Assembly (NCBI RefSeq): GCF_000225345.1
Contig: NC_015977.1
Location: 1,161,501-1,225,500 of the forward strand
Length of the DNA stretch: 64,000 bases
Source of the DNA: Roseburia hominis A2-183
GTDB lineage: Bacteria > Bacillota > Clostridia > Lachnospirales > Lachnospiraceae
Reading direction: 5' to 3'
Part shown: one piece after another, positions 1-64,000 of the stretch
Layout: each line of letters starts with the position of its first letter
Position numbering within the stretch: the stretch's first letter is position 1
Made by a program: the position numbers and the translations under genes
Notes under the pieces: model-generated
The model's input: the letters and a program-made list of their open reading frames with translations, nothing else
Databases searched by the model: none
What the model was told of the DNA's origin: nothing

Positions 1-104
1 TTATGGATGAGATTGCAGAGCACATTCAAAAGGATCACGGATTTCAGCTGCAGTGCAAAAATTCCATATTATACGGTATCTGTAAAGATTGCAGACAGGA
101 ATAG
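1..104 (+). CDS. Fur-family metalloregulator, C-terminal end only (partial at 5' edge)
   Basis: Only the last 34 codons lie in the window (frame starting at base 3, TAG at 102-104). The peptide ends with HIQKDHGFQLQCKNSILYGI followed by CKDCRQE. This is the typical C-terminus of Fur/PerR/Zur proteins: a dimerisation strand followed by a CxxC that is half of the structural zinc site. Whether it senses iron, peroxide or zinc cannot be told, because the DNA-binding and sensory residues are upstream. Its stop codon lies inside the loop/right arm of an intrinsic terminator. Confidence 0.8.
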   Translation, partial: MDEIAEHIQKDHGFQLQCKNSILYGICKDCRQE

Positions 105-122
105 TCTGCAGTCTTTTTTTAT
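90..122 (+). terminator. Rho-independent terminator of the Fur-family gene
   Basis: Perfect 7-bp stem TGCAGAC (90-96) / GTCTGCA (104-110), 7-nt loop, then a T-rich run at 112-120. The hairpin overlaps the last codons of the Fur-family gene. Confidence 0.8.
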
Positions 123-175
123 ATAATGAACAAAATGACCATGACAGTGAGGAATGGAAAACGGAGCAGAAAGGA

Positions 176-1222
176 ATGGAGAAAAGCAGGCGGATACGCT
201 CGGCAGTGATCCTTGAGGCGGCACTGCTTTTTCTGATGGGAGTAATCCTCTGGGAGAATGGAAAACTGCCGGAAAAATCAGTCGTGGAGACAACGGCGGA
301 CGGCTATATCAAATGGGTAGATTTTAACGTGTCCTATGAGGCATTGTCCAGGGCATATGATTATGACGTAAGTAGTTACGGAGAAAAGCAGCATCTTGAC
401 TGGATAGATCTTCTGGCGTACGCCGGGGCAAAGAACGGCGGAGATTTTGGAGCCGGAGCAACGGAGGACATGCGTACCGCTGCTGAAAAAATTCTCTGCG
501 GGGAGGATACAATGGAGCATATGACCGCGGATATGAAGATGTTTTCCTACTACAGGGAGGCATACGGAGCGGTTTTTGGCGGTATGGTCGGTGAATATGA
601 GATACAGGAAAAGGAGGGGGGAGCATATGTAAAAAAGTATGGTCTGAAAGCATTTTCACCGATCGCCAAAGGATTTGAGTACAGTGATTATGATGATTTC
701 GGAGTGTCAAGAAGCTATGGGTATCAGAGGCAGCATCTGGGGCATGATATGATGGGGCAGGTCGGAACCCCAATCATCGCCGTAGAATCCGGCTACGTAG
801 AAGCGATCGGCTGGAACCAGTACGGCGGATGGCGCATCGGCATCCGCAGCTTTGACGGGAAGCGTTACTATTATTATGCGCATCTGCGCCAGAACTATCC
901 GTACCGGGAACAGTTGAAGGAGGGGGATGTCGTGACGGCAGGGGACGTGATCGGCTATATGGGGCATACCGGGTACAGCACGAAGGAAAATGTCAACAAC
1001 ATAGACACGGTTCATCTGCATTTCGGGCTGCAGCTGATCTTTGACGAGGCGCAGAAAGAGGGAAACAACGAGATCTGGGTGGACTGCTATAATCTGACGC
1101 GCTTTTTATATAAGAACCGTTCCGCGGTGCAGAAAGTGGGGGAAAGCAGGGAGTGGAAGAGGACGCTGCAGATGACGGATCCGGCGGTTGTAAAATATCA
1201 GAAAACCGTAAAAAAACAGTGA
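176..1222 (+). CDS. M23-family zinc metallopeptidase, membrane anchored
   Basis: A 348-residue protein with one N-terminal membrane segment (about residues 9-25), a linker of about 160 residues, then a C-terminal LytM/M23 domain. The M23 zinc ligands are visible: HLGHD (first H and D), a YAHL strand and HLHFG (the HxH motif), so the site looks intact. M23 enzymes cut peptidoglycan cross-bridges; the single anchor and extracytoplasmic domain fit a cell-wall or sporulation role. An in-frame ATG exists at 89, but it would overlap the Fur-family gene and its terminator. ATG 176 was chosen because GGAG lies about 9 nt upstream. The substrate bond is unknown. It is followed by the GGDEF gene after 67 bp. 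Confidence 0.85.
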   Translation: MEKSRRIRSAVILEAALLFLMGVILWENGKLPEKSVVETTADGYIKWVDFNVSYEALSRAYDYDVSSYGEKQHLDWIDLLAYAGAKNGGDFGAGATEDMRTAAEKILCGEDTMEHMTADMKMFSYYREAYGAVFGGMVGEYEIQEKEGGAYVKKYGLKAFSPIAKGFEYSDYDDFGVSRSYGYQRQHLGHDMMGQVGTPIIAVESGYVEAIGWNQYGGWRIGIRSFDGKRYYYYAHLRQNYPYREQLKEGDVVTAGDVIGYMGHTGYSTKENVNNIDTVHLHFGLQLIFDEAQKEGNNEIWVDCYNLTRFLYKNRSAVQKVGESREWKRTLQMTDPAVVKYQKTVKKQ

Positions 1223-1289
1223 AAAAATATTGACAATAGAAGCGGGAGGGTGGAAAATTTTGATATACGGATAGGGAGGAGGAGTGTCT

Positions 1290-2975
1290 GTGATAGAACG
1301 TCGATGGATTCAAAAAGGGTACCGGATTTTTTTTGCTATTGCACTTCTTATCTGTGTGGGAGGCATTCCGGCATATGCAGAAGAACTGGTGCCGGACGCT
1401 GGGGAAATCACCGGCAGGGTATTATTTATCAGTTCCTATTCCTATGCATGGGAGACGGTTCCGGAACAGATTCGCGGTATAAAAGAAGCATTGGGCGCTG
1501 GTGTACAGCTGGATTATCAGTTTATGGATACCAAAAATGTCGAGACGGCGGAGAGTGAACAGCTATTTTACCAGACGCTAACATACTATCTGAAGATGGT
1601 TCCGGCGTATGATGTTGTGATTGTAGGAGATGATGCGGCGTTTCAGTTTGCAATGACGTATCGGGATGAGTTGTTTGCGCAGACGCCGGTTGTTTTTGAG
1701 GGAGTTAATAATAGGGAACTGGCGAAGAAAGCGGCAGCAGATCCGCTTGTGACGGGCGTGGTTGAGACGCTCTCTTATGAGAATACGATCACGCTGGCAA
1801 AGAAGCTGTATCCGGATGCAAGACAGGTGGTAGGAATACTGGATGATACGGTGACCGGAGAGGGCGAACGCAAGGAATTCCAGTATTACGATACTGTTTT
1901 TCCAGAGTTGGACTTTGTAGAGATCGACGCTTCAAAGCTCTCCCAGGAAGAATTAAAAAGACAGGTTGCTGCGCTGGGGGAGGAGAGCATTCTGGTCTAT
2001 ATTATGTGCAGCAGGGATGGCGACGGGAATGTGTACGCGGCGGCGGAAGCGATCCAGATGCTGAGTGATGTGGCGCAGATTCCGATGTTTTCAATTGTCT
2101 CGCACGGTATGGGAAAAGGATTTTTAGGCGGCGAGATTGTCTCGCAGGAACAGATGGGAAAAAGGGCAGGAGAAATGGCGGTGCAGATACTGGAGGGCAC
2201 GGATTGTGCAGGGATCTCCATTGTGATGGAGCCGCCGAAGGTATATTGCTTTGATGAAAATGTGATGCGCAGGTTTGGAATCAGTGCATCAAAGCTTCCC
2301 GGGGATGCAGTCATCATCAATCACAGGGAGACCTTCTGGGAAAAGAACCGGGATACGATCAGGGCAACGCTGGTGATTGCTGCCGTGGCGTTGGCAATGG
2401 TGGCATGGCTGGCGGTGGACAATATGCGCCGACGCAAAATGAACGAAGTGATTACCAGGGCAAACGAAAAACTGTCTTACAGTGCACATTATGATGTACT
2501 GACACACCTTAAGAACCGTAGTGTCTTTATGGAAGATATCAGGCAGCGGATTGCCTCCGGGGAAGAATTTACGGTTTTTATGTATGATCTGGATAATTTT
2601 AAGCGGGTGAACGACACCTACGGACACAATACAGGGGACGAGGTGCTGCGCGAAGTGGCACTTCGGTCGCTGGCGGTGGAGGATGGCCATTTCACACCGT
2701 ACCGCCTGGCAGGAGATGAGTTTGTAGCACTGATCGACTGCGGCGATTACAGGGTCATAGAGCGATATGCATCTGGTTTGATGGAACGTCTGCAAAAGCC
2801 GTGCAGAATGGGAGAGGCGGACGAGACACTGGGAGTCAGTCTCGGAATCGCGGTGTGGCCGGAACACGGAGCGGATGCAACGGAACTTCTGGCAGCGGCG
2901 GATGCTGCGATGTATACAGTGAAGAAAAACGGAAAAAATGGATATGCATTTTATAAGGAGCCATGTGCACCATAG
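1290..2975 (+). CDS. Sensor diguanylate cyclase: periplasmic-binding-like domain + GGDEF
   Basis: About 561 residues. An N-terminal signal/anchor is followed by an extracytoplasmic domain (roughly 40-340) resembling ABC-type substrate-binding proteins, beginning VLFISSYSYAWETVPEQI. Then come a membrane helix (about 357-378) and a C-terminal GGDEF domain. The catalytic loop reads YRLAGDEF, i.e. AGDEF rather than GGDEF, near residue 474; the upstream DLDNFKRVNDTYGH metal/substrate motif is intact. The most likely role is ligand-controlled synthesis of cyclic di-GMP. AGDEF variants of this kind are known to be active in some enzymes. Start: GTG 1290 is 7 nt after GGAGGAGG; the in-frame GTG at 1284 directly abuts that site and is less likely. 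Confidence 0.8.
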   Translation: MIERRWIQKGYRIFFAIALLICVGGIPAYAEELVPDAGEITGRVLFISSYSYAWETVPEQIRGIKEALGAGVQLDYQFMDTKNVETAESEQLFYQTLTYYLKMVPAYDVVIVGDDAAFQFAMTYRDELFAQTPVVFEGVNNRELAKKAAADPLVTGVVETLSYENTITLAKKLYPDARQVVGILDDTVTGEGERKEFQYYDTVFPELDFVEIDASKLSQEELKRQVAALGEESILVYIMCSRDGDGNVYAAAEAIQMLSDVAQIPMFSIVSHGMGKGFLGGEIVSQEQMGKRAGEMAVQILEGTDCAGISIVMEPPKVYCFDENVMRRFGISASKLPGDAVIINHRETFWEKNRDTIRATLVIAAVALAMVAWLAVDNMRRRKMNEVITRANEKLSYSAHYDVLTHLKNRSVFMEDIRQRIASGEEFTVFMYDLDNFKRVNDTYGHNTGDEVLREVALRSLAVEDGHFTPYRLAGDEFVALIDCGDYRVIERYASGLMERLQKPCRMGEADETLGVSLGIAVWPEHGADATELLAAADAAMYTVKKNGKNGYAFYKEPCAP

Positions 2976-3001
2976 GAAACGGTGCACATGGCTCCTTTTT
3001 A
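2955..3001 (+). terminator. Strong intrinsic terminator after the GGDEF gene
   Basis: A 17-bp perfect stem (left arm 2955-2971, loop 2972-2980, right arm 2981-2997) followed by TTTT. The left arm overlaps the end of the GGDEF gene. It sits between convergent genes and faces the end of typA, but on the minus strand it lacks a good T-run. Confidence 0.9.
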
Positions 3002-3017
3002 AGAGTAGAAATACGAC

Positions 3018-4856
3018 TTATTTTTTCATGCCGGCGCGTTTTCTTAAGGTTGGATCAAGAATACGCTTGCGGATACGAAGACTCTCCGGTGTAACCTCCA
3101 GGAGCTCGTCGACATCGATGAAATCGAGTGCCTGCTCCAGACTTAAAATCTTAGGCGGAACCAGAGTCAGTGCCTCGTCCGCAGAAGAGGAACGCGTGTT
3201 GGTCAGGTGCTTTTTCTTGCAGACATTCAATTCGATATCCTCGGCTCTGGAAGATGAACCAATGACCATGCCGGCGTATACCTTTTCGCCAGGTCCAATA
3301 AAGAGCGTACCGCGATCCTGTGCGGAAAACAGACCGTAGGTTACGGACTCACCGGTCTCAAATGCGATCAGGGAACCGAGCTTGCGGTAAGCGATCTCGC
3401 CCTTGTACGGTGCATAGCCGTTGAAAATGGTGTTGATGATACCGTTACCCTTGGTATCCGTCATAAATTCACCACGGTAACCGATCAGGCCGCGGGACGG
3501 GATGTTGAACTCCAGACGTGTGTAACCGCCGGTAATCGGTTTCATGTTCAGCATTTCGCCCTTGCGCTGGCTTAACTTTTCGATGACGGCACCGGTAAAT
3601 TCATCCGGTACATCGACATAAGCAAGCTCCATCGGCTCTAACTTCTTGCCGTTCTCATCCGTGTGGTAGAGAACTTCAGCTTTGCTGACGGCAAACTCAT
3701 AACCCTCGCGGCGCATGTTCTCAATCAGTACGGACAGATGAAGCTCACCGCGGCCGGATACTTTGTAGGAATCCGGGCTGTCCGTTTCCTCGACACGCAG
3801 AGAAACATCGGTGTTTAATTCGCGGAACAGACGGTCTCTTAAATGACGGGAGGTAACGAATTTACCCTCCTGTCCGGCGAGCGGGCTGTCATTTACGATG
3901 AAATTCATGGACAGTGTCGGCTCGGAAATTTTCTGGAACGGAATGGCAACCGGATTCTCAGGTGCGCAGATGGTATCACCGATATGGATATCTGCAATAC
4001 CGGAAATAGCTACGATGGAACCGATCTTTGCCTCTGTGACATCCACCTTGTTCAGACCGTCAAACTCGTAAAGCTTGCTGATGCGGACGCGTTTCTGCTT
4101 GTCAGGCTCGTGGTGGTTGACAACAACCGCCTCCTGATTGACTTTTAAGCAGCCGTTGTCGACCTTTCCGATACCGATACGTCCGACATATTCGTTGTAA
4201 TCGATGGTGCTGATCAATACCTGGGTGTTGGCGTCCGGATCGCCCTCCGGTGCAGGGATATAGTCAAGGATCGTGTCGAACAGCGGAGTCATATCCTTTT
4301 TGTTGTTCACCAGATCGTCAAGCTCGCGGACTGCGTAGCCGTCTCTTGCAGAAGCAAAAAGGAACGGGCAGTCAAGCTGCTCCTCGGAAGCGTCCAGATC
4401 CATGAAAAGCTCAAGCACTTCGTCCACAACCTCGTTCGGACGTGCCTCCGGACGGTCGACTTTGTTGAGACACACGATAACCGGAAGAGAAAGCTCGAGC
4501 GCTTTCATCAGAACGAACTTGGTCTGCGGCATAACGCCCTCGAAAGCGTCAACGACCAGCACAACGCCGTTTACCATCTTAAGGACACGCTCAACCTCGC
4601 CGCCGAAATCAGCGTGGCCAGGGGTGTCGATGACGTTGATCTTAGTTCCTTTATAAGTAATCGCTGTATTTTTGGAAAGAATCGTGATACCACGCTCTCT
4701 CTCAATATCATTAGAGTCCATGACACGCTCCTGAACCTCCTGGTTCTCACGGAACACGCCGCTCTGTTTTAACAATTCATCGACCAGAGTGGTCTTGCCG
4801 TGATCGACATGGGCGATAATTGCAATGTTACGGACATCTTCACGTTTCATTTTCAT
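3018..4856 (-). CDS. typA: Translational GTPase TypA/BipA
   Basis: About 612 residues, the usual BipA length. The N-terminal GTPase domain has G1 AHVDHGKTT (residues 15-23), G2 RGITI, G3 DTPGHADF and G4 NKVD. EF-G-like domains II, III and V and the BipA-specific C-terminal domain follow (ends RKRILDPTLRKRAGMKK). BipA is a ribosome-binding GTPase involved in 50S assembly and stress or cold adaptation. Start: the open frame extends to a TTG at 4862, but ATG 4856 lies 9 nt after AGGAAAGAGAG and is preferred (an ATG two codons later is also possible). Monocistronic on the minus strand. Confidence 0.97.
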   Translation of the reverse strand: MKMKREDVRNIAIIAHVDHGKTTLVDELLKQSGVFRENQEVQERVMDSNDIERERGITILSKNTAITYKGTKINVIDTPGHADFGGEVERVLKMVNGVVLVVDAFEGVMPQTKFVLMKALELSLPVIVCLNKVDRPEARPNEVVDEVLELFMDLDASEEQLDCPFLFASARDGYAVRELDDLVNNKKDMTPLFDTILDYIPAPEGDPDANTQVLISTIDYNEYVGRIGIGKVDNGCLKVNQEAVVVNHHEPDKQKRVRISKLYEFDGLNKVDVTEAKIGSIVAISGIADIHIGDTICAPENPVAIPFQKISEPTLSMNFIVNDSPLAGQEGKFVTSRHLRDRLFRELNTDVSLRVEETDSPDSYKVSGRGELHLSVLIENMRREGYEFAVSKAEVLYHTDENGKKLEPMELAYVDVPDEFTGAVIEKLSQRKGEMLNMKPITGGYTRLEFNIPSRGLIGYRGEFMTDTKGNGIINTIFNGYAPYKGEIAYRKLGSLIAFETGESVTYGLFSAQDRGTLFIGPGEKVYAGMVIGSSSRAEDIELNVCKKKHLTNTRSSSADEALTLVPPKILSLEQALDFIDVDELLEVTPESLRIRKRILDPTLRKRAGMKK

Positions 4857-4909
4857 ATACAAAATCTCTCTTTCCTGTGTGAAACCTAGTCTAAAAAAGT
4901 AACCAATCT

Positions 4910-4937
4910 ATTTTATCATATTTTCGGAGATGCGCAA
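4910..4937 (-). promoter_or_regulatory. Probable typA promoter
   Basis: On the minus strand, TTGCGC (4937-4932), a 16-nt spacer and TAAAAT (4915-4910), about 54 nt upstream of the typA start. The -35 box is moderate; the call rests only on similarity to the sigma-A consensus. Confidence 0.45.
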
Positions 4938-5112
4938 GTGGTACTTGCGACAAAATCCGCCATTTCATTCCCTTTGTTATCGACATGTTGCATGAAAATT
5001 CTGGCACCGGACGTGATAAAAATAATGTGTCAGGCAGATCATACCAGCAGAACGGAACGAAAAAGAAGAACAACGCAAAAAAGAGTATGGTCGTAAGAAG
5101 GGAGAAAGATTC

Positions 5113-5742
5113 ATGGCAGATAAAATTTTTGAAAACAACCAGGTGTCAATTATGGGAGAGATTGTATCCGATTTCCGGTTCAGTCACGAAGTGTACGGAG
5201 AGGGATTTTATATGGTGGATGTGGCAGTGAACCGCCTGAGCAATTATCTGGATTACATTCCGCTAATGATATCCGAACGGTTGATTGACGTAAATGCAGA
5301 TTACATAGGACAGATCATTTATGTGAACGGGCAGTTCCGTTCGTTTAACCGGCATGAGGAGAAAAAGAACCGCCTTGTCTTATCGGTGTTCGTGCGGGAA
5401 CTGGAGTTTTTGGAGGAGCTGCAGGAGGATATGAAGAGCAACCAGATTTTTCTGGACGGATATATCTGCAAGGAACCGATTTACCGGAAGACGCCGCTGG
5501 GACGGGAGATTGCGGATCTTCTGATCGCCGTCAACCGTTCCTACGGAAAATCAGACTATATTCCATGCATCTGCTGGGGTAGAAACGCCCGGTTTGCCTC
5601 CGGCTTTGAGGTGGGAGGACATGTGCAGGTATGGGGCAGAATCCAGAGCCGGGAATACGTCAAAAAGATCTCGGAGCTTGAGACGGAAAAACGGGTGGCT
5701 TACGAGGTGTCCGTCAGCAAGGTGGATTTTTTAGAGGAATAA
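5113..5742 (+). CDS. Two-OB-fold single-stranded DNA-binding-like protein
   Basis: A 209-residue protein with two similar halves. Residues about 8-100 begin NQVSIMGEIVSDFRFSHEVY, and residues about 108-205 begin NQIFLDGYICKEPIYRKTP. Each half resembles an SSB OB-fold (the second contains the SSB-like TPLGREIADLLIAVNRSYGK and a CWGRNA strand). A tandem-OB architecture of this kind is seen in clostridial SSB-like proteins and differs from the housekeeping Ssb, which has one OB-fold and an acidic tail; no such acidic DIPF-type tail is present. It probably binds ssDNA; the process is unknown. ATG 5113 follows AAGGGAGAAAG. It stands alone between typA and the lysine riboswitch. Confidence 0.75.
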   Translation: MADKIFENNQVSIMGEIVSDFRFSHEVYGEGFYMVDVAVNRLSNYLDYIPLMISERLIDVNADYIGQIIYVNGQFRSFNRHEEKKNRLVLSVFVRELEFLEELQEDMKSNQIFLDGYICKEPIYRKTPLGREIADLLIAVNRSYGKSDYIPCICWGRNARFASGFEVGGHVQVWGRIQSREYVKKISELETEKRVAYEVSVSKVDFLEE

Positions 5743-5757
5743 TCGAAAGTTCCGTTA

Positions 5758-5786
5758 TTGACAACCGTTGTTGATAGTGCTATGTT
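5758..5786 (+). promoter_or_regulatory. Sigma-A-type promoter of the lysine riboswitch/dapA transcript
   Basis: TTGACA (5758-5763), exactly 17 nt, then TATGTT (5781-5786). It lies about 30 nt upstream of the first conserved riboswitch helix. Confidence 0.8.
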
Positions 5787-5812
5787 AATTTTAACTATAT
5801 GATACATATTTT

Positions 5813-5975
5813 GATAGAGGTTGCGTGCTTTAAGAGTAGTTTTCCGGATGTGACAGGCACAGGGGAAGGGAAGCAAAAGGAAAGCATGCCGAAAGAGCAA
5901 GGCACCTGCTGCCCTGGTTCTTGGGCATAAAGCTAAGAACTTTATGACTGTCATCTTTGCAGATGGGGCGCTATC
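5813..5975 (+). ncRNA. Lysine riboswitch (L box)
   Basis: The segment carries the signature L-box blocks in order: GATAGAGGTTGCG at the 5' side of P1/P2, AAGAGTAG, GGGGAAGGGA, GCCGAAAGAGC, the CTGGTTCTTGGGCATAAAG P3/P4 region, the TCATCTTTGCAGATG hairpin and the closing GGGGCGCTATC. It sits between a promoter and an intrinsic terminator and precedes dapA, the first committed enzyme of lysine/diaminopimelate synthesis. The expected mechanism is transcription termination when lysine is bound. Assigned by recognition of the conserved core, not by a covariance search. Confidence 0.95.
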
Positions 5976-6017
5976 GGTTCTGTATAATGGCATGCAGATA
6001 TGCGGCAGAAGAATCAG

Positions 6018-6044
6018 ACCGGCTCATCGAGCCGGCTTTTTTTT
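6018..6044 (+). terminator. Riboswitch-controlled terminator upstream of dapA
   Basis: Stem CCGGCTC (6019-6025) / GAGCCGG (6029-6035), 3-nt loop, followed by eight T (6037-6044). It lies 43 nt after the lysine riboswitch core and 83 nt before dapA, the usual position of the expression platform terminator. Confidence 0.9.
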
Positions 6045-6126
6045 ACTTTTTTATTCTGACTCTGATCTGACAGGGGCAAAATTGTACCATGGGCATATAT
6101 TAACATAGGAGAAACGGAGGATTGAC

Positions 6127-7017
6127 ATGGCGATATTCAAGGGCGCTGGTGTAGCGATTGTTACACCCATGAAGGAAAATGAAGAGGTAAATTACGACAA
6201 GCTGGAGGAACTGGTCGAATGGCAGATTGAGCAGGGAACGGATGCGATTGTGATTGTGGGAACGACCGGAGAGAGTTCGACGCTCACTACGGAGGAGCAT
6301 TCCGATGTGATCCGGGCAGCAGTGCGTTTTGCAAAGCATCGTGTTCCGGTCATTGCCGGCACCGGTTCCAACTGCACCAGAGAGGCGATTCACCTTTCCG
6401 AAGAGGCGGAAAAGGCAGGAGCAGACGGACTTTTGGCTGTGACCCCGTACTACAACAAAGCGACACAGGGCGGATTGATCCGTTACTATACAGAGATTGC
6501 CGAGGCGGTAAAGCTTCCGATTATCATGTACAACGTTCCTGGACGTACCGGCTGCAATATTCTGCCGGAGACCGCAGCCACACTCTTTAAGAACGTGGAG
6601 AACATTGTGGGTATCAAGGAGGCGACCGGCAGTCTGGCTCAGGCATCCAGGCTGATGTACTTAACGGACGGCAAGATTGATTTATATTCCGGCGAGGACG
6701 GCATCGTGGTGCCTCTGATGGCAATCGGTGCGATCGGTGTGATTTCCGTGTGGTCGAATGTGGCGCCGGCGGATGTGCACGATATGTGCGCGGCTTTCTC
6801 CGCGGGGGATCTTTTGCGCGCGAGAGAACTGCAGTTAAAGGCACAGCCGCTTGTGGATGCGCTGTTTTCCGAGGTAAACCCGATTCCGGTGAAGAAAGCA
6901 TTGAATCTGATGGGACTGGAAGTGGGACCGCTTCGTTCCCCGCTCACGGAGATGACACCGGAGAATGCCGCGAAGCTTGCAGAAGCGATGAAAAATTACG
7001 GAATAAAGTTAGCATAA
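6127..7017 (+). CDS. dapA: 4-hydroxy-tetrahydrodipicolinate synthase
   Basis: A 296-residue (beta/alpha)8 aldolase that condenses pyruvate with L-aspartate semialdehyde, the branch-point step of lysine and diaminopimelate synthesis. Visible features are GTTGESSTL (residues 45-53), Tyr135 in MYNVPGRTG with Arg140, and the Schiff-base lysine Lys164 in GIKEATG. Length is normal for the family. ATG 6127 follows GGAGAAACGGAGGAT. The gene is controlled by the upstream lysine riboswitch and is followed by dapB after 119 bp, so the two are probably co-transcribed. Confidence 0.97.
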   Translation: MAIFKGAGVAIVTPMKENEEVNYDKLEELVEWQIEQGTDAIVIVGTTGESSTLTTEEHSDVIRAAVRFAKHRVPVIAGTGSNCTREAIHLSEEAEKAGADGLLAVTPYYNKATQGGLIRYYTEIAEAVKLPIIMYNVPGRTGCNILPETAATLFKNVENIVGIKEATGSLAQASRLMYLTDGKIDLYSGEDGIVVPLMAIGAIGVISVWSNVAPADVHDMCAAFSAGDLLRARELQLKAQPLVDALFSEVNPIPVKKALNLMGLEVGPLRSPLTEMTPENAAKLAEAMKNYGIKLA

Positions 7018-7028
7018 AAGAACAGATG

Positions 7029-7067
7029 ACTCCGGCGGAAGGGAGCCGTAAGGCCATCCGCCGGAGT
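7029..7067 (+). other. Intercistronic hairpin between dapA and dapB
   Basis: Perfect 11-bp stem ACTCCGGCGGA (7029-7039) / TCCGCCGGAGT (7057-7067) with a 17-nt loop. No T-run follows, so it is not a standard terminator. It may stabilise or process the dapA-dapB mRNA. Confidence 0.5.
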
Positions 7068-7136
7068 ATGTGTCTGCACCGCTGGCTGCATGCGGCACGC
7101 GGAGCGGGCAGTACAGAGAAGAGAGGATAACGTACG

Positions 7137-7913
7137 ATGATTAAGGCAATCATGAATGGATGCAATGGTAAAATGGGACAGGTCATCTCCGCAATCTGCA
7201 AGGAGGATCCGCAGATTGAGATCGTGGCGGGAGTGGATCTCTATGACGGGATCAAAAATGACTATCCGGTATTCCCGAATATTTCCGTCTGCGATGTGAA
7301 GGCGGATGTCATCATCGATTTTTCCAATGCGAAGGCCGTGGACGATCTTCTGGTCTATAGTGTGGATAAAAAGATTCCAGTGGTTCTGTGCACGACGGGA
7401 TTGTCGGAGGAACAGATGGAGCAGGTAAAGGCGGCATCGGGGCAGGTAGCAGTATTAAAGTCCGCGAATATGTCGCTGGGAATCAATCTGCTGATGCAGC
7501 TTTTAGCGCAGGCGGCAACGATTCTTGCGCCGGCAGGATTTGACATGGAGATCGTGGAGAAGCATCACAACCAGAAGCTGGATGCACCGAGCGGCACAGC
7601 GCTGGCGCTGGCGGACTCCATGAATGATGCGCTGGGACATGTCTATGAATACAAATATGACAGAAGCAGCGAGCGCAAAAAGAGAGATCCGCACGAGATC
7701 GGAATCTCGGCAGTGCGCGGAGGCAGCATCGTCGGGGAGCATGAGGTCATCTTCGCGGGACTCGACGAGGTCATTGAGTTCAAGCATACCGCATATTCCC
7801 GCAGCGTCTTTGGAAAAGGGGCTGTGGAGGCGGCAAAGTTCCTCGCCGGGAAAGAGGCAGGATTTTATGATATGCAGGATGCGATCCGGGCAACGATGGA
7901 ACAGGCAGACTGA
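7137..7913 (+). CDS. dapB: 4-hydroxy-tetrahydrodipicolinate reductase
   Basis: A 258-residue NAD(P)H-dependent reductase, the second step after DapA. The N-terminal Rossmann motif reads GCNGKMG (residues 8-14). The catalytic block EKHHNQKLDAPSGTAL has the active-site His pair (143-144) and Lys147, followed by the substrate-binding DAPSGT. Length is normal. ATG 7137 follows GAGAGGATAACGT. It ends the dap operon; a terminator lies about 50 bp downstream. Confidence 0.97.
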   Translation: MIKAIMNGCNGKMGQVISAICKEDPQIEIVAGVDLYDGIKNDYPVFPNISVCDVKADVIIDFSNAKAVDDLLVYSVDKKIPVVLCTTGLSEEQMEQVKAASGQVAVLKSANMSLGINLLMQLLAQAATILAPAGFDMEIVEKHHNQKLDAPSGTALALADSMNDALGHVYEYKYDRSSERKKRDPHEIGISAVRGGSIVGEHEVIFAGLDEVIEFKHTAYSRSVFGKGAVEAAKFLAGKEAGFYDMQDAIRATMEQAD

Positions 7914-7963
7914 TTGGACAGGCAGACGGATAAGGCAGATTGAAAGCAGATACAGATGGATCG

Positions 7964-8005
7964 AATGGGAACAGGAGCGTGGAAACGTTTTCTGTTCCCA
8001 TTTTT
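7964..8005 (+). terminator. Intrinsic terminator after dapB
   Basis: Perfect 11-bp stem AATGGGAACAG (7964-7974) / CTGTTCCCATT (7992-8002), with T continuing to 8005. Confidence 0.85.
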
Positions 8006-8101
8006 ATACAGGGCAGAAAACGAACAAAATCTGGTCAGCAGTGCGCGGATATGTTACTATTTGAGAGGTATCTTCGATTTTGATATTCTGAGGGGGAACA
8101 T

Positions 8102-10066
8102 ATGGAAAAATATATGGAAACAGATCTGCGGTATTTAAAAAGTCTGGCAAATCAGTATCCGACCGTGGCTGCGGCAGCGACGGAGATCATTAACCTGCAG
8201 GCGATTTTAAGCCTGCCAAAGGGAACAGAACATTTCATTACAGATATTCACGGCGAGTACGATCAGTTCCAGCACGTGATCCGGAACGGTTCCGGAGCGA
8301 TTAAGCGCAAGATCGAGGAAGAATTCGGGAATGCGATCAGTGCGGGAGAGAAGAAAGTGATTGCGACCCTGATCTATTATCCGGAGCAGAAGCTAGAGCA
8401 GGTGTTAAAGACAGAAGAAAATATGGAGGACTGGTATAAGGTCTCCCTATACCGGCTGATCCGCATCTGCAAGAGCGCTTCGTCAAAATATACCAGATCC
8501 AAGGTGCGAAAAGCGCTGCCGAAAGATTTTGCGTATGTGATCGAGGAACTGCTGACCGGCAGACCGGATGTCTCCGATCAGGAAGCTTATTATAATGAGA
8601 TCATCCGGTCTGTGATCCGCACAGGCAGGGCGCCGGAGCTTGTGATTGCGTTCTGCAATCTGATCCGCAGGCTTGTGGTGGATCATCTGCATGTGGTGGG
8701 AGATATTTTCGACAGGGGACCGTACCCGAATCTGATTATGGATACCTTGATGCAGCATCATTCCGTGGATATTCAGTGGGGGAACCACGATATATACTGG
8801 ATGGGAGCGGCGGCGGGAAGCAGACCCTGCATCTGCAACGCGATCCGTATCTCTGCCAAGTACGGCAATCTGAACCTTTTAGAGGACGGATACGGCATCA
8901 ATCTGGTGCCGCTCGCCAGACTTGCCATGAGCAGATACGACAAGGATCCCTGCACCTGCTTTAAGCTGGATTACCGGGAGGATGAGTACGATGTGCGTGA
9001 CGCCATGCTGGATGAGAAAATGCACAAGGCGATTACGGTGATCCAGTTCAAGCTGGAGGGACAGATGATCATGCGTCACCCGGAGTTCGGGATGGATGAG
9101 CGGCTTTTGCTGGACAAGATCAATATCGAAAAAGGAACGGTGTGTGTGGAGGGGAAGGAATACCCGATGAAGGATCTGAACTTCCCGACGATCGACTGGA
9201 AGCATCCGTATGAACTGTCATCGGAGGAGGAGGACGTCATGGAGCGGATCACGCAGGCGTTCTTGAACTGTGAAAAATTACAGCGTCACGTCCGTTTTCT
9301 GTTCACACAGGGCAGCCTGTACAAGGTCTACAACGGGAACCTGCTCTACCACGGCTGTGTGCCGATGAACGAGGACGGAACCTTTACCAGAGTAAATGTG
9401 TACGGAAAAGAATATTCCGGCAAGGCGCTCTACGATGTGCTGGAGAATTACGCGAGAAAAGGGTACTACGCGATTGATCCCGGGGAGAAGAAAAAGGGGC
9501 TGGATATCTTGTGGTTTATCTGGGAAAACCAGAATTCCCCGGTGTTCGGAAAAGCAAAAATGACGACGTTTGAGCGCTATTTTATCGCGGACACAGCGAC
9601 GCACCAGGAGCCGAAGAACCCGTACTACCGCCTGCTGGAGGAGGAAGAGGTGGTCAACCGCATCCTCTCGGAATTCGGGCTTGAGGGCGCGGAGGCACAT
9701 ATCATCAACGGCCATATTCCGGTGGAGGCGAAGCGGGGAGAGTCCCCGGTAAAATGCGGCGGGAAGCTGCTCATTATTGACGGCGGATTCTCCAAGGCCT
9801 ACCAGCCGAAGACGGGGATTGCGGGATATACGCTGATCTATAATTCCTACGGTCTGGTGCTTGCGGCGCATGAACCGTTTGAGTCGGTCGAAAAGGCGGT
9901 GCAGGACGGAAGCGATATCGCGTCGCATACGATTCTGGTGCAGCATGTCGTGCGACGCAAGCTGGTGGCGGATACGGACATTGGAAGGGAGCTGCGCGCT
10001 TCGATCCGTGATCTGGAGGCGCTGCTGCAGGCATACCGGGACGGCATCCTGGTGGAGAAGATTTAA
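8102..10066 (+). CDS. fbp: Class III fructose-1,6-bisphosphatase
   Basis: A 654-residue protein of the large Firmicute-type FBPase family, which dephosphorylates fructose-1,6-bisphosphate in gluconeogenesis. The start METDLRYLKSLANQYPTV is typical. Calcineurin-like metallophosphatase motifs are visible: TDIHGEYDQF, GDIFDRGPYPN, WGNHDIYWMG and, near the end, INGHIPVEAKRGESP. Length agrees with the family (about 640-670). ATG 8102 follows GAGGGGGAACAT. Its stop codon is about 15 bp from the left end of an IS200-type element, which may have replaced the natural terminator region. Confidence 0.95.
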   Translation: MEKYMETDLRYLKSLANQYPTVAAAATEIINLQAILSLPKGTEHFITDIHGEYDQFQHVIRNGSGAIKRKIEEEFGNAISAGEKKVIATLIYYPEQKLEQVLKTEENMEDWYKVSLYRLIRICKSASSKYTRSKVRKALPKDFAYVIEELLTGRPDVSDQEAYYNEIIRSVIRTGRAPELVIAFCNLIRRLVVDHLHVVGDIFDRGPYPNLIMDTLMQHHSVDIQWGNHDIYWMGAAAGSRPCICNAIRISAKYGNLNLLEDGYGINLVPLARLAMSRYDKDPCTCFKLDYREDEYDVRDAMLDEKMHKAITVIQFKLEGQMIMRHPEFGMDERLLLDKINIEKGTVCVEGKEYPMKDLNFPTIDWKHPYELSSEEEDVMERITQAFLNCEKLQRHVRFLFTQGSLYKVYNGNLLYHGCVPMNEDGTFTRVNVYGKEYSGKALYDVLENYARKGYYAIDPGEKKKGLDILWFIWENQNSPVFGKAKMTTFERYFIADTATHQEPKNPYYRLLEEEEVVNRILSEFGLEGAEAHIINGHIPVEAKRGESPVKCGGKLLIIDGGFSKAYQPKTGIAGYTLIYNSYGLVLAAHEPFESVEKAVQDGSDIASHTILVQHVVRRKLVADTDIGRELRASIRDLEALLQAYRDGILVEKI

Positions 10067-10138
10067 ATGAAAAGCCTAATCCCCCAGCTATGCTGGGGAG
10101 AATGGAATAGTTGGAAACGGTGAGGATAAAAAAGAAAA

Positions 10139-10192
10139 ACCTCCTGTGGTATATTGAGAATGGTGTCGCAAGCCAAACTCAACACAGGAGGT
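10139..10192 (+). promoter_or_regulatory. Ribosome-binding-site-sequestering hairpin of the IS200 transposase
   Basis: ACCTCCTGTG (10139-10148) is the exact reverse complement of CACAGGAGGT (10183-10192), which contains the transposase ribosome binding site AGGAGG. The 34-nt loop folds back weakly. Such a stem would hide the start region and keep transposase expression low, as is known for IS200. Confidence 0.75.
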
Positions 10193-10199
10193 GGTCCAA

Positions 10200-10628
10200 G
10201 TGGACAATAAAAGCATATCACACACTAGATGGAAATGCCAATATCACATCGTTTTCATTCCAAAATATCGGAAAAAGGTATTGTATGGGAAGGTAAGGGA
10301 GGATGTACGTGAAATCTTAAATACACTATGCAAATATAAAAATGTAGAAATAATTGCAGGAGCAGTTTGTGCAGATCACGTGCATTTAAGTGTCGCAATA
10401 CCACCGAAATTAAGTGTCTCAGATTTTATGGGATATTTAAAGGGTAAAAGCACCCTAATGCTATACGATCGTCACCCAGAGTTGCAGAGTAAGTGGGATA
10501 AAGCATTTTGGGCAAGAGGATATTATGTGGAAACAATCGGTAATATCACAGACGAGGCAGTACAGAAGTATATAAAAGAACAAGCAGAAGAATCAAGAAA
10601 AGAAGATTCAAGAAGTACCGCTTTATAG
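10200..10628 (+). CDS. tnpA: IS200-family Y1 (HUH) transposase TnpA
   Basis: A 142-residue transposase of the Y1_Tnp family, which cuts and rejoins single-stranded DNA at the element's hairpin ends. The metal-binding HUH motif is DHVHL, and the catalytic tyrosine is expected in the GYYVETIGN segment, followed by the terminal helix. Length is normal for a complete TnpA, so the gene looks intact. GTG 10200 was chosen because it is 9 nt after AGGAG; an in-frame GTG at 10191 abuts the site. There is no tnpB. Confidence 0.9.
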   Translation: MDNKSISHTRWKCQYHIVFIPKYRKKVLYGKVREDVREILNTLCKYKNVEIIAGAVCADHVHLSVAIPPKLSVSDFMGYLKGKSTLMLYDRHPELQSKWDKAFWARGYYVETIGNITDEAVQKYIKEQAEESRKEDSRSTAL

Positions 10629-10762
10629 CGGACCAGTAAAAATGCTTGTGACACCGCCCTTTGGGGCGAGCAGTAACATAGCCCTTTGGAGGGCTTATAG
10701 CAAACCACCAGTTGAACTGGTGGTTGCTGACTTAGAAAGATAGAAGGAAGCAGGAAAAGAAT

Positions 10763-11590
10763 ATGTATATCGGAAATCATCTCTCGGCGTCAAAGGGCTA
10801 TGCGGCGATGGGGCGGATGGCAGTGAAGCTGGGAGCAAATACATTTGCATTTTTTACAAGAAATCCGAGAGGCGGTGCGGCAAAAGCGATTGATCCGGCG
10901 GATGTGGAAAAGCTGCTGGAACTGATGCGGGAGCAGCAATTTGGAAAACTGGTGGCGCATGCACCTTACACGATGAATCTGTGCGCGGCGAAGGAGGATA
11001 TCCGCAAGTTTTCTAAGGAGATGATCGCGGACGATCTGCGCCGGATGGAGTACACGCCGGGGAATTACTACAATTTTCACCCGGGTTCCCATGTCGGACA
11101 GGGGGCGGATGCCGGAATCGAATGGATTGCGGAGGCACTTAACGAGGTGCTCACGCCGGAGCAGACGACGACGGTTCTGCTCGAGACGATGGCGGGAAAA
11201 GGCAGTGAGGTGGGCAGAAGCTTTGAGGAACTGCGCGCGATTATTGACCGTGTAGAGCTGTCCGATAAGCTTGGCATCTGTCTGGATACCTGTCATGTCT
11301 GGGATGCTGGATATGATATTGCGGGAGATCTGGATGGTGTCCTGGAGGAATTTGACCATGTGATCGGTCTGAACCGCCTGTGCGCGGTACATTTTAACGA
11401 CAGCATGAACGACCGCGGTTCGCACAAAGACCGCCATGCCTGCATCGGCGAGGGAAAGATCGGGCTGGATGCGATGCGGCGTGTGGCGACGCATCCGCTG
11501 CTTTCGGACAAGCCGTTTATTCTGGAGACTCCGAATGACGATGAGGGATACCGCAGAGAGATTGCACTTTTCCGGGAGTGGAGGGAGTAG
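10763..11590 (+). CDS. nfo: Endonuclease IV (apurinic/apyrimidinic endonuclease)
   Basis: A 275-residue TIM-barrel AP endonuclease of base excision repair, which cleaves 5' to abasic sites using three zinc ions. Recognisable blocks are the start [57 protein letters not shown] and [16 protein letters not shown], which include the zinc-ligand His, Glu and Asp residues. Length is normal. ATG 10763 follows AGGAAAAGA. It lies directly downstream of the IS200-type element. Confidence 0.95.
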
Positions 11591-11611
11591 ATAAGAATCC
11601 GGAGAAATACA

Positions 11612-11640
11612 TTGCTTTTTAGAAGTGTGTGTGTTATACT
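11612..11640 (+). promoter_or_regulatory. Promoter of the structured RNA downstream of nfo
   Basis: TTGCTT (11612-11617), 17-nt spacer, TATACT (11635-11640). It lies just after the nfo stop codon and about 30 nt before the first base of the structured segment. Confidence 0.7.
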
Positions 11641-11648
11641 TCAAATCA

Positions 11649-11900
11649 CATGAATGCGAAAGCTTTTTCATGCAAATATTTGCCCACCAAGAGATTGGTT
11701 AAGCCCATACGGACAGGCGGGGCAGCTGCCGATGGTGGAGAGATCCACGTTATTGATTGAGTTAGAAGCTCAAATTTTATAAGTTGATGACGACTGCAGG
11801 CGAAGGACTGCAGGACCCTGAATCGTATGCGATAGAGATATCACTTGTGAAACGGTCAATAAGAGTAGTAATAGCAAATATTTGCTGGCGAAGATGCCAA
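11649..11900 (+). ncRNA. Structured non-coding RNA, multi-hairpin; possibly of the raiA-motif type
   Basis: No gene is visible here, but the segment is dense in short perfect hairpins: CATGAA/TTCATG (11649-11672), ACCAA-GAGA-TTGGT (11686-11699), GTGGA-GAGA-TCCAC (11735-11748), TTGAG/CTCAA (11757-11773), CTGCAG/CTGCAG (11794-11813), ATCG-TATG-CGAT (11822-11833) and TGGC/GCCA (11885-11898). The palindrome GCAAATATTTGC occurs twice (11672-11683 and 11874-11885), so the two copies can pair and close the whole domain. It has its own promoter upstream and a terminator downstream. Size and multi-stem layout recall the clostridial raiA-motif RNA, but I recognise this only tentatively. It is not tmRNA, SRP RNA or RNase P RNA by their usual motifs. 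Confidence 0.6.
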
Positions 11901-11971
11901 CGTAGACTCTGATAATAGTTTTTGCAGCATGTAGGACAGATTACATAAAGTATGACTATGAGAATGTGACA

Positions 11972-12016
11972 AGGCAGGTGATGTGTGCGCAGCATATAGG
12001 CATCTGTCTTTTTTTT
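11972..12016 (+). terminator. Terminator after the structured RNA
   Basis: GGCAGGTG (11973-11980) pairs with CATCTGTC (12001-12008) using two G-U pairs. An inner stem forms between GTGTGC and GCATAT. Eight T follow at 12009-12016. It would end a transcript of roughly 370 nt from the promoter at 11612. Confidence 0.65.
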
Positions 12017-12017
12017 G

Positions 12018-12045
12018 TGTAATAGGAAACTTCGTCCCTATTACA
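12018..12045 (+). repeat. Dispersed palindromic repeat, copy 1
   Basis: TGTAATAGG ... CCTATTACA hairpin with loop AAACTTCGTC, followed by TAAAA. Related copies are at 19984-20011 and 30906-30933. In this copy the loop is in the opposite orientation (AAACTTCG rather than CGAAGT). Confidence 0.75.
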
Positions 12046-12077
12046 TAAAAACGCTCCGGGCAGGATTCTTTCTTGTG

Positions 12078-12128
12078 CTACAGAAGATGCCATGTTATGC
12101 GAAAGCATGAAAGTCATGCTTCCTGTAG
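12078..12128 (+). other. Structured leader upstream of speA
   Basis: Outer stem CTACAG (12078-12083) / CTGTAG (12123-12128) extended by AAG/CTT, enclosing ATGC-GAAA-GCAT (12098-12109) and a CATG/CATG pairing. It precedes the speA start by 70 nt. I do not recognise a known riboswitch class, and no terminator follows. A leader role in polyamine or arginine control is only a guess. Confidence 0.35.
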
Positions 12129-12197
12129 AGCCAAAAGCTCTGCCGGACGGCATGCATACCGCATCAGGGAGCATCAAAACAGAATGTGAGGAGAATC

Positions 12198-13667
12198 ATG
12201 GAAGCAGGATCCCAGAAGCGCGCTCCGGTCTACGAAGCGCTGGAACAATTAAAAAAGAGAAGAGTCGTTCCTTTCGATGTGCCGGGGCACAAGAGAGGGC
12301 GTGGCAACCCGGAGCTCGTGGAACTTCTGGGGGAGAAATGTGTGAGTCTGGATGTGAATTCCATGAAGCCGCTTGACAACCTGTGCCATCCGGTGTCGGT
12401 CATCAAAGAGGCGGAGGAACTGGCGGCGGAGGCTTTCCGGGCAGATCACGCGTTTTTTATGGTGGGAGGAACAACGTCCTCCGTGCAGAGCATGGTGTTG
12501 TCGGTCTGTCGTGCCGGGGATAAGATCATCCTGCCGCGCAATGTACATAAGAGTGTGATCAATGCACTGGTACTCTGCGGCGCTATTCCGGTCTATGTGA
12601 ATCCGGAGGTGGACAAAAAGCTTGGCATTTCACTCGGTATGGAGATCTCGGAGGTGGAGCGGGCGATTCTGGAGAATCCGGGCGCGGTGGCGGTTCTTGT
12701 GAACAATCCGACTTATTACGGAATCTGTTCCGATCTGCGCTCCATCGTGAAGCTGGCACATGAACACGAGATGCTTGTGCTTGTGGATGAAGCGCACGGC
12801 ACCCATCTGTATTTCGGGGAGGACCTTCCGGTCTGCGCGATGGATGCCGGTGCAGATATGGCGTCCGTCTCCATGCACAAATCCGGAGGAAGCTTAACAC
12901 AGAGTTCCCTGCTTTTAACCGGCAAAAATGTCAACTGGGAGTATGTCAGCCAGATTATCAACCTCACACAGACGACAAGCGCGTCTTATCTTCTGATGTC
13001 AAGTCTCGACATCTCGCGGAGAAATCTGGCGCTGCGCGGAAGGGAATCGTTCCGCAAAGTGGCGGAGATGGCGGAATATGCCAGGGCGGAGATCAACGAC
13101 ATCGGCGGATATTATGCTTACGGCAAGGATATGGTGAACGGCGGAAGCGTCTATGACTTTGATGTGACGAAGCTCTCAGTCTATACGCGGGGAATCGGTC
13201 TGGCAGGAATCGAGGTCTATGATCTGTTGCGGGATGAGTACGATATCCAGATTGAGCTGGGGGACATTGCCAACATCTTAGCCTACATTTCAATCGGCGA
13301 CCGCATCCAGGATATCGAGCGGCTGGTGGGAGCGTTGGCAGACGTCAAACGCTTGTATTCCAAGGACCCTGCACAGATGTTAAATACAGAATATATAAAT
13401 CCGACTGTTCTTGTTTCACCGCAGGCGGCTTTTTACGCAGAGAAAAAATGCATGCCGATCCGGGAGACGGCAGGAAAGATCTGCGGAGAGTTTGTGATGT
13501 GCTATCCGCCGGGAATTCCGATTCTCGCGCCGGGTGAGATGATTACGCCGGAGATCATCGAATATATCATCTATGCCAAGGAGAAGGGCTGCTCCATGCA
13601 GGGAACGGAAGATCCGGCGGTGGAGCACTTAAATGTCTTAGTGGATGACCGGCAGGTGTGGAAATAA
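12198..13667 (+). CDS. speA: Orn/Lys/Arg decarboxylase family, probable arginine decarboxylase
   Basis: A 489-residue fold-I PLP decarboxylase of the Bacillus SpeA/YaaO type. The PLP lysine is Lys228 in SMHKSGGSLTQSS; LVDEAHGTH supplies the PLP-binding Asp, and FDVPGHKRGRG is the family's N-terminal signature. Neighbouring agmatine deiminase and carbamoylputrescine amidase genes make arginine the most likely substrate (arginine to agmatine). Sequence alone does not exclude lysine or ornithine. ATG 12198 was chosen because GAGGAG lies just upstream; an in-frame GTG at 12186 lies before that site. First gene of the polyamine operon. Confidence 0.9.
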   Translation: MEAGSQKRAPVYEALEQLKKRRVVPFDVPGHKRGRGNPELVELLGEKCVSLDVNSMKPLDNLCHPVSVIKEAEELAAEAFRADHAFFMVGGTTSSVQSMVLSVCRAGDKIILPRNVHKSVINALVLCGAIPVYVNPEVDKKLGISLGMEISEVERAILENPGAVAVLVNNPTYYGICSDLRSIVKLAHEHEMLVLVDEAHGTHLYFGEDLPVCAMDAGADMASVSMHKSGGSLTQSSLLLTGKNVNWEYVSQIINLTQTTSASYLLMSSLDISRRNLALRGRESFRKVAEMAEYARAEINDIGGYYAYGKDMVNGGSVYDFDVTKLSVYTRGIGLAGIEVYDLLRDEYDIQIELGDIANILAYISIGDRIQDIERLVGALADVKRLYSKDPAQMLNTEYINPTVLVSPQAAFYAEKKCMPIRETAGKICGEFVMCYPPGIPILAPGEMITPEIIEYIIYAKEKGCSMQGTEDPAVEHLNVLVDDRQVWK

Positions 13668-13771
13668 GACCGCCGGAAGAATAGCTCTTAAGGAAGAGCA
13701 TACAGTCAGGAAGAACAGGCGTAAGGAAGCAGCAGACCGTGCGATACGGTCTGGGGAAGGTGGAAGAGAGC

Positions 13772-14632
13772 GTGGAGTTATGGTTTTCGGATAATCAGAC
13801 CGATCATGTGAAGGTGTCGGTCAAAGTGGAGAAGCAGCTGTTCGGGGAGCAGACGGATTTTCAGAGGATCGACGTGTTTGAATCCAGGGAATTCGGCAGA
13901 TTTTTAAGCTCCGATGGCAGTATCGTCTTCTCAGAAAAGGATGAGTTCATCTACGATGAGATGATTGTGCATGTGCCGATGGCGGTGCATCCGCATGTGA
14001 AAAAAGTGCTGGTCATCGGTGGCGGAGACGGCGGTGTGGCGAGAGAACTTTCCTATTATGAGGAGATCGAGCAGATCGACGTCGTGGAATCCGACCGGAC
14101 ATTCGTGGATGTGTGCAGGAAGTTTTTCCCGGACAACGCCTGCGGACTGGAAGATCCGCGCGTCAATATCTATTACGAGGATGGACTGCGCTTTCTGCGC
14201 ACAAAGCATGATGCCTACGATCTGATCATCAATGATGCGATCGATCCGCTCGGGCATACGGCGGGATTGTTCACCAAGGAATTTTATGGGAACTGTTACC
14301 GCGCATTAAAAGAAGACGGCATTATGGTCTACCAGCACGGCAGTCCTTTTTATGACGAGGATGAGGAGTCCTGCCGCGTGATGCACCGCAAGGCGAGTCA
14401 CAGTTTCCCGATCAGCCGTGTGTATCAGGCGCACATTCCGACCTGTTCCTCCGGGTACTGGCTGTTCGGATTTGCGTCAAAAAAATATCACCCGCTAACG
14501 GATCTGAATGTGGAGCGCTGGAAAGCGCGCGGGATCAAGACCTGGTATTATACGACCAATCTTCATAAGGGAGCGTTTATGCTGCCAAAATATGTCGAGG
14601 ATATGCTTGAGGAAGAGGAAGGCAGAAGGTAG
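13772..14632 (+). CDS. speE: Polyamine aminopropyltransferase (spermidine synthase)
   Basis: About 286 residues. SpeE moves an aminopropyl group from decarboxylated S-adenosylmethionine to putrescine. The start VELWFSDNQTDHVKVSVKVE matches the N-terminal beta domain; GGGDGGVARE is the nucleotide-binding loop; ESDRTFVDVCRKFFP and INDAIDPLGHTAGLF follow, the latter with the catalytic Asp position kept. GTG 13772 was chosen because GGAAGAGAG precedes it and it gives the normal N-terminus; an upstream in-frame GTG at 13739 would add 11 unconserved residues. No speD (source of the aminopropyl donor) lies in the window. Confidence 0.9.
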   Translation: MELWFSDNQTDHVKVSVKVEKQLFGEQTDFQRIDVFESREFGRFLSSDGSIVFSEKDEFIYDEMIVHVPMAVHPHVKKVLVIGGGDGGVARELSYYEEIEQIDVVESDRTFVDVCRKFFPDNACGLEDPRVNIYYEDGLRFLRTKHDAYDLIINDAIDPLGHTAGLFTKEFYGNCYRALKEDGIMVYQHGSPFYDEDEESCRVMHRKASHSFPISRVYQAHIPTCSSGYWLFGFASKKYHPLTDLNVERWKARGIKTWYYTTNLHKGAFMLPKYVEDMLEEEEGRR

Positions 14633-14753
14633 ATGGCAGATGCGGGACAGAACGGACTCTGACGGGACAGTCAGCGGAGCGTTCTGTCATCCGTTGGCAG
14701 AATGATATAATAGAAAATACAGCCGCAGGACGGCAGAATGAGAGGATAAGTAG

Positions 14754-16013
14754 ATGGGAAGATTATTGATTATCGGATGTGGCGGAGTAGCAGGGGTGGC
14801 AATTCACAAATGCTGCCAGAACAGCAAGACTTTTTCGGAGATCTGCATTGCAAGCCGCACAAAAGAAAAATGTGACGCGTTAAAAGAAAAGCTGCAGGGA
14901 ACGACGGATACAGTGATCACGACAGCGAAGGTGGATGCGGATAATGTGGACGAACTGATCGCACTGATCCGTGACTACAAGCCGGATGCCGTGTTAAATG
15001 TGGCGCTGCCTTACCAGGATCTGACGATTATGGATGCCTGCCTGGCATGCAAGGTGGACTACATCGATACCGCGAACTACGAACCGGAAGATACCGACGA
15101 CCCGGCGTGGCGTGCAATTTATGAGAAGCGCTGCAAGGAGGCGGGCTTTACCGCGTACTTCGATTATTCCTGGCAGTGGGCATATCAGAAACGCTTTACA
15201 GATGCCGGCATCACGGCGCTTCTTGGCAGCGGCTTTGACCCGGGCGTGACGAGCGTGTTTACCGCCTATGCGCTGAAGCATTATTTCGATGAGATCGAGT
15301 ACATCGATATCTTAGACTGCAACGGTGGAGACCACGGTTATCCGTTCGCCACCAATTTCAACCCGGAGATCAACCTCCGCGAGGTATCCGCAAACGGCTC
15401 CTACTGGGAGGACGGACACTGGGTAGAGACAAAACCGATGGAAATTAAAAGAGAATATAATTTCCCACAGGTTGGCGAGAAAGACATGTATCTGCTTCAT
15501 CATGAGGAGATCGAGTCTCTGGCAAAGAATGTGCCGGGAGTCAAGCGCATCCGTTTCTTCATGACCTTCGGTCAGAGCTATCTGACTCATATGCAGTGTC
15601 TGGAGGATGTCGGAATGCTCTCCACTTCCCCGATCCAGTATGAGGGAAGAGAGATCGTGCCGATCCAGTTCTTAAAGGCATTGCTTCCGGATCCGGCGTC
15701 ACTGGGTCCTAGAACCGTTGGCAAGACGAACATCGGTTGTATTTTTACCGGCAAGAAGGATGGCAAGGAAAAGACGATCTATATCTACAACGTCTGCGAT
15801 CACCAGGAGTGCTACAGGGAGGTTGGCTCACAGGCGATCTCCTACACGACAGGAGTTCCGGCAATGATCGGTGCAGCACTTGTTGTAGATAAGGTGTGGG
15901 ATAAGGACGGCGTCTTCAATATCGAGGAGTTTGATCCGGATCCGTTTATGGATATGCTCAATCAGTACGGACTGCCGTGGGTTGTCGATGAGAACCCCAA
16001 GACGGTGGCGTAG
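14754..16013 (+). CDS. Carboxynorspermidine/carboxyspermidine dehydrogenase (saccharopine dehydrogenase family)
   Basis: A 419-residue NAD(P)H-dependent enzyme. The N-terminal Rossmann fold reads LLIIGCGGVAGVAIHKC, followed by ASRTKEK and VNVALPYQD; the saccharopine dehydrogenase-like C-terminal domain contains GSGFDPGVTSVFTAYALKHY. It probably condenses putrescine with aspartate semialdehyde to carboxyspermidine. Its placement 39 bp before the matching decarboxylase nspC and after speA/speE strongly supports this over a lysine-catabolic role. ATG 14754 follows GAGAGGATAAGTAG. A possible internal promoter (TATAAT at 14706-14711, weak -35) lies upstream. Confidence 0.9.
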   Translation: MGRLLIIGCGGVAGVAIHKCCQNSKTFSEICIASRTKEKCDALKEKLQGTTDTVITTAKVDADNVDELIALIRDYKPDAVLNVALPYQDLTIMDACLACKVDYIDTANYEPEDTDDPAWRAIYEKRCKEAGFTAYFDYSWQWAYQKRFTDAGITALLGSGFDPGVTSVFTAYALKHYFDEIEYIDILDCNGGDHGYPFATNFNPEINLREVSANGSYWEDGHWVETKPMEIKREYNFPQVGEKDMYLLHHEEIESLAKNVPGVKRIRFFMTFGQSYLTHMQCLEDVGMLSTSPIQYEGREIVPIQFLKALLPDPASLGPRTVGKTNIGCIFTGKKDGKEKTIYIYNVCDHQECYREVGSQAISYTTGVPAMIGAALVVDKVWDKDGVFNIEEFDPDPFMDMLNQYGLPWVVDENPKTVA

Positions 16014-16052
16014 CCGTTCGTAAAAAGAGCCGGACAGGGAGAGACGAGAGCA

Positions 16053-17249
16053 ATGAAGTGGAATGAACTTCCGACACCATGCTATGTGGTGAATCAGAAA
16101 AAATTAAAAGAGAACTTAATAATATTGCATAATCTGGAGCAGGATACGGGATGCCATGTCCTGCTGGCGCAGAAAGCGTTTTCCACATATGCGCTCTATC
16201 CGTTGATCGGACAATACATCAGCGGTACCACAGCGAGCGGACTCTACGAGGCGCGTCTCGGCGCAGAGGAGATGGGGCGTGAGAACCATGTGTTTGCTCC
16301 GGCGTACAAGGACAGCGATATGGAGGAACTGGTCACGCTCTGCGACCATGTGATTTTTAATTCCTTTGCGCAGTATGTCAGACATAGGAAGAAGGTGGCG
16401 GCGCAGAATGCCGCCAGTGGTACGGAGCACCGTGTCAGCATCGGACTTCGGATCAATCCGGAGTATTCCACGCAGGAGGGACATGCGATCTATGATCCCT
16501 GCGCGCCCGGTTCCAGACTCGGCATGACAAGAGAGGCGTTTGAGAAAGGACTTGCCGGACTTGGCATGAGACGGCAGGAGGATGGAAGCTATGAACTGCC
16601 GGAGGATGTGGAGGGACTCCATTTTCACACGCTCTGCGAGCAGGACGCGGATGATCTGGAATGCACGTTTTATGCGTTTGAGGAGCAGTTTGCTTCTTAT
16701 TTAAAACAGGTCCGGTGGCTGAATCTGGGCGGAGGACATCATATTACCAGACCGGGTTACCAGATAGAGCGTTTAAAGAAGCTTATCGGCTATATCAGGG
16801 AGACCTACGGACTTGCCGTGTATCTGGAGCCCGGCGAGGCGGTTGCCTTAAATGCGGGATATCTGGTAACGGAAGTGTGCGATATTGTACACAACGGGAT
16901 GGATATTCTGATTCTGGATGCGTCTGCGGCGTGTCATATGCCGGACGTTCTTGAGATGCCGTATCGTCCACCGCTTCGGGACGGATTTGCGGCGGGGGAG
17001 CAGAAATACACCTATCGGCTGTCCTCGCTCACCTGTCTGGCGGGGGACGTCATCGGGGACTACAGTTTCACACATGAGATTCAGATCGGCGACCGTCTGG
17101 TGTTTGAGGACATGGCAATCTACTCGATGGTGAAGAATAATACCTTTAATGGAATTCCGCTTCCGTCGATCGCAATGCTCCGGGAAGACGGGGAGGTTGA
17201 GATGTTAAAGCAGTTCGGCTATGAAGATTTCAAAGGGCGGTTGTCATAA
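16053..17249 (+). CDS. nspC: Carboxynorspermidine/carboxyspermidine decarboxylase
   Basis: A 398-residue fold-III PLP decarboxylase related to DAP and ornithine decarboxylases. The start LPTPCYVVNQKKLKENL and the PLP lysine in LLAQKAFSTYAL identify NspC. The glycine-rich phosphate site reads LNLGGGHH; the HTLCEQDADDL and DASAACHMPDVLEMPYRPP segments are characteristic. It removes the carboxyl group of carboxyspermidine to give spermidine, working with the dehydrogenase encoded 39 bp upstream. ATG 16053 follows AGAGACGAGAGC. Confidence 0.93.
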   Translation: MKWNELPTPCYVVNQKKLKENLIILHNLEQDTGCHVLLAQKAFSTYALYPLIGQYISGTTASGLYEARLGAEEMGRENHVFAPAYKDSDMEELVTLCDHVIFNSFAQYVRHRKKVAAQNAASGTEHRVSIGLRINPEYSTQEGHAIYDPCAPGSRLGMTREAFEKGLAGLGMRRQEDGSYELPEDVEGLHFHTLCEQDADDLECTFYAFEEQFASYLKQVRWLNLGGGHHITRPGYQIERLKKLIGYIRETYGLAVYLEPGEAVALNAGYLVTEVCDIVHNGMDILILDASAACHMPDVLEMPYRPPLRDGFAAGEQKYTYRLSSLTCLAGDVIGDYSFTHEIQIGDRLVFEDMAIYSMVKNNTFNGIPLPSIAMLREDGEVEMLKQFGYEDFKGRLS

Positions 17250-17281
17250 CCGGTTTTGAAAGACATCCGGGACAAGGGAAG

Positions 17282-18499
17282 ATGACTTGGATGAGGGTAG
17301 AGGAAATGGAGAAAAAGATGCAAAAGTGTGCAGAAGATCCAAAAGAGAGAATGACAACGCCGCAGGCGGACGGATTTTTTATGCCGGGGGAGTACGAACC
17401 GCATGACGGCTGTATTCTGATCTGGCCGTCGCGCCCGGGTTCCTGGATTTACGGCGCACGCGATGCGCGGATTGCATTCCGGGATGTGATTGCAGCGATT
17501 GCGCAGAGTGAAAACGTATATGTGGCAGCCGGGCGGGATGCCATTGACTCCGCGCGAGAGATGCTGATCGGTGAGGACGCGCCGTGGAAAAAGCGGGTGA
17601 CGGTCTTTGAACTGGAGACAGACGATGCCTGGGCAAGAGATGTGGCGCCGACCTTTGTGAAAGACGGCGCCGGCAGGATGCGGGCAGTGAATTGGTCATT
17701 TAACGCCTGGGGAGGATCGGTGGACGGACTGTATGCATCCTGGGCGTTGGACGATGCGTTTGCAAAGGCGTTTGCCGCAAAGTATGGCTATGCGTGTTAC
17801 GATGCCGCGCCGTTTGTACTGGAGGGCGGATCGATTCACAGCGACGGTGAGGGGACGCTTCTGGTGACGGAGGCGTGCCTTTTGAGCGCGGGGCGCAATC
17901 CGGGGCTTACGCGCGGGGAGATCGAGGAGAAGCTTAGAACTTATCTTGGCATAGAAAAAGTGCTGTGGCTGCCGCGTGGAATCTATCAGGATGAGACGAA
18001 CGAACATGTGGATAACGTCTGCGCGTTCCTGCGCCCGGGCGAGGTGGTGCTTGCCTGGACGGACGATGAAACAGATCCCCAGTATCCGCTATCACAGCAG
18101 ACGCTTGCGTACCTGGAGGGCGAGACGGATGCGCGCGGAAGAAAGCTTGTCATTCACAAGCTTCCGATTCCCGATCATCCGGTCTGCATTACAGAGGAGG
18201 AACTGGCAGGTTATTCGTTTGCCGAAGGGGAGGATGAGCGGGAGGCGGGAGAGCGTCTTGCGGCATCCTACGTGAACTTTTATTTTTCCAATGAGGCAGT
18301 TATTCTTCCGGCGTTCGGCGGGGAGAATGAGGAGAGTGACAGGCGCGCTGCCGCACTGCTTGCGCAGTGGAATCCGGGGCGGAAGATTATTTCGGTGCAG
18401 GCGCGTGCAATTTTAGTCGGCGGCGGGAATATCCACTGTATTACACAGCAGATCCCGGCGGCAAAAATGCAGCAGCAAAACGCAGCAGCAAAAATGTAG
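17282..18499 (+). CDS. aguA: Agmatine deiminase
   Basis: A 405-residue guanidino-group-modifying enzyme (PPAD fold) that converts agmatine to N-carbamoylputrescine and ammonia. Signatures are PGEYEPHDGCILIWPSRPGS, the DDAWARDVAPTFV block, NAWGG, and the C-terminal catalytic Cys386 in GGGNIHCITQQIP. The N-terminus is uncertain: the family usually begins near TTPQADGF (residue 24 of this call), and the ribosome binding site before 17282 is close. After the catalytic motif the protein ends in a low-complexity AAKMQQQNAAAKM tail produced by an AGCAGCAAAA repeat in the DNA. It directly precedes aguB. Confidence 0.93.
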   Translation: MTWMRVEEMEKKMQKCAEDPKERMTTPQADGFFMPGEYEPHDGCILIWPSRPGSWIYGARDARIAFRDVIAAIAQSENVYVAAGRDAIDSAREMLIGEDAPWKKRVTVFELETDDAWARDVAPTFVKDGAGRMRAVNWSFNAWGGSVDGLYASWALDDAFAKAFAAKYGYACYDAAPFVLEGGSIHSDGEGTLLVTEACLLSAGRNPGLTRGEIEEKLRTYLGIEKVLWLPRGIYQDETNEHVDNVCAFLRPGEVVLAWTDDETDPQYPLSQQTLAYLEGETDARGRKLVIHKLPIPDHPVCITEEELAGYSFAEGEDEREAGERLAASYVNFYFSNEAVILPAFGGENEESDRRAAALLAQWNPGRKIISVQARAILVGGGNIHCITQQIPAAKMQQQNAAAKM

Positions 18500-18538
18500 C
18501 AGCGGTAAAGTGGACAGAGACAAAAAGAGGAAAAGAGC

Positions 18539-19417
18539 ATGAACAGAGTGAAAGTGGCGGCAATTCAGATGCGCTGTGCGGCGTCTGTGGAGGAGAATTT
18601 AAAAAAGGCGGAAGCCATGGTGCGAAAGGCGGCGGCAGAGGGAGCAAACGTGATCCTTCTGCCGGAACTTTTTGAGCGGGAATATTTTTGCCAGCAGCGC
18701 CGGTATGACTTCTATCATTATGCAAAGCCTGTGATGGAGAACGATGCGGTGCGCATGGGCATGCGGCTTGCCGCGGAGCTTGGTGTGGTGCTCCCGATCA
18801 GCTTTTATGAGCGGGATGTGAACAACCTGTACAATTCCATCGCCTGTATCGACGCGGACGGAACAGTGCTCGGCGTTTATCGCAAGACGCATATCCCGGA
18901 TGATCATTACTATCAGGAAAAGTTCTATTTTACGCCGGGGGATACCGGATTTCAGGTATTTTCTACGCGCTACGGCAGAATCGGCGTGGGAATCTGCTGG
19001 GATCAGTGGTTTCCGGAGAGCGCGCGCTGTATGGCGCTTGCAGGGGCGGAGCTGCTTTTTTATCCGACGGCGATCGGATCGGAACCGATCTTAGAGTGCG
19101 ACAGTATGCCGCACTGGAGACGCTGTATGCAGGGACATGCGGCAGCCAATCTGATGCCCGTTGTTGCGGCAAACCGGATCGGGGAGGAGACGGTAGAACC
19201 CTGTGAGGAAAACGGCGGACAGCGTTCGGCGCTTGTTTTTTACGGATCGTCTTTCCTGACCGATGAGACCGGAGAAATTCTGGCGGAGGCAGGGCGCGAC
19301 GAGGAAGAGATACTGGTGCAGGAATATGACCTGGACGAGCTGGATGCCAGACGGCTGGAGTGGGGGCTGTTCCGCGACAGGCGCCCGGAGTGCTACGGCA
19401 TCATCAGCGGCAGGTAA
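18539..19417 (+). CDS. aguB: N-carbamoylputrescine amidase
   Basis: A 292-residue nitrilase-superfamily hydrolase that converts N-carbamoylputrescine to putrescine, CO2 and ammonia. The Glu-Lys-Cys triad is visible in LLPELFEREYF, YRKTHIPDD and GVGICWDQWFPE. The substrate-family signature LLFYPTAIGSEP follows. Length is normal. ATG 18539 follows AGAGGAAAAGAGC. It is the last gene of the polyamine operon, 39 bp after aguA, and a new promoter starts 14 bp after its stop. Confidence 0.95.
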   Translation: MNRVKVAAIQMRCAASVEENLKKAEAMVRKAAAEGANVILLPELFEREYFCQQRRYDFYHYAKPVMENDAVRMGMRLAAELGVVLPISFYERDVNNLYNSIACIDADGTVLGVYRKTHIPDDHYYQEKFYFTPGDTGFQVFSTRYGRIGVGICWDQWFPESARCMALAGAELLFYPTAIGSEPILECDSMPHWRRCMQGHAAANLMPVVAANRIGEETVEPCEENGGQRSALVFYGSSFLTDETGEILAEAGRDEEEILVQEYDLDELDARRLEWGLFRDRRPECYGIISGR

Positions 19418-19426
19418 AAGAAATAT

Positions 19427-19446
19427 ATTGTTGACATGGAAACAAT
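19427..19446 (+). promoter_or_regulatory. Candidate MarR operator overlapping the -35 box
   Basis: Perfect inverted repeat ATTGTT (19427-19432), 8-nt gap, AACAAT (19441-19446). It overlaps the -35 element of the MarR-family gene. Spacing and position fit autorepression by a winged-helix dimer. Inference from sequence only. Confidence 0.5.
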
Positions 19447-19459
19447 AATGAGATACAGT
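19431..19459 (+). promoter_or_regulatory. Promoter of the MarR-family gene
   Basis: TTGACA (19431-19436), exactly 17 nt, TACAGT (19454-19459), about 45 nt upstream of the start codon. Confidence 0.75.
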
Positions 19460-19504
19460 AGGAACTGGGAACAAAATACCATGTTAGAAAAAGGAAGAGT
19501 CTGC

Positions 19505-19978
19505 ATGAAAGATCGGGAAGAGCTGTTAAAAGAAATCGCGCTCATGCTGGAGCGGCAGGATATGCTTTCCAAACTGACGGAAAACCAGTGTCTGGATGAA
19601 TACGGCTATTCGGAGACACACTGTATCGACTATATCGGAAGACTGGAACTGCCGAACGTCACGAAGGTGGCGGAGCACATGGGGATGACGCGCGGCGCGA
19701 TCAGCAAGATGACCAAGAAGCTTCTTGCCAAAGGGCTGATCGAAAAATATACGCTGGAGACGAACAAAAAGGAAGTATATTTCAAGCTCACGGATCAGGG
19801 CAGGCTTTTGTTTGATGAGCATGCGAAGCGGCATCAGCGATGGGAGAAGCGCGATATGGAATTTCTGGCGCGCTATTCCGTCGAGGATGTGAGGACGGTG
19901 AGCCGTTTTATGACGGAGTTCAACGGCTATCTGGAAGAGCAGATCGAGACGATTACAGGGACGCAGGCAGAAGGATGA
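19505..19978 (+). CDS. MarR-family transcriptional regulator
   Basis: About 157 residues. The central winged helix-turn-helix reads LPNVTKVAEHMGMTRGAISK with the wing YTLETNKKEVYFKLTDQG, flanked by the N- and C-terminal dimerisation helices of MarR proteins. ATG 19505 was chosen because AAGGAAGAG precedes it by 8 nt; an open frame reaches back to 19436, but this overlaps the promoter. The ligand and targets are unknown. It stands alone after the polyamine operon with its own promoter and an overlapping inverted repeat, so autoregulation is likely. Confidence 0.85.
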   Translation: MKDREELLKEIALMLERQDMLSKLTENQCLDEYGYSETHCIDYIGRLELPNVTKVAEHMGMTRGAISKMTKKLLAKGLIEKYTLETNKKEVYFKLTDQGRLLFDEHAKRHQRWEKRDMEFLARYSVEDVRTVSRFMTEFNGYLEEQIETITGTQAEG

Positions 19979-19983
19979 TATTA

Positions 19984-20011
19984 TGTAATAGGAACGAAGT
20001 TTCCTGTTACA
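19984..20011 (+). repeat. Dispersed palindromic repeat, copy 2
   Basis: TGTAATAGGAA-CGAAG-TTTCCTGTTACA hairpin just after the MarR-family gene, followed by an A-run and a second hairpin that serves as the terminator of the opposite-strand gene. Confidence 0.75.
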
Positions 20012-20012
20012 C

Positions 20013-20039
20013 AAAAAAGAATCCTGCAGGCAGGATTCT
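20013..20039 (-). terminator. Intrinsic terminator of the lytic transglycosylase gene
   Basis: Stem AGAATCCTGC (20018-20027) / GCAGGATTCT (20030-20039), 2-nt loop. On the minus strand it is followed by six T (plus-strand A 20013-20018). Confidence 0.8.
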
Positions 20040-20069
20040 CATGTGTTACTGTTGTATGAAATGTAATTG

Positions 20070-20771
20070 TTAAGCGTTTAACACTTCAAGAAGCGTAAGC
20101 AGCTTCTCTACCGTATCCTGGCTGATGTTGTTTGCCGCGATAAAATTGCTTACCGTCGTTGCAACATCTTCGGAAGTCTCTGCAGTGGATGCGGATGCAA
20201 CGGTGTTCGTATCGCTTCCCATATAGGAGAGAACCTTCTGGACATAATTCTGTGTCTCGCTAAACGGTGGAATACCGCCGTATTTATCGACATTTGCACT
20301 GCCGGCGTTGTATGCCGCAAGCGCAAGAGAGGTATCGCCGTTGTACTTGGCAAGCAGCTGGGAGATCAGATTCGCACCGCCCATGATATTCTGGTAGGCA
20401 TCGTAGGAATCTGTGACACCGAGAGATGCTGCGGTGGCAGGCATCAGCTGCATAATACCGACAGCACCGGCGCTGCTGACAGCGCTTGTATTAAAATTGG
20501 ACTCTGCTCTTGCGATTGATTTTAAAAGAGTGGAGGAGACGCCGTAGGTGTTCGCCGCTTCATCAAAGATGGCGGAAAGGTCTCCGGAGCAGGTCGTGCT
20601 GCCGGAGTAGGCGTCGGTGGCATTCGTTAAAACGGAAGAAAAGTCAGAACTTGCAGCCTGCGCTTTTGCAGCTTCGGCGGCAGCTCTCTCCGCTTCAGCG
20701 CGGGCAGCAGCTTCGGCGTTGATCTGATCCACAAATGCCTGATCGTGATAATTTAAGATCGTAATACTCAT
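20070..20771 (-). CDS. Lytic transglycosylase (SLT domain), no evident signal peptide
   Basis: About 233 residues. The first 50 are an Ala/Glu-rich helix or coiled coil (AEAAARAEAERAAAEAAKAQ). The SLT catalytic domain (about 85-200) carries the catalytic Glu in SIARAESNFNTSAVSSAGA, then GIMQLMPATAASLG and ALAAYNAGSANVDKYGGIPP, the classic ES/GLMQ/AYNAG set. Such enzymes cleave peptidoglycan glycan strands. The start chosen (ATG 20771, 6 nt after AAGGGAG) gives no signal peptide; a longer frame back to 20864 would add a hydrophobic stretch but has no ribosome binding site and overlaps the azlC start. Divergent from azlC. Confidence 0.85.
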   Translation of the reverse strand: MSITILNYHDQAFVDQINAEAAARAEAERAAAEAAKAQAASSDFSSVLTNATDAYSGSTTCSGDLSAIFDEAANTYGVSSTLLKSIARAESNFNTSAVSSAGAVGIMQLMPATAASLGVTDSYDAYQNIMGGANLISQLLAKYNGDTSLALAAYNAGSANVDKYGGIPPFSETQNYVQKVLSYMGSDTNTVASASTAETSEDVATTVSNFIAANNISQDTVEKLLTLLEVLNA

Positions 20772-20853
20772 TGGTAACTCCCTTGAAAACAACTTCACTG
20801 AATGTATAACTAGAAAAAGTATAGCATAATTTGCGGGATTAGGAAAGAAAAAA

Positions 20854-21609
20854 ATGAAAACCAAACAAGTCGAGCGGAAAGGAACATATTTACGTGCATT
20901 TCGGGCAGCGTTTCCCTACACGGTACCGGTGCTCACCGGCTATCTGTTTATCGGGATGGCGTTCGGAGTGATGATACAGGAAAAAGGTTACAACTTCTTG
21001 TGGGCGATGCTCATGAGTCTGGTGATCTATGCGGGCAGCGGACAGTATCTTGCAGTCAACTTTTTCGCGCCGGGCGTCAGCCTCCTCAATGTGATTTTCA
21101 TGGAATTTATGGTGAATATCCGCCATATTTTTTATGGACTGTCACTGCTGGAACGATTTTCTAAGATGGGGAAAAAGCGGCTTTACATGATCTTTTCCCT
21201 GACGGATGAGACCTACTCGCTTTTCTTCGTCACAAAAGTGCCGAAAGATGTGAAGGAGGAGCAGTTCTTGTTTGCGATTGCCGTGCTCGACCAGAGTTAC
21301 TGGATCATCGGCTCCGGCATCGGCGCCCTGCTTGGAAATGTGCTCCCGTTCTCCACGGAGGGCATTGACTTTGCAATGACGGCATTGTTTGTGGTAATCA
21401 TGGTGGAACAGTGGATGGAGAAGCAGAACCGTCCGAGCGTGGTGATCGGGCTGGTATGTGGACTGGTGTGCAGGCTGGTGTTCGGAGCGGACAATTTTAT
21501 CCTTCCGACCATGATATGCGTCATGGTCATCCTGCTTTCCTGCAAAAAAATATTCGATAAAATGATTCCGGAGGACGGAAAGGAAGGAGGCGAGCCGGAG
21601 TGCCAGTAA
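20854..21609 (+). CDS. azlC: AzlC-family branched-chain amino acid exporter, large subunit
   Basis: A 251-residue membrane protein with the AzlC/YgaZ signature GYLFIGMAFGVMIQEKGYN, IYAGSGQYLAVNFF and MEFMVNIRHIFYGLSLLERF, and about seven membrane segments. With AzlD it forms an exporter of branched-chain amino acids or analogues. ATG 20854 follows AGGAAAG by 7 nt. Its stop overlaps the start of azlD by 10 bp, indicating translational coupling. The last residues (EDGKEGGEPECQ) are encoded across the AzlD ribosome binding site. Confidence 0.9.
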   Translation: MKTKQVERKGTYLRAFRAAFPYTVPVLTGYLFIGMAFGVMIQEKGYNFLWAMLMSLVIYAGSGQYLAVNFFAPGVSLLNVIFMEFMVNIRHIFYGLSLLERFSKMGKKRLYMIFSLTDETYSLFFVTKVPKDVKEEQFLFAIAVLDQSYWIIGSGIGALLGNVLPFSTEGIDFAMTALFVVIMVEQWMEKQNRPSVVIGLVCGLVCRLVFGADNFILPTMICVMVILLSCKKIFDKMIPEDGKEGGEPECQ

Positions 21610-21932
21610 GTGTTGGAAGATCGCTTGCGATCATATTTACCGTGGCGGGAACGATATTTTTTACCAGGCTGATTCCGTTTCTGTTTTTCCCGAAAGGAAA
21701 AGAGATTCCGCCGATCATCCGGTATCTGGGGAGAGTGCTGCCCCCGGCGGTCATCGGAATGCTGGTGATCTACTGCCTGAAAAACGTGTCGGTGCTTGCG
21801 GCGCCTTTCGGCCTGCCGGAATTTATTGCCGTGGCGGCGGTCATCATGCTTCATGTATGGAAGCGCAACAATCTGCTCAGCATTGGTGCCGGAACGGCAC
21901 TTTATATGTTTTTGATACAAGTCGTATTCTAG
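21600..21932 (+). CDS. azlD: AzlD-family small subunit of branched-chain amino acid exporter
   Basis: A 110-residue protein with about four membrane segments; the block FTRLIPFLFFPKGKEIPPII is typical of AzlD. It pairs with AzlC. Start GTG 21600 lies after GGAAGGAGG within the 3' end of azlC. An 18-bp gap separates it from lysA. Confidence 0.9.
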   Translation: MPVSVGRSLAIIFTVAGTIFFTRLIPFLFFPKGKEIPPIIRYLGRVLPPAVIGMLVIYCLKNVSVLAAPFGLPEFIAVAAVIMLHVWKRNNLLSIGAGTALYMFLIQVVF

Positions 21933-21950
21933 GAAGAAAGGAAGAACCGT

Positions 21951-23228
21951 ATGAAGAAGAAACCATTTGTAACCAAAGAACAGTTAGAGGAAATCGTAAA
22001 AAAATACCCAACGCCTTTTCATCTCTACGATGAAAAAGGAATCCGCGAAAATGCGAAGGCAGTGAAGGAAGCATTTGCATGGAACCCGGGATTCCGGGAG
22101 TATTTTGCGGTAAAGGCAACGCCGAACCCGTTCATTCTTGACATTTTAAAAGAATATGACTGCGGATGTGACTGTGCGTCGCTGACAGAGCTGATGCTTG
22201 CGGATTCCCAGGGCTTCGATGGAAAACACATCATGTTTTCCTCCAATGATACGCCGGCGGAGGAATTTGCATTTGCCAATGAGCTTGGTGCGATCATTAA
22301 TCTCGACGATTTTACACACATTGATTTTCTGGAAAAAACGATCGGCAGGATTCCGGAGACGATCAGCTGCCGGTACAATCCGGGAGGCGTCTTTAAGATG
22401 AGCAACGGCATCATGGATAATCCGGGCGATGCAAAGTACGGTTTTACCCACGAGCAGATCATTGAGGGATTCAAGATCTTAAAGGAGAAGGGAGCCAAGC
22501 ATTTTGGCGTACATGCGTTTCTTGCCAGCAATACCGTGACAAACGAATATTACCCGAAGCTTGCGAGAGAACTGTTTGAACTGGTTGTGGAACTGCGCGA
22601 TAAGACGGGATGCGATATCCGTTTTATCAATCTCTCCGGCGGTGTCGGTATTCCGTACACACCGGATCAGACGCCGAACGACATCCGTGTCATCGGAGAG
22701 GGCGTCCGGGTGGCATATGAGGAGATCTTAGTTCCGGCGGGACTTGGCGATGTCGCAATCTACACGGAGATGGGACGTTTTATGCTGGGACCGTACGGCT
22801 GCCTGGTGACAACGGCCATCCATGAGAAGCATACCCACAAGGAGTACATCGGTGTGGACGCGTGTGCCGTGAACCTGATGCGCCCGGCAATTTACGGGGC
22901 ATATCACCATATTACGGTGATGGGCAAGGAGGATGCGCCGTGCGACCACAAGTATGATGTGACAGGCTCACTTTGCGAGAATTGCGATAAGTTTGCGATT
23001 GACCGGATGCTGCCGAAGATCGACATGGGAGATCTTCTGGTGATTCATGATACCGGTGCGCATGGTTTTTCCATGGGATACAACTATAACGGAAAATTAA
23101 AGTCAGCGGAGGTGCTGCTGAAGGAAGACGGATCGACACAGCTGATCCGTCGTGCCGAGACGCCGGAGGACTATTTCCGCACGTTTGACTGCTTTGATAT
23201 CTTAAAGGATATGAAGCACCCGAAATAA
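21951..23228 (+). CDS. lysA: Diaminopimelate decarboxylase
   Basis: A 425-residue fold-III PLP enzyme that converts meso-diaminopimelate to L-lysine. The PLP lysine is in YFAVKATPNPF; other blocks are the CDCASLTELMLA segment, CRYNPGG, the GVHAFLASN strand, LSGGVGIPY, the TEMGRFMLGPYG region, VTGSLCENCDKFA with the active-site Cys, and DTGAHGFSMGYNYNG. It fits the variant DapDC group common in Lachnospiraceae. ATG 21951 follows AGGAAGAAAGGAAG. It lies directly after azlCD and may share their transcript; a role for lysine in that operon is not evident. Confidence 0.9.
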   Translation: MKKKPFVTKEQLEEIVKKYPTPFHLYDEKGIRENAKAVKEAFAWNPGFREYFAVKATPNPFILDILKEYDCGCDCASLTELMLADSQGFDGKHIMFSSNDTPAEEFAFANELGAIINLDDFTHIDFLEKTIGRIPETISCRYNPGGVFKMSNGIMDNPGDAKYGFTHEQIIEGFKILKEKGAKHFGVHAFLASNTVTNEYYPKLARELFELVVELRDKTGCDIRFINLSGGVGIPYTPDQTPNDIRVIGEGVRVAYEEILVPAGLGDVAIYTEMGRFMLGPYGCLVTTAIHEKHTHKEYIGVDACAVNLMRPAIYGAYHHITVMGKEDAPCDHKYDVTGSLCENCDKFAIDRMLPKIDMGDLLVIHDTGAHGFSMGYNYNGKLKSAEVLLKEDGSTQLIRRAETPEDYFRTFDCFDILKDMKHPK

Positions 23229-23271
23229 GCGGCAGATCATTCCGGAAAAAGCACAGCAGCGAGGATGAGAT

Positions 23272-24021
23272 ATGTGCATTGATACAGAACGTTTTGAGCG
23301 TGCCAGGGGCAGAGTCATTGGAATCGAGCGGCAGAGGCTTGGAATCGGCACACTCTCGGAGAAGACGGTACATGCAGTGCTCAAGAATTATTATGCACCG
23401 GATGAGGATATGCATGAGATCCCGATTGAGAATTTTGTTGCGGATATTTTTGACGGGGAGGCAGTGATCGAGATTCAGACGCGGTCGTTCCAGAATATGC
23501 GGCGGAAACTTGCCGCATTTCTGCCGTTGTACCCGGTGACCATCGTCTATCCGATTCCGCATGTGAAGTGGCTTCACTGGATGGATGAGGAGACGGGGGA
23601 GATCTCTCCCGGGCGCAAATCGCCCAAGAAGGGAAATGCATACCAGGCATTCATCGAATTGTATAAGATCCGGCCGTTTCTGAAAGATCCGAATCTGAGA
23701 CTACGGCTGGATCTCATTGACATGGAGGAATACCGTCTGTTAAACGGCTGGAGCCGGGACAAAAAGAAGGGAAGCGACCGCTTCGACCGGATACCGCTTA
23801 CCTTCGTGGAGGAAGTGCGTGTGGACCGGAGGGAGGACTACATGCAGTTCATCCCCTATGAGATTCCGGAGGAGTTTACTGCAAAGGATTTTGCGGCATG
23901 CGCGAAGATTCCGGTGCGGCTGGCACAGACGGTGCTCCTGCTCCTGACGGATCTATTGATTGTGGAGCGGATTGGAAAGCAGGGAAGAAGTTATCTCTAC
24001 CGGATCTGCGAGATTGAATGA
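23272..24021 (+). CDS. Conserved protein, possible PD-(D/E)xK-like nuclease with C-terminal winged helix
   Basis: A 249-residue protein I cannot assign to a characterised family. Residues 25-100 contain Glu30 (LSEKTVHAVLKNYY), then ADIFDGEAVIEIQT with Asp58 and Glu67-x-Gln69. This helix-strand-strand order resembles the E...D...ExQ form of PD-(D/E)xK nucleases such as CoiA-like proteins. Residues about 198-245 look like a winged helix (FTAKDFAACAKIPVRLAQTV). The middle is basic (GRKSPKKGNAY, SRDKKKGSDR). DNA or RNA binding is therefore plausible but unproven. ATG 23272 follows GAGGATGAGAT. It lies 43 bp after lysA on the same strand. Confidence 0.55.
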   Translation: MCIDTERFERARGRVIGIERQRLGIGTLSEKTVHAVLKNYYAPDEDMHEIPIENFVADIFDGEAVIEIQTRSFQNMRRKLAAFLPLYPVTIVYPIPHVKWLHWMDEETGEISPGRKSPKKGNAYQAFIELYKIRPFLKDPNLRLRLDLIDMEEYRLLNGWSRDKKKGSDRFDRIPLTFVEEVRVDRREDYMQFIPYEIPEEFTAKDFAACAKIPVRLAQTVLLLLTDLLIVERIGKQGRSYLYRICEIE

Positions 24022-24121
24022 ATCTCTTCCCAAGCGGGGCGTTCTGTGTTATACTGACTGCCGGATGTATATTTATGCAGTATCTATGTGAGAGATAAGG
24101 AAGCATGAGGTAGATAGTACG

Positions 24122-25684
24122 ATGAAAAACACAGCAATCAAATTATCCGGCATACTGCTTGCCGGAGCGGTCTTTTTTTCGACGCTGTTAGGTTACGGCA
24201 CACAGGTTGCCGCGGCGACGGCGATAGGCAGCGACACGGAGGCGGGACAGGCATCCGGCGACGGTTCTGTTACGTCGGTTGCGGATCTTCCGGGAAAGCA
24301 TATCGGTGTACAGCTCGGCACGACCGGAGATATCATGGTCAGCGACTATGAGACGGACGGCTCGGGCACGGTAGTAGAGCGTTACAATAAGGGCGCGGAT
24401 GCCGTGCAGGCATTAAAGCAGGGAAAGTTAGACTGCGTGATTATTGACGAATTGCCGGCGCTGGCATTTGTGGAGCAGAACGAAGGGCTTAAGATTCTCG
24501 AGGAGAACTTTGTTGAGGAGGACTATGCGTTCGTAATCGCAAAGGGTAACGAGGCACTTGTGGATCAGGTCAATGAGACGCTGCGCGAACTGAAGGACGA
24601 GGGTGTTCTCGATAGCATTGCGAAGAATTATACCGGAACGGACGAGGAGATTGGAAAGTATCCGTATGAAATTCTGGATGTGGAACGCACGAACGGCACG
24701 CTTACCGTTGGTACGAATGCGGAGTTTCCGCCGTATGAATACTATGAAGAGGGAAAGATCACCGGAATCGACATGGATATTATGCAGGCGGTCTGCGACA
24801 AACTCGGCATGGAGTTAAAGATCGAGGACATGGCGTTTGATTCCGTGATTCCTGCGGTGTCCACCGGAAAAGTCGACATCGGTGCATCGGGTTTTACGGT
24901 GACGGAGGAACGCAAAAAGAATGTGAATTTCACGGATACCTATGCAAAATCCAAGCAGGTCATCATCGTGAGAGATACATCTGTCACAGCAGAGAAGACA
25001 GGGATAGCAGAGAAGTTTTATGATAACTTTATCAAGGACAGCCGATATACCTATTTGTTAAAGGGACTTTTAAATACACTCATCATCACCGTGTTTGCGG
25101 TAATGATCGGTATTGTGTTTGGATTTTTGATCGCGATTGTAAGAACCAACCACGACAGAAACGGCGGGCTTACGATCTTAAATGCACTCTGCAAGGCATA
25201 CCTTGCCGTTGTGCGCGGTACGCCGGTCATGATTCAGCTTCTGATTATTTATTATGTCATTTTCCAGAGCGTCAATACGGGAAAACTGTTCGTGGCAGTC
25301 ATTGCGTTCGGACTGAACTCGGCGGCCTACGTGGCGGAAATCGTCCGGTCCGGTATTATGGCGGTGGACATCGGACAGTTTGAGGCGGGAAGAAGCCTTG
25401 GATTAAATTATAAGCAGACGATGTTAAGCATCATCCTGCCGCAGGCAGTCAAAAATATTCTGCCGGCACTCTGCAATGAGTTTATCAGTCTGTTGAAGGA
25501 GACTTCGATCAGCGGTTACATCGGGCTGATGGATCTGACCAAGGGCGGAGACATCATCCGAAGCGTGACGTACGAGGCGTTCATGCCGTTAATTGCGGTC
25601 GCGGCCATTTATTTCCTGATTGTCATGGGACTGAGCAAGGCAGTCGGACTGTTGGAAAGGAGATTGAGAAGCAATGAGCGATAA
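24122..25684 (+). CDS. Amino-acid ABC transporter: substrate-binding domain fused to permease, lobes in permuted order
   Basis: 520 residues. A signal sequence (1-32) is followed by residues 51-170, which resemble the second lobe of a family 3 solute-binding protein ([19 protein letters not shown] ... [19 protein letters not shown] ... [17 protein letters not shown]). Residues 192-288 resemble the first lobe ([18 protein letters not shown] ... [16 protein letters not shown] ... [14 protein letters not shown]). The normal order is the reverse, so the domain looks circularly permuted. A HisM/GlnP-type permease follows (about 305-515) with the EAA loop [20 protein letters not shown]. It probably imports a polar amino acid with the ATPase encoded immediately downstream; the two genes overlap by 11 bp. 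Confidence 0.85.
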
Positions 25685-26414
25685 TACGGTAATTCTGGAA
25701 GTAAAAGAGCTTCACAAGTCTTTTGACGGTCATGAAGTGTTAAAAGGAATCTCGACGACGATCAAAAAGGGCGATGTGCTGGCGCTGATCGGACCGTCCG
25801 GCTGTGGTAAATCCACGTTTTTGCGCTCCTTAAATCTGCTGGAGATTCCGACGGCGGGACATGTGCTGTTTGAGGGAACCGATCTGACGGATCCGTCGGT
25901 GGACATCAATCATGTCCGGGAGAAGATCGGCATGGTGTTTCAGCAGTTCAATCTGTTTCCGAACATGACGATTCTGGAAAATATCATGCTTGCCCCGGTA
26001 AAACTCGGCAAGATGACAAAAGAGGAAGCGAATACGCGCGCGATGGAGCTGTTAAAGCGCATCGGTCTGGCGGATAAGGCGGGCGCGTATCCCGCGCAGC
26101 TTTCCGGCGGACAGAAGCAGCGCATTGCCATCGTGCGGTCGCTGGCGATGGACCCGGACATCATCCTGTTTGACGAGCCGACCTCGGCGCTTGATCCGGA
26201 GATGGTCGGCGAGGTGCTCGCCGTGATGCAGGAACTGGCGGAGGATGGCATGACGATGGTGGTCGTGACACATGAGATGGGATTTGCCAGAGAAGTTGCG
26301 AACCGTGTGATGTTTATCAACGACGGCGTGATCCAGGAGGAGGGAACCCCGCAGGAGATTTTTGGCAATCCAAAGAGTCAGAGACTGCAGGAGTTTTTAT
26401 CAAAGGTATTGTAA
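25674..26414 (+). CDS. Amino-acid ABC transporter ATP-binding protein (GlnQ type)
   Basis: A 246-residue ATPase with Walker [11 protein letters not shown]-loop [12 protein letters not shown], signature LSGGQKQR, Walker [16 protein letters not shown] and the H-switch VTHEMGFA, all typical of polar amino-acid importers. It overlaps the binding-protein/permease gene by 11 bp, so the two genes make a complete importer. ATG 25674 follows AAAGGAGATTGAGAAGC. A terminator follows directly. Confidence 0.95.
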
Positions 26415-26426
26415 GAAGAAATAAGG

Positions 26427-26468
26427 ACGGGCTGTCCGGCGCAAAAGAGGTGCCGCGGCCCGTTTTTT
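26427..26468 (+). terminator. Intrinsic terminator of the amino-acid ABC operon
   Basis: ACGGGC...GGCGC (26427-26442) pairs with GTGCCGCGGCCCGT (26450-26463), with minor mismatches. Six T follow at 26463-26468. Confidence 0.8.
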
Positions 26469-26622
26469 GTGCAACAGGCAAAGAATGTGTTTTGTATACT
26501 GCATCAGGAATACCTCCCGCAGGCGGAGAGCGGGGCGGAACATCGTTTGCAAGATGTGCGATTGTATGATAAGATAAATAACGATTTTTAGGAACGGAAT
26601 CGTAAGGGAAGGAAGAACGCAT

Positions 26623-27609
26623 ATGAAATGGAATAAATACACGATAGAGACAACGACGGCGGCGGAGGACTACATGAGTGCGATGTTAGCCGACCTTGGC
26701 ATTGAGGGAGTGGAGATTGAGGATAACATTCCGCTGTCCAAGGAAGATCAGGCGGATATGTTCATCGATTTTCTGCCGGAGCTTCCGCCGGATGACGGTG
26801 TGAGCCACGTCAGCTTTTATCTTGAGGATGACGGCGAGGACCGCACCGAACTGTTAAAGCAGGTAAAAGAGGCGTTGGAGGACTTAAGAAAAGTCGTGGA
26901 TGTCGGAAGCGGCGTGATCACCTCCGACCAGACGGAGGATCTGGACTGGATCAACAACTGGAAGAAATTCTTCAGTTCCTTCTATATTGATGACATCCTG
27001 ATCAAACCGACCTGGGAGGAATTAAAGCCGGAGGATGCCGACAAATTTTTAATCGAGATTGATCCGGGTGTGTCGTTTGGAACCGGCAAGCATGAAACGA
27101 CGCAGCTGTGCATCCGCCAGCTGTTAAAGTATATCCGCGGGAACGATGCGTACACACCGGAAAACCGCACGCCGAAGGTACTCGACGTCGGCTGCGGAAG
27201 CGGCATTTTATCGATTGTGGCGTTGAAGCTTGGCGCGTCCGCGGTAGTCGGAACGGATCTCGATCCGGACTGCATGACCTCCACACATGAGAATATGGAA
27301 GTGAACCATCTCGATCCTTCGCTTGGCACATTTTATGTCGGCAATCTGATCGATGATGCAGCACTGCAGGAGAAAGTCGGCACGGAGGAATACGACATTG
27401 TGGTTGCCAACATTCTGGCAGACGTCATTATTCCGATGGCACCGGTGATTCCGGCACGCTTGAAACGCGGCGGTTATTTTATCACCTCGGGCATCATCGA
27501 TTTCAAGGAGAACGCGGTAAAAGAAGCGATCGAAGCGGCCGGACTTACGGTGGTGGAGATCAATCATCAGGGCGAGTGGGTGAACATTACGGCGAGAAAG
27601 CCGGAATAA
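26623..27609 (+). CDS. prmA: Ribosomal protein L11 methyltransferase
   Basis: A 328-residue SAM-dependent methyltransferase. The N-terminal alpha/beta recognition domain starts MKWNKYTIETTTAAEDYMSA. The central block LIEIDPGVSFGTGKHETTQL and the SAM motif LDVGCGSGILSIVALKLGA identify PrmA, with VVANILADVI as motif IV. It trimethylates ribosomal protein L11. ATG 26623 follows AGGGAAGGAAGAA. It is followed by rsmE, the common PrmA-RsmE pair in Firmicutes. Confidence 0.95.
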   Translation: MKWNKYTIETTTAAEDYMSAMLADLGIEGVEIEDNIPLSKEDQADMFIDFLPELPPDDGVSHVSFYLEDDGEDRTELLKQVKEALEDLRKVVDVGSGVITSDQTEDLDWINNWKKFFSSFYIDDILIKPTWEELKPEDADKFLIEIDPGVSFGTGKHETTQLCIRQLLKYIRGNDAYTPENRTPKVLDVGCGSGILSIVALKLGASAVVGTDLDPDCMTSTHENMEVNHLDPSLGTFYVGNLIDDAALQEKVGTEEYDIVVANILADVIIPMAPVIPARLKRGGYFITSGIIDFKENAVKEAIEAAGLTVVEINHQGEWVNITARKPE

Positions 27610-27680
27610 GGAAGACGATCCGGAAAAAGAAAAGACGATCTGGAATAAGGAAAGACGATCCGAAAAAAGGAAGATGATCC
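27603..27680 (+). repeat. Short degenerate tandem repeat between prmA and rsmE
   Basis: Four adjoining 19-20-bp units of the form GGAATAAGGAAGACGATCC, diverged at a few positions. The first unit includes the prmA stop codon. This looks like slippage expansion; it is purine-rich and contains several GGAAG sites. Confidence 0.7.
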
Positions 27681-27715
27681 GAAGGAATGGCAGGCAGCCC
27701 GGAAATGAGGAGTTT

Positions 27716-28486
27716 ATGTATCAGTTTTTTGTGGAAGACGAGCAGATTGCAAATGATCTGGTGATAATTGAGGGAAGCGATGTAAATCACATCCGCAATG
27801 TCCTGCGCATGAAATGCGGGGAAAAAGTGCGCATCAGCAGCACATCCGGCAGGAATTTCTTCGGCACGATTGACCGGATCGCAGAGAACGTGGTGGAGGT
27901 GTGCATCACGGAGGAGACGGCTTTAGATACGGAACTGCCCTGCCGGATCTGCCTGTTTCAGGGACTTCCAAAGAGCGACAAGATGGAGCTCATCATCCAG
28001 AAGGCAGTGGAGCTTGGCGCTGCGGAGATGATCCCGGTGGCGATGAAGAACTGCGTCGTAAAACTGGATGCAAAAAAAGCGGCGGCAAAGACGGCGCGCT
28101 GGCAGGAGATTGCAAAGAGTGCGGCAAAACAGTCAAAGCGCAGCAGAATTCCGGTGGTGAGAGAACCGGTGAATTACCGGGAGGCAGTCGCATTGGCGGG
28201 AGAACTCGACGTGGTGCTGCTGCCGTATGAGAATGAGCGCGGCATGGCGGCCACAAGGGAAGTGATGGAGCGGATTGCACCGGGGCAGAGCGTCGGCATT
28301 TTTATCGGACCGGAGGGCGGATTCGATCCGTCGGAGATTGCGCTGGCAAAAGAGGAGGGGATGCATCTGGTGTCCCTCGGAAAAAGAATTTTGCGCACGG
28401 AGACGGCGGGACTTGCAACCCTTTCTATTCTGATGTATCATATCGAGAGTGTGTCGGAAGCGGAAGAAGAGCGGGATCAGCCGTGA
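27716..28486 (+). CDS. rsmE: 16S rRNA (uracil-1498-N3)-methyltransferase
   Basis: About 256 residues, a SPOUT (alpha/beta knot) methyltransferase. Signatures: NHIRNVLRMKCGEKVRI (PUA-like N-domain), FQGLPKSDKMELIIQKAVELG, and the knot motif IGPEGGFDPSEIALAKEEG and SLGKRILRTETAGL. It methylates U1498 of 16S rRNA. ATG 27716 (MYQFFV) was chosen because TGAGGAG is 5-6 nt upstream; an earlier in-frame ATG at 27674 lies in the tandem-repeat region. Confidence 0.95.
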   Translation: MYQFFVEDEQIANDLVIIEGSDVNHIRNVLRMKCGEKVRISSTSGRNFFGTIDRIAENVVEVCITEETALDTELPCRICLFQGLPKSDKMELIIQKAVELGAAEMIPVAMKNCVVKLDAKKAAAKTARWQEIAKSAAKQSKRSRIPVVREPVNYREAVALAGELDVVLLPYENERGMAATREVMERIAPGQSVGIFIGPEGGFDPSEIALAKEEGMHLVSLGKRILRTETAGLATLSILMYHIESVSEAEEERDQP

Positions 28487-28513
28487 TTCTGCGTCGGCGT
28501 TTGTTAGAAAGGC

Positions 28514-29683
28514 ATGGTTTTAAAACAGATGGAAGCATATTTGGATAATTCTGCCACCACCCGGTGCAGTGAGCGCGCCAAAAACAAGATGGTGCAGATC
28601 TTAACGGAAGATTACGGCAATCCGTCCTCCCTGCACAACATGGGAAAGACGGCGGAGGATTATATTAAAGAAGCAAAAGAGCAGATCGCGAAGACGCTCC
28701 GCTGCGATGAGAAGGAGATCGTCTTTACGTCGGGCGGCACGGAGTCGAACAATATGGCGCTGATCGGCGGAGCGCTGGCAAACAAGCGCCAGGGAAAGCA
28801 TATCATCACGACAGCGATTGAGCATGCGTCGGTACAGGCGCCGCTTGCCTACTTAAAAGAACTCGGCTATGAGATCACGGAATTGTCTGTGGATCATGAC
28901 GGTATTATTTCGCTGGAGGAACTGCGGGATGCAGTGCGGGAAGATACGGTGCTGGTGTCCATCATGATGGTGAACAACGAGATTGGTGCGGTTGAACCGG
29001 TCGAGGAAGCGGCGAAGGTCATCAAGGCGAAGAATCCGGACACGCTGTTTCATGTGGATGCGATTCAGGCGTACGGCAAATTCCGCATCTGCCCGAAAAA
29101 GATGGGGATTGATCTGCTCTCGGTGAGTGGACACAAGATCCACGCGCCGAAAGGAACCGGATTTTTATATATTCGCGATAAGGTAAAAGTAAAACCGATC
29201 ATCTACGGCGGCGGTCAGCAGAAGGGAATGCGCTCCGGTACGGAGAACGTTCCGGGCGTGGCTGCACTCGGCGAGGCAGCGGCGGAGATCTATGAGAATT
29301 TTGACGCGAAGACCGGTCATATGTATGAGATCAGGCAGAGGTTCATCGATGAGGTGACACAGATCCCGGGAGTGACGGTAAACGGTAAAACGGGACGGGA
29401 CTCTGCGCCGCAGATTGTGAGTGTCACGATCGAGGATGTGCGCAGTGAAGTGATGCTCCATTCTCTGGAAGAATACGGCATCTATGTGTCGGCGGGAAGC
29501 GCATGCTCGTCCAATAAGCCGGCACCGAGCCGCACCTTGCAGGGCATCGGTCTGCCGAAGCAGAAGTTAGAGTCCACGATCCGGATCAGCTTCTGCGTCA
29601 ACACAACGGAAGAAGAAGTGGATTATGCGGTCGAAAAAATGAAAGAGATCATTCCGTTCCGCAGAAAGTTCACCAGAAAGTAA
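28514..29683 (+). CDS. Cysteine desulfurase (NifS/IscS-like)
   Basis: About 389 residues, fold-I PLP enzyme releasing sulfur from cysteine. It begins AYLDNSATTR, has FTSGGTESNN and the conserved VDAIQAYGK, the PLP lysine Lys208 in SGHKIHAPKG and the persulfide Cys331 in SAGSACSSNK within the flexible loop. Immediate linkage to thiI (11 bp) indicates it supplies sulfur for 4-thiouridine in tRNA, like Bacillus NifZ. Start: ATG 28514 follows AGAAAGG very closely; ATG 28529 is an alternative. Confidence 0.92.
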   Translation: MVLKQMEAYLDNSATTRCSERAKNKMVQILTEDYGNPSSLHNMGKTAEDYIKEAKEQIAKTLRCDEKEIVFTSGGTESNNMALIGGALANKRQGKHIITTAIEHASVQAPLAYLKELGYEITELSVDHDGIISLEELRDAVREDTVLVSIMMVNNEIGAVEPVEEAAKVIKAKNPDTLFHVDAIQAYGKFRICPKKMGIDLLSVSGHKIHAPKGTGFLYIRDKVKVKPIIYGGGQQKGMRSGTENVPGVAALGEAAAEIYENFDAKTGHMYEIRQRFIDEVTQIPGVTVNGKTGRDSAPQIVSVTIEDVRSEVMLHSLEEYGIYVSAGSACSSNKPAPSRTLQGIGLPKQKLESTIRISFCVNTTEEEVDYAVEKMKEIIPFRRKFTRK

Positions 29684-29694
29684 AGGAGAGAGCC

Positions 29695-30879
29695 ATGACA
29701 TATAAAGCATTTTTGATTAAATATGCAGAGATTGCCATCAAGGGGAAGAACCGTTATCTGTTTGAGGATGCGCTGGTGAGCCAGATGAATCATGCCTTAA
29801 AGAAGGTGGACGGCACGTTCCATATCCGCAAGGAGCAGGGCAGAATCTACGTCGAGATGGAGGGCGAATACGATTACGATGGAGCTGTGGAGGCACTGCA
29901 GCATGTGTTTGGCATCGTGGGAATCTGTCCGGTCGTACTGCTGGAGGACGAGGGCTTTGATGCGCTGGCGGGGGAAGTCATCCGCTATATCGACGAGGTA
30001 TACCCGGACAAGCATTTTACGTTCAAGGTCAATGCGCGCCGCGCGAGAAAGAATTACCCGTTGGAGTCGATGGAGATCAATGCCCAGATGGGCGAGCGGA
30101 TCTTAGAGGCGTTCCCCGAGACGAGCGTGGATGTCCATAAGCCGCAGGTGATGTTTAATATCGAGATCCGCAACCAGATCAATGTGTACTCGACGGTCAT
30201 TCCGGGACCGGGAGGTATGCCGGTCGGAACAAACGGAAAAGCCATGCTGCTCTTATCCGGCGGAATCGACAGCCCGGTGGCAGGCTACATGATTGCAAAG
30301 CGCGGTGTTACCATCGATGCGACCTATTTTCATGCGCCGCCTTATACGTCGGAGCGCGCCAAGCAGAAGGTCGTGGATCTGGCAAAGATCATTTCCAAAT
30401 ATACCGGACCGATCAATCTGCATGTGGTCAATTTTACGGATATCCAGTTATATATTTACGAACAGTGTCCGCATGAGGAACTGACGATTATCATGCGGCG
30501 CTACATGATGAAGCTGGCGGAGCATTTTGCAAAAGAGAACAAGTGTCTCGGACTGATTACGGGGGAGAGTATCGGACAGGTGGCGAGCCAGACCATGCAG
30601 TCGCTCGCGGCAACCAATGAGGTATGTACGATGCCGGTTTACCGTCCGCTGATCGGATTTGACAAGCAGGAGATCGTGGAGATCTCGGAGAAGATCGACG
30701 CTTATGAGACATCCATCCTTCCTTACGAGGACTGCTGTACGATTTTCGTGGCAAAGCACCCGGTGACAAAGCCGAGCTTAAACGTGATTCACAATGATGA
30801 GAGAAAGCTTTCCGAGAAGATCGATGCGCTGATGCAGGAAGCCATCGATACGGTGGAGGTAATCCACATCGAGGCGTAG
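29695..30879 (+). CDS. thiI: tRNA 4-thiouridine synthase ThiI
   Basis: A 394-residue protein with an N-terminal ferredoxin-like domain and THUMP (KYAEIAIKGKNRYLFEDAL), and a PP-loop ATPase domain (LLSGGIDSPVAGYMIAKRG). It stops near residue 390, with no C-terminal rhodanese domain. This is the short Firmicute form that depends on a partner desulfurase, here encoded just upstream. ATG 29695 follows AAAGGAGAGAGCC. A repeat hairpin and a converging terminator follow. Confidence 0.95.
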   Translation: MTYKAFLIKYAEIAIKGKNRYLFEDALVSQMNHALKKVDGTFHIRKEQGRIYVEMEGEYDYDGAVEALQHVFGIVGICPVVLLEDEGFDALAGEVIRYIDEVYPDKHFTFKVNARRARKNYPLESMEINAQMGERILEAFPETSVDVHKPQVMFNIEIRNQINVYSTVIPGPGGMPVGTNGKAMLLLSGGIDSPVAGYMIAKRGVTIDATYFHAPPYTSERAKQKVVDLAKIISKYTGPINLHVVNFTDIQLYIYEQCPHEELTIIMRRYMMKLAEHFAKENKCLGLITGESIGQVASQTMQSLAATNEVCTMPVYRPLIGFDKQEIVEISEKIDAYETSILPYEDCCTIFVAKHPVTKPSLNVIHNDERKLSEKIDALMQEAIDTVEVIHIEA

Positions 30880-30905
30880 ATGTGCATCCTCGCGGTGCGG
30901 GTTTA

Positions 30906-30933
30906 TGTAATAGGAACGAAGTCTCCTGTTACA
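30906..30933 (+). repeat. Dispersed palindromic repeat, copy 3
   Basis: TGTAATAGGAA-CGAAGTC-TCCTGTTACA hairpin directly after thiI, followed by an A-run and a second hairpin that terminates the opposite-strand gene. This is the same arrangement as copy 2. Confidence 0.75.
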
Positions 30934-30963
30934 TAAAAAAACAGCCGCGGGAAATCCCGCGGC
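30934..30963 (-). terminator. Terminator of the HPr-like gene
   Basis: Perfect stem GCCGCGGG (30944-30951) / CCCGCGGC (30956-30963) with a 4-nt loop. On the minus strand it is followed by TGTTTTTTT. Confidence 0.85.
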
Positions 30964-30985
30964 GTGTACCCCTGTCATGTATGAA

Positions 30986-31216
30986 TTAGATTAAGTATGG
31001 CTTTAAAGTCTCCATAATCTCGTCCATGTTGTTCTCTGCATGGATTGCAAGGTCGATAGGCTTGGATAAATCTAAACTGAAGATACCCATGATGGACTTT
31101 GCATCGATGACGTATCTGCCAGAGATCAGATCAAAATCATATTCATACTGCGTAATTGCATTGACGAAGGACTTTACCTTGTCGATCGAGTTAAGGGAAA
31201 TCTGTACTGTTTTCAT
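30986..31216 (-). CDS. HPr-like protein lacking the active-site histidine
   Basis: A 76-residue protein. The second half has the HPr regulatory helix: ISGRYVIDAKSIMGIFSLDL, where Ser41 matches HPr Ser46, the target of HPr kinase. The first part (ISLNSIDKVKSFVNAI) aligns with the GLHARPAxxFV region of HPr but has no His; the position of His15 is Ser or Ile. It therefore cannot pass PTS phosphate and recalls Crh, the Bacillus HPr paralogue without His15. ATG 31216 lies 9-10 nt after GGAGG; the frame extends further upstream without support. Single gene on the minus strand with its own terminator. Confidence 0.8.
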   Translation of the reverse strand: MKTVQISLNSIDKVKSFVNAITQYEYDFDLISGRYVIDAKSIMGIFSLDLSKPIDLAIHAENNMDEIMETLKPYLI

Positions 31217-31353
31217 GATAAAAAACCTCCTTAGGATTATCTGTTTCAAGATAGTTTTATAGTAATAGTTTTTCGTGGAAAAGTCAACACAAAAAGCGGA
31301 TGAAACCATAAGAAAGCGTGAACAAAAAGCAATACAGAAATGAGGAAACAAGA

Positions 31354-32658
31354 ATGAAAGCAGCATTGCATAATTTGGGTTGTAAAGTGAATGCATATGA
31401 GACGGAAGCCATGCAGCAGATTTTGGAGGAGGCGGGATATGAGATCGTGCCGTTTTCGGAGTATGCGGATGTCTATGTGATCAATACATGCTCCGTGACC
31501 AATATGGCGGACCGCAAGTCCAGACAGATGCTGCACCGGGCGAAAAAGCAGAATCCGGATGCGATTGTCGTGGGAGCCGGATGCTATGTGCAGACCAAGG
31601 AGGCACAGGCTCTCGTGGATGAGTCGATTGACATCGTGATCGGGAATAATAAAAAGCATGAGCTGGTGCCGCTGCTTCGGGAATACGAAGCATCCCACCG
31701 CAAGATGGCGTGTGTGGCGGACATCAATCACGAGAAGCAGGCATACGAGGAATTGTCGCTTTCGCGCACGGCAGAGCACACCCGGGCGTTTATCAAGGTG
31801 CAGGATGGCTGCAATCAGTTCTGCACATACTGTATTATTCCGTTTGCGAGAGGGCGTGTCAGAAGCAGGGAGCTTCCGGACGTCTTACAGGAGATACGGA
31901 CGCTGGCAAAAAGCGGCTACCGTGAGGTGGTGCTCACCGGAATCCATCTGAGTTCCTACGGTGTGGACAACGGGGAGTCGCTGCTGCATCTGATCGAGGC
32001 GGTACATGAGCTGGAGGGGATCGAGCGGATCCGCCTGGGAAGCCTGGAACCGCGTATCGTGACGGACGCGTTTGCAAAAAGACTCTCGGAGCTGCCGAAG
32101 ATCTGCCCGCATTTTCACCTGTCATTGCAGAGCGGCTGCGATACGGTGTTAAGCCGCATGAACCGGCGGTACGATACGGCGGAATATGAGGCGGGCTGTG
32201 CGCTGCTGCGCAGGTATTTTGAACATCCGGCAATCACAACGGATGTCATTGTAGGATTCCCGGGGGAGACGGACGAGGAATTTGAGACGACGGAGCGTTA
32301 TCTGGAGCGGATTCATTTCTATGAGATGCATATTTTCCAGTATTCGAGAAGAGAGGGAACGAAGGCGGCGGCAATGCCGGATCAGGTGCCGGAGGCGGTA
32401 AAAAAGGAGCGCAGCGAAAAACTGCTTGCACTCGGTCACAGGATGTCGGAGGAGTTCCGCCGGTATTATCTCGGCAGACAGGTGACGGCGCTTCTGGAGG
32501 AAGAGTTTTTATATGATGGAAAGCGTTACTACACCGGGTACACAAAAGAGTATGTGAAAGTGGCGGTAGAGACAAAAAAAGACCTTTCCAACACGTTTGT
32601 GACGGGCACCTTAAAGACACAATTAACAGAAGACGTCTATCTTTTAGTTGAATTTTAA
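31354..32658 (+). CDS. mtaB: tRNA (N6-threonylcarbamoyladenosine-37) methylthiotransferase MtaB
   Basis: About 434 residues. N-terminal UPF0004 domain: ALHNLGCKVNAYETEAMQ, VINTCSVTNMADRKSRQ and GAGCYVQ hold the cluster-binding cysteines. The radical-SAM domain has CNQFCTYCIIPFARG (CxxxCxxC); a C-terminal TRAM domain follows. The NxxxC form GCKVNAYE and length place it in the MtaB (e-MtaB/YqeV) group, making ms2t6A37, rather than MiaB. ATG 31354 is preceded by AGGAAACAAGA; earlier in-frame starts lack a binding site. Confidence 0.93.
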   Translation: MKAALHNLGCKVNAYETEAMQQILEEAGYEIVPFSEYADVYVINTCSVTNMADRKSRQMLHRAKKQNPDAIVVGAGCYVQTKEAQALVDESIDIVIGNNKKHELVPLLREYEASHRKMACVADINHEKQAYEELSLSRTAEHTRAFIKVQDGCNQFCTYCIIPFARGRVRSRELPDVLQEIRTLAKSGYREVVLTGIHLSSYGVDNGESLLHLIEAVHELEGIERIRLGSLEPRIVTDAFAKRLSELPKICPHFHLSLQSGCDTVLSRMNRRYDTAEYEAGCALLRRYFEHPAITTDVIVGFPGETDEEFETTERYLERIHFYEMHIFQYSRREGTKAAAMPDQVPEAVKKERSEKLLALGHRMSEEFRRYYLGRQVTALLEEEFLYDGKRYYTGYTKEYVKVAVETKKDLSNTFVTGTLKTQLTEDVYLLVEF

Positions 32659-32760
32659 GACAAACTATATTAGAATAAAAACAGCAATGCTTTTTCGACA
32701 AGAGAGCGGTGGCTGGCAGCACCGCTTTAAAGTCCGGGCAGATATAAGGGCGTGACAAAT

Positions 32761-33024
32761 ATGCAGGAGATCAATAACACACAATATTTTAAAGTGGAAA
32801 AAGGACCGGAACTTCGCGTGAGCGACGTGCTCGCGATTGTTTATCGTGCGCTTATGGAGAAGGGATACAATCCGGTGAATCAGATTGTTGGATATATTAT
32901 GTCGGGAGATCCTACTTATATCACCAGTCATAATAATGCAAGAAGCCTGATCATGAAAGTAGAACGTGATGAGCTGGTAGAGGAGATGCTGAAGGCTTAC
33001 ATCAGGAATAACAACTGGGAATAG
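32761..33024 (+). CDS. ireB: IreB-family regulatory protein (UPF0297)
   Basis: About 87 residues. The conserved IreB core is clear: VSDVLAIVYRALMEKGYNPV followed by NQIVGYIMSGDPTYITSHNN and ARSLIMKVERDELVEEMLKAY. In Enterococcus, IreB is phosphorylated by the PASTA kinase IreK and affects cephalosporin resistance. ATG 32761 or GTG 32752 could be the start; the ATG has better spacing to AAGGG. It is followed after 3 bp by ruvX, the usual Firmicute order. Confidence 0.93.
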   Translation: MQEINNTQYFKVEKGPELRVSDVLAIVYRALMEKGYNPVNQIVGYIMSGDPTYITSHNNARSLIMKVERDELVEEMLKAYIRNNNWE

Positions 33025-33027
33025 AAG

Positions 33028-33459
33028 ATGCGGATATTAGGTTTGGATTTTGGCTCGAAGACTGTCGGTGTGGCAGTCAGTGATGAACTTATGTTGACGG
33101 CGCAGGGACTGGAGATCGTGAGAAGACAGTCTCCGAACAAGCTGCGTCAGACGCTGGCAAGAATAGAACAGATTGTAACAGAATATCAGGTGGAGCGCAT
33201 TGTGCTCGGCTATCCCAAGAATATGAACAATACCGAGGGAGAGCGTTGCGAGAAGACGAAAGAGTTTGCACAGATGCTGGAGCGCCGCACCGGGCTTTCT
33301 GTCGTCCTGTGGGACGAGAGACTTACGACGGTTGCAGCAGACCGGCACATGATGGAGAGTGGAATACGCAGAGAGAATCGCAAACAGTATGTGGATGAGA
33401 TCGCGGCAGTGTTTATTCTGCAGGGATATCTGGATTCACTCGCGTTTCAGAAACATTGA
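33028..33459 (+). CDS. ruvX: Holliday-junction-resolvase-like/pre-16S rRNA nuclease YqgF
   Basis: A 143-residue RNase H-fold protein. [19 protein letters not shown] has the first catalytic Asp; [13 protein letters not shown] and [16 protein letters not shown] carry the other family motifs. In E. coli YqgF finishes the 5' end of 16S rRNA. Start ATG 33028, 3 bp after ireB. The next gene begins 12 bp downstream. Confidence 0.93.
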
Positions 33460-33470
33460 ATGGAGTAAAT

Positions 33471-33728
33471 ATGGAAAAAGTAAAGTTTGTGGATCCGGAC
33501 ACCGGAGAATCGCTCGCGTTTTTCGTGGTTGAGGAGACAAAAGTTGGCGGCACGCACTACCTTCTGGCGACGGAAGAGGAAGACGGCGACTGTGATGCGT
33601 ATATTTTAAAAGAGGTGGAAACGAAAGACGAGGAATCTGTCTACGTGCTTGTGGAAGACGACACGGAGCTTTCTGCCATCGGAAAAGTGTTTGCAGAGCT
33701 GCTCGACGACGCGGACATTGCATTTTAA
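33471..33728 (+). CDS. DUF1292-family protein
   Basis: An 85-residue acidic protein (VDPDTGESLAFFVVEETKV, then repeated E/D stretches) of the DUF1292 family, normally encoded directly after ireB and yqgF in Firmicutes. Function is unknown. ATG 33471 follows GGAG by 6 nt; an in-frame ATG at 33456 overlaps ruvX. RNase J starts 27 bp later. Confidence 0.85.
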   Translation: MEKVKFVDPDTGESLAFFVVEETKVGGTHYLLATEEEDGDCDAYILKEVETKDEESVYVLVEDDTELSAIGKVFAELLDDADIAF

Positions 33729-33755
33729 GAGACAAATAATAATGGAGGTAATATT

Positions 33756-35429
33756 TTGAAAAAAGAAAAAAAAGAGAATAGTGGAAAGCTCAAAATCATT
33801 CCGTTAGGAGGATTGGAGCAGATTGGTATGAACATTACTGCCTTTGAATATGAGGACAGTATTATTGTTGTGGACTGCGGTCTGTCTTTTCCGGAGGATG
33901 ACATGTACGGAATCGATCTGGTCATCCCGGATATCACCTATCTGAAGGACAACATTGACAAAGTCAAGGGATTTTTTATCACACACGGTCATGAGGACCA
34001 CATCGGAGCAATCCCTTATGTGTTAAGAGAGATCAATGTGCCGATCTATTCTACCAAGCTGACGAACGGTATCATTGAGCACAAGTTAAGAGAGCACAAT
34101 ATGCTCACCAAGGTAAAGCGCAAGGTCGTAAAATACGGACAGCATATCAATCTCGGCTGCTTCCGTGTGGAATTCATCAAGACGAACCACAGTATTCAGG
34201 ATGCGGCGGCGCTTGCCATCTACTCCCCGGCAGGCATTATTGTGCACACCGGAGACTTCAAGGTGGATTACACACCGGTATTCGGAGATGCTATCGATCT
34301 GCAGCGTTTCGGTGAGATCGGAAGAAAAGGTGTGCTGGCGCTGATGTGCGACAGTACAAACGCTGAGCGCCCGGGATTTACCATGTCGGAGAAGACGGTC
34401 GGCAAGACATTTGATGAGATTTTCGCGGACAACAAGAATCACCGGATCATCATTGCGACTTTTGCATCCAATGTCGACCGTGTGCAGCAGATCATCAATA
34501 CGGCGTATAAGAACGGTCGCAAAGTGGTGGTCGAGGGACGAAGCATGGTCAACATCATCGGAATTGCTTCCGAACTTGGATATATCAGTATTCCGGACAA
34601 TACGTTAATCGACATTGAGGAGCTGAAGCGTTACCCGGATGAGCAGACCGTCATCATCACGACGGGAAGCCAGGGCGAGGCGATGGCAGCACTGTCCCGC
34701 ATGGCAAGCGGCGTGCACAAGAAAGTGACGATCAAGCCGAACGATACGATCGTTCTTAGTTCCAACCCAATTCCGGGAAATGAAAAAGCTGTATCGCGCA
34801 TTATCAACGAGCTGTCGATGAAGGGTGCCAACGTGATCTTCCAGGATGTCCATGTTTCCGGACATGCCTGCCAGGAGGAAATCAAGCTGATTTATTCCCT
34901 GGTGAAGCCGAAGTATGCGATTCCGGTACACGGTGAGTACCGCCATCTGATTGCGCAGGCGAAAGTTGCGGAGGAGCTGGGAATTCCGAAAGAGAATATT
35001 TTCCTGCTCTCCTCCGGAGATGTGCTTGAGTTAAACGATGAGGCAGCGGCAGTGACAGGACGCGTACACACCGGAGCCATCATGGTGGACGGTCTCGGCG
35101 TCGGCGACGTCGGCAATATCGTGCTGCGTGACCGCCAGCATCTGGCAGAGGACGGTATCATTATCGTCGTGCTCACACTGGAGGGCGGTTCCGGACAGGT
35201 ACTTGCCGGACCGGATATCGTATCGCGCGGATTTGTCTATGTCCGCGGCGCAGAGGGACTGATGGACGATGCCAAGCATCTGCTTGATGATACAATGCAG
35301 CACTGTATGGATAAAGGCATTACAGACTGGGGCAAGATCAAGACGGAGATCAAGGATTCTCTGGGGGATTTTGTTTGGAAAGAGACGAAGAGACGCCCGA
35401 TGATTATGCCGATAATTATGGAAGTGTAG
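33756..35429 (+). CDS. rnj: Ribonuclease J
   Basis: A 557-residue metallo-beta-lactamase/beta-CASP nuclease, a main 5'-3' exo- and endoribonuclease of Firmicutes. Zinc motif ITHGHEDHIG has His77, His79, Asp81 and His82; PLGGLEQIGMN, HTGDFKVD, the beta-CASP block and HVSGHACQEE follow. Length is typical for RNase J1/J2. Start TTG 33756 follows GGAGGT by 6-7 nt; TTG starts with strong binding sites are common here. Only one RNase J is visible in the window, so J1 or J2 cannot be assigned. Confidence 0.95.
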   Translation: MKKEKKENSGKLKIIPLGGLEQIGMNITAFEYEDSIIVVDCGLSFPEDDMYGIDLVIPDITYLKDNIDKVKGFFITHGHEDHIGAIPYVLREINVPIYSTKLTNGIIEHKLREHNMLTKVKRKVVKYGQHINLGCFRVEFIKTNHSIQDAAALAIYSPAGIIVHTGDFKVDYTPVFGDAIDLQRFGEIGRKGVLALMCDSTNAERPGFTMSEKTVGKTFDEIFADNKNHRIIIATFASNVDRVQQIINTAYKNGRKVVVEGRSMVNIIGIASELGYISIPDNTLIDIEELKRYPDEQTVIITTGSQGEAMAALSRMASGVHKKVTIKPNDTIVLSSNPIPGNEKAVSRIINELSMKGANVIFQDVHVSGHACQEEIKLIYSLVKPKYAIPVHGEYRHLIAQAKVAEELGIPKENIFLLSSGDVLELNDEAAAVTGRVHTGAIMVDGLGVGDVGNIVLRDRQHLAEDGIIIVVLTLEGGSGQVLAGPDIVSRGFVYVRGAEGLMDDAKHLLDDTMQHCMDKGITDWGKIKTEIKDSLGDFVWKETKRRPMIMPIIMEV

Positions 35430-35435
35430 AAGATT

Positions 35436-35930
35436 ATGAAATGGAACAAAGTCGTTTTCAAATTTGTCAGTATCAGCTTTTCCATCCTGGTTGCACTGCT
35501 TGTTGTGGTGGGACTGATTGAACTTGGCTCCTACTGCTATGACTTCGGATACCGGGTGTTTACCGAGAGCCCGGTGGACGAAACTCCGGGCAGGGATGTG
35601 ACCGTATCCGTGACGGCGGATATGTCGGAGCATGATATCGGAAAGATGTTAAAAGAAGAGGGGCTGGTGGAGGATGCGAATCTGTTCTATGCCCAGCTGA
35701 AACTATCTGCTTACTCCGGAAAACTCAAACCGGGTGTTTACACGTTAAATACCTCGATGACTGCGCGGGAGATGTTCGTGATCATGGCAGCGGATGCCGG
35801 TGATACGGAAAGTACCGAGGACACCGAGGATACCGCAGACACCGGGAATACCGGGGCGGCGGATCTGACAGATGAGACGGACGATACACAGACCGCAGAA
35901 GATGCAGGGGATGCAGAGGAGACACCGTGA
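35436..35930 (+). CDS. MltG-like N-terminal fragment/small membrane protein
   Basis: A 164-residue protein with one membrane helix (about 10-32), then a domain (about 52-115) like the LysM-like N-terminal part of endolytic transglycosylase MltG: VTVSVTADMSEHDIGKMLKEEGLV ... LKPGVYTLNTSMTAREMFVI (given in two parts). The catalytic YceG domain is absent; instead there is an acidic Thr/Asp/Glu tail made of near-repeated TEDTEDTADTGNTG units. It may be a standalone regulator or a shortened paralogue. Start ATG 35436, 6 bp after RNase J; it overlaps trmR by 4 bp. Confidence 0.7.
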   Translation: MKWNKVVFKFVSISFSILVALLVVVGLIELGSYCYDFGYRVFTESPVDETPGRDVTVSVTADMSEHDIGKMLKEEGLVEDANLFYAQLKLSAYSGKLKPGVYTLNTSMTAREMFVIMAADAGDTESTEDTEDTADTGNTGAADLTDETDDTQTAEDAGDAEETP

Positions 35931-36568
35931 TAGTAGATGAGAGACTTGTGACCTATATCAATTCTCTGGATGCGGGAAATACTGCGATGCTCGATCAGAT
36001 TGAGCGGGAAGCGACAGCCGATTACGTGCCGATTATTCGGAAGGAGATGCAGAGCTTTTTGAAGTTTCTGCTTGCCATGAAGAAGCCGGCACGTATTTTA
36101 GAAGTTGGGACTGCGGTGGGATTTTCCGCCATCCTTATGGCGGAGTACGATCCTGTGCCGTGTCAGATTACAACGATCGAGAATTATGAAAAGCGGATTC
36201 CGATTGCCAGGGAGAACTTTAAGAGAGCCGGGAAGGAAGCGCAGATTGCGCTGCTGGAGGGCGATGCCGCGGAAGTGTTAAAGACGCTGGAAGATCCGTA
36301 TGATTTTATTTTTATGGACGCGGCAAAAGGGCAGTACATTCATTTCCTGCCGGAGATTCTGCGCCTTCTGGCGAAGGACGGCGTGCTGGTGTCGGACAAT
36401 GTGCTGCAGGACGGCGATGTGATCGAATCACGGTTCGCGGTTACAAGGCGGAACCGCACGATTCATAAGCGCATGCGGGAATATCTGTACACGCTGACGC
36501 ACAGTGAAGAACTGGTGACCGCGGTGCTCCCGGTGGGAGATGGCATCACCTTGAGCACAAGGCGTTAA
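35927..36568 (+). CDS. trmR: tRNA 5-hydroxyuridine methyltransferase (class I O-methyltransferase)
   Basis: A 213-residue O-methyltransferase of the YrrM/TrmR type. Motif I is ILEVGTAVGFSAILMAEY, followed by TTIENYEKRIPIARENF and the metal/substrate segment FIFMDAAKGQYIHFLPE. TrmR makes 5-methoxyuridine at the tRNA wobble position from 5-hydroxyuridine. The U32 gene downstream (TrhP-like) would make the hydroxyuridine, matching the Bacillus yrrMNO arrangement. Start GTG 35927 overlaps the previous stop by 4 bp. Confidence 0.85.
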   Translation: MIVDERLVTYINSLDAGNTAMLDQIEREATADYVPIIRKEMQSFLKFLLAMKKPARILEVGTAVGFSAILMAEYDPVPCQITTIENYEKRIPIARENFKRAGKEAQIALLEGDAAEVLKTLEDPYDFIFMDAAKGQYIHFLPEILRLLAKDGVLVSDNVLQDGDVIESRFAVTRRNRTIHKRMREYLYTLTHSEELVTAVLPVGDGITLSTRR

Positions 36569-36673
36569 GGACGGCATGGATTACGCAGGATGGGAAGATG
36601 GCGGAATCCGTGCGGGATTACATGAAGCATGAAGATGCGATGCATGCGTGTGAGAATAGAGAGGAACGAGAAT

Positions 36674-37897
36674 ATGAGAAGACCGGAGTTACTGATACCG
36701 GCGAGCAGTCTGGAAGTATTAAAAATTGCTGTGATCTACGGAGCAGACGCAGTATATATCGGAGGCGAAGCGTTCGGACTCCGCGCGAAGGCGAAGAACT
36801 TTTCCATGGAAGAGATCAAGGAGGGGATTGCTTTTGCGCATGCCCATGATGTGAAAGTATACATTACCGCCAATATCCTGGCGCACAACGGAGATCTCGA
36901 CGGTGTGAGAGAGTATTTTGCCGAGCTTCGGGAGATAAAGCCGGATGCGCTGATCATTTCCGATCCGGGGGTCTATATGATTGCTAAGGAAGTCTGTCCC
37001 AAGATCGAGCGCCATATCAGTACGCAGGCAAACAACACCAATTACGGCACCTACCGGTTCTGGTATGAGCAGGGGGCAAAGCGCGTGGTGTCGGCGAGAG
37101 AGCTTTCGCTGGCTGAGATCAAGGAAATCCGTGCCAATATTCCGGACGATCTTGAGATCGAGACGTTCATTCACGGAGCAATGTGCATCTCCTACTCGGG
37201 AAGGTGCTTACTGTCCAATTACTTTACCGGACGAGATGCCAACCAGGGAGCGTGCACACATCCGTGCCGCTGGAAATACGCGGTTGTGGAGGAAAAACGC
37301 CCGGGAGAATACCTGCCGGTCTATGAGAATGAGCGCGGTACTTATATTTTCAATTCCAAGGATCTTTGCATGATCGAACATATTCCGGAATTGATGGAGT
37401 CGGGTATTGACAGTTTTAAAATTGAGGGTAGAATGAAGACAGCACTGTATGTTGCCACGGTGGCGAGAACATATCGAAGAGCCATTGATGACTACAAGCA
37501 GTCGCCGGAGCTTTACAGGGAGCATATGGCGTGGTATCAGGAGCAGATTTCAAACTGCACCTACCGGCAGTTTACGACTGGATTTTTCTTTGGCAAACCT
37601 TCGGACGAAGCGCAGATTTACGACAACAACACCTATGTGAAGGAGTACACGTATCTGGGCATTGTCGGAGAGCGGAACGAAGAGGGACTCTACCGGATTG
37701 AACAGCGCAATAAGTTTTCTGTCGGGGAGAGCATTGAGGTCATGAAGCCGGACGGTGCCAATATCACGGTGACTGTGCAGCGAATCGTGGATGAAGAGGG
37801 GAATGATATGGAGTCCGCGCCGCATCCGAAGCAGGTGCTTTATATCGACCTTGGACAGCCGCTTGCCATGTATGACATTTTGCGAAGAAAAGAATAG
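36674..37897 (+). CDS. trhP: U32-family protein, probable tRNA 5-hydroxyuridine synthase TrhP
   Basis: A 407-residue protein classed as peptidase U32. It begins RRPELLIPASSLEVLKIAVI; GADAVYIGGEAFGLRAKAKN and GAMCISYSGRCLLSNYFTGR are family signatures, with conserved Cys in RCLLS and GACTHPCRW. Proteins of this group, with trmR next to them, hydroxylate U34 of tRNAs using prephenate. This makes a tRNA role more likely than proteolysis. ATG 36674 was chosen because GAGGAACGAGA precedes it; an open frame from 36629 lacks a binding site. Confidence 0.85.
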   Translation: MRRPELLIPASSLEVLKIAVIYGADAVYIGGEAFGLRAKAKNFSMEEIKEGIAFAHAHDVKVYITANILAHNGDLDGVREYFAELREIKPDALIISDPGVYMIAKEVCPKIERHISTQANNTNYGTYRFWYEQGAKRVVSARELSLAEIKEIRANIPDDLEIETFIHGAMCISYSGRCLLSNYFTGRDANQGACTHPCRWKYAVVEEKRPGEYLPVYENERGTYIFNSKDLCMIEHIPELMESGIDSFKIEGRMKTALYVATVARTYRRAIDDYKQSPELYREHMAWYQEQISNCTYRQFTTGFFFGKPSDEAQIYDNNTYVKEYTYLGIVGERNEEGLYRIEQRNKFSVGESIEVMKPDGANITVTVQRIVDEEGNDMESAPHPKQVLYIDLGQPLAMYDILRRKE

Positions 37898-37911
37898 GAT
37901 GGTGGAAGACG

Positions 37912-38973
37912 ATGAAGCAGGAGAAGTATGTTGCATATGTAGGAACTTATACACACGAGAACAGCGTAGGAATCCATATCTATGATGTAGACGTTGAGGC
38001 GGGAAAACTGACGGAGCGCAAGGTGGTTCCGATCAACAATCCGTCGGATCTGGTTGTTTCCAAGGATCGCAGATTTCTGTATTCCATTGCGGATGAGGGC
38101 GTAGAATCCTTCCGTATCGAGAAGGACGGTGATCTTACTTCGATCAACAAGCAGTGGATCGGCGGAATGAGAGGCTGCTATGTGGAAGTGGATGATGGCA
38201 ACCGCTATCTTTTCGTGGGCGGACATCATGACGGCCGCGTGAGCATGATGCATCTGGAAGCGGACGGAAGCATCGGTGGAATCGCGGACGGCATTTTCCA
38301 CAAAGGAATCGGAAGAAGTATTGCACAGCGCAACTTCGTACCGCACGTGGACTGTGTGAAACTGACACCGGATCAGAAGTTTCTGTGTGCGGTCGACAAC
38401 GGACTGGATCAGGTAAAAGTCTACCGCGTGGATTATGAGAATGGCAAGCTGGAACTGATTGACATTATCCGTGGACCGCTCGAGTCTGCCCCGCGTATGA
38501 TCCGTTTCTCAAGAGACGGCGAATATGCATATATTCTCTATGAACTGCTCAATATTGTGGAGGTATATCATTATTCTGTGCAGGATAATGAGCCGGTATT
38601 TGAGAAGATCCAGACCATCAGCACTTCCCCGAAGAAGGAGGAAGATATCTGTGCAGCATCGGGTATGGAGATCTCGAAGAGCGGTAAGTATCTGTTCTGC
38701 AGCAACGCAGGCGTGAACTCTGTCGTGTGCTATGAGATCGAGGAGAAGACGGGAATGCTTACCCCGGTATTTACGACGAAGGTGAACAGTGATTATCCGA
38801 AGATGCTTGCCATCTATCCGGACGAGAAGCATTATCTGACATTGAACAACAATTCCAACGACATTTTCAACTACACGATCGATTACAAGGATGGTTATTC
38901 GCTTGAGACCGGTTCCCCGGTGAAGGTAGACAAACCGAACTGCATCTATATGCTGAAGCTGGAGGCGGAATAA
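37912..38973 (+). CDS. Beta-propeller lactonase family protein (6-phosphogluconolactonase-like)
   Basis: A 353-residue seven-bladed propeller protein of the YbhE/Lactonase family. Signatures are YVAYVGTYTHENSVGIHIYD, LVVSKDRRFLYSI, GGHHDGRVSM and the HVDCVKLTPDQKFLCAVDNG block. Members hydrolyse 6-phosphogluconolactone or related cyclic esters; the true substrate is not shown by context. ATG 37912 follows GGTGGAAGAC. It precedes the giant inverted repeat. Confidence 0.85.
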   Translation: MKQEKYVAYVGTYTHENSVGIHIYDVDVEAGKLTERKVVPINNPSDLVVSKDRRFLYSIADEGVESFRIEKDGDLTSINKQWIGGMRGCYVEVDDGNRYLFVGGHHDGRVSMMHLEADGSIGGIADGIFHKGIGRSIAQRNFVPHVDCVKLTPDQKFLCAVDNGLDQVKVYRVDYENGKLELIDIIRGPLESAPRMIRFSRDGEYAYILYELLNIVEVYHYSVQDNEPVFEKIQTISTSPKKEEDICAASGMEISKSGKYLFCSNAGVNSVVCYEIEEKTGMLTPVFTTKVNSDYPKMLAIYPDEKHYLTLNNNSNDIFNYTIDYKDGYSLETGSPVKVDKPNCIYMLKLEAE

Positions 38974-38991
38974 CAAAATAAAGTGCGAATC

Positions 38992-39584
38992 AGGAATTGC
39001 CGCAATAAGCATAGAGCTCTTTGGGCGATAAGTAATATTACAAGAAATAGATACTTAAAAGTTCCAGATAAACATGCGGCGGCAAATTCTGACCGCAAAA
39101 TCCGGTATTTCTAACCATGCCGCAGCTGGCATCCGTGATGATCCATGTCTTTCCAAGTTTGGAGCACTCCACGGACTGTGTCCGCAGGCCAGCAGACAAT
39201 TTTAGAACTTTTGTGTGTGTCCCTTATGGTCACCTCTGAACAAAACATAACCGCGCGAAGCCGCTGTCTGAGTCGCATCTGCCCTATTTTCAATAGCAGA
39301 TGCCGGCGAGTTCGGTTCGCGCGGTTTTATATTGTCTGTGAAGAGGTGCCATTAGGGACACCAGAAAGTCCGCTCATTGTCTGCGGCTTGTCGGACACAT
39401 TCCGGGAGTGTTCAAACGTGGAAGAGACACGGAATGGGATGCCAACCACGGCATGGAAGAAATACGTGAATTTTGCTTCAAAGAATTTGCCGCCGTCTGT
39501 TTATTCTGGAACTTTTTTGTCCTCTGGCTTCTAATAATATTACTTATCAAAGCAAAGTGCGATATGCTTATTGCGGCAGTTCCT
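38992..39584. repeat. Giant imperfect inverted repeat (two ~295-nt arms)
   Basis: The whole non-coding gap between the lactonase and ytvI-like genes folds back on itself. The outer ends read AGGAATTGCCGCAATAAGCA (38992) and, as reverse complement from 39584, AGGAACTGCCGCAATAAGCA. Matching blocks continue inward: GATAAGTAATATTA, AAAAGTTCCAGA, GGCGGCAAATTCT, GTATTTCT, CCATGCCG, TGGCATCC, TGTGTCCG, CAGACAAT, GTGTCCCT-ATGG, CACCTCT and ACCGCGCGAA (39250-39259 with 39326-39335). The apex is GCATCTGC / GCAGATGC near 39275-39303. Matching is roughly 70% by eye, in conserved blocks separated by variable ones. No convincing coding frame exists in it. A foldback mobile element (MITE-like) or a long structured RNA are both possible. 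Confidence 0.85.
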
Positions 39585-39655
39585 TTTCTGGAAAGGAATG
39601 TGCGGACGTCGTGCATGGAATCGCTTCCCGGTGGATATAGTTATTAGGAGAAAAC

Positions 39656-40786
39656 ATGACGCGGAGGATTGCCATGGAGCGGGAAGAGCGGATCAGACAT
39701 CAGAAAGAATTCCTTATTAAGTTTGCATACTGGGCGGTGTGGGGTGGACTTGTCCTCGCGGCGGTAAAAATGATCGGACCGGTGCTCCTACCGTTTATTG
39801 CGGCATTTTTTGTGGCGTGGATTCTTTCGTTTCCGGTGGCGTTTGCGACAGAGCGCATGCATATAAGGCGCAGGATTGCAGCGGTGACGGTCGTTCTGCT
39901 GTTTTACGGACTGGCGGGACTGGTGATCGGATTCCTTGGAAACCGCATCATGCTTTTGGGACAGGAACTGCTCGGGGAAGTGGTGCGGTTTGTCTCGGAG
40001 ACGATTTTTCCGATGATGAAGCATTTCTGCGCGTGGACGGCAGGTTTGACTGGAGAGACGGTGGGAGGAGAGGTGCTGCGGACGGCGGGTACGGAGTCGG
40101 CGGAGGCGGTCAGCCGGGCAGGGGAGCTTCTGACCGGAATGTCCGGCACCCTGCTGCAGCAGGTCTCCGGCATTGCGGTGAATATTCCGGGGATGTGCTT
40201 TAAATTGCTGCTCGCGGTCATATCGACGGTGTTCATGGAACTGGATTTCCCACAGATCATGCATTTCCTCGAAAAGATCATACCGGAAAAATGGAAGGAG
40301 ACGGTGTCTGCCGTCAAAAAGGGAACCTTCGGAACGATGGGAAAATGTGTGGCGGCGTACGTTTTCATCTTTTTGATGACGTTTGCGGAACTTGCGGCAG
40401 GTCTGCTTCTTCTGCAGATCGAGGGTGCTTTCGCGATTGCGTTTCTGATCGCGGTGTTAGATATTCTGCCGGTGCTCGGCACGGGAACCGTGCTGCTTCC
40501 GTGGGCGGTGATTGCGTTTGCCGGCGGCAATGCCAGAATGGGAATCGGGGTCATGGGGCTGTATCTGATCATCACGGTGGTGCGCAACATTGTGGAACCG
40601 AAGCTGGTGGGAAAACAGATGGGGCTCTCGCCGGTTGTGATGCTGCCGTGCATGATTCTAGGGCTTCACTTTTTCGGAATCCTTGGACTGTTCGGAGTGC
40701 CGCTTCTGGCATCGTTTTTGAAAAAACTTTACAGCGACGGCTATTTTTCTGAAAAACTTTCCGGGGATTGTCAAAAGAAAAATTGA
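39656..40786 (+). CDS. AI-2E/YtvI-family membrane protein (sporulation type)
   Basis: A 376-residue permease-like protein with a pair of N-terminal membrane segments (GGLVLAAVKMIGPVLLPFIAAFFVAWIL split across about 34-60), a soluble middle region, and C-terminal segments with FLIAVLDILPVLGTGTVLLP and VRNIVEPKLVGKQMG, the AI-2E transporter family signature. Similarity to YtvI of spore formers is the best guess; transport function is not established. ATG 39656 follows TTAGGAGAAAAC. It is followed by the trpS promoter at its 3' end. Confidence 0.8.
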   Translation: MTRRIAMEREERIRHQKEFLIKFAYWAVWGGLVLAAVKMIGPVLLPFIAAFFVAWILSFPVAFATERMHIRRRIAAVTVVLLFYGLAGLVIGFLGNRIMLLGQELLGEVVRFVSETIFPMMKHFCAWTAGLTGETVGGEVLRTAGTESAEAVSRAGELLTGMSGTLLQQVSGIAVNIPGMCFKLLLAVISTVFMELDFPQIMHFLEKIIPEKWKETVSAVKKGTFGTMGKCVAAYVFIFLMTFAELAAGLLLLQIEGAFAIAFLIAVLDILPVLGTGTVLLPWAVIAFAGGNARMGIGVMGLYLIITVVRNIVEPKLVGKQMGLSPVVMLPCMILGLHFFGILGLFGVPLLASFLKKLYSDGYFSEKLSGDCQKKN

Positions 40787-40811
40787 ACTTGTCCCGCAAA
40801 ACATGTATAAT
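40783..40811 (+). promoter_or_regulatory. trpS promoter
   Basis: TTGAAC (40783-40788), 17-nt spacer, TATAAT (40806-40811), 33 nt upstream of the trpS start. The leader is too short for a T-box. Confidence 0.8.
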
Positions 40812-40844
40812 AGAGCAAGAATATGTTTGACAGGGGAAATGACA

Positions 40845-41936
40845 ATGGCAGAAAAGATTATTTTGACAGGCGACCGTCCTACCGGCAAGCTGCATGTGGG
40901 ACATTATGTGGGTTCTCTGAAGCGGAGAGTGGAACTTCAGAATTCGGGAACGTTTGATAAGATTTTTATTATGATTGCGGACGCACAGGCATTGACGGAC
41001 AACGCCGACAATCCCGCAAAGGTGCGCGACAATATTATGGAGGTGGCGCTCGACTACCTTTCGGTCGGAATCGATCCGGCGAAGTCTCATATTTTTATCC
41101 AGTCCTACGTGACGGAGCTGACGGAGCTGACCTTCTATTACCAGAATCTGGTTACGGTCTCCAGATTACAGCGCAACCCGACGGTTAAGGCGGAGATTCA
41201 GATGCGCAACTTCGAGGCGAGCATTCCGGTCGGATTTTTCAATTATCCGATCAGCCAGGCGGCGGACATTACGGCATTCCATGCGACGACGGTTCCGGTC
41301 GGCGAGGATCAGATGCCGATGCTTGAGCAGACCAAGGAGATTGTACATAAGTTTAATGCGGTGTATGGCGAGACGCTCACAGACCCGCAGATTTTACTCC
41401 CGGATAACAAGGCCTGCTTAAGACTTCCAGGTACCGACGGAAAGGCCAAAATGAGCAAGTCGCTCGGCAACTGCATCTATCTCTCGGAGAGCGAGGCAGA
41501 TGTGAAGAAGAAGATTATGTCCATGTTCACGGACCCGGATCACATCCGGATCGAAGATCCGGGAAAGCTCGAGGGCAATACCGTATTTACCTATCTGGAT
41601 GCATTCTGTACGGACGAGCACTTCGTGGAGTATCTGCCAGAGTATGCGAACCTGGATGAGCTCAAGGCACATTACAAACGCGGTGGCCTAGGCGATGTCA
41701 AGGTGAAGAAGTTCCTGAATAACGTCATGCAGGAGGAGTTGTCTCCGATCCGTGCGCGCAGAAAGGAATACGAGCAGCGCATCGGCGATGTGTATGATAT
41801 TTTAAAGGCGGGAAGCGAAGTGGCAAAGGAAGCGGCTGCAAAGACACTTTCTGAAGTAAAGCATGCCATGAAGATTGATTATTTTGATACACCGGAGTTC
41901 CTGGAGGAACAGGTGAAGAAGTATCTTGACAGATAA
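40845..41936 (+). CDS. trpS: Tryptophanyl-tRNA synthetase
   Basis: About 363 residues, class I. The HIGH-type motif is in GDRPTGKLHVGHYVGSLKRR and the KMSKS motif is KMSKSLGN. The MIADAQALTDNADNP segment supports the TrpRS identity. This is the longer TrpRS subgroup whose N-terminus reads DRPTGKLHVGHYVGSL. ATG 40845 follows AGGGGAAATGAC; the frame reaches back to 40803 over the promoter. It precedes the Dlt-like cluster after 36 bp. Confidence 0.95.
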   Translation: MAEKIILTGDRPTGKLHVGHYVGSLKRRVELQNSGTFDKIFIMIADAQALTDNADNPAKVRDNIMEVALDYLSVGIDPAKSHIFIQSYVTELTELTFYYQNLVTVSRLQRNPTVKAEIQMRNFEASIPVGFFNYPISQAADITAFHATTVPVGEDQMPMLEQTKEIVHKFNAVYGETLTDPQILLPDNKACLRLPGTDGKAKMSKSLGNCIYLSESEADVKKKIMSMFTDPDHIRIEDPGKLEGNTVFTYLDAFCTDEHFVEYLPEYANLDELKAHYKRGGLGDVKVKKFLNNVMQEELSPIRARRKEYEQRIGDVYDILKAGSEVAKEAAAKTLSEVKHAMKIDYFDTPEFLEEQVKKYLDR

Positions 41937-41972
41937 GAAGCGGCAGGAACAGGGAAAGTAGAGGACAGAAAA

Positions 41973-43493
41973 TTGAATTGTGTGTTGGATCGTTTGGAAG
42001 CGACGGTAAGCAGGTATAAAGAGCGGGCGGCGGTCGATGACGGGAGCGTTTCTTACACGTGGGGAGAACTGCTGGAGCTTGCGCAACGCATCGGGTCAGC
42101 TTTATGCAGGAAACACGTCATACGAAAGCCTGTCGCTGTCGTGATGGATAAATCAGCAGATACCCTGGCTGCATTTCTGGGAGTTGTATATGCAGGGGCA
42201 TTTTATGTGCTGATTAATCCGGAATATCCTAATGTGCGGATTGAAAAAATTCTCGCCACACTACAGACGGATCAGATGATTCTGGATGTGCAGTATGAGG
42301 AGAAGATGCGTGCATGTGGCTATCAGGGAAATATGGTTCCAATCGAAGCGGCAAAGCAGACTGACATTGATTCTGTGTCGTTGGACCGGGTGAGAGCACA
42401 GAGTTTGGATCAGGATCTCTTATATGGGATTTTTACATCGGGATCCACAGGGATGCCAAAAGGAGTGATTGTAAATCAGCGTGCGGTGGTTGATTTTATC
42501 GAGCAGTTTGCGAAAACGTTTGATTTCTCGGAGTGTGATGTGATCGGCAATCAGGCTCCGTTTGATTTTGATGTGTCGGTGAAGGATATATATACATCCA
42601 TTTTTACGGGAGCAAAGCTTGTTCTGATCCCAAAGCAGATGTTTTCCATGCCGCCATCGCTTCTGGATTTCCTGTGTGAGAAGCATGTGACATCTCTGAC
42701 CTGGGCGGTTTCCGCACTTTGCATGGTGACGACACTGCGCGGATTTGAGTACCGTGTGCCGTCGGAGGTACGCCGGGTGCTTTTCAGCGGGGAAGTGATG
42801 CCATATAAGCATCTGAAAGCCTGGCGGGAGGCACTGCCGGCGGCAGAGTTTGTCAATCTGTATGGACCTACGGAGATTGTGTGTAACTGTACCTATTACC
42901 GGGTAAGAGGCGATGAACCGGAGGATGCGGCACTTCCGATCGGAAGTGCGTTTGGCAATCGTCTGGTATTTCTGTTGGATGATCAGAACTGTGTGATCAG
43001 AGATGCCGGGATACAGGGCGAGATCTGCGTGGCGGGCACTTCCCTGGCAAGTGGGTATTACAATAATCCACAGGCGACGGAGAAGAGCTTTGTACAGAAT
43101 CCAGAGAATCAGAGTTATCCGCAGGTAATCTACCGCACAGGAGATATCGGTACTTATAATGATGAGGGGCTGCTGTGTTTTGCAGGACGCAGGGATTTTC
43201 AGGTTAAGCGTATGGGACACCGCATTGAGCTGGAGGAGATTCAGTTGACATTGGATCAGACGGAAGGTGTGACACGCAGTTGCTGTATCTACGGGGAGCA
43301 GGAGCAGAAACTGGTGGCATTTTACGTTGGAGAGATCGATAAAAAAGAGTTGCGTCGAAAAGTAAAGGAACAGATGCCGGCGTTTATGCTGCCGGATAAG
43401 TTTTTACATATGGATGAGATGCCGATGACAAAGAATGGAAAAATTGACCGCGCGGCTCTCTGGAATCATTACAGGGAGGAGAAGAGAAGATGA
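41973..43493 (+). CDS. Stand-alone amino acid adenylation enzyme (DltA-like)
   Basis: A 506-residue ANL-superfamily ligase. Core motifs: FTSGSTGMPKGV (A3, 154-165), NQAPFDFDVSVKDIYTSI (A4, amine-binding Asp200), LYGPTE (A5, 297-302), YRTGD (A7), GRRDFQVKRMGHRIELEEI (A8) and NGKIDR (A10, catalytic Lys490). It activates an amino acid as AMP ester and should load the carrier protein encoded two genes on. The overall sequence is closest to DltA, but the FCGEV segment of DltA reads FSGEV here, at the position reported to affect D-alanine choice. The substrate is thus open. Start TTG 41973 lies 7 nt after GAGGA. Confidence 0.85.
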   Translation: MNCVLDRLEATVSRYKERAAVDDGSVSYTWGELLELAQRIGSALCRKHVIRKPVAVVMDKSADTLAAFLGVVYAGAFYVLINPEYPNVRIEKILATLQTDQMILDVQYEEKMRACGYQGNMVPIEAAKQTDIDSVSLDRVRAQSLDQDLLYGIFTSGSTGMPKGVIVNQRAVVDFIEQFAKTFDFSECDVIGNQAPFDFDVSVKDIYTSIFTGAKLVLIPKQMFSMPPSLLDFLCEKHVTSLTWAVSALCMVTTLRGFEYRVPSEVRRVLFSGEVMPYKHLKAWREALPAAEFVNLYGPTEIVCNCTYYRVRGDEPEDAALPIGSAFGNRLVFLLDDQNCVIRDAGIQGEICVAGTSLASGYYNNPQATEKSFVQNPENQSYPQVIYRTGDIGTYNDEGLLCFAGRRDFQVKRMGHRIELEEIQLTLDQTEGVTRSCCIYGEQEQKLVAFYVGEIDKKELRRKVKEQMPAFMLPDKFLHMDEMPMTKNGKIDRAALWNHYREEKRR

Positions 43494-44686
43494 GACAGGA
43501 AGTGCTGGCAGAAGCTGCCGGAGAATTTCAGACTCCCTGCTACGTGTTTGACCTCGATCGTCTGAGAGAGGATGTCGCGGAAATGAAGACATTACTTGCA
43601 GACCGTGTGGGACTTTGTTTTGCGATGAAGGCAAATCCATTTCTGACAGAGGATATGGCAGAAATGACGGACTATATTGAAGTCTGTTCTCCGGGGGAAC
43701 TGCGGATCTGTATCGAGCAGAAAATTCCGGCAGAGAAGATGATTCTTTCCGGCGTATTAAAAGAAGAACAGGATATCAGGGAACTTCTGGAAAAGGAGAA
43801 GTTGCCGCATTTTACGGCAGAATCAATGGATCAGGTAGATCTTTTTTTGTGTCTATCCAGAGAATATGGACGAAATGTGGAGCTGTTGCTGCGTCTTACG
43901 AGTGGAAATCAGTTTGGAATGGATGAGGACGTTTTGCTTGAGTCGGTCGATAAGATTCTACAGCAGAAGTATGTGCAGTTCGCAGGGATCCATTTTTTCT
44001 CGGGAACGCAGAAGAGAAAAAGTGAACAGATCCGCAAGGAACTGGGACAGCTCGCGGAGGTATGTGACAGGATCTGGGAACGGTTTGGTCTTAAAGTGCC
44101 GCGGCTCGAATATGGACCTGGATTTGGCGTGGAGTACTTTAAAGGTACAAAGAAATGGGGAAGAGAAGAGGCACTGGCGATGCTTTCTGATGCGGCGGAC
44201 TGTGTCACAGAACTTCATTTTCCGGGAACGGTCACATTTGAGATGGGAAGATTCCTTGCAGCAATGTGTGGCAGCTTTGTCACAAAAGTGCGGGAAGTAA
44301 AGGAGAATCAGGGGACGAGGTATTGTCTGGTGGATGCTGGCATGCATCACCTGAACTACGATGGACAGGTTATGGCGATGAAAACACCGTTCTGCACGCC
44401 GCTTTTTGCACGTGAGGGGGAAGAAGAGCAGAATTACTGCATCTGTGGTGCACTCTGCACGGCAAATGATATTCTGATCCGCCAGTATCCTTTAAAAGGT
44501 GTTCGCCCGGGGGATCTTCTGGTATTTGAGCGCACGGGTGCGTATTCCATGACGGAGGGAATGTCACTTTTTTTAAGCCGGGATCTTCCGGCGGTGGTAA
44601 GCTACTGCAAGACGGAGGGCTTTCGGGTGCTGCGGAGCAGAATGCCGGTTTATCCGCTTAATAAAGCGGCAGATAGAATTTTATAA
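43490..44686 (+). CDS. Fold-III PLP-dependent amino acid decarboxylase in a Dlt-like cluster
   Basis: A 398-residue relative of diaminopimelate/ornithine decarboxylases. It has TPCYVFDLDRL, the PLP lysine Lys47 in GLCFAMKANPFL, YGPGFGVEYF as phosphate-binding loop, CLVDAGMHHLNYDG, ICGALCTANDIL with the catalytic Cys, and GAYSMTEGMSLFLSR. No lysine pathway gene adjoins it. Overlap with the adenylation gene (4 bp) and the carrier protein next door suggests action on a carrier-bound aminoacyl group, as BtrK does on glutamyl-BtrI in butirosin synthesis. Action on a free amino acid cannot be excluded. Confidence 0.8.
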   Translation: MRQEVLAEAAGEFQTPCYVFDLDRLREDVAEMKTLLADRVGLCFAMKANPFLTEDMAEMTDYIEVCSPGELRICIEQKIPAEKMILSGVLKEEQDIRELLEKEKLPHFTAESMDQVDLFLCLSREYGRNVELLLRLTSGNQFGMDEDVLLESVDKILQQKYVQFAGIHFFSGTQKRKSEQIRKELGQLAEVCDRIWERFGLKVPRLEYGPGFGVEYFKGTKKWGREEALAMLSDAADCVTELHFPGTVTFEMGRFLAAMCGSFVTKVREVKENQGTRYCLVDAGMHHLNYDGQVMAMKTPFCTPLFAREGEEEQNYCICGALCTANDILIRQYPLKGVRPGDLLVFERTGAYSMTEGMSLFLSRDLPAVVSYCKTEGFRVLRSRMPVYPLNKAADRIL

Positions 44687-44703
44687 AGAGGGAGAAATGA
44701 AGA

Positions 44704-44934
44704 ATGGAAGAATTATTGGAGATTTTAGAGGAGATTAATCCGGATGTGGATTATAGTACATGTACAACACTGATTGATGATCATTTGCTGGATTCGTTTG
44801 CAATCCTCTCGCTGGTATCAGAGATCGGGGATACATTTGATGTGCAGATCGCACCAGGAGATATGATTGCAAAGAACTTTAATTCTGCAGAAGCTATCTG
44901 GGCAATGATACAGAGACTGGAGGAAGAAGGCTGA
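44704..44934 (+). CDS. Acyl/aminoacyl carrier protein (DltC-like)
   Basis: A 76-residue carrier protein. The phosphopantetheine site is Ser31 in DDHLLDSFAILSLVSEIG, matching the LLDSM/LDS motif of carrier proteins. It is acidic and helical, as expected. It would carry the amino acid activated by the upstream adenylation enzyme. ATG 44704 follows GAGGGAGAAATGAAG. The MBOAT gene begins 1 bp after its stop, so they are tightly coupled. Confidence 0.88.
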   Translation: MEELLEILEEINPDVDYSTCTTLIDDHLLDSFAILSLVSEIGDTFDVQIAPGDMIAKNFNSAEAIWAMIQRLEEEG

Positions 44935-44935
44935 T

Positions 44936-46525
44936 ATGGCATATCATACAATGCTGTTTCTGCTGGTATTTCTGCCACTCATTCTGATCTGTTACCAGAT
45001 TGCCGGAACAAAATACCGTCCGTATGTGCTGCTGGCGGCAGGATACATTTTTTTTGCTTCTTTCAGTGGGATACTTCTACTGTATCTGTTTGGGGCGACG
45101 GTTATCATGTATGCGGCAGGACTCTGGATCGATCACATCGGACAGGAGTTCAAAGAAAAGAAAAATGGGCTTGCACGCAGTGAGGTAAAGCAGCTCAAAA
45201 AAAAGTTTACCGGAAAAAAGCGGGCAGTACTTTGCGGCAGTCTTGTGCTTCTGGTCGGGGTACTGTTTATCGTGAAGTATTATAATTTTTTCGCGGAGAA
45301 TCTTTCAGCAGTATTTCGCCTTCTGACCTTGCCTATCTGCCTGAAGAGTATTCGGTTTCTACAGCCGATAGGTATTTCCTTTTACACACTGCAGGCGGTC
45401 AGCTATGTGGTAGATATCTATGAGGGGAAGAACAGGGCTGAACGACAGTTTGGAAAGGTTGCGTTGTACATGGCATTTTTCCCACAAATCATGGAGGGAC
45501 CGATCAGCCGGTTTGATCAGACGGCGGATCAGCTGTGGAAGGGAACAGCAATTAGCAGCGAAAATCTTACCATGGGTGCGCAGCGTGTACTGTGGGGATT
45601 ATTTAAAAAGATTGTGATTGCAGACCGGCTGGATCGGGCAGTAGGAGTTGCCTTTTTGAATTACCAGAGCTATGATGGTGCAATTCTGGCTCTTGCCGCA
45701 GTGGCATATACCGTGCAGCTTTACAATGAATTTTCAGGATGTATGGATATTGTGATTGGCGTGGCAGAGATGTTTGGTGTTGTGCTGCCGGAAAATTTCA
45801 GGCAGCCATTTCTGTCAAAAAATGTATCAGAATTCTGGCGCAGATGGCATATCACACTTGGCGCGTGGCTGAAAGACTATATTTTTTATCCGGTATCCCT
45901 TACCGGATGGGTACAGAAGCTTGGAACCAGAGCTAAGGCGCGGTTTGGAAAGCATGGCGCTAAAGTAGCGGTATCCGCAGCTGCTCTTTTTCCGGTATGG
46001 CTGCTCAATGGACTGTGGCACGGGCAGCACTGGAATTATATTTTTTTCGGTATGTATTACTTCGTTCTGATTATGGCAGGAATTCTTTGTGAACCGCTGA
46101 TTGCGGTATTCTATGAAAAATGCGGCAGACTGGTGAAAAGTAAGGGGTATGCAGTTTTTCAGATCGTGCGTACCAGTGTGCTGGTGGTGATCGGTGAGAT
46201 GATCTTTCGGGCAAACGGGGCAAAAGCTGCGATTGTTATGCTAAAGACCGTATTCGGACATTCCCACATGACGGCTTTGGGACAGATGGATCTGCCGTCT
46301 TTCGGGATTGATAGGGCAGATATCGCGATCGTTTTGTGTGGTGTTATACTGGTAACTGTGGTGGGGCTGCTCCATGAGCGGGGGATCTCTATCCGGCGGA
46401 AGATTGTCACACTGCCGACACCGGCACGTTGGTGTTGTTATTATGTAATGATCCTGCTTCCACTTATCTTTGGGGCCTTCGGAGACGGATATCTGGAAGT
46501 GGAGTTGATCTATGCGAATTTTTAG
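44936..46525 (+). CDS. MBOAT-family O-acyltransferase (AlgI/DltB-like)
   Basis: A 529-residue polytopic membrane protein. It begins MAYHTMLFLLVFLPLILICY; GISFYTLQAVSYVVDIYEGK, FFPQIMEGPISRF, EFWRRWHITLGAWLKDYIFY and LLNGLWHGQHWNYIFFG are classical MBOAT blocks, the last with the catalytic His362. It should move the carrier-bound acyl group across or onto the outer face of the membrane. It is longer than DltB (about 400) and nearer AlgI in size. ATG 44936 follows GGAGGAAGAAGGCTGAT; the gene starts 1 bp after the carrier stop. Confidence 0.92.
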   Translation: MAYHTMLFLLVFLPLILICYQIAGTKYRPYVLLAAGYIFFASFSGILLLYLFGATVIMYAAGLWIDHIGQEFKEKKNGLARSEVKQLKKKFTGKKRAVLCGSLVLLVGVLFIVKYYNFFAENLSAVFRLLTLPICLKSIRFLQPIGISFYTLQAVSYVVDIYEGKNRAERQFGKVALYMAFFPQIMEGPISRFDQTADQLWKGTAISSENLTMGAQRVLWGLFKKIVIADRLDRAVGVAFLNYQSYDGAILALAAVAYTVQLYNEFSGCMDIVIGVAEMFGVVLPENFRQPFLSKNVSEFWRRWHITLGAWLKDYIFYPVSLTGWVQKLGTRAKARFGKHGAKVAVSAAALFPVWLLNGLWHGQHWNYIFFGMYYFVLIMAGILCEPLIAVFYEKCGRLVKSKGYAVFQIVRTSVLVVIGEMIFRANGAKAAIVMLKTVFGHSHMTALGQMDLPSFGIDRADIAIVLCGVILVTVVGLLHERGISIRRKIVTLPTPARWCCYYVMILLPLIFGAFGDGYLEVELIYANF

Positions 46526-46534
46526 GAGGATCAG

Positions 46535-47485
46535 ATGAACAGAGTGAAGAAAATAGTAAGGTATCTTTTGTTTTTTGGGATACTTGCAGTGATTTTTCTG
46601 GGATTGTCACGGGTCTTCTATCCAAAGGATAATTCAGTAGAGGCGGGAATGCCGCCGCGTGATGTAAAGGTCAACGGAATCTTTGGGGCAGAGAACAATT
46701 CGCTGGACGTTATTTTCTTTGGAGACAGTATCACGTTTACATCGATAAAACCGGTGCAGATATGGGAAGAGCAGGGGATTGCGTCGTATGTGTGCGGGCA
46801 GTCCGGTCAGATTATACCGGAAGCGTATAACTGGCTGAAACAGATTCTGGAGAAGCAGTCTCCGGATATTGTTGTATTAGAGACGAATCTGATCTATATG
46901 GATGGCAGTATGGCAGATCAGCTTAATCATGCGCTCGAGCTGCAGCTTGCAAGTGATCTTCCGTTTTATAAATATCACAACCGCTGGAAGAATATGGATG
47001 AGTCAGACTGGAGCAGGCAGCCGGAGGAACCGAAGCCCGATTTTACGATGGGATATGAGAAAAAGACAGCGATAGTGCCTTACACAGGTGGTGACTATAT
47101 GCAGACGGAATCGGCAAAGGAGCCTCTGGCTTTTGTACCGGAAAGCTATCTTGACGCAGTGCACAGACTTTGTGAAAAAAATAACATTCAGATGATGCTG
47201 GTAAGTATTCCGTCTCCACAGAGCTGGAACGGATCACGCCATGATGCGGTAACAGAATATGCACAGGAGCATGATGTGCTATATCTGGATCTGAATTTGT
47301 ATGCAGAAGAACTCGGGATCGACTGGAAGTCTGACACACTTGATGGGGGAGATCACCTGAATGAAGCCGGCGCCACGAAGGTATCAAAATATCTGGGGAC
47401 TTTTCTGAAGGAAAGGTATGGTTTGACAGATCATCGTGGAAATGCTGCTTATACAGTGTGGGATAGACTGGTGGAAGATCAGTAA
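46535..47485 (+). CDS. Membrane-anchored SGNH-hydrolase-like protein (DltD-like role)
   Basis: A 316-residue protein with one N-terminal membrane helix (about 6-26) and an extracytoplasmic SGNH domain. The nucleophile motif is FFGDSITFTS (Ser65); TNLIY supplies the Asn block; LDGGDHLNEAGA carries the Asp/His (His274). In Dlt and alginate-type systems a partner of this kind receives the acyl group from the MBOAT or assists transfer to the polymer. ATG 46535 follows AGGAGGATCAG, 9 bp after the MBOAT stop. Last gene of the five-gene cluster. Confidence 0.85.
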   Translation: MNRVKKIVRYLLFFGILAVIFLGLSRVFYPKDNSVEAGMPPRDVKVNGIFGAENNSLDVIFFGDSITFTSIKPVQIWEEQGIASYVCGQSGQIIPEAYNWLKQILEKQSPDIVVLETNLIYMDGSMADQLNHALELQLASDLPFYKYHNRWKNMDESDWSRQPEEPKPDFTMGYEKKTAIVPYTGGDYMQTESAKEPLAFVPESYLDAVHRLCEKNNIQMMLVSIPSPQSWNGSRHDAVTEYAQEHDVLYLDLNLYAEELGIDWKSDTLDGGDHLNEAGATKVSKYLGTFLKERYGLTDHRGNAAYTVWDRLVEDQ

Positions 47486-47657
47486 AAACATAGAAATAAA
47501 ATAGTATTAGCAAATAAAGGCAATTCATGTTATATTATACTTGCACCTTGACGGTGTATCATGTATGATATTTCATGAGTTGCTTTCTCTTTTTTTGACA
47601 GGGAAAGCAGATCGGACGGCAGGCTGTCCGGATTGTAATTGAGGAGGATGCGACATT

Positions 47658-49346
47658 ATGGAAAACGAAAATGTCTCAAAGAATTTTATTGAGCAGATGA
47701 TTGATAAGGACATCGAGGAAGGGCACTGCAAGGTTGTTCATACCAGATTTCCACCGGAACCGAATGGCTATCTGCATATCGGCCATGCGAAGTCCATTCT
47801 TTTGAATTATGGTCTGGCACAGAAGTATGGCGGAAAGTTTAATCTGAGATTTGATGATACAAATCCTACCAAGGAGAAGACCGAGTTCGTGGAGGCGATC
47901 ACGGAGGACATCAAGTGGCTTGGCGCGGACTGGGAAGGCAGACTTTTCTTCGCATCCGATTATTTCGATCAGATGTATGAGTGTGCCGTAGAGCTGATTA
48001 AAAAAGGAAAAGCTTATGTCTCCGATCTGTCTGCGGAGCAGATCCGTGAGTACCGAGGAACTCTGACGGAGCCGGGCAAGGAAGATCCGTACAGCGGCAG
48101 AAGTGTCAAGGAGAACTTAAAGCTGTTTGAGGAGATGCGGGAAGGAAAGTACGCGGATGGTGAGAAAGTGCTCCGCGCACGCATCGATATGAGTTCTTCC
48201 AACATCAATATGAGAGATCCGGTCATTTACCGTGTGGCGCATATGACACACCACAGAACCGGCGATAAATGGTGCATCTATCCGATGTATGATTTTGCAC
48301 ATCCGCTCGAGGATGCGATCGAGGGAATCACGCATTCCATCTGTACGCTGGAGTTTGAGGATCACAGGCCACTTTATGAGTGGGTCATCAACGAGGTGGG
48401 CGCACAGATTATTCCGGATAAGGATGAGATGCCGCCGAGACAGATTGAGTTTGCAAAGCTGTATCTGACCAACGTGGTAACCGGCAAGCGTTACATCAAG
48501 CGCCTGGTTGAGGAAGGTATTGTGGACGGATGGGATGATCCGCGTCTGGTATCCATCGCAGCGCTGCGCAGAAGAGGATTTACACCGGAATCGTTAAAGA
48601 TGTTCGTGGAACTGTGCGGTATTTCAAAGGCAAACAGTTCCGTTGACTATGCAATGTTAGAGTACTGCATCCGCGAGGATCTCAAGATGAAGAAGTCCCG
48701 TATGATGGCAGTCCTTGATCCGGTGAAGGTTGTGATTGACAACTATCCGGAAGGACAGACTGAGTATCTGGACGTTGTGAATAATCTGGAGAATGAGGCG
48801 CTCGGTTCACGTAAGATTCCGTTCTCAAGAGAACTCTATATCGAGCGTGAAGACTTCATGGAGGAGCCACCGAAAAAGTATTTCCGTATGTTCCCGGGCA
48901 ATGAAGTGCGCCTGATGAATGCATATTTTGTAACCTGCAACAGCTTTGAGAAGGATGCAGACGGCAACGTGACGGTGATCCATTGTACTTACGATCCGGC
49001 GTCCCGCGGCGGCAACAGCCCGGATGGCAGAAAGGTAAAAGGTACGATTCACTGGGTATCCGCAGCACATGCGGTTCCTGCAACGGTCAGACTGTATGAG
49101 AATATCGTGGACGAGGAAAAAGGGGTATACAATGAGGATGGAAGTCTGAACCTCAATCCGAATTCACTGACTGTGTTAAAGAACTGTATGGTGGAGGAGA
49201 ATCTTGCTGGGGCAAAGGCTTACGACAGTTTCCAGTTTGTACGCCAGGGATTCTTCTGTGTGGATGCAAAGGATTCGACGCCGGAGCAGCTGGTGTTCAA
49301 CCGCATTGTGTCACTGAAGAGTTCATTCAAGCTGCCAACTGCGTAG
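47658..49346 (+). CDS. glnS: Glutaminyl-tRNA synthetase
   Basis: A 562-residue class I synthetase. [20 protein letters not shown] has the HIGH motif, and [30 protein letters not shown] and the C-terminal anticodon-binding beta barrels fit GlnRS. The region of the second class I motif reads [13 protein letters not shown] instead of the common VMSKRKL, but is followed by the conserved GWDDPRL. ATG 47658 follows TTGAGGAGGATGCGACATT. Many Clostridia charge tRNA-Gln through GatCAB, so a full glnS is informative. Confidence 0.93.
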
Positions 49347-49376
49347 GACGCGGTCTGAGATTTAGGAGGAATAGAT

Positions 49377-50231
49377 ATGAATTTATTATCCGGTTTGGAA
49401 AAATTTGGTTTAAAGGCAGAGGATACCACGAATCTTTTTGCGGAAGAGAAGAAAGAAGTCGTGGGAGAGGACGGCACAAAGCAGGAGGCGGCGCCGACAG
49501 AAGAAAGCTTTCTTCTGGACAAGGCTGTGCGTTGTGCAGTGTGTGACAAGGTATTTAAGACAAAGATGATCAAGAGTGGAAGATTAAAGCGTCTTGAGTC
49601 CGATATGGATCTGCGCCCGCGCTATGAGCACATCGACACCTTAAAGTACAGTGTGATTTCCTGTCCGTACTGCGGTTATACCGCGATTACGCGCTATTTT
49701 GAACACCTGTCCTCCATGCAGGTCAAGATGATCAAGGAGAAGATCTGCGTGAATTTCAAGCCGGCGGACAATGTGGAGCCGACGCTGATCGATTATGATA
49801 CCGCGATCGAGCGCTACAAGCTGGCACTGTTCAACACGATTGTGAAAAAAGGAAAGAACAGCGAGAAGGCGTACACCTGCCTGAATCTTGCATGGCTGCT
49901 GCGCGGCAAGCGTGAGTCTTTAGACGCGAAGGATCCGAAGATGGCAGAGCAGATCAAGGAGTGCAGGGAGCAGGAAGAGGCGTTCTATGCACAGGCGTAT
50001 GAAGGATTTACAAAGGCGGTATCCACAGAGACCTATCCGATGTGCGGCATGGATGAGTGCACGATGGATTACCTGCTCGCGACGATGGCATACCACTACA
50101 AAAAGTACGATGTTGCATCGAAGTGCATTGCAAGAATCCTGCAGTCCGCAGCGGCGTCCAAGAAGATGAAGGACCGCGCGTATGAACTCAAGGAGCGCAT
50201 TGTCGAGGAGATCAAGAGAAGCAAGGCATAA
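49377..50231 (+). CDS. DUF2225-family cysteine-rich protein
   Basis: A 284-residue soluble protein. Residues about 55-105 hold CAVCDKVFKTKMIKSGRLKR and SVISCPYCGYTA, two CxxC pairs likely to bind zinc; TPR-like helices follow (TCLNLAWLLRGKRESLD, QAYEGFTKAVSTE, MDYLLATMAYHYKKYDVASK). This is the DUF2225 layout of Firmicutes; function is not known. ATG 49377 follows TTTAGGAGGAATAGAT. It lies 30 bp after glnS. Confidence 0.8.
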   Translation: MNLLSGLEKFGLKAEDTTNLFAEEKKEVVGEDGTKQEAAPTEESFLLDKAVRCAVCDKVFKTKMIKSGRLKRLESDMDLRPRYEHIDTLKYSVISCPYCGYTAITRYFEHLSSMQVKMIKEKICVNFKPADNVEPTLIDYDTAIERYKLALFNTIVKKGKNSEKAYTCLNLAWLLRGKRESLDAKDPKMAEQIKECREQEEAFYAQAYEGFTKAVSTETYPMCGMDECTMDYLLATMAYHYKKYDVASKCIARILQSAAASKKMKDRAYELKERIVEEIKRSKA

Positions 50232-50250
50232 CGACGGATAAGGTTTTATA

Positions 50251-51675
50251 ATGATAGAGATTATGATGAACTTACAGGGGGGAGCGAAAGCTCCCCTCTA
50301 TGAGAAAATATACGAATACATCAAGAGTGAGATTACAGACGGCAGGATTCCGAGAGGGGAACGGCTGCCGTCCACGCGTCTTCTGGCGAAGAATCTTGCA
50401 GTGAGCAGAAGCACCGTAGAGATGGCATACGATCAGCTCCTGGCAGAGGGATATATACAAGCGGAACCCTGCCGGGGTTTTTTTGTATGCGACATCGCGG
50501 AGCTGTACCGGCTTCAGGGAAACAGCGCTGGAGAAACGGGACGGGTACACAGAGCGGAAAAACCGGTCTGTCTGGTTGATTTTTCCCCGTATGCGATTGA
50601 TACCCGCAGTTTTCCGTACAACGTCTGGCGGAAGATCAGCCGGAATGTGCTGTTGGATGACAGCGAGGAACTGCTGATGGCGGGGGACGGACAGGGGGAG
50701 TACAGCCTGCGCAGTGAGATTGCGGACTATCTGCATCACGCCAGAGGTGTGAACTGCCGCCCGGAAAACATTGTGCTCGGAGCCGGTAATGAGTATCTGG
50801 AGATTCTGCTTACGCAGCTTCTTGGGAAAAATAAGACTGTGCTCATGGAGAACCCAGGATATCCGCAGGCATACCACACGTTTCGGAATATGGGATACCG
50901 GGTGGTGACGGTGCCAGCGGACGAGCAGGGGCTTAGCGGCGGTACGGTGCGCGCCGTAGAGCCGGAACTGGTCTATATGATGCCATCACATCAGTTTCCG
51001 ACCGGCAGCGTCATGCCTCTTGGAAGGAGACTTGAACTTCTTGCGTGGGCGGCAGAGCGGGAGGAGCGCTATCTGATCGAGGACGATCATGACAGCGAGT
51101 ACCGCTACCGCGGAAAGCCGATTCCATCGCTGCAGAGCGTGGATGGACTTGGAAAGGTGATTTACCTTGGGACATTTTCCAAAAGCATCGCGCCGTCTCT
51201 GCGTATCAGCTATATGGTGCTGCCACAGCAGCTGATGGAGCGCTACCGCGCCGTCTGCGGATTTTATTCGACGACGGTGCCGCGCATGCAGCAGGAGATT
51301 CTCCGGGAGTTCTTGCGGGACGGGCATTTTGAGCGGCATCTTAATAAGATGCGCGGTATTTACCGCGGCAGGCATGATTTCCTGATCGGTGAACTGAAAA
51401 AAAGAAGCTGGGTGCTCTCAGTCAGCGGAGACCATGCGGGACTCCATGTGCTCGTGGAGGCAGATACCGGATGCAGCGAGAGGGAGATCTGTGAGCGTGC
51501 GGCTGCGCAGGGCGTGAAAGTATCGGGGCTCGGCGAATATGCGCTGACGAAAGAGAATGGCAGTGACAGAAAATGTCCGGTGCTGCTGCTTGGATATGGC
51601 AGCCTGACCGAGCAGGAGATCCAGATGGGGCTTGCCGTGCTGGATGCGATACTGGATGCGCAGGAAAGCGCATGA
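50251..51675 (+). CDS. MocR/PdxR-type transcriptional regulator (GntR HTH + aminotransferase domain)
   Basis: A 474-residue protein. The N-terminal GntR winged helix reads RLPSTRLLAKNLAVSRSTVE and MAYDQLLAEGYI. From about residue 115 it has a fold-I aminotransferase-like domain with LIEDDHDSEYRY and the PLP lysine in LGTFSKSIAPSLRISYMVLP. Such regulators sense PLP or an aminated ligand; targets are often vitamin B6 or amino-acid genes. None of these adjoin it. Start ATG 50251; ATG 50263 or 50266 are alternatives. Confidence 0.9.
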   Translation: MIEIMMNLQGGAKAPLYEKIYEYIKSEITDGRIPRGERLPSTRLLAKNLAVSRSTVEMAYDQLLAEGYIQAEPCRGFFVCDIAELYRLQGNSAGETGRVHRAEKPVCLVDFSPYAIDTRSFPYNVWRKISRNVLLDDSEELLMAGDGQGEYSLRSEIADYLHHARGVNCRPENIVLGAGNEYLEILLTQLLGKNKTVLMENPGYPQAYHTFRNMGYRVVTVPADEQGLSGGTVRAVEPELVYMMPSHQFPTGSVMPLGRRLELLAWAAEREERYLIEDDHDSEYRYRGKPIPSLQSVDGLGKVIYLGTFSKSIAPSLRISYMVLPQQLMERYRAVCGFYSTTVPRMQQEILREFLRDGHFERHLNKMRGIYRGRHDFLIGELKKRSWVLSVSGDHAGLHVLVEADTGCSEREICERAAAQGVKVSGLGEYALTKENGSDRKCPVLLLGYGSLTEQEIQMGLAVLDAILDAQESA

Positions 51676-51715
51676 TCAGGAAGAAAATTATCGGAATGTG
51701 AATAACCGGACAGAA

Positions 51716-51765
51716 AAGGAACCCCCGGAAATCTGCCGAAACGGCAGATTTCCGGGGGTTCTTGT
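51716..51765. terminator. Bidirectional terminator between the MocR gene and argG
   Basis: Perfect 18-bp stem (51720-51737 with 51743-51760) and a 5-nt loop GAAAC. On the minus strand it is followed by CCTTTTCTG; on the plus strand by CTTGTG. It separates two convergent genes. Confidence 0.85.
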
Positions 51766-51787
51766 GTAAGCAATCCGGATGTACGAT

Positions 51788-53017
51788 TTATTCGTATTTG
51801 TTTTTCTCGCCGATTTCCTGCATCTTCATTGCACGAACTTTTAACGGCAGTCCGAACAGTGTGATGAATCCGGAAGCATCGTGGTGATCGTAGAGATCGC
51901 CGGTGGTGAAGCTTGCCAAGGACTCGCTGTAGAGAGAATACGGGGAGGTCGTTCCGGCCTTGATGATGTTGCCCTTGTAAAGCTTGAACTTGACTTCACC
52001 GGTCACATATTCCTGTGTGGAGGTGACAAATGCTTTCACTGCGTCGCAGAGAGGGGTGTACCATTTGCCCTCGTATACGATCTGAGCGAGCTTGTTGCCC
52101 ATATCCTTTTTCACTTCCATGGTAGCACGGTCAAGTACCAGCTCCTCGAGCTGCTGATGTGCTTCCATCAGAATGGTTCCGCCAGGAGTCTCATAGACAC
52201 CGCGGGACTTCATGCCGACAACACGGTTCTCCACGATGTCGATGATGCCGACGCCGTGTTTGCCGCCGAGACGGTTCAACTCACGGATAATATCGGAAAC
52301 CTTCATCTTCTTGCCGTTGACGGAGGTCGGAACACCTTTCTCGAAGGTCATGGTCACATACTCGCCCTCCTCAGGAGCTTTTTCCGGGGAGACGCCGAGT
52401 ACCAGAAGGTGATCGTAGTTCGGCTCACAGGCAGGATCCTCGAGCTCAAGACCCTCGTGGCTGATATGCCAGATGTTGCGGTCACGGCTGTAGCTGGTGT
52501 CTGCGGAGAACGGAAGATGAATGCCGTGTGCCTGGCAGTATGCGATCTCATCCTCGCGGGACTGCATGGTCCACTTGTCGTCTCTCCATGCAGCGATAAT
52601 CTTGAGATCCGGAGCGAGAGCCTTGATGGCAAGCTCAAAACGGATCTGGTCGTTTCCTTTTCCGGTAGCGCCGTGGCAGATGGCGGTAGCACCTTCTTTT
52701 CTTGCGATCTCAACCAGCTTCTTGCCGATTAACGGACGTGCCATGGAAGTGCCGAGCAGATATTTGTTCTCGTAGATGGCGTTTGCCTGTACGCACGGCA
52801 TGATGTAGTCATCGCAGAACTCGTCGATGATGTCGACGATGTAAAGCTTGGAAGCTCCGCAGGAGATGGCTCTTTCTTCCAGACCGTCCAGTTCTTCCTC
52901 CTGACCGCAGTCGATGCAGCAGCAGATGACTTCGTAATCGTAATTCTCCTTTAACCAGGGAATGATGGCGGTGGTGTCCAGACCGCCGGAGTAAGCTAAG
53001 ATAACTTTTTCTTTCAT
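51788..53017 (-). CDS. argG: Argininosuccinate synthase
   Basis: A 409-residue ATP-dependent ligase joining citrulline and aspartate. The PP-loop is [32 protein letters not shown], the [17 protein letters not shown] block, and [20 protein letters not shown] with YETPGG follow. Length is normal. ATG 53017 follows AAGGAAAAAAGCCC on the minus strand; the frame extends to 53083 across the promoter. It is divergent from argC and likely shares ArgR control through the AT-rich intergenic region. Confidence 0.97.
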
Positions 53018-53054
53018 GGGCTTTTTTCCTTTCTGTAAATCATTAACTGCAATC

Positions 53055-53083
53055 AATATACAACATATGCAACGGAAAAGCAA
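53055..53083 (-). promoter_or_regulatory. argG promoter
   Basis: On the minus strand TTGCTT (53083-53078), 17-nt spacer, TATATT (53060-53055), about 38 nt upstream of the argG start. Confidence 0.65.
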
Positions 53084-53095
53084 GTGAAAAAATAT

Positions 53096-53260
53096 ACATA
53101 TATTTCAAATAAAAATGCATATACATGTACAAAGCATACAGAATGAAAATAGGGAAAACCTATATAAATTAAGGAAAAAAGAAATCTAAAACAAGAAAAA
53201 CGTTGCATAAATAGTAAAACAATGCTTGCATAAAAGAAAAAACGGATGTATAATTATGCA
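53096..53260. promoter_or_regulatory. AT-rich arginine regulatory region with ArgR-box-like sites
   Basis: The 357-bp gap between divergent argG and argC holds several sites resembling ArgR/AhrC boxes (TGNATAWWNATNCA). The best is TGTATAATTATGCA at 53247-53260, an almost perfect palindrome overlapping the argC -10 box. Weaker half-site clusters occur at 53110-53124 (AATGCATATACATG) and 53204-53236 (two TTGCATAAA copies). This layout fits repression of both operons by ArgR when arginine is present. Recognised by eye only. Confidence 0.55.
53226..53254 (+). promoter_or_regulatory. argC operon promoter
   Basis: TTGCAT (53226-53231), exactly 17 nt, TATAAT (53249-53254). The -10 lies within an ArgR-box-like palindrome. 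Confidence 0.75.
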
Positions 53261-53374
53261 AGAATATTTCTAAAAAACGGACAAAAAATACTTTACTATG
53301 GCAAAGAGGTAGACTAATATAGGGATATAGTGTGAAAAGATTTTTTGCAGGAAAAGGAAAGGCGGAATACGAAC

Positions 53375-54430
53375 ATGATAAAGGCAGGAATCATAGGTGC
53401 GACCGGTTATGCGGGAAATGAGCTGGTGCGTCTTCTGATGGGACATAAAGAAGTGGAAATCAAATGGTACGGTTCCAGAAGTTATATAGATCAGAAATAC
53501 GCAGAAGTATATCAGAACATGTTTGAGATCGTGGATGACGTGTGTATGGACGACAATATGGAAGCACTGGCAGAGCAGGTGGATGTGATCTTTACGGCGA
53601 CGCCGCAGGGATTTCTGGCAGGCGTCTTAAACGAAGGACTTCTTGAGAAGACAAAGATCATCGATCTGTCCGCGGATTTCCGTATCAAGGACGTTGCGGT
53701 GTATGAGAAATGGTATAAGATCGAGCATAAGAGCCCGCAGTTTATCGGGGAGGCGGTGTACGGCCTTTGCGAAGTGAACCGCGATAAAGTGAAAAATGCC
53801 AGACTGGTTGCCAATCCGGGCTGCTACACCACCTGTTCGATTCTGACGGCATATCCGCTGGTGAAGGAAGGGCTGATCGATCCGGATACCCTTATCATTG
53901 ATGCGAAGTCCGGTACCTCCGGCGCAGGGCGCGGTGCGAAGCTGCCGAATCTGTTCTGTGAGGTCAATGAGAATATGAAGGCGTACGGTGTCACGAGCCA
54001 CAGACATACACCGGAGATTGAAGAGCAGCTCGGCTACGCGGCAGGCAGACCGGTTGTTGTGAATTTTACGCCGCATCTGGTGCCGATGAACCGCGGAATT
54101 CTGGCGACAGAATATGCCACCCTGACGAAAAAGGCGGACGGAAGTCTTCCTTCTTACGAGGAGATCAAGGCGGCTTACGATAAGTATTATGCGAAGGAAA
54201 AGTTCGTCCGCGTGCTTCCGAAGGATGCGTGCCCGGAGACCAAATGGGTCGAGGGAAGCAATTATGTGGATATCGGTTTTAAGATCGATGAGCGCACGGG
54301 CAGAATCGTGATGATGGGAGCGCTTGACAATCTGGTCAAGGGTGCGGCCGGACAGGCAGTGCAGAACATGAATCTGCTGTTTGGATTTGACGAGGCGGAA
54401 GGGCTTTGTCTGGTGCCGATGTTCCCGTAG
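53375..54430 (+). CDS. argC: N-acetyl-gamma-glutamyl-phosphate reductase
   Basis: A 351-residue NADP-dependent dehydrogenase, third step of ornithine synthesis. It begins MIKAGIIGATGYAGNELVRL (Rossmann GATGYAG), has the catalytic Cys in NPGCYTTCSI, DAKSGTSGAGRGAK and SHRHTPEIEEQL. Length is normal. ATG 53375 follows GGAAAGGCGGAA; an in-frame start at 53345 is less supported. First gene of the argC-GNAT-argJ-argB-argD operon. Confidence 0.96.
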   Translation: MIKAGIIGATGYAGNELVRLLMGHKEVEIKWYGSRSYIDQKYAEVYQNMFEIVDDVCMDDNMEALAEQVDVIFTATPQGFLAGVLNEGLLEKTKIIDLSADFRIKDVAVYEKWYKIEHKSPQFIGEAVYGLCEVNRDKVKNARLVANPGCYTTCSILTAYPLVKEGLIDPDTLIIDAKSGTSGAGRGAKLPNLFCEVNENMKAYGVTSHRHTPEIEEQLGYAAGRPVVVNFTPHLVPMNRGILATEYATLTKKADGSLPSYEEIKAAYDKYYAKEKFVRVLPKDACPETKWVEGSNYVDIGFKIDERTGRIVMMGALDNLVKGAAGQAVQNMNLLFGFDEAEGLCLVPMFP

Positions 54431-54522
54431 ATACAGAGCGAAAACAGAACCCGGGAAGGATTTTCCACGGAAGGAAGCAGCGGGAAAATGAACCGGAAAT
54501 GATAAAGAGAAGAGATGGAAGT

Positions 54523-54984
54523 ATGAAAGAGACAGAACCGGTCATCCGCGTGATGACAATGGATGATTTTGAGACGGTACATGCGTTATGGATGGAGATT
54601 CACGGGTTTGGAATCCGCAGCATCGATGATTCCAGAGAGGGCGTGGAGCGTTTTATAAGACGTAATCCGACCACCAGCATGGTAGCGGTGGCGGAGGGAA
54701 AGATTGTGGGCGCGATTCTCTGCGGACATGACGGGAGAAGAGGCTGCCTGTATCATGTATGCGTGCAGGAGGCGTACCGCAAGCACGGGATCGGACAGAA
54801 ACTCGTGGGTGCCTGCGTGGATGCGCTTGCGGCAGAGCATATCAACAAGATCAACCTGATTGCATTCAAGAAAAATGAAGTCGGAAACCGTTTCTGGCAG
54901 GGACTCGGGTGGACTTTCCGCGAGGATGTCAACTATTACGAATATGTCACAAACGAGGATAATATCACGACCTATAATCCATAG
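54523..54984 (+). CDS. GNAT-family N-acetyltransferase within the arginine operon
   Basis: A 153-residue GNAT protein. The acetyl-CoA loop is VCVQEAYRKHGIGQKLVGAC (R/QxxGxG/A), preceded by VGAILCGHDGRRGCLYHV and followed by NLIAFKKNEVGNRFWQGLGW. Its place between argC and argJ suggests a role in arginine synthesis, possibly a short N-acetylglutamate synthase, but general GNATs look alike and argJ already offers that activity. ATG 54523 follows GATGGAAGT; longer frames start inside the argC end. Confidence 0.8.
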   Translation: MKETEPVIRVMTMDDFETVHALWMEIHGFGIRSIDDSREGVERFIRRNPTTSMVAVAEGKIVGAILCGHDGRRGCLYHVCVQEAYRKHGIGQKLVGACVDALAAEHINKINLIAFKKNEVGNRFWQGLGWTFREDVNYYEYVTNEDNITTYNP

Positions 54985-55002
54985 GAAGAAAAGGAGTGCG
55001 GA

Positions 55003-56229
55003 ATGATAAAGATGATAAAGGGCGGAGTGACCGCCGCAAAAGGATTTTGTGCTGCCAGCACGGCGGCTGGTATCAAATATCAGAACAGACAGGACATGGC
55101 AATGCTCTACAGCGAGGTTCCCTGTGCGGTGGCGGGAACTTTTACCACGAATCTGGTGAAGGCTGCCCCGGTAAAGTGGGATCAGAAGATTGTATACGAG
55201 AGCAAAAAGGCGCAGGCGGTTGTGATCAATGCGGGGATTGCCAATGCGTGTACCGGCGAGGAGGGAATGCGCTACTGCAGACAGACGGCGGAGAAAGTCG
55301 GTGAACTGCTTCCGGTTCCGGAAGATCAGGTGCTCGTGGCATCGACCGGAGTGATCGGCATGCAGCTTCCGATGGAGCGCATCTGTGCGGGAATTGAGGC
55401 GATGGTTCCGGCATTGTCGGGTGAGACAGAGAGCGGTCATGCGGCGGCACAGGCGATCATGACGACGGATACCCACGAGAAGGAGATTGCGGTGGAAGTC
55501 ATGCTTGGCGGCGTTCCTGTTACGATCGGCGGCATGTGCAAAGGCTCGGGCATGATTCATCCGAACATGTGCACGATGTTGAGTTTTGTGACAACGGATG
55601 CGGCGATCGCACAGCCCCTGCTTTTAGAAGCGCTGCAGGCAGATGTCTGCGACACCTATAATATGATCTCCGTGGACGGCGACACTTCCACCAATGATAC
55701 CTGTCTGCTTTTAGCGAACGGGATGGCGGAGAATCCGGTCATTTCAGAGAAAAATGAGGATTACGACAGGTTCTGCGAGGCATTGCGGACAGTCAATGAA
55801 TATCTGGCGAAGCAGATGGCAGGCGACGGCGAGGGAGCCACGGCGCTGTTTGAGGTGAAGGTCATCGGAGCAGAGACGAAGGAGCAGGCGAAGATCATCA
55901 GCAAGTCGGTCATCACATCGAATCTGACCAAGGCGGCAATCTACGGACACGATGCAAACTGGGGAAGAATTCTCTGTGCGATGGGTTACTCGGGCGCACA
56001 GTTTGATCCGGAGAAGGTGGATCTGTTCTTTGAGAGTGCGGCAGGAAAAATGCAGATCATAAAGGACGGCGTGGCACTTGACTACAGCGAGGAGGAGGCG
56101 ACGAAGATCCTCTCGGAGCCGGAGGTGACGGCGATCGCGGATATCAAGATGGGCACGGAGGAGGCGACGGCGTGGGGCTGTGATCTGACATATGATTATG
56201 TCAAGATCAACGCGGATTACCGTTCCTAA
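55003..56229 (+). CDS. argJ: Glutamate N-acetyltransferase/ornithine acetyltransferase
   Basis: A 408-residue Ntn-type enzyme that recycles acetyl groups from N-acetylornithine to glutamate. It begins GGVTAAKGFCAASTAAGIKY and has the oxyanion-hole segment ASTGVIGMQLPME. The self-cleavage site is in GMIHPNMCTMLSFVTTDA: the nucleophile is Thr191, with Cys at the position that is Ala in most ArgJ. VSVDGDTSTNDTCLL and GHDANWGRILCAMGYSG follow. ATG 55003 after AGGAGTGCGGA. Whether it is mono- or bifunctional cannot be told from sequence. Confidence 0.95.
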   Translation: MIKMIKGGVTAAKGFCAASTAAGIKYQNRQDMAMLYSEVPCAVAGTFTTNLVKAAPVKWDQKIVYESKKAQAVVINAGIANACTGEEGMRYCRQTAEKVGELLPVPEDQVLVASTGVIGMQLPMERICAGIEAMVPALSGETESGHAAAQAIMTTDTHEKEIAVEVMLGGVPVTIGGMCKGSGMIHPNMCTMLSFVTTDAAIAQPLLLEALQADVCDTYNMISVDGDTSTNDTCLLLANGMAENPVISEKNEDYDRFCEALRTVNEYLAKQMAGDGEGATALFEVKVIGAETKEQAKIISKSVITSNLTKAAIYGHDANWGRILCAMGYSGAQFDPEKVDLFFESAAGKMQIIKDGVALDYSEEEATKILSEPEVTAIADIKMGTEEATAWGCDLTYDYVKINADYRS

Positions 56230-56265
56230 GCAGAGACGTAAAAATTCAGGGAGAGTGGAGAGAAA

Positions 56266-57165
56266 ATGGACGAGAAAAATATGCAGGAAATTCTGGCAAA
56301 GGCGGAAGTGCTGATCGAGGCGCTCCCTTATATACAGCGTTTTAACCGCAAGATCATTGTGGTAAAGTACGGCGGAAGCGCCATGGTGGACGAGGAGTTA
56401 AAGCGCCATGTGATCCAGGATGTGACCCTCTTAAAACTGGTTGGATTCAAGCCGATCATCGTGCACGGCGGAGGCAAGGAGATCAGCCGCTGGGTTGGAA
56501 AAGTCGGCATGGAGCCGGTGTTTGTCAACGGACTCCGCAAGACGGATGAGGCGACGATGGAGATTGCGGAGATGGTCTTAAATAAGGTCAACAAATCTCT
56601 GGTCAAGCTGGTGGAAGAGCTGGGTGTCAATGCAATCGGCATCAGCGGCAAGGACGGCGGACTGCTCAAGGTGGAGAAAAAATATTCCAACGGGGAGGAC
56701 ATCGGATTTGTCGGTGAGATCACGGAGGTCAATCCGAAGATCCTCTACGATCTTCTGGAGAAGGATTTTCTGCCGATCGTGTGTCCGGTCGGAATGGATG
56801 ATGCCTACAACAGCTACAATATCAACGCGGATGATGCGGCTTGTGCGATTGCAAAGGCGGTCAGCGCGGAGAAGCTTGCATTTTTGACGGACATTGAGGG
56901 TGTATACAAGGATCCTTCGGACAAGAGCACGCTCATCTCGGAACTGACCATCGACGAGGCGAGAGCATTGATCGGCGACGGCTTTATCGGGGGCGGTATG
57001 CTGCCGAAACTGAACAACTGCATCGACGCCATTGAAAACGGCGTGTCCAGAGTACATATTTTAGACGGGCGGATCGCACATTGTCTGCTCCTTGAGATCT
57101 TTACCAACAGAGGTATCGGTACGGCGATCCTTAGTGAGAAAGAGAAGAGGTATTACAATGAATAA
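56266..57165 (+). CDS. argB: Acetylglutamate kinase
   Basis: A 299-residue amino-acid kinase that phosphorylates N-acetylglutamate. Signatures: [58 protein letters not shown] and [14 protein letters not shown]. An N-terminal helix ([20 protein letters not shown]) and length suggest the arginine-inhibited hexameric type. ATG 56266 follows GGGAGAGTGGAGAG. Its end overlaps argD by 8 bp. Confidence 0.96.
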
Positions 57166-58351
57166 AGAGACATGCATGAAAGAGGCGGAGGAGAGCATCC
57201 TCCATACCTATAACCGTTTCCCGGTGGTGTTTGACCATGGGGAGGGTGTATACCTGTATGACACGGACGGAAAAGAATATCTGGATTTTGCGGCGGGAAT
57301 CGCCGTGCAGGCATTTGGGTATCATAACAGGGAGTACAGCGAGGCGCTAAAGACGCAGGTGGATAAGCTGATGCACACGTCCAACCTGTTTTACAACGAG
57401 CCGATCACAAGCGCGGCGAAACGTGTCTTAAAGGCAAGCCGGATGGATCGCGTCTTTTTTACGAACAGTGGCACGGAGGCAATCGAGGGAGCCTTAAAAG
57501 CCGCAAAGAAATACGCGTACACCAGGGACGGTCATGCAGGGCATGAGATCATTGCCATGAATCACTCGTTCCATGGCAGAAGTCTCGGAGCACTCTCGGT
57601 AACCGGCAATAAACATTACCAGGAACCGTTTGAACCGCTGATCCCGGGAATCCGTTTCGCGGAATTTAATCAGTTAGACAGCGTAAAAGCTTTGATAAAT
57701 GAGAAAACCTGTGCTATTATTTTGGAGACGGTACAGGGCGAGGGTGGAATCTACCCGGCAACCGACGAATTCCTTCAGGGGGTGCGTGCACTCTGCGATG
57801 AGCATGACATTCTGCTGATCTTAGATGAGATCCAGTGCGGCATGGGGCGCACCGGCGAGATGTTCGCATGGCAGCACTACGGTGTGAAACCGGACATTAT
57901 GACCAGCGCGAAGGCGCTTGGATGCGGTGTTCCGGTGGGAGCATTCCTGATGACTGAGCGCGTGGCGGAAAAGTCGCTGGCACCGGGCGATCACGGGACG
58001 ACCTACGGCGGCAACCCGTTTGTCGGAGCAGCAGTTGACACCGTGCTTAAGATGATGGAGCGGGATCGGATTACAGAGCATGTAAAAGAGATCACGCCGT
58101 ATCTGGAGCAGAAGCTGGATGCGCTTGTGGAAAAGTATGATTTCCTTACGGCGCGCAGAGGTCTGGGACTGATGCAGGGCGTTGTGTGTGAGAAACCGGT
58201 TGGAAAAATTGCGTCAGCAGCATTGGAACACGGACTTGTCGTGATCACGGCAGGCGCCGATGTGCTTCGTTTTGTACCTCCACTGATTATCGGGAAAGAG
58301 CATGTGGATGAGATGGCAGAGAAGCTGGATGCGGTTCTGGCAGAGATGTAA
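57158..58351 (+). CDS. argD: Acetylornithine aminotransferase
   Basis: A 397-residue class III aminotransferase. It has [40 protein letters not shown], the PLP Asp in [17 protein letters not shown] Lys in [20 protein letters not shown] and [10 protein letters not shown]. It makes N-acetylornithine from the semialdehyde and glutamate. ATG 57158 overlaps argB by 8 bp and follows AAGAGG; a longer frame from 57092 lies inside argB. Last clear arginine gene here; argF and argH are not in the window. Confidence 0.95.
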
Positions 58352-58393
58352 TTCCCTGATAATGAGAATAAAAAAACGGATTAGGGAAATAAA

Positions 58394-59581
58394 ATGAAAC
58401 GATTATACAAAAGACTGACGGTGGCAGGACTTGTCGTTGTGCTTGGAATGACAGGAATGGCTGTTATGAATACAGCTGGATGCGGCAGCAGTGGGGAGGG
58501 TGTGTCCTCCACGGAGACGGGAGAAACGGCGGCGGATGAAGCTTACCGGAGCGCACCGGCAGACCTTACGCTGTGGTATGCGGATGACAGCTATGCAGAC
58601 TTTTTTACCGAGGCGGCTGTGCGCTATTACGCTAAGACCGGGAAAAAAGTAGCCGTGCAGTATCAGGATACCATTGATTATCTTGGAACTATTTACGATA
58701 AGACCATGCAGGATGATGCATTTCCGGATGTGTACCTCTTACCGGGGGATAATCTGGAGGAAGCATACCTCTATGGTCTTGTTTCCGTGAATCAGACGGA
58801 TCCGTCGGAAAACGGCGTGTTGGAAAAGGCAGTCGAGGCGGCGACCTACGAAGAGCGCGTGCTCGGGTATCCGCTGTCCTACGATGCGTGCGTGTTTATT
58901 TACCAGACGGATTATTTTACCGAGGCGCCGGCATCACTGCAGGCAATCATCGATTATTCCAATGAGAACGAGCCGGCAGAGAATGTGGAATATCTGCTGG
59001 AGTGGGATGTCAAGGATGCGTTCTATGATTTCCCGTTTGTCGGCAACAGCGTCACGTTCGCAAAGAGAGGATCGGACGAATTGGATGTCACCTACGATGA
59101 TACGCTCTATCAGCTGGATCTGGAGTATTTTGACACGATATTGGCATCTTTTTCCATTGATGCGGATCAGGTGTCCGAACAGCATATCGTGAACAATTTC
59201 CGGGAAGGGCGGACTCTTTCGGCAATCCTGGATACTGATACACTCTGGCAGCTGGACGGATATGACTATGGGCTGATGCAGATGCCGGAGTTAAGCGATA
59301 CGCTCTCGGCGGCGACATGTGCGTCTACCGATATGATAGTGGTCAATGATTATACAAAAGACAGTGCAGCGGCGGCAGATTTTGCACAGTTTGTGACAGT
59401 CGGCATGGCGGACGAATTGCATGGATTGTCGGGACATTACTCCGTGATTCCGTCAGAGACGCCGGATACCGTGGAGCAGACGGCGTTGGACGCGTATGAG
59501 GGGGCAGTTTTAATGCCGGATTCCAAGGATGCCAAAAATTTCTGGGTAACATTGGAAGAAACAATTTTGAAATATTTCTGA
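58394..59581 (+). CDS. Extracellular solute-binding lipoprotein, orphan
   Basis: A 395-residue family 1-type solute-binding protein. The signal peptide ends in a lipobox-like NTAGC (Cys30), followed by a Gly/Ser/Thr-rich linker. The mature part (LTLWYADDSYADFFTEAAVR, YYAKTGKKVAVQYQDT, LGYPLSYDACVFIY) resembles sugar- or oligosaccharide-binding proteins. No permease or ATPase gene adjoins it. The ligand is unknown. ATG 58394 follows TTAGGGAAATAAA. It lies 42 bp after argD and may be co-transcribed. Confidence 0.8.
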   Translation: MKRLYKRLTVAGLVVVLGMTGMAVMNTAGCGSSGEGVSSTETGETAADEAYRSAPADLTLWYADDSYADFFTEAAVRYYAKTGKKVAVQYQDTIDYLGTIYDKTMQDDAFPDVYLLPGDNLEEAYLYGLVSVNQTDPSENGVLEKAVEAATYEERVLGYPLSYDACVFIYQTDYFTEAPASLQAIIDYSNENEPAENVEYLLEWDVKDAFYDFPFVGNSVTFAKRGSDELDVTYDDTLYQLDLEYFDTILASFSIDADQVSEQHIVNNFREGRTLSAILDTDTLWQLDGYDYGLMQMPELSDTLSAATCASTDMIVVNDYTKDSAAAADFAQFVTVGMADELHGLSGHYSVIPSETPDTVEQTALDAYEGAVLMPDSKDAKNFWVTLEETILKYF

Positions 59582-59588
59582 AACACTC

Positions 59589-59617
59589 TTGTCACGGCTG
59601 TAAAATTTCGTTAGAAT
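59589..59617 (+). promoter_or_regulatory. Promoter of the comEA-two-component operon
   Basis: TTGTCA (59589-59594), 17-nt spacer, TAGAAT (59612-59617), about 52 nt before the comEA start. Confidence 0.65.
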
Positions 59618-59668
59618 ATGAATATCGGGCATTGAGGACTCCTTTTATATAGAAGAAGGAGAATGCTT

Positions 59669-60478
59669 ATGATACGAACATGGAAGAAGATAGGGGCTGG
59701 CATGATTCTGTGCATTTTTATGGCGGGATGTGGCAGTCAGAACGAGGTTTATCTGGAGACGGAAGTCTCGCAGGATACCGGGAATGTGCAGGAGACGGAA
59801 GAAACGGAGGCTGGGGAGCGTCTGGATATACTGGACGTTTCCGGCGGGGAGCAGACGGGAAGTGTGGATCTGCCGGAGGTTTCCGGTGAGGAATGGGCGG
59901 CTGAGGCAGCTCTTGCACCGGAGACGACGGAAGATGCTGATAAGGCAGACCGTGCGTCGGGAAAATGTTATGTCTATGTCTGCGGAGAGGTGGCAGAGCC
60001 GGGCGTGTACGTGTTAGAGCCCGGAGACCGCATCTATGAGGCGGTCGAGATGGCGGGCGGCATGACAGAGGATGCCGGGATGTGTGCAGTCAATCTTGCG
60101 GAGAGCGTGTACGACGGACTCATGGTGTATATTCCTGACAGCGAAGAAGCGGCCGGGATGACGGGCAGTATGACTTCTGCGGGCGGCAGTGCAGTTTCTG
60201 CGGGAGGAAGTGTGACTTCTGCGGACAGCAGTGTCAGGAACGGTGAGGGAACTTCGGGAGGGACGGCATCGTCTCCGGAAGACGGACGTCTGAATCTCAA
60301 CACGGCGTCGCTGGCAGAGCTTATGACGCTTTCCGGGATCGGACAGACCAAGGCGAAGGCGGTTGTAAACTACCGGGATGCGCACGGAGGATTTTCTTCC
60401 GTTGAAGAGATTATGAATGTAGATGGAATCAAAGAGGGATTGTATAATCGGATCAGAGATCAGATAAAGGTGAAATAA
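59669..60478 (+). CDS. comEA: ComEA-like DNA-binding lipoprotein (SLBB + helix-hairpin-helix)
   Basis: About 269 residues. The signal ends in CIFMAGCGS, a lipobox, so this is a lipoprotein rather than the usual single-helix ComEA. An acidic linker (25-95) leads to an SLBB domain (CYVYVCGEVAEPGVYVLEPG ... MVYIPDSEEA), a Ser/Gly/Thr-rich linker, and two HhH motifs (LNLNTASLAELMTLSGIGQT, KAKAVVNYRDAHGGFSSVEE). It should bind DNA outside the membrane for uptake by ComEC, whose gene begins 3.2 kb downstream. ATG 59669 lies 7 nt after AAGGAG; ATG 59663 is too close. Confidence 0.88.
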   Translation: MIRTWKKIGAGMILCIFMAGCGSQNEVYLETEVSQDTGNVQETEETEAGERLDILDVSGGEQTGSVDLPEVSGEEWAAEAALAPETTEDADKADRASGKCYVYVCGEVAEPGVYVLEPGDRIYEAVEMAGGMTEDAGMCAVNLAESVYDGLMVYIPDSEEAAGMTGSMTSAGGSAVSAGGSVTSADSSVRNGEGTSGGTASSPEDGRLNLNTASLAELMTLSGIGQTKAKAVVNYRDAHGGFSSVEEIMNVDGIKEGLYNRIRDQIKVK

Positions 60479-61171
60479 ATGGCGAAAAAAGTTCTTGTGG
60501 TGGATGATGAAAAGTTAATCGTAAAGGGAATCCGTTTCAGTCTGGAGCAGGACGGCATGGAAGTGGATTGCGCCTACGACGGTAAGGAAGCGCTTAAGAT
60601 GGCGACAGAGAATGCATACGACATGATTCTGCTGGATATTATGCTGCCGAAGATGGACGGATTCGAGGTGTGCCAGCATATCCGCGAGTTTTCCAATATG
60701 CCGATTGTCATGCTCACAGCCAAGGGCGATGACATGGATAAGATTCTTGGACTGGAGTACGGCGCGGATGACTATATCACAAAGCCGTTCAACATTCTGG
60801 AAGTGAAGGCGAGAATCAAAGCCATCATGAGAAGAACTGCCGCATCGCAGTCCAGGAAAGAAGAATCCAAGGTGATCGAGGCGGGAGACTTAAAGCTGGA
60901 CTGCGAGAGCAGAAGGCTGTTTATTCTCGGCAGGGAGGTCAATCTCACTGCAAAGGAGTTCGACCTTTTAGAACTGCTCGTGAATAATCCCAACAAGGTA
61001 TATGGAAGAGAGAATCTTTTGAATCTTGTATGGGGCTATGAGTATCCGGGGGATGTCAGAACGGTGGATGTGCATGTGCGGCGTCTTCGGGAGAAGATCG
61101 AGAGCAATCCGAGCGAACCGAAATACGTTCACACAAAGTGGGGCGTCGGGTACTATTATTCACAGAATTAA
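60479..61171 (+). CDS. OmpR/PhoB-family response regulator (WalR-like)
   Basis: A 230-residue regulator. The receiver domain has the phospho-acceptor Asp53 in DMILLDIMLPKMDGFEV, the acidic pair in VVDDEKL, the Thr/Lys switch in VMLTAKGDD and DDYITKPFN. The C-terminal winged helix has LTAKEFDLLELLVNNPNKVY and RTVDVHVRRLREKIE. Overall it is close to WalR/YycF, the regulator of cell-wall metabolism, but WalHIJ genes are absent nearby. It starts next to the comEA stop, so the genes are coupled. Confidence 0.93.
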   Translation: MAKKVLVVDDEKLIVKGIRFSLEQDGMEVDCAYDGKEALKMATENAYDMILLDIMLPKMDGFEVCQHIREFSNMPIVMLTAKGDDMDKILGLEYGADDYITKPFNILEVKARIKAIMRRTAASQSRKEESKVIEAGDLKLDCESRRLFILGREVNLTAKEFDLLELLVNNPNKVYGRENLLNLVWGYEYPGDVRTVDVHVRRLREKIESNPSEPKYVHTKWGVGYYYSQN

Positions 61172-61183
61172 CGGGTGTACACA

Positions 61184-62629
61184 ATGTCTAAATTTAAAAA
61201 ATTAACCGATTTTCTCAAAAGTCTTAAGTGCAGACTGATTCTTCTCTGCATTCTGATCGGAATTGTACCGAGCGTCCTGCTGCGTGCCGGGATGCTCGGC
61301 TCTTATGAAAATCGTGCGGTGTCGATCCGCACGAGTGAGATTCTAAGCCAGGCGAAGATTCTCGCCAATCAGATCGTTTCCAATGATTATCTGAATAATG
61401 CGGAGAGTGAGTCTGCGATCAACGTGCAGTTAGAGCAGCTGTCAACGATCTATGACGGGCGTGTCATGATTATCGATGAGGAGTTCCATATCATAAAGGA
61501 TACCTACAATCTTGACACCGGAAAGACGATTATTTCCGAGGAAGTGATCAAGAGTATCCAGGGGGAGGAAATCAGCAAATATGATTCCCAGAACCGTTAC
61601 ATTGAAATGACGATTCCGTTGGTGCATGTGGACCCGGAGACGGAGAACAAGCGGACGATCGGTGTGATTATGGTGAGCGTTTCGACCGACAGCATCAATC
61701 TGAATCTGGAATATCTGGCGCGCAATACGCTTGTCATGGAACTGATTGCGATCGTGGCGATCATCTTTGCGGGAACGTTTATCGCGATTCATCTTGTGGC
61801 GCCGTTCCATGCCATGGCAAAGTCGATCGAGGAGATTCAGACGGGATATGGGGATGACGCATTAAAGATTAACGCTTACACCGAGACCAGGCAGATCTGT
61901 GAAAAGTTCAATAAGATGTTGGGGCGCATGAAGGTGTTGGATGATTCGAGACAGGAATTTGTGTCCAATGTCTCGCATGAGCTGAAAACGCCGCTGACTT
62001 CCATGAAGGTGCTGGCGGATTCCATCAACAGCATGGAGGACGCACCGGTGGAGCTGTATCAGGAATTCATGTCGGATATCGGCAACGAGGTGGACCGTGA
62101 GACGAAGATCATCAATGATCTGCTGTCTCTGGTAAAGATGGATAAGTCTGCGGGAGATTTAAACATCACGAATGTCAACATCAACGAACTGTTAGAGCAG
62201 ATTTTAAAGCGCTTAAAGCCGATTGCGGAAAAGCAGAATATCGAGCTGGTGTTGGAGAGTTTCCGACCGGTCAGTGCGGATGTGGATGAGGTAAAGATTA
62301 CGCTTGCCTTTACCAACCTGATCGAAAATGCAGTCAAATATAACCGCCCGGACGGATGGGTACATGTCTCTTTGAATGCCGATCACCAGTATTTTTATCT
62401 GAAAGTGGAGGATTGCGGAATCGGTATTCCGGAGGAGTCGTTAGAGCATATTTATGAGCGTTTTTACCGTGTGGACAAGTCTCATTCCAGGGAGATTGGC
62501 GGAACGGGACTTGGACTTGCCATTACGAGGAGCGCGGTTCTGATGCACCGCGGAGCCATCAAGGTGTTCAGTACCGTGGGAGAGGGAACGATTTTCAACG
62601 TCAGAATTCCGCTGAATTATATTTCTTAG
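61184..62629 (+). CDS. Sensor histidine kinase (WalK-like)
   Basis: About 481 residues. Membrane helix 1 (about 15-34), an extracytoplasmic sensor of about 150 residues, helix 2 (about 187-208), HAMP, then the HisKA box FVSNVSHELKTPLTSMK with His265, and the ATPase domain (LIENAVKYNRPDG, VEDCGIGIPEE, YERFYRVDKSHSREIGGTGL). No PAS domain is visible between HAMP and HisKA, unlike Bacillus WalK. Start ATG 61184 or GTG 61175; binding site is weak, and translation may be coupled to the regulator gene 12 bp upstream. Confidence 0.92.
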   Translation: MSKFKKLTDFLKSLKCRLILLCILIGIVPSVLLRAGMLGSYENRAVSIRTSEILSQAKILANQIVSNDYLNNAESESAINVQLEQLSTIYDGRVMIIDEEFHIIKDTYNLDTGKTIISEEVIKSIQGEEISKYDSQNRYIEMTIPLVHVDPETENKRTIGVIMVSVSTDSINLNLEYLARNTLVMELIAIVAIIFAGTFIAIHLVAPFHAMAKSIEEIQTGYGDDALKINAYTETRQICEKFNKMLGRMKVLDDSRQEFVSNVSHELKTPLTSMKVLADSINSMEDAPVELYQEFMSDIGNEVDRETKIINDLLSLVKMDKSAGDLNITNVNINELLEQILKRLKPIAEKQNIELVLESFRPVSADVDEVKITLAFTNLIENAVKYNRPDGWVHVSLNADHQYFYLKVEDCGIGIPEESLEHIYERFYRVDKSHSREIGGTGLGLAITRSAVLMHRGAIKVFSTVGEGTIFNVRIPLNYIS

Positions 62630-62643
62630 ATAAGGGAGAGTCT

Positions 62644-63630
62644 ATGAGCCGAGAAGCTTATCGATGGAGAAAAAAGTTAATATGTCTGGGACTGGCATGT
62701 CTGATGTTCCTGTCAGGCTCGCTCGCGGCGTGTGGCAGGCAGACGGAGCAGAGTGCCTATCATATCGAATATCTGAATAAGGACAAGAACCGTCTGGTGG
62801 AAGAACCTTATGAGCCTTCGGCAACCGATACCGACGGAATGATCAAGGAGTTCCTTGCGAAACTGAGTTCGGATTCGGACAATGTGGATTACCGGAAGCC
62901 GATTCCAAATGATGTGGAAATCACGAATTATTCACTGGACGGTGTGCTTTTAACCCTGCATTTTGATGAGGATTACAGCAAAATGAGTGCTGTCGATGAG
63001 GTACTGTGCCGAGCGGCGGTTGTCCGGACGATGACACAGATCGACGGGGTGGACTGCGTGGCATTTTACATTGGAGACGCACCGCTTACGGATGCGAAGG
63101 GGAATCTTGTCGGTACCATGAATCAGGACAGCTTTATCGAAAATCCGGGAGAGCAGATCAATTCCATTCAGAATACAACACTCACGCTGTATTTTTCCAA
63201 TCTGGACGGGGACGGTCTGGTCAAGGAAGTGCGCGAGGATGTCTACTACAGCAGCAATATTTCCATGGAAAAACTGATTATGGAGCAGCTTTTAGACGGT
63301 CCGAAGACCAAGGATGCAAAGTCTGCGATTCCGGAGGGAACCAAGCTTGTCTCTGTGTCGGTGGTGGACGGCGTCTGCTACGTCAGCCTGGATGAAGCGT
63401 TCAAGAATCAGGATTACAAAGTAAACGAGGCAATCGTTATCTATTCGATCGTGGATTCCCTGTCGGAGCTTTCCACGATCAGCAAGGTTCAGATTTCCGT
63501 CAACGGCGATACGAGCGGAGTCTACCGCGACAATTTCCCGCTCGCGGATATGTATGACCGCAATATGGATTATGTCACGGGGGCAGAGAGCGCCTTTTCG
63601 GAAACGGAGGAACCTACCGAAACGGATTAA
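62644..63630 (+). CDS. GerMN-domain lipoprotein
   Basis: A 328-residue lipoprotein: signal peptide ending in SGSLAACGRQ (Cys28), followed by two GerMN (sporulation/germination) domains, about 55-160 and 185-295; the second ends with LSELSTISKVQISVNGDTS. GerM-type proteins act in spore envelope and septal peptidoglycan. It lies 14 bp after the histidine kinase gene, recalling the LpqB/MtrB arrangement where such a lipoprotein tunes the kinase. ATG 62644 follows AAGGGAGAGTCT. The C-terminus is acidic (SETEEPTETD). Confidence 0.85.
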   Translation: MSREAYRWRKKLICLGLACLMFLSGSLAACGRQTEQSAYHIEYLNKDKNRLVEEPYEPSATDTDGMIKEFLAKLSSDSDNVDYRKPIPNDVEITNYSLDGVLLTLHFDEDYSKMSAVDEVLCRAAVVRTMTQIDGVDCVAFYIGDAPLTDAKGNLVGTMNQDSFIENPGEQINSIQNTTLTLYFSNLDGDGLVKEVREDVYYSSNISMEKLIMEQLLDGPKTKDAKSAIPEGTKLVSVSVVDGVCYVSLDEAFKNQDYKVNEAIVIYSIVDSLSELSTISKVQISVNGDTSGVYRDNFPLADMYDRNMDYVTGAESAFSETEEPTETD

Positions 63631-63642
63631 AGGGGGAAGTGT

Positions 63643-64000
63643 GTGACAAAACGGCCTTTGTGTCTTGGCGCAGCGGGCGTTCTGTCGGGGATTCTTGCGG
63701 CGGCATACGGCTGGAGCGTATTCGCGCGGGCATTGCTAGCCTGCGGCGTCCTGGCCTGCGGAATTCTTGGCGGCATTTTTGCTGACGGGTACCGTCCGGG
63801 CGACGGGATTTCCCCGTCGGAAAGAAAGAGAACGGCTTTTGGCGCCGGAGTTTTTTTGCTGATGTTTGCTCTTGGAAGCGGAAGATATTTGGAGGCGGAG
63901 GAGAGCAGGCAGGCGTATCTGGGAGAACTGCAGGATGGCATGTATGTGACCGTACAGGGACAGCTTGCGGGAAAACAGGTACAGAAAAATCGATATGTCT
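63643..64000 (+). CDS. comEC: ComEC/Rec2 competence DNA channel, N-terminal part (cut by window end)
   Basis: 119 codons are visible and the frame is open at the edge. Start GTG 63643 follows AGGGGGAAGTGT. N-terminal hydrophobic segments (GAAGVLSGILAAAYGW, ALLACGVLACGILGGIFA, GAGVFLLMFALGSGRYL) are followed by the start of the DUF4131/OB region (LGELQDGMYVTVQGQLAGKQ). This is the typical ComEC entry; it forms the channel that takes ssDNA into the cell. Location downstream of comEA supports this. The Competence and beta-lactamase-like domains are outside the window. Confidence 0.85.
   Translation, partial: MTKRPLCLGAAGVLSGILAAAYGWSVFARALLACGVLACGILGGIFADGYRPGDGISPSERKRTAFGAGVFLLMFALGSGRYLEAEESRQAYLGELQDGMYVTVQGQLAGKQVQKNRYV

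Follow-up and report, generated by a model that had tools for sequence, protein, structure and literature searches.

In a stretch of 64,000 nucleotides of Roseburia hominis A2-183 (hereafter the window) we identify a compact cluster of five genes that probably (roughly two chances in three) encodes a Dlt-like system that acylates the envelope, the donor being an acidic amino acid after decarboxylation. All five open reading frames lie on the forward strand at 41973-47485 with overlaps or very short gaps, as described in an earlier note made from the letters of this DNA. They code in order for a stand-alone amino acid adenylation enzyme (A; 41973-43493, TTG start, 506 aa), a BtrK-like PLP decarboxylase of fold type III, the alanine-racemase fold (D; 43490-44686, overlapping A by 4 bases), a carrier protein (C; 44704-44934, beginning after a gap of 17 bases 3' of D), an MBOAT protein of 529 aa (M; 44936-46525, 1 base after C) and an SGNH-type protein (S; 46535-47485, 9 bases after M). 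The flanking genes, also on the forward strand, encode a W/Y-class tRNA synthetase (tRNA-synt_1b; 40803-41936), ending 36 bases 5' of A, and an E/Q-class tRNA synthetase (glnS-like; 47658-49346). It is possible that the five genes and the upstream synthetase gene share one transcript; neither a promoter scan (13 found versus 9.3 in shuffles, sd 4.0) nor a terminator scan (17 versus 4.9, sd 2.7) made the operon boundary clear.

The survey of gene-neighborhoods that the earlier note had proposed was carried out on 84 D genes, reduced to 77 at 95% identity after D reading frames shorter than 300 aa (e.g. L038 and L171) had been dropped. Near these 77 genes, on the same strand and within 6.5 kb, A was found at 73, C at 70, M at 52 and S at 50, and all five genes occur together at 47 of the 77 loci. 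As the set stays together while the gene order varies, the association is not one of chance. MBOATs are present in all 12 genomes whose D lacks a nearby M, but because in three of these the best MBOAT comes from a racemase-type cluster, a partnership with D in trans is not thereby demonstrated.

Since loci selected through D favor D, we based a second census on a search with A. It comprises 115 A genes, 113 recovered with A (best three or fewer candidates per genome, such that further copies may exist) and two through D only (L160 and L162); the 113 are all but one of 114 A places, the one excluded being the second A gene of the present genome. This second gene (L079/L274) has the pocket code DAPIMCLYAK and no adjoining D. 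D adjoins A in 33 of the 37 census genes with the code DVK..S.CN, the remaining four genomes having D elsewhere, and in 10/10 with the code IAR (8/8 without L160 and L162, both IAR with D), that is 43/47 for the two codes as against 0/68 for all others. The earlier note had held that absence of the decarboxylase from homologous clusters would count against its proposal. This absence is indeed seen with other codes but not with the cluster's own, and D is thus code-specific rather than an accidental insertion. In the sister clusters its place is taken by an acidic-amino-acid racemase (23/29 of the DAKC type; all four racemases tested beside DAKC-type A genes belong to that family) or by a GNAT (21/22 of the DSKD type). 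At an 85% threshold no residue of D separates the DVK from the IAR clade.

A contains the PF00501 and PF13193 domains of Pfam and matches TIGR01733 of NCBIfam, and its pocket code reads DVKTLSLCNK (D200, V201, K204, T243, L270, S272, L296, C304, N305 and K490). By alignment Lys204 (codon 42582-42584, forward strand) occupies position 239 in GrsA numbering; this position is basic in 101 of the 115 census A genes, which suggests acidic substrates. Of the loaded amino acids that the earlier note had listed (Glu, Asp, Lys or a diamino acid), aspartate and glutamate are favored; lysine, ornithine, diaminopimelate (DAP) and other diamino acids are disfavored. The code departs from that of DltA (DLMVLCTVAK in 7/7 local examples), and the earlier observation of FSGEV in place of the FCGEV of DltA holds, with position 301 being Ser in A and Cys in the seven local DltA proteins examined; with Val at position 236 as well, the D-Ala pocket (Leu236, Cys301) is absent. 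In a tree of 75 of the 115 census sequences and 7 DltA, A falls in a clade separate from DltA at 100, and its score of 283.9 bits lies below the NCBIfam DltA cut-off of 559.85. The predicted fold (mean pLDDT 89.6) is nearest to NRPS A domains and DltA; these matches cover A domains of many specificities and say nothing on the substrate. Likewise, a match to linear gramicidin synthase A in the PDB does not imply Gly or Val specificity, since its 385 bits are summed over two domains. Val236 and Ser301 lean toward recognition of the VinN kind; the pocket loop, of standard length as in local DltA, does not. The available part of PMC12283262 holds no match to the code.

D combines the PF02784 and PF00278 domains, and the intact Lys47 and Cys motif reported earlier are invariant, Lys47 and Cys323 each being conserved in all 77 distinct D genes. 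The residue adjoining the catalytic cysteine is Thr or Ser in 77/77 (Thr324 here) and acidic in none; BtrK likewise has CT. The nearest solved sequence is BtrK (E = 5e-35, versus 2e-22 for the best DAP decarboxylase), which also ranks first in Foldseek and ties with DAP decarboxylases in VIA-align. As described in the portion of PMC7857480 available to us, BtrK decarboxylates carrier-bound glutamate. D scores 178 bits against a LysA cut-off of 297.9; the window holds its own LysA-like and NspC genes separate from D, the former also falling just under that cut-off at 277 bits.

The phosphopantetheine serine of C is Ser31, within DDHLLDSF, as previously noted; C has no Pfam match and only a weak one to DltC in NCBIfam (30.1 bits, cut-off 68). 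M contains the PF03062 domain, scores 149.7 bits against the NCBIfam DltB cut-off of 375, and bears out the claim of a catalytic histidine, His305 being conserved in 52/52 and His362 in 51/52 M proteins. A feature absent from the earlier note is its C-terminus, LIYANF (46505-46522, forward strand), an FXYXXF-like acyl-shuttle motif that includes Tyr526. The pattern xxYxx[FY] terminates 51 of 52 M proteins, the exception (L036) being a split reading frame, and a further count gave the terminal hexapeptide in 91/92. A like motif has been shown to carry acyl-tyrosine in PatA (PMC12148441). The GDSL match of S is below the Pfam cut-off, yet Ser65 of its GDS motif is conserved in 50/50 and His274 in 49/50, in keeping with the SGNH assignment made before; by eye, its N-terminus has a hydrophobic stretch.

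From these observations we infer the substrate, the carboxylate loaded, the order of loading and decarboxylation, and the acceptor as follows. A would adenylate aspartate or glutamate via the side-chain carboxylate and load it on C. With the amino acid held on C, D would then remove its free alpha-carboxylate in the manner of BtrK and VinO, so that aspartate would yield beta-alanyl-C and glutamate GABA-C; the sequence features point both ways, and either product may be formed. M would hand the acyl group on to Tyr526, a residue of its own on the extracytoplasmic side, from which S would accept it on Ser65 and esterify an envelope polymer, perhaps a teichoic-type polymer or a surface polysaccharide. 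Precedents exist: in the part of PMC11284099 at hand, VinN loads 3-MeAsp and not its decarboxylated form 3AIB on VinL, where VinO decarboxylates it, and FlvN takes aspartate; the part of PMC7756342 consulted proposes aspartate for BolO/BolN/BolC; and side-chain adenylation is described for aminoadipate in the available text of PMC7147772. The central idea of the earlier note, a Dlt-like transfer joined to a BtrK-like decarboxylation, is strengthened in that D tracks the A code, BtrK is the nearest solved relative of D by sequence and M carries the shuttle motif.

The same decoration would result if D decarboxylated free aspartate, glutamate or another free acid and A then activated beta-alanine or GABA. 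Asp235 could hold the amino group of beta-alanine, and IdnL3 of a related pathway acts on free beta-glutamate (PMC11284099, available part), but the conserved Lys/Arg at 239 would be left partnerless by either product and BtrK uses a carrier-bound substrate; we consider this order unlikely. Less likely still is loading through the alpha-carboxylate, with the polymer bearing aspartate or glutamate and D confined to a side or editing role. An alpha-thioester has no alpha-carboxylate left for an alpha-decarboxylase, and the near-constant presence of D beside A genes of the DVK and IAR codes also argues against it, even though Asp235 and a pocket loop of standard length would suit binding of an alpha-amino group, and the sister clusters with a racemase suggest that acidic residues can be used intact.

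A secreted small molecule as the product, instead of an envelope ester, appears very improbable: shuttle-motif M proteins and S proteins accompany 52 and 50 of the 77 D genes, and some IAR-type clusters (L151, L154, L170) sit amid polysaccharide genes. On the other side, a few distant D relatives (L166, L169, L147) lie in other gene sets, as judged by eye, and A-D-C triads serve natural products too, according to the accessible parts of PMC11284099 and PMC7756342. Plain D-alanylation by a dlt operon with an unrelated decarboxylase inserted would account for the kinds of protein, which are the same; it is scarcely credible given the missed DltA, DltB and DltC cut-offs, the divergent code, the separate clade and the shuttle motif fused to M. 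Nor is there more than a slim chance that D yields a diamine or diamino acid from lysine, ornithine, DAP or Dab, with a basic amino acid as the decoration. Fold-III decarboxylases often use DAP, ornithine or lysine, but none of the 77 D proteins has an acidic residue beside the catalytic cysteine, LysA-like and NspC genes exist separately in the window, and position 239 of the A pocket carries a basic residue.

The favored system, acylation with a decarboxylated acidic amino acid, shares parts with several known ones. From Dlt (DltA, DltC, DltB, DltX and DltD) it differs by its pocket code, the extra decarboxylase and the shuttle motif fused to M, and as A, C and M all score under the corresponding NCBIfam cut-offs we term it Dlt-like and not a dlt operon. 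With PatA/PatB, an MBOAT-SGNH pair with a fused FXYXXF, it has in common the tyrosine-containing C-terminal hexapeptide, the MBOAT histidine and the SGNH partner; the donor of PatA is acetyl-CoA, whereas here it would come from the cluster's own carrier and adenylation enzyme. The butirosin pair BtrI/BtrK resembles it in the decarboxylase and in the small carrier gene adjoining it, but the ligase here is a PF00501 enzyme, BtrJ being of a different ligase type, and an MBOAT-SGNH pair, rather than an aminoglycoside, would receive the product. The same combination of A, PLP decarboxylase and stand-alone carrier for Asp-type acids is found in VinN/VinO/VinL, FlvN and BolO/BolN/BolC, but there it serves a polyketide or peptide, unlike the use proposed here. 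Asp230 and Ser299 of VinN have equivalents in A (D200 and S272, aligned via GrsA numbering); its shortened beta13-beta14 loop and Lys330/Arg331 do not, Cys and Asn standing there. To our knowledge AlmE/AlmF/AlmG, which glycinylates lipid A, lacks a decarboxylase and ends in a transferase of another kind. Its substrate, glycine, also sets it apart, while AlmE as described in the available part of PMC11253843 shares the Dlt-like A enzyme and carrier. The exosortase A-associated TIGR03098/TIGR03099 show the same ligase-decarboxylase pairing, but A (194.6 bits, cut-off 592.35) and D (180.5 bits, cut-off 478.45) score far below them.

Dlt-type esters set the surface charge of Gram-positive bacteria and affect their sensitivity to antimicrobial peptides. 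We tentatively suggest, at somewhat short of even odds, that Lachnospirales and some neighbors possess diversified Dlt-like systems which pair an A code with a tailoring enzyme and in this order largely replace canonical D-alanylation, giving gut Firmicutes a varied surface aminoacyl ester code: the decarboxylase would lead to a beta-alanyl or GABA ester, the racemase to a D-Asp-type ester and the GNAT to an N-acylated aminoacyl ester. If gut Lachnospirales do use such esters instead of D-Ala, the chemistry of the surfaces of major commensals has been misread. The clusters also offer small, testable sets of A, tailoring enzyme and carrier for making omega-aminoacyl thioesters, and a means to test whether MBOATs with a fused shuttle work with carrier donors too. 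Of 392 Lachnospirales genomes, with no more than 3-4 candidates scored in each, 7 had a canonical DltA (E <= 1e-120; 5 of them over the cut-off), 49 a relative of D and 104 a relative of A.

Five ORFs span 41973-47485 of the window, all on the forward strand. In gene order their products are A, an adenylation enzyme; D, a PLP decarboxylase of fold III; C, a carrier; M, an MBOAT; and S, a protein of SGNH type. The first two genes overlap by 4 bases, and the successive gaps after them measure 17, 1 and 9 bases. Family scans bore out the naming of these genes in the earlier note, with S and C being recognised weakly. A Roseburia hominis MAG (L005) contains all five as in the window. We collected D relatives from 34 loci on genome contigs as well as a set of 392 genomes belonging to the order and, after dropping D ORFs shorter than 300 aa and near-copies, retained 77 distinct D genes, including that of the window. 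At E <= 1e-40 a D relative occurs in 49 of the 392 genomes of the order and in 4 of 398 genomes of the phylum (two of the four lie outside the order); by record title, the contigs of the 34 loci include Lachnospiraceae, Oscillospiraceae, Coriobacteriaceae and Atopobiaceae. On the same strand and within 6.5 kb, A accompanies 73 of the 77 D genes, C 70, M 52 and S 50, and all five genes stand together in 47, with contig ends accounting for some of the missing neighbors. Gene orders among these loci include ADCMS, MSADC, ACDMS, SACDM and DCAMS. Relatives of M are found elsewhere in all 12 of the searched genomes in which D has no M nearby (207 to 444 bits); since the best match in G193, G240 and G398 lies within a racemase-type, D-less Dlt-like cluster, these matches do not establish a partnership in trans. 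In L166, L169, L172 and L147 a distant relative of D stands beside an A enzyme with a different type of pocket; judged by eye, the gene sets of L166, L169 and L147 look unlike envelope acylation.

Alignment of the window A protein yields the pocket DVKTLSLCNK; the local canonical DltA pocket is DLMVLCTVAK in 7/7 cases, and no DltA exceeded the cut-off in the window's own genome. A search of the 392 genomes for A, scoring at most three candidates per genome, recovered at least 114 places in 104 genomes. Our census of 115 A ORFs, each of 325 bits or more, comprises 113 of these 114 places (the one omitted being the own genome's second A gene) together with L160 and L162, which were reached via D only. 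By pocket code it divides into the classes DVK..S.CN (37), DAKC (29), DSKD (22), IAR (10), VAR (1), SM (5) and others (11). A basic residue, Lys or Arg, occupies position 239 (GrsA numbering) in 101 of the 115, and 54 of these 101 lie outside the D-bearing codes. In a quick tree of 75 census sequences and 7 DltA the named classes form clades, with DltA apart at 100; the DVK and IAR/VAR clades are adjacent (support 87), which argues that the association with D does not reflect many independent events. The SM-class proteins (L221, L233, L235, L266 and L272) have the code SMxYLALD, without Asp235, and in L221 S is followed, some 0.4 kb further on, by a gene of the Orn/Lys/Arg decarboxylase type. 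The own genome's second A gene forms a pair with a carrier (L079:6488-8240; code DAPIMCLYAK) among glycan-like neighbors, as judged by eye, with no M or S match in the surrounding 15 kb. In L140 a canonical DltA-type gene is found about 3 kb from an IAR-type A-C-D set, with a YfhO-family protein between them.

Across the census, the neighboring genes are paired with the pocket code of A. A same-strand D gene is no more than 7 kb away in 33/37 DVK and 10/10 IAR genes (8/8 once L160 and L162, found via D, are removed), and in 0/1 VAR and 0/67 of the other A genes. For the four D-less DVK cases (L239, L240, L241 and L273) a D gene is present elsewhere in the respective genomes (G201, G425, G330 and G186), that of G425 adjoining an IAR-type A. 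An Asp/Glu-type racemase adjoins 23/29 DAKC genes and 0/86 others; in D-less clusters such acidic-amino-acid racemases are encoded at L209:8134-8868, L210:5743-6483, L212:5950-6663 and L218:5827-6510, and 4/4 tested exceeded the thresholds of both TIGR00035 and the cysteate racemase model; a D-Asp-type decoration is possible. Likewise, a GNAT adjoins 21/22 DSKD genes (the single exception sits on a 3.3-kb contig), 1/1 VAR and 0/92 others, with D-less examples at L202:8195-8989, L204:3194-3976, L206:8554-9354 and L220:972-1799; it might N-acylate the carrier-bound amino acid. Together with the basic residue at position 239, these code-specific pairings suggest that most of the A family uses acidic substrates and that D is the tailoring step of one branch.

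M terminates in the hexapeptide LIYANF, overlooked in the earlier note, which resembles the FXYXXF acyl-shuttle motif reportedly first described in a 2023 paper. An xxYxx[FY] end is present in 51/52 M proteins near D genes, including that of the window, with a split ORF (L036) as the sole exception, and an xxYxx[FYI] end in 91/92 M proteins of the A-centred census; the C-terminal motif was absent from 5/5 local canonical DltB inspected. As described in PMC12148441, in Dlt the acyl group is handed to the Tyr of this motif in DltX, a very similar motif is fused to the C-terminus of other MBOATs, and PatA auto-acetylates its C-terminal motif Tyr, FIYANF being one of the PatA peptides tested. In the transfer half of the mechanism the acyl group would thus pass from the carrier to M-Tyr, on to S-Ser and finally to the polymer, by way of a motif whose chemistry was shown in other systems. 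The own genome has three further MBOATs with an FxYxxF end, none with an A gene in the surrounding 14-15 kb. Just upstream of the window, L083:7291-9762 codes for an MBOAT with FLYFQF at its end; the protein encoded next, which gave no Pfam match, may be its partner.

In the loading half, we propose that an acid with two carboxylates would be loaded on the carrier; as an alpha-decarboxylase acting there, D would remove the alpha-carboxylate, so that the thioester would have to be formed by the side-chain carboxylate. Two papers describe precedents: VinN loads 3-methylaspartate on VinL, where VinO decarboxylates it, and FlvN uses Asp (PMC11284099); BolO, BolN and BolC are proposed to load Asp and decarboxylate it on the carrier, and a bolN mutant is not rescued by beta-alanine (PMC7756342). 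VinN and BolO use Asp230, Ser299 and Arg331 (PMC7756342), and the VinN loop, which bears Lys330/Arg331, is shorter (PMC11253843). The window A protein retains the Asp and Ser equivalents; its loop is not shorter, and the basic residue is seen at position 239 instead. We lean weakly towards Asp to beta-alanine over Glu to GABA. The product of D would carry a free amine, and its ester would thus be expected to add positive charge. As for the acceptor, two of the three sulfatase-family proteins of the own genome were scanned and matched the LtaS model only, with scores (70.1 and 44.4) that fall far short of the cut-off of 970; in L151, L154 and L170 the IAR-type clusters have polysaccharide genes around them, and the acceptor may therefore differ between clusters.

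The component parts of the cluster are already known. A keyword search of the open-licence literature, as far as its text was accessible, recovered no paper joining a BtrK-like decarboxylase to Dlt-like envelope transfer. We assign the cluster to MBOAT-SGNH aminoacylation, of which it would be a new variant, and not to Dlt.

The window cluster is flanked by tRNA synthetase genes, and the glnS-like gene beside it has a look-alike neighbor, identified by eye, in six other clusters (L005, L016, L146, L149, L153 and L155), four of which are ADC only; this recurrence suggests an old neighborhood common to them all. In L128 a histidine kinase and an OmpR-type response regulator (10675-12006 and 11993-12715) adjoin the cluster, with related kinase genes in 15 and regulators in 14 of the loci around the 76 other D genes. 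Elsewhere in the window, the product of 16053-17249 scored over the cut-off for NspC, within an apparent polyamine gene group whose neighbors (14754-19417) were named by eye.
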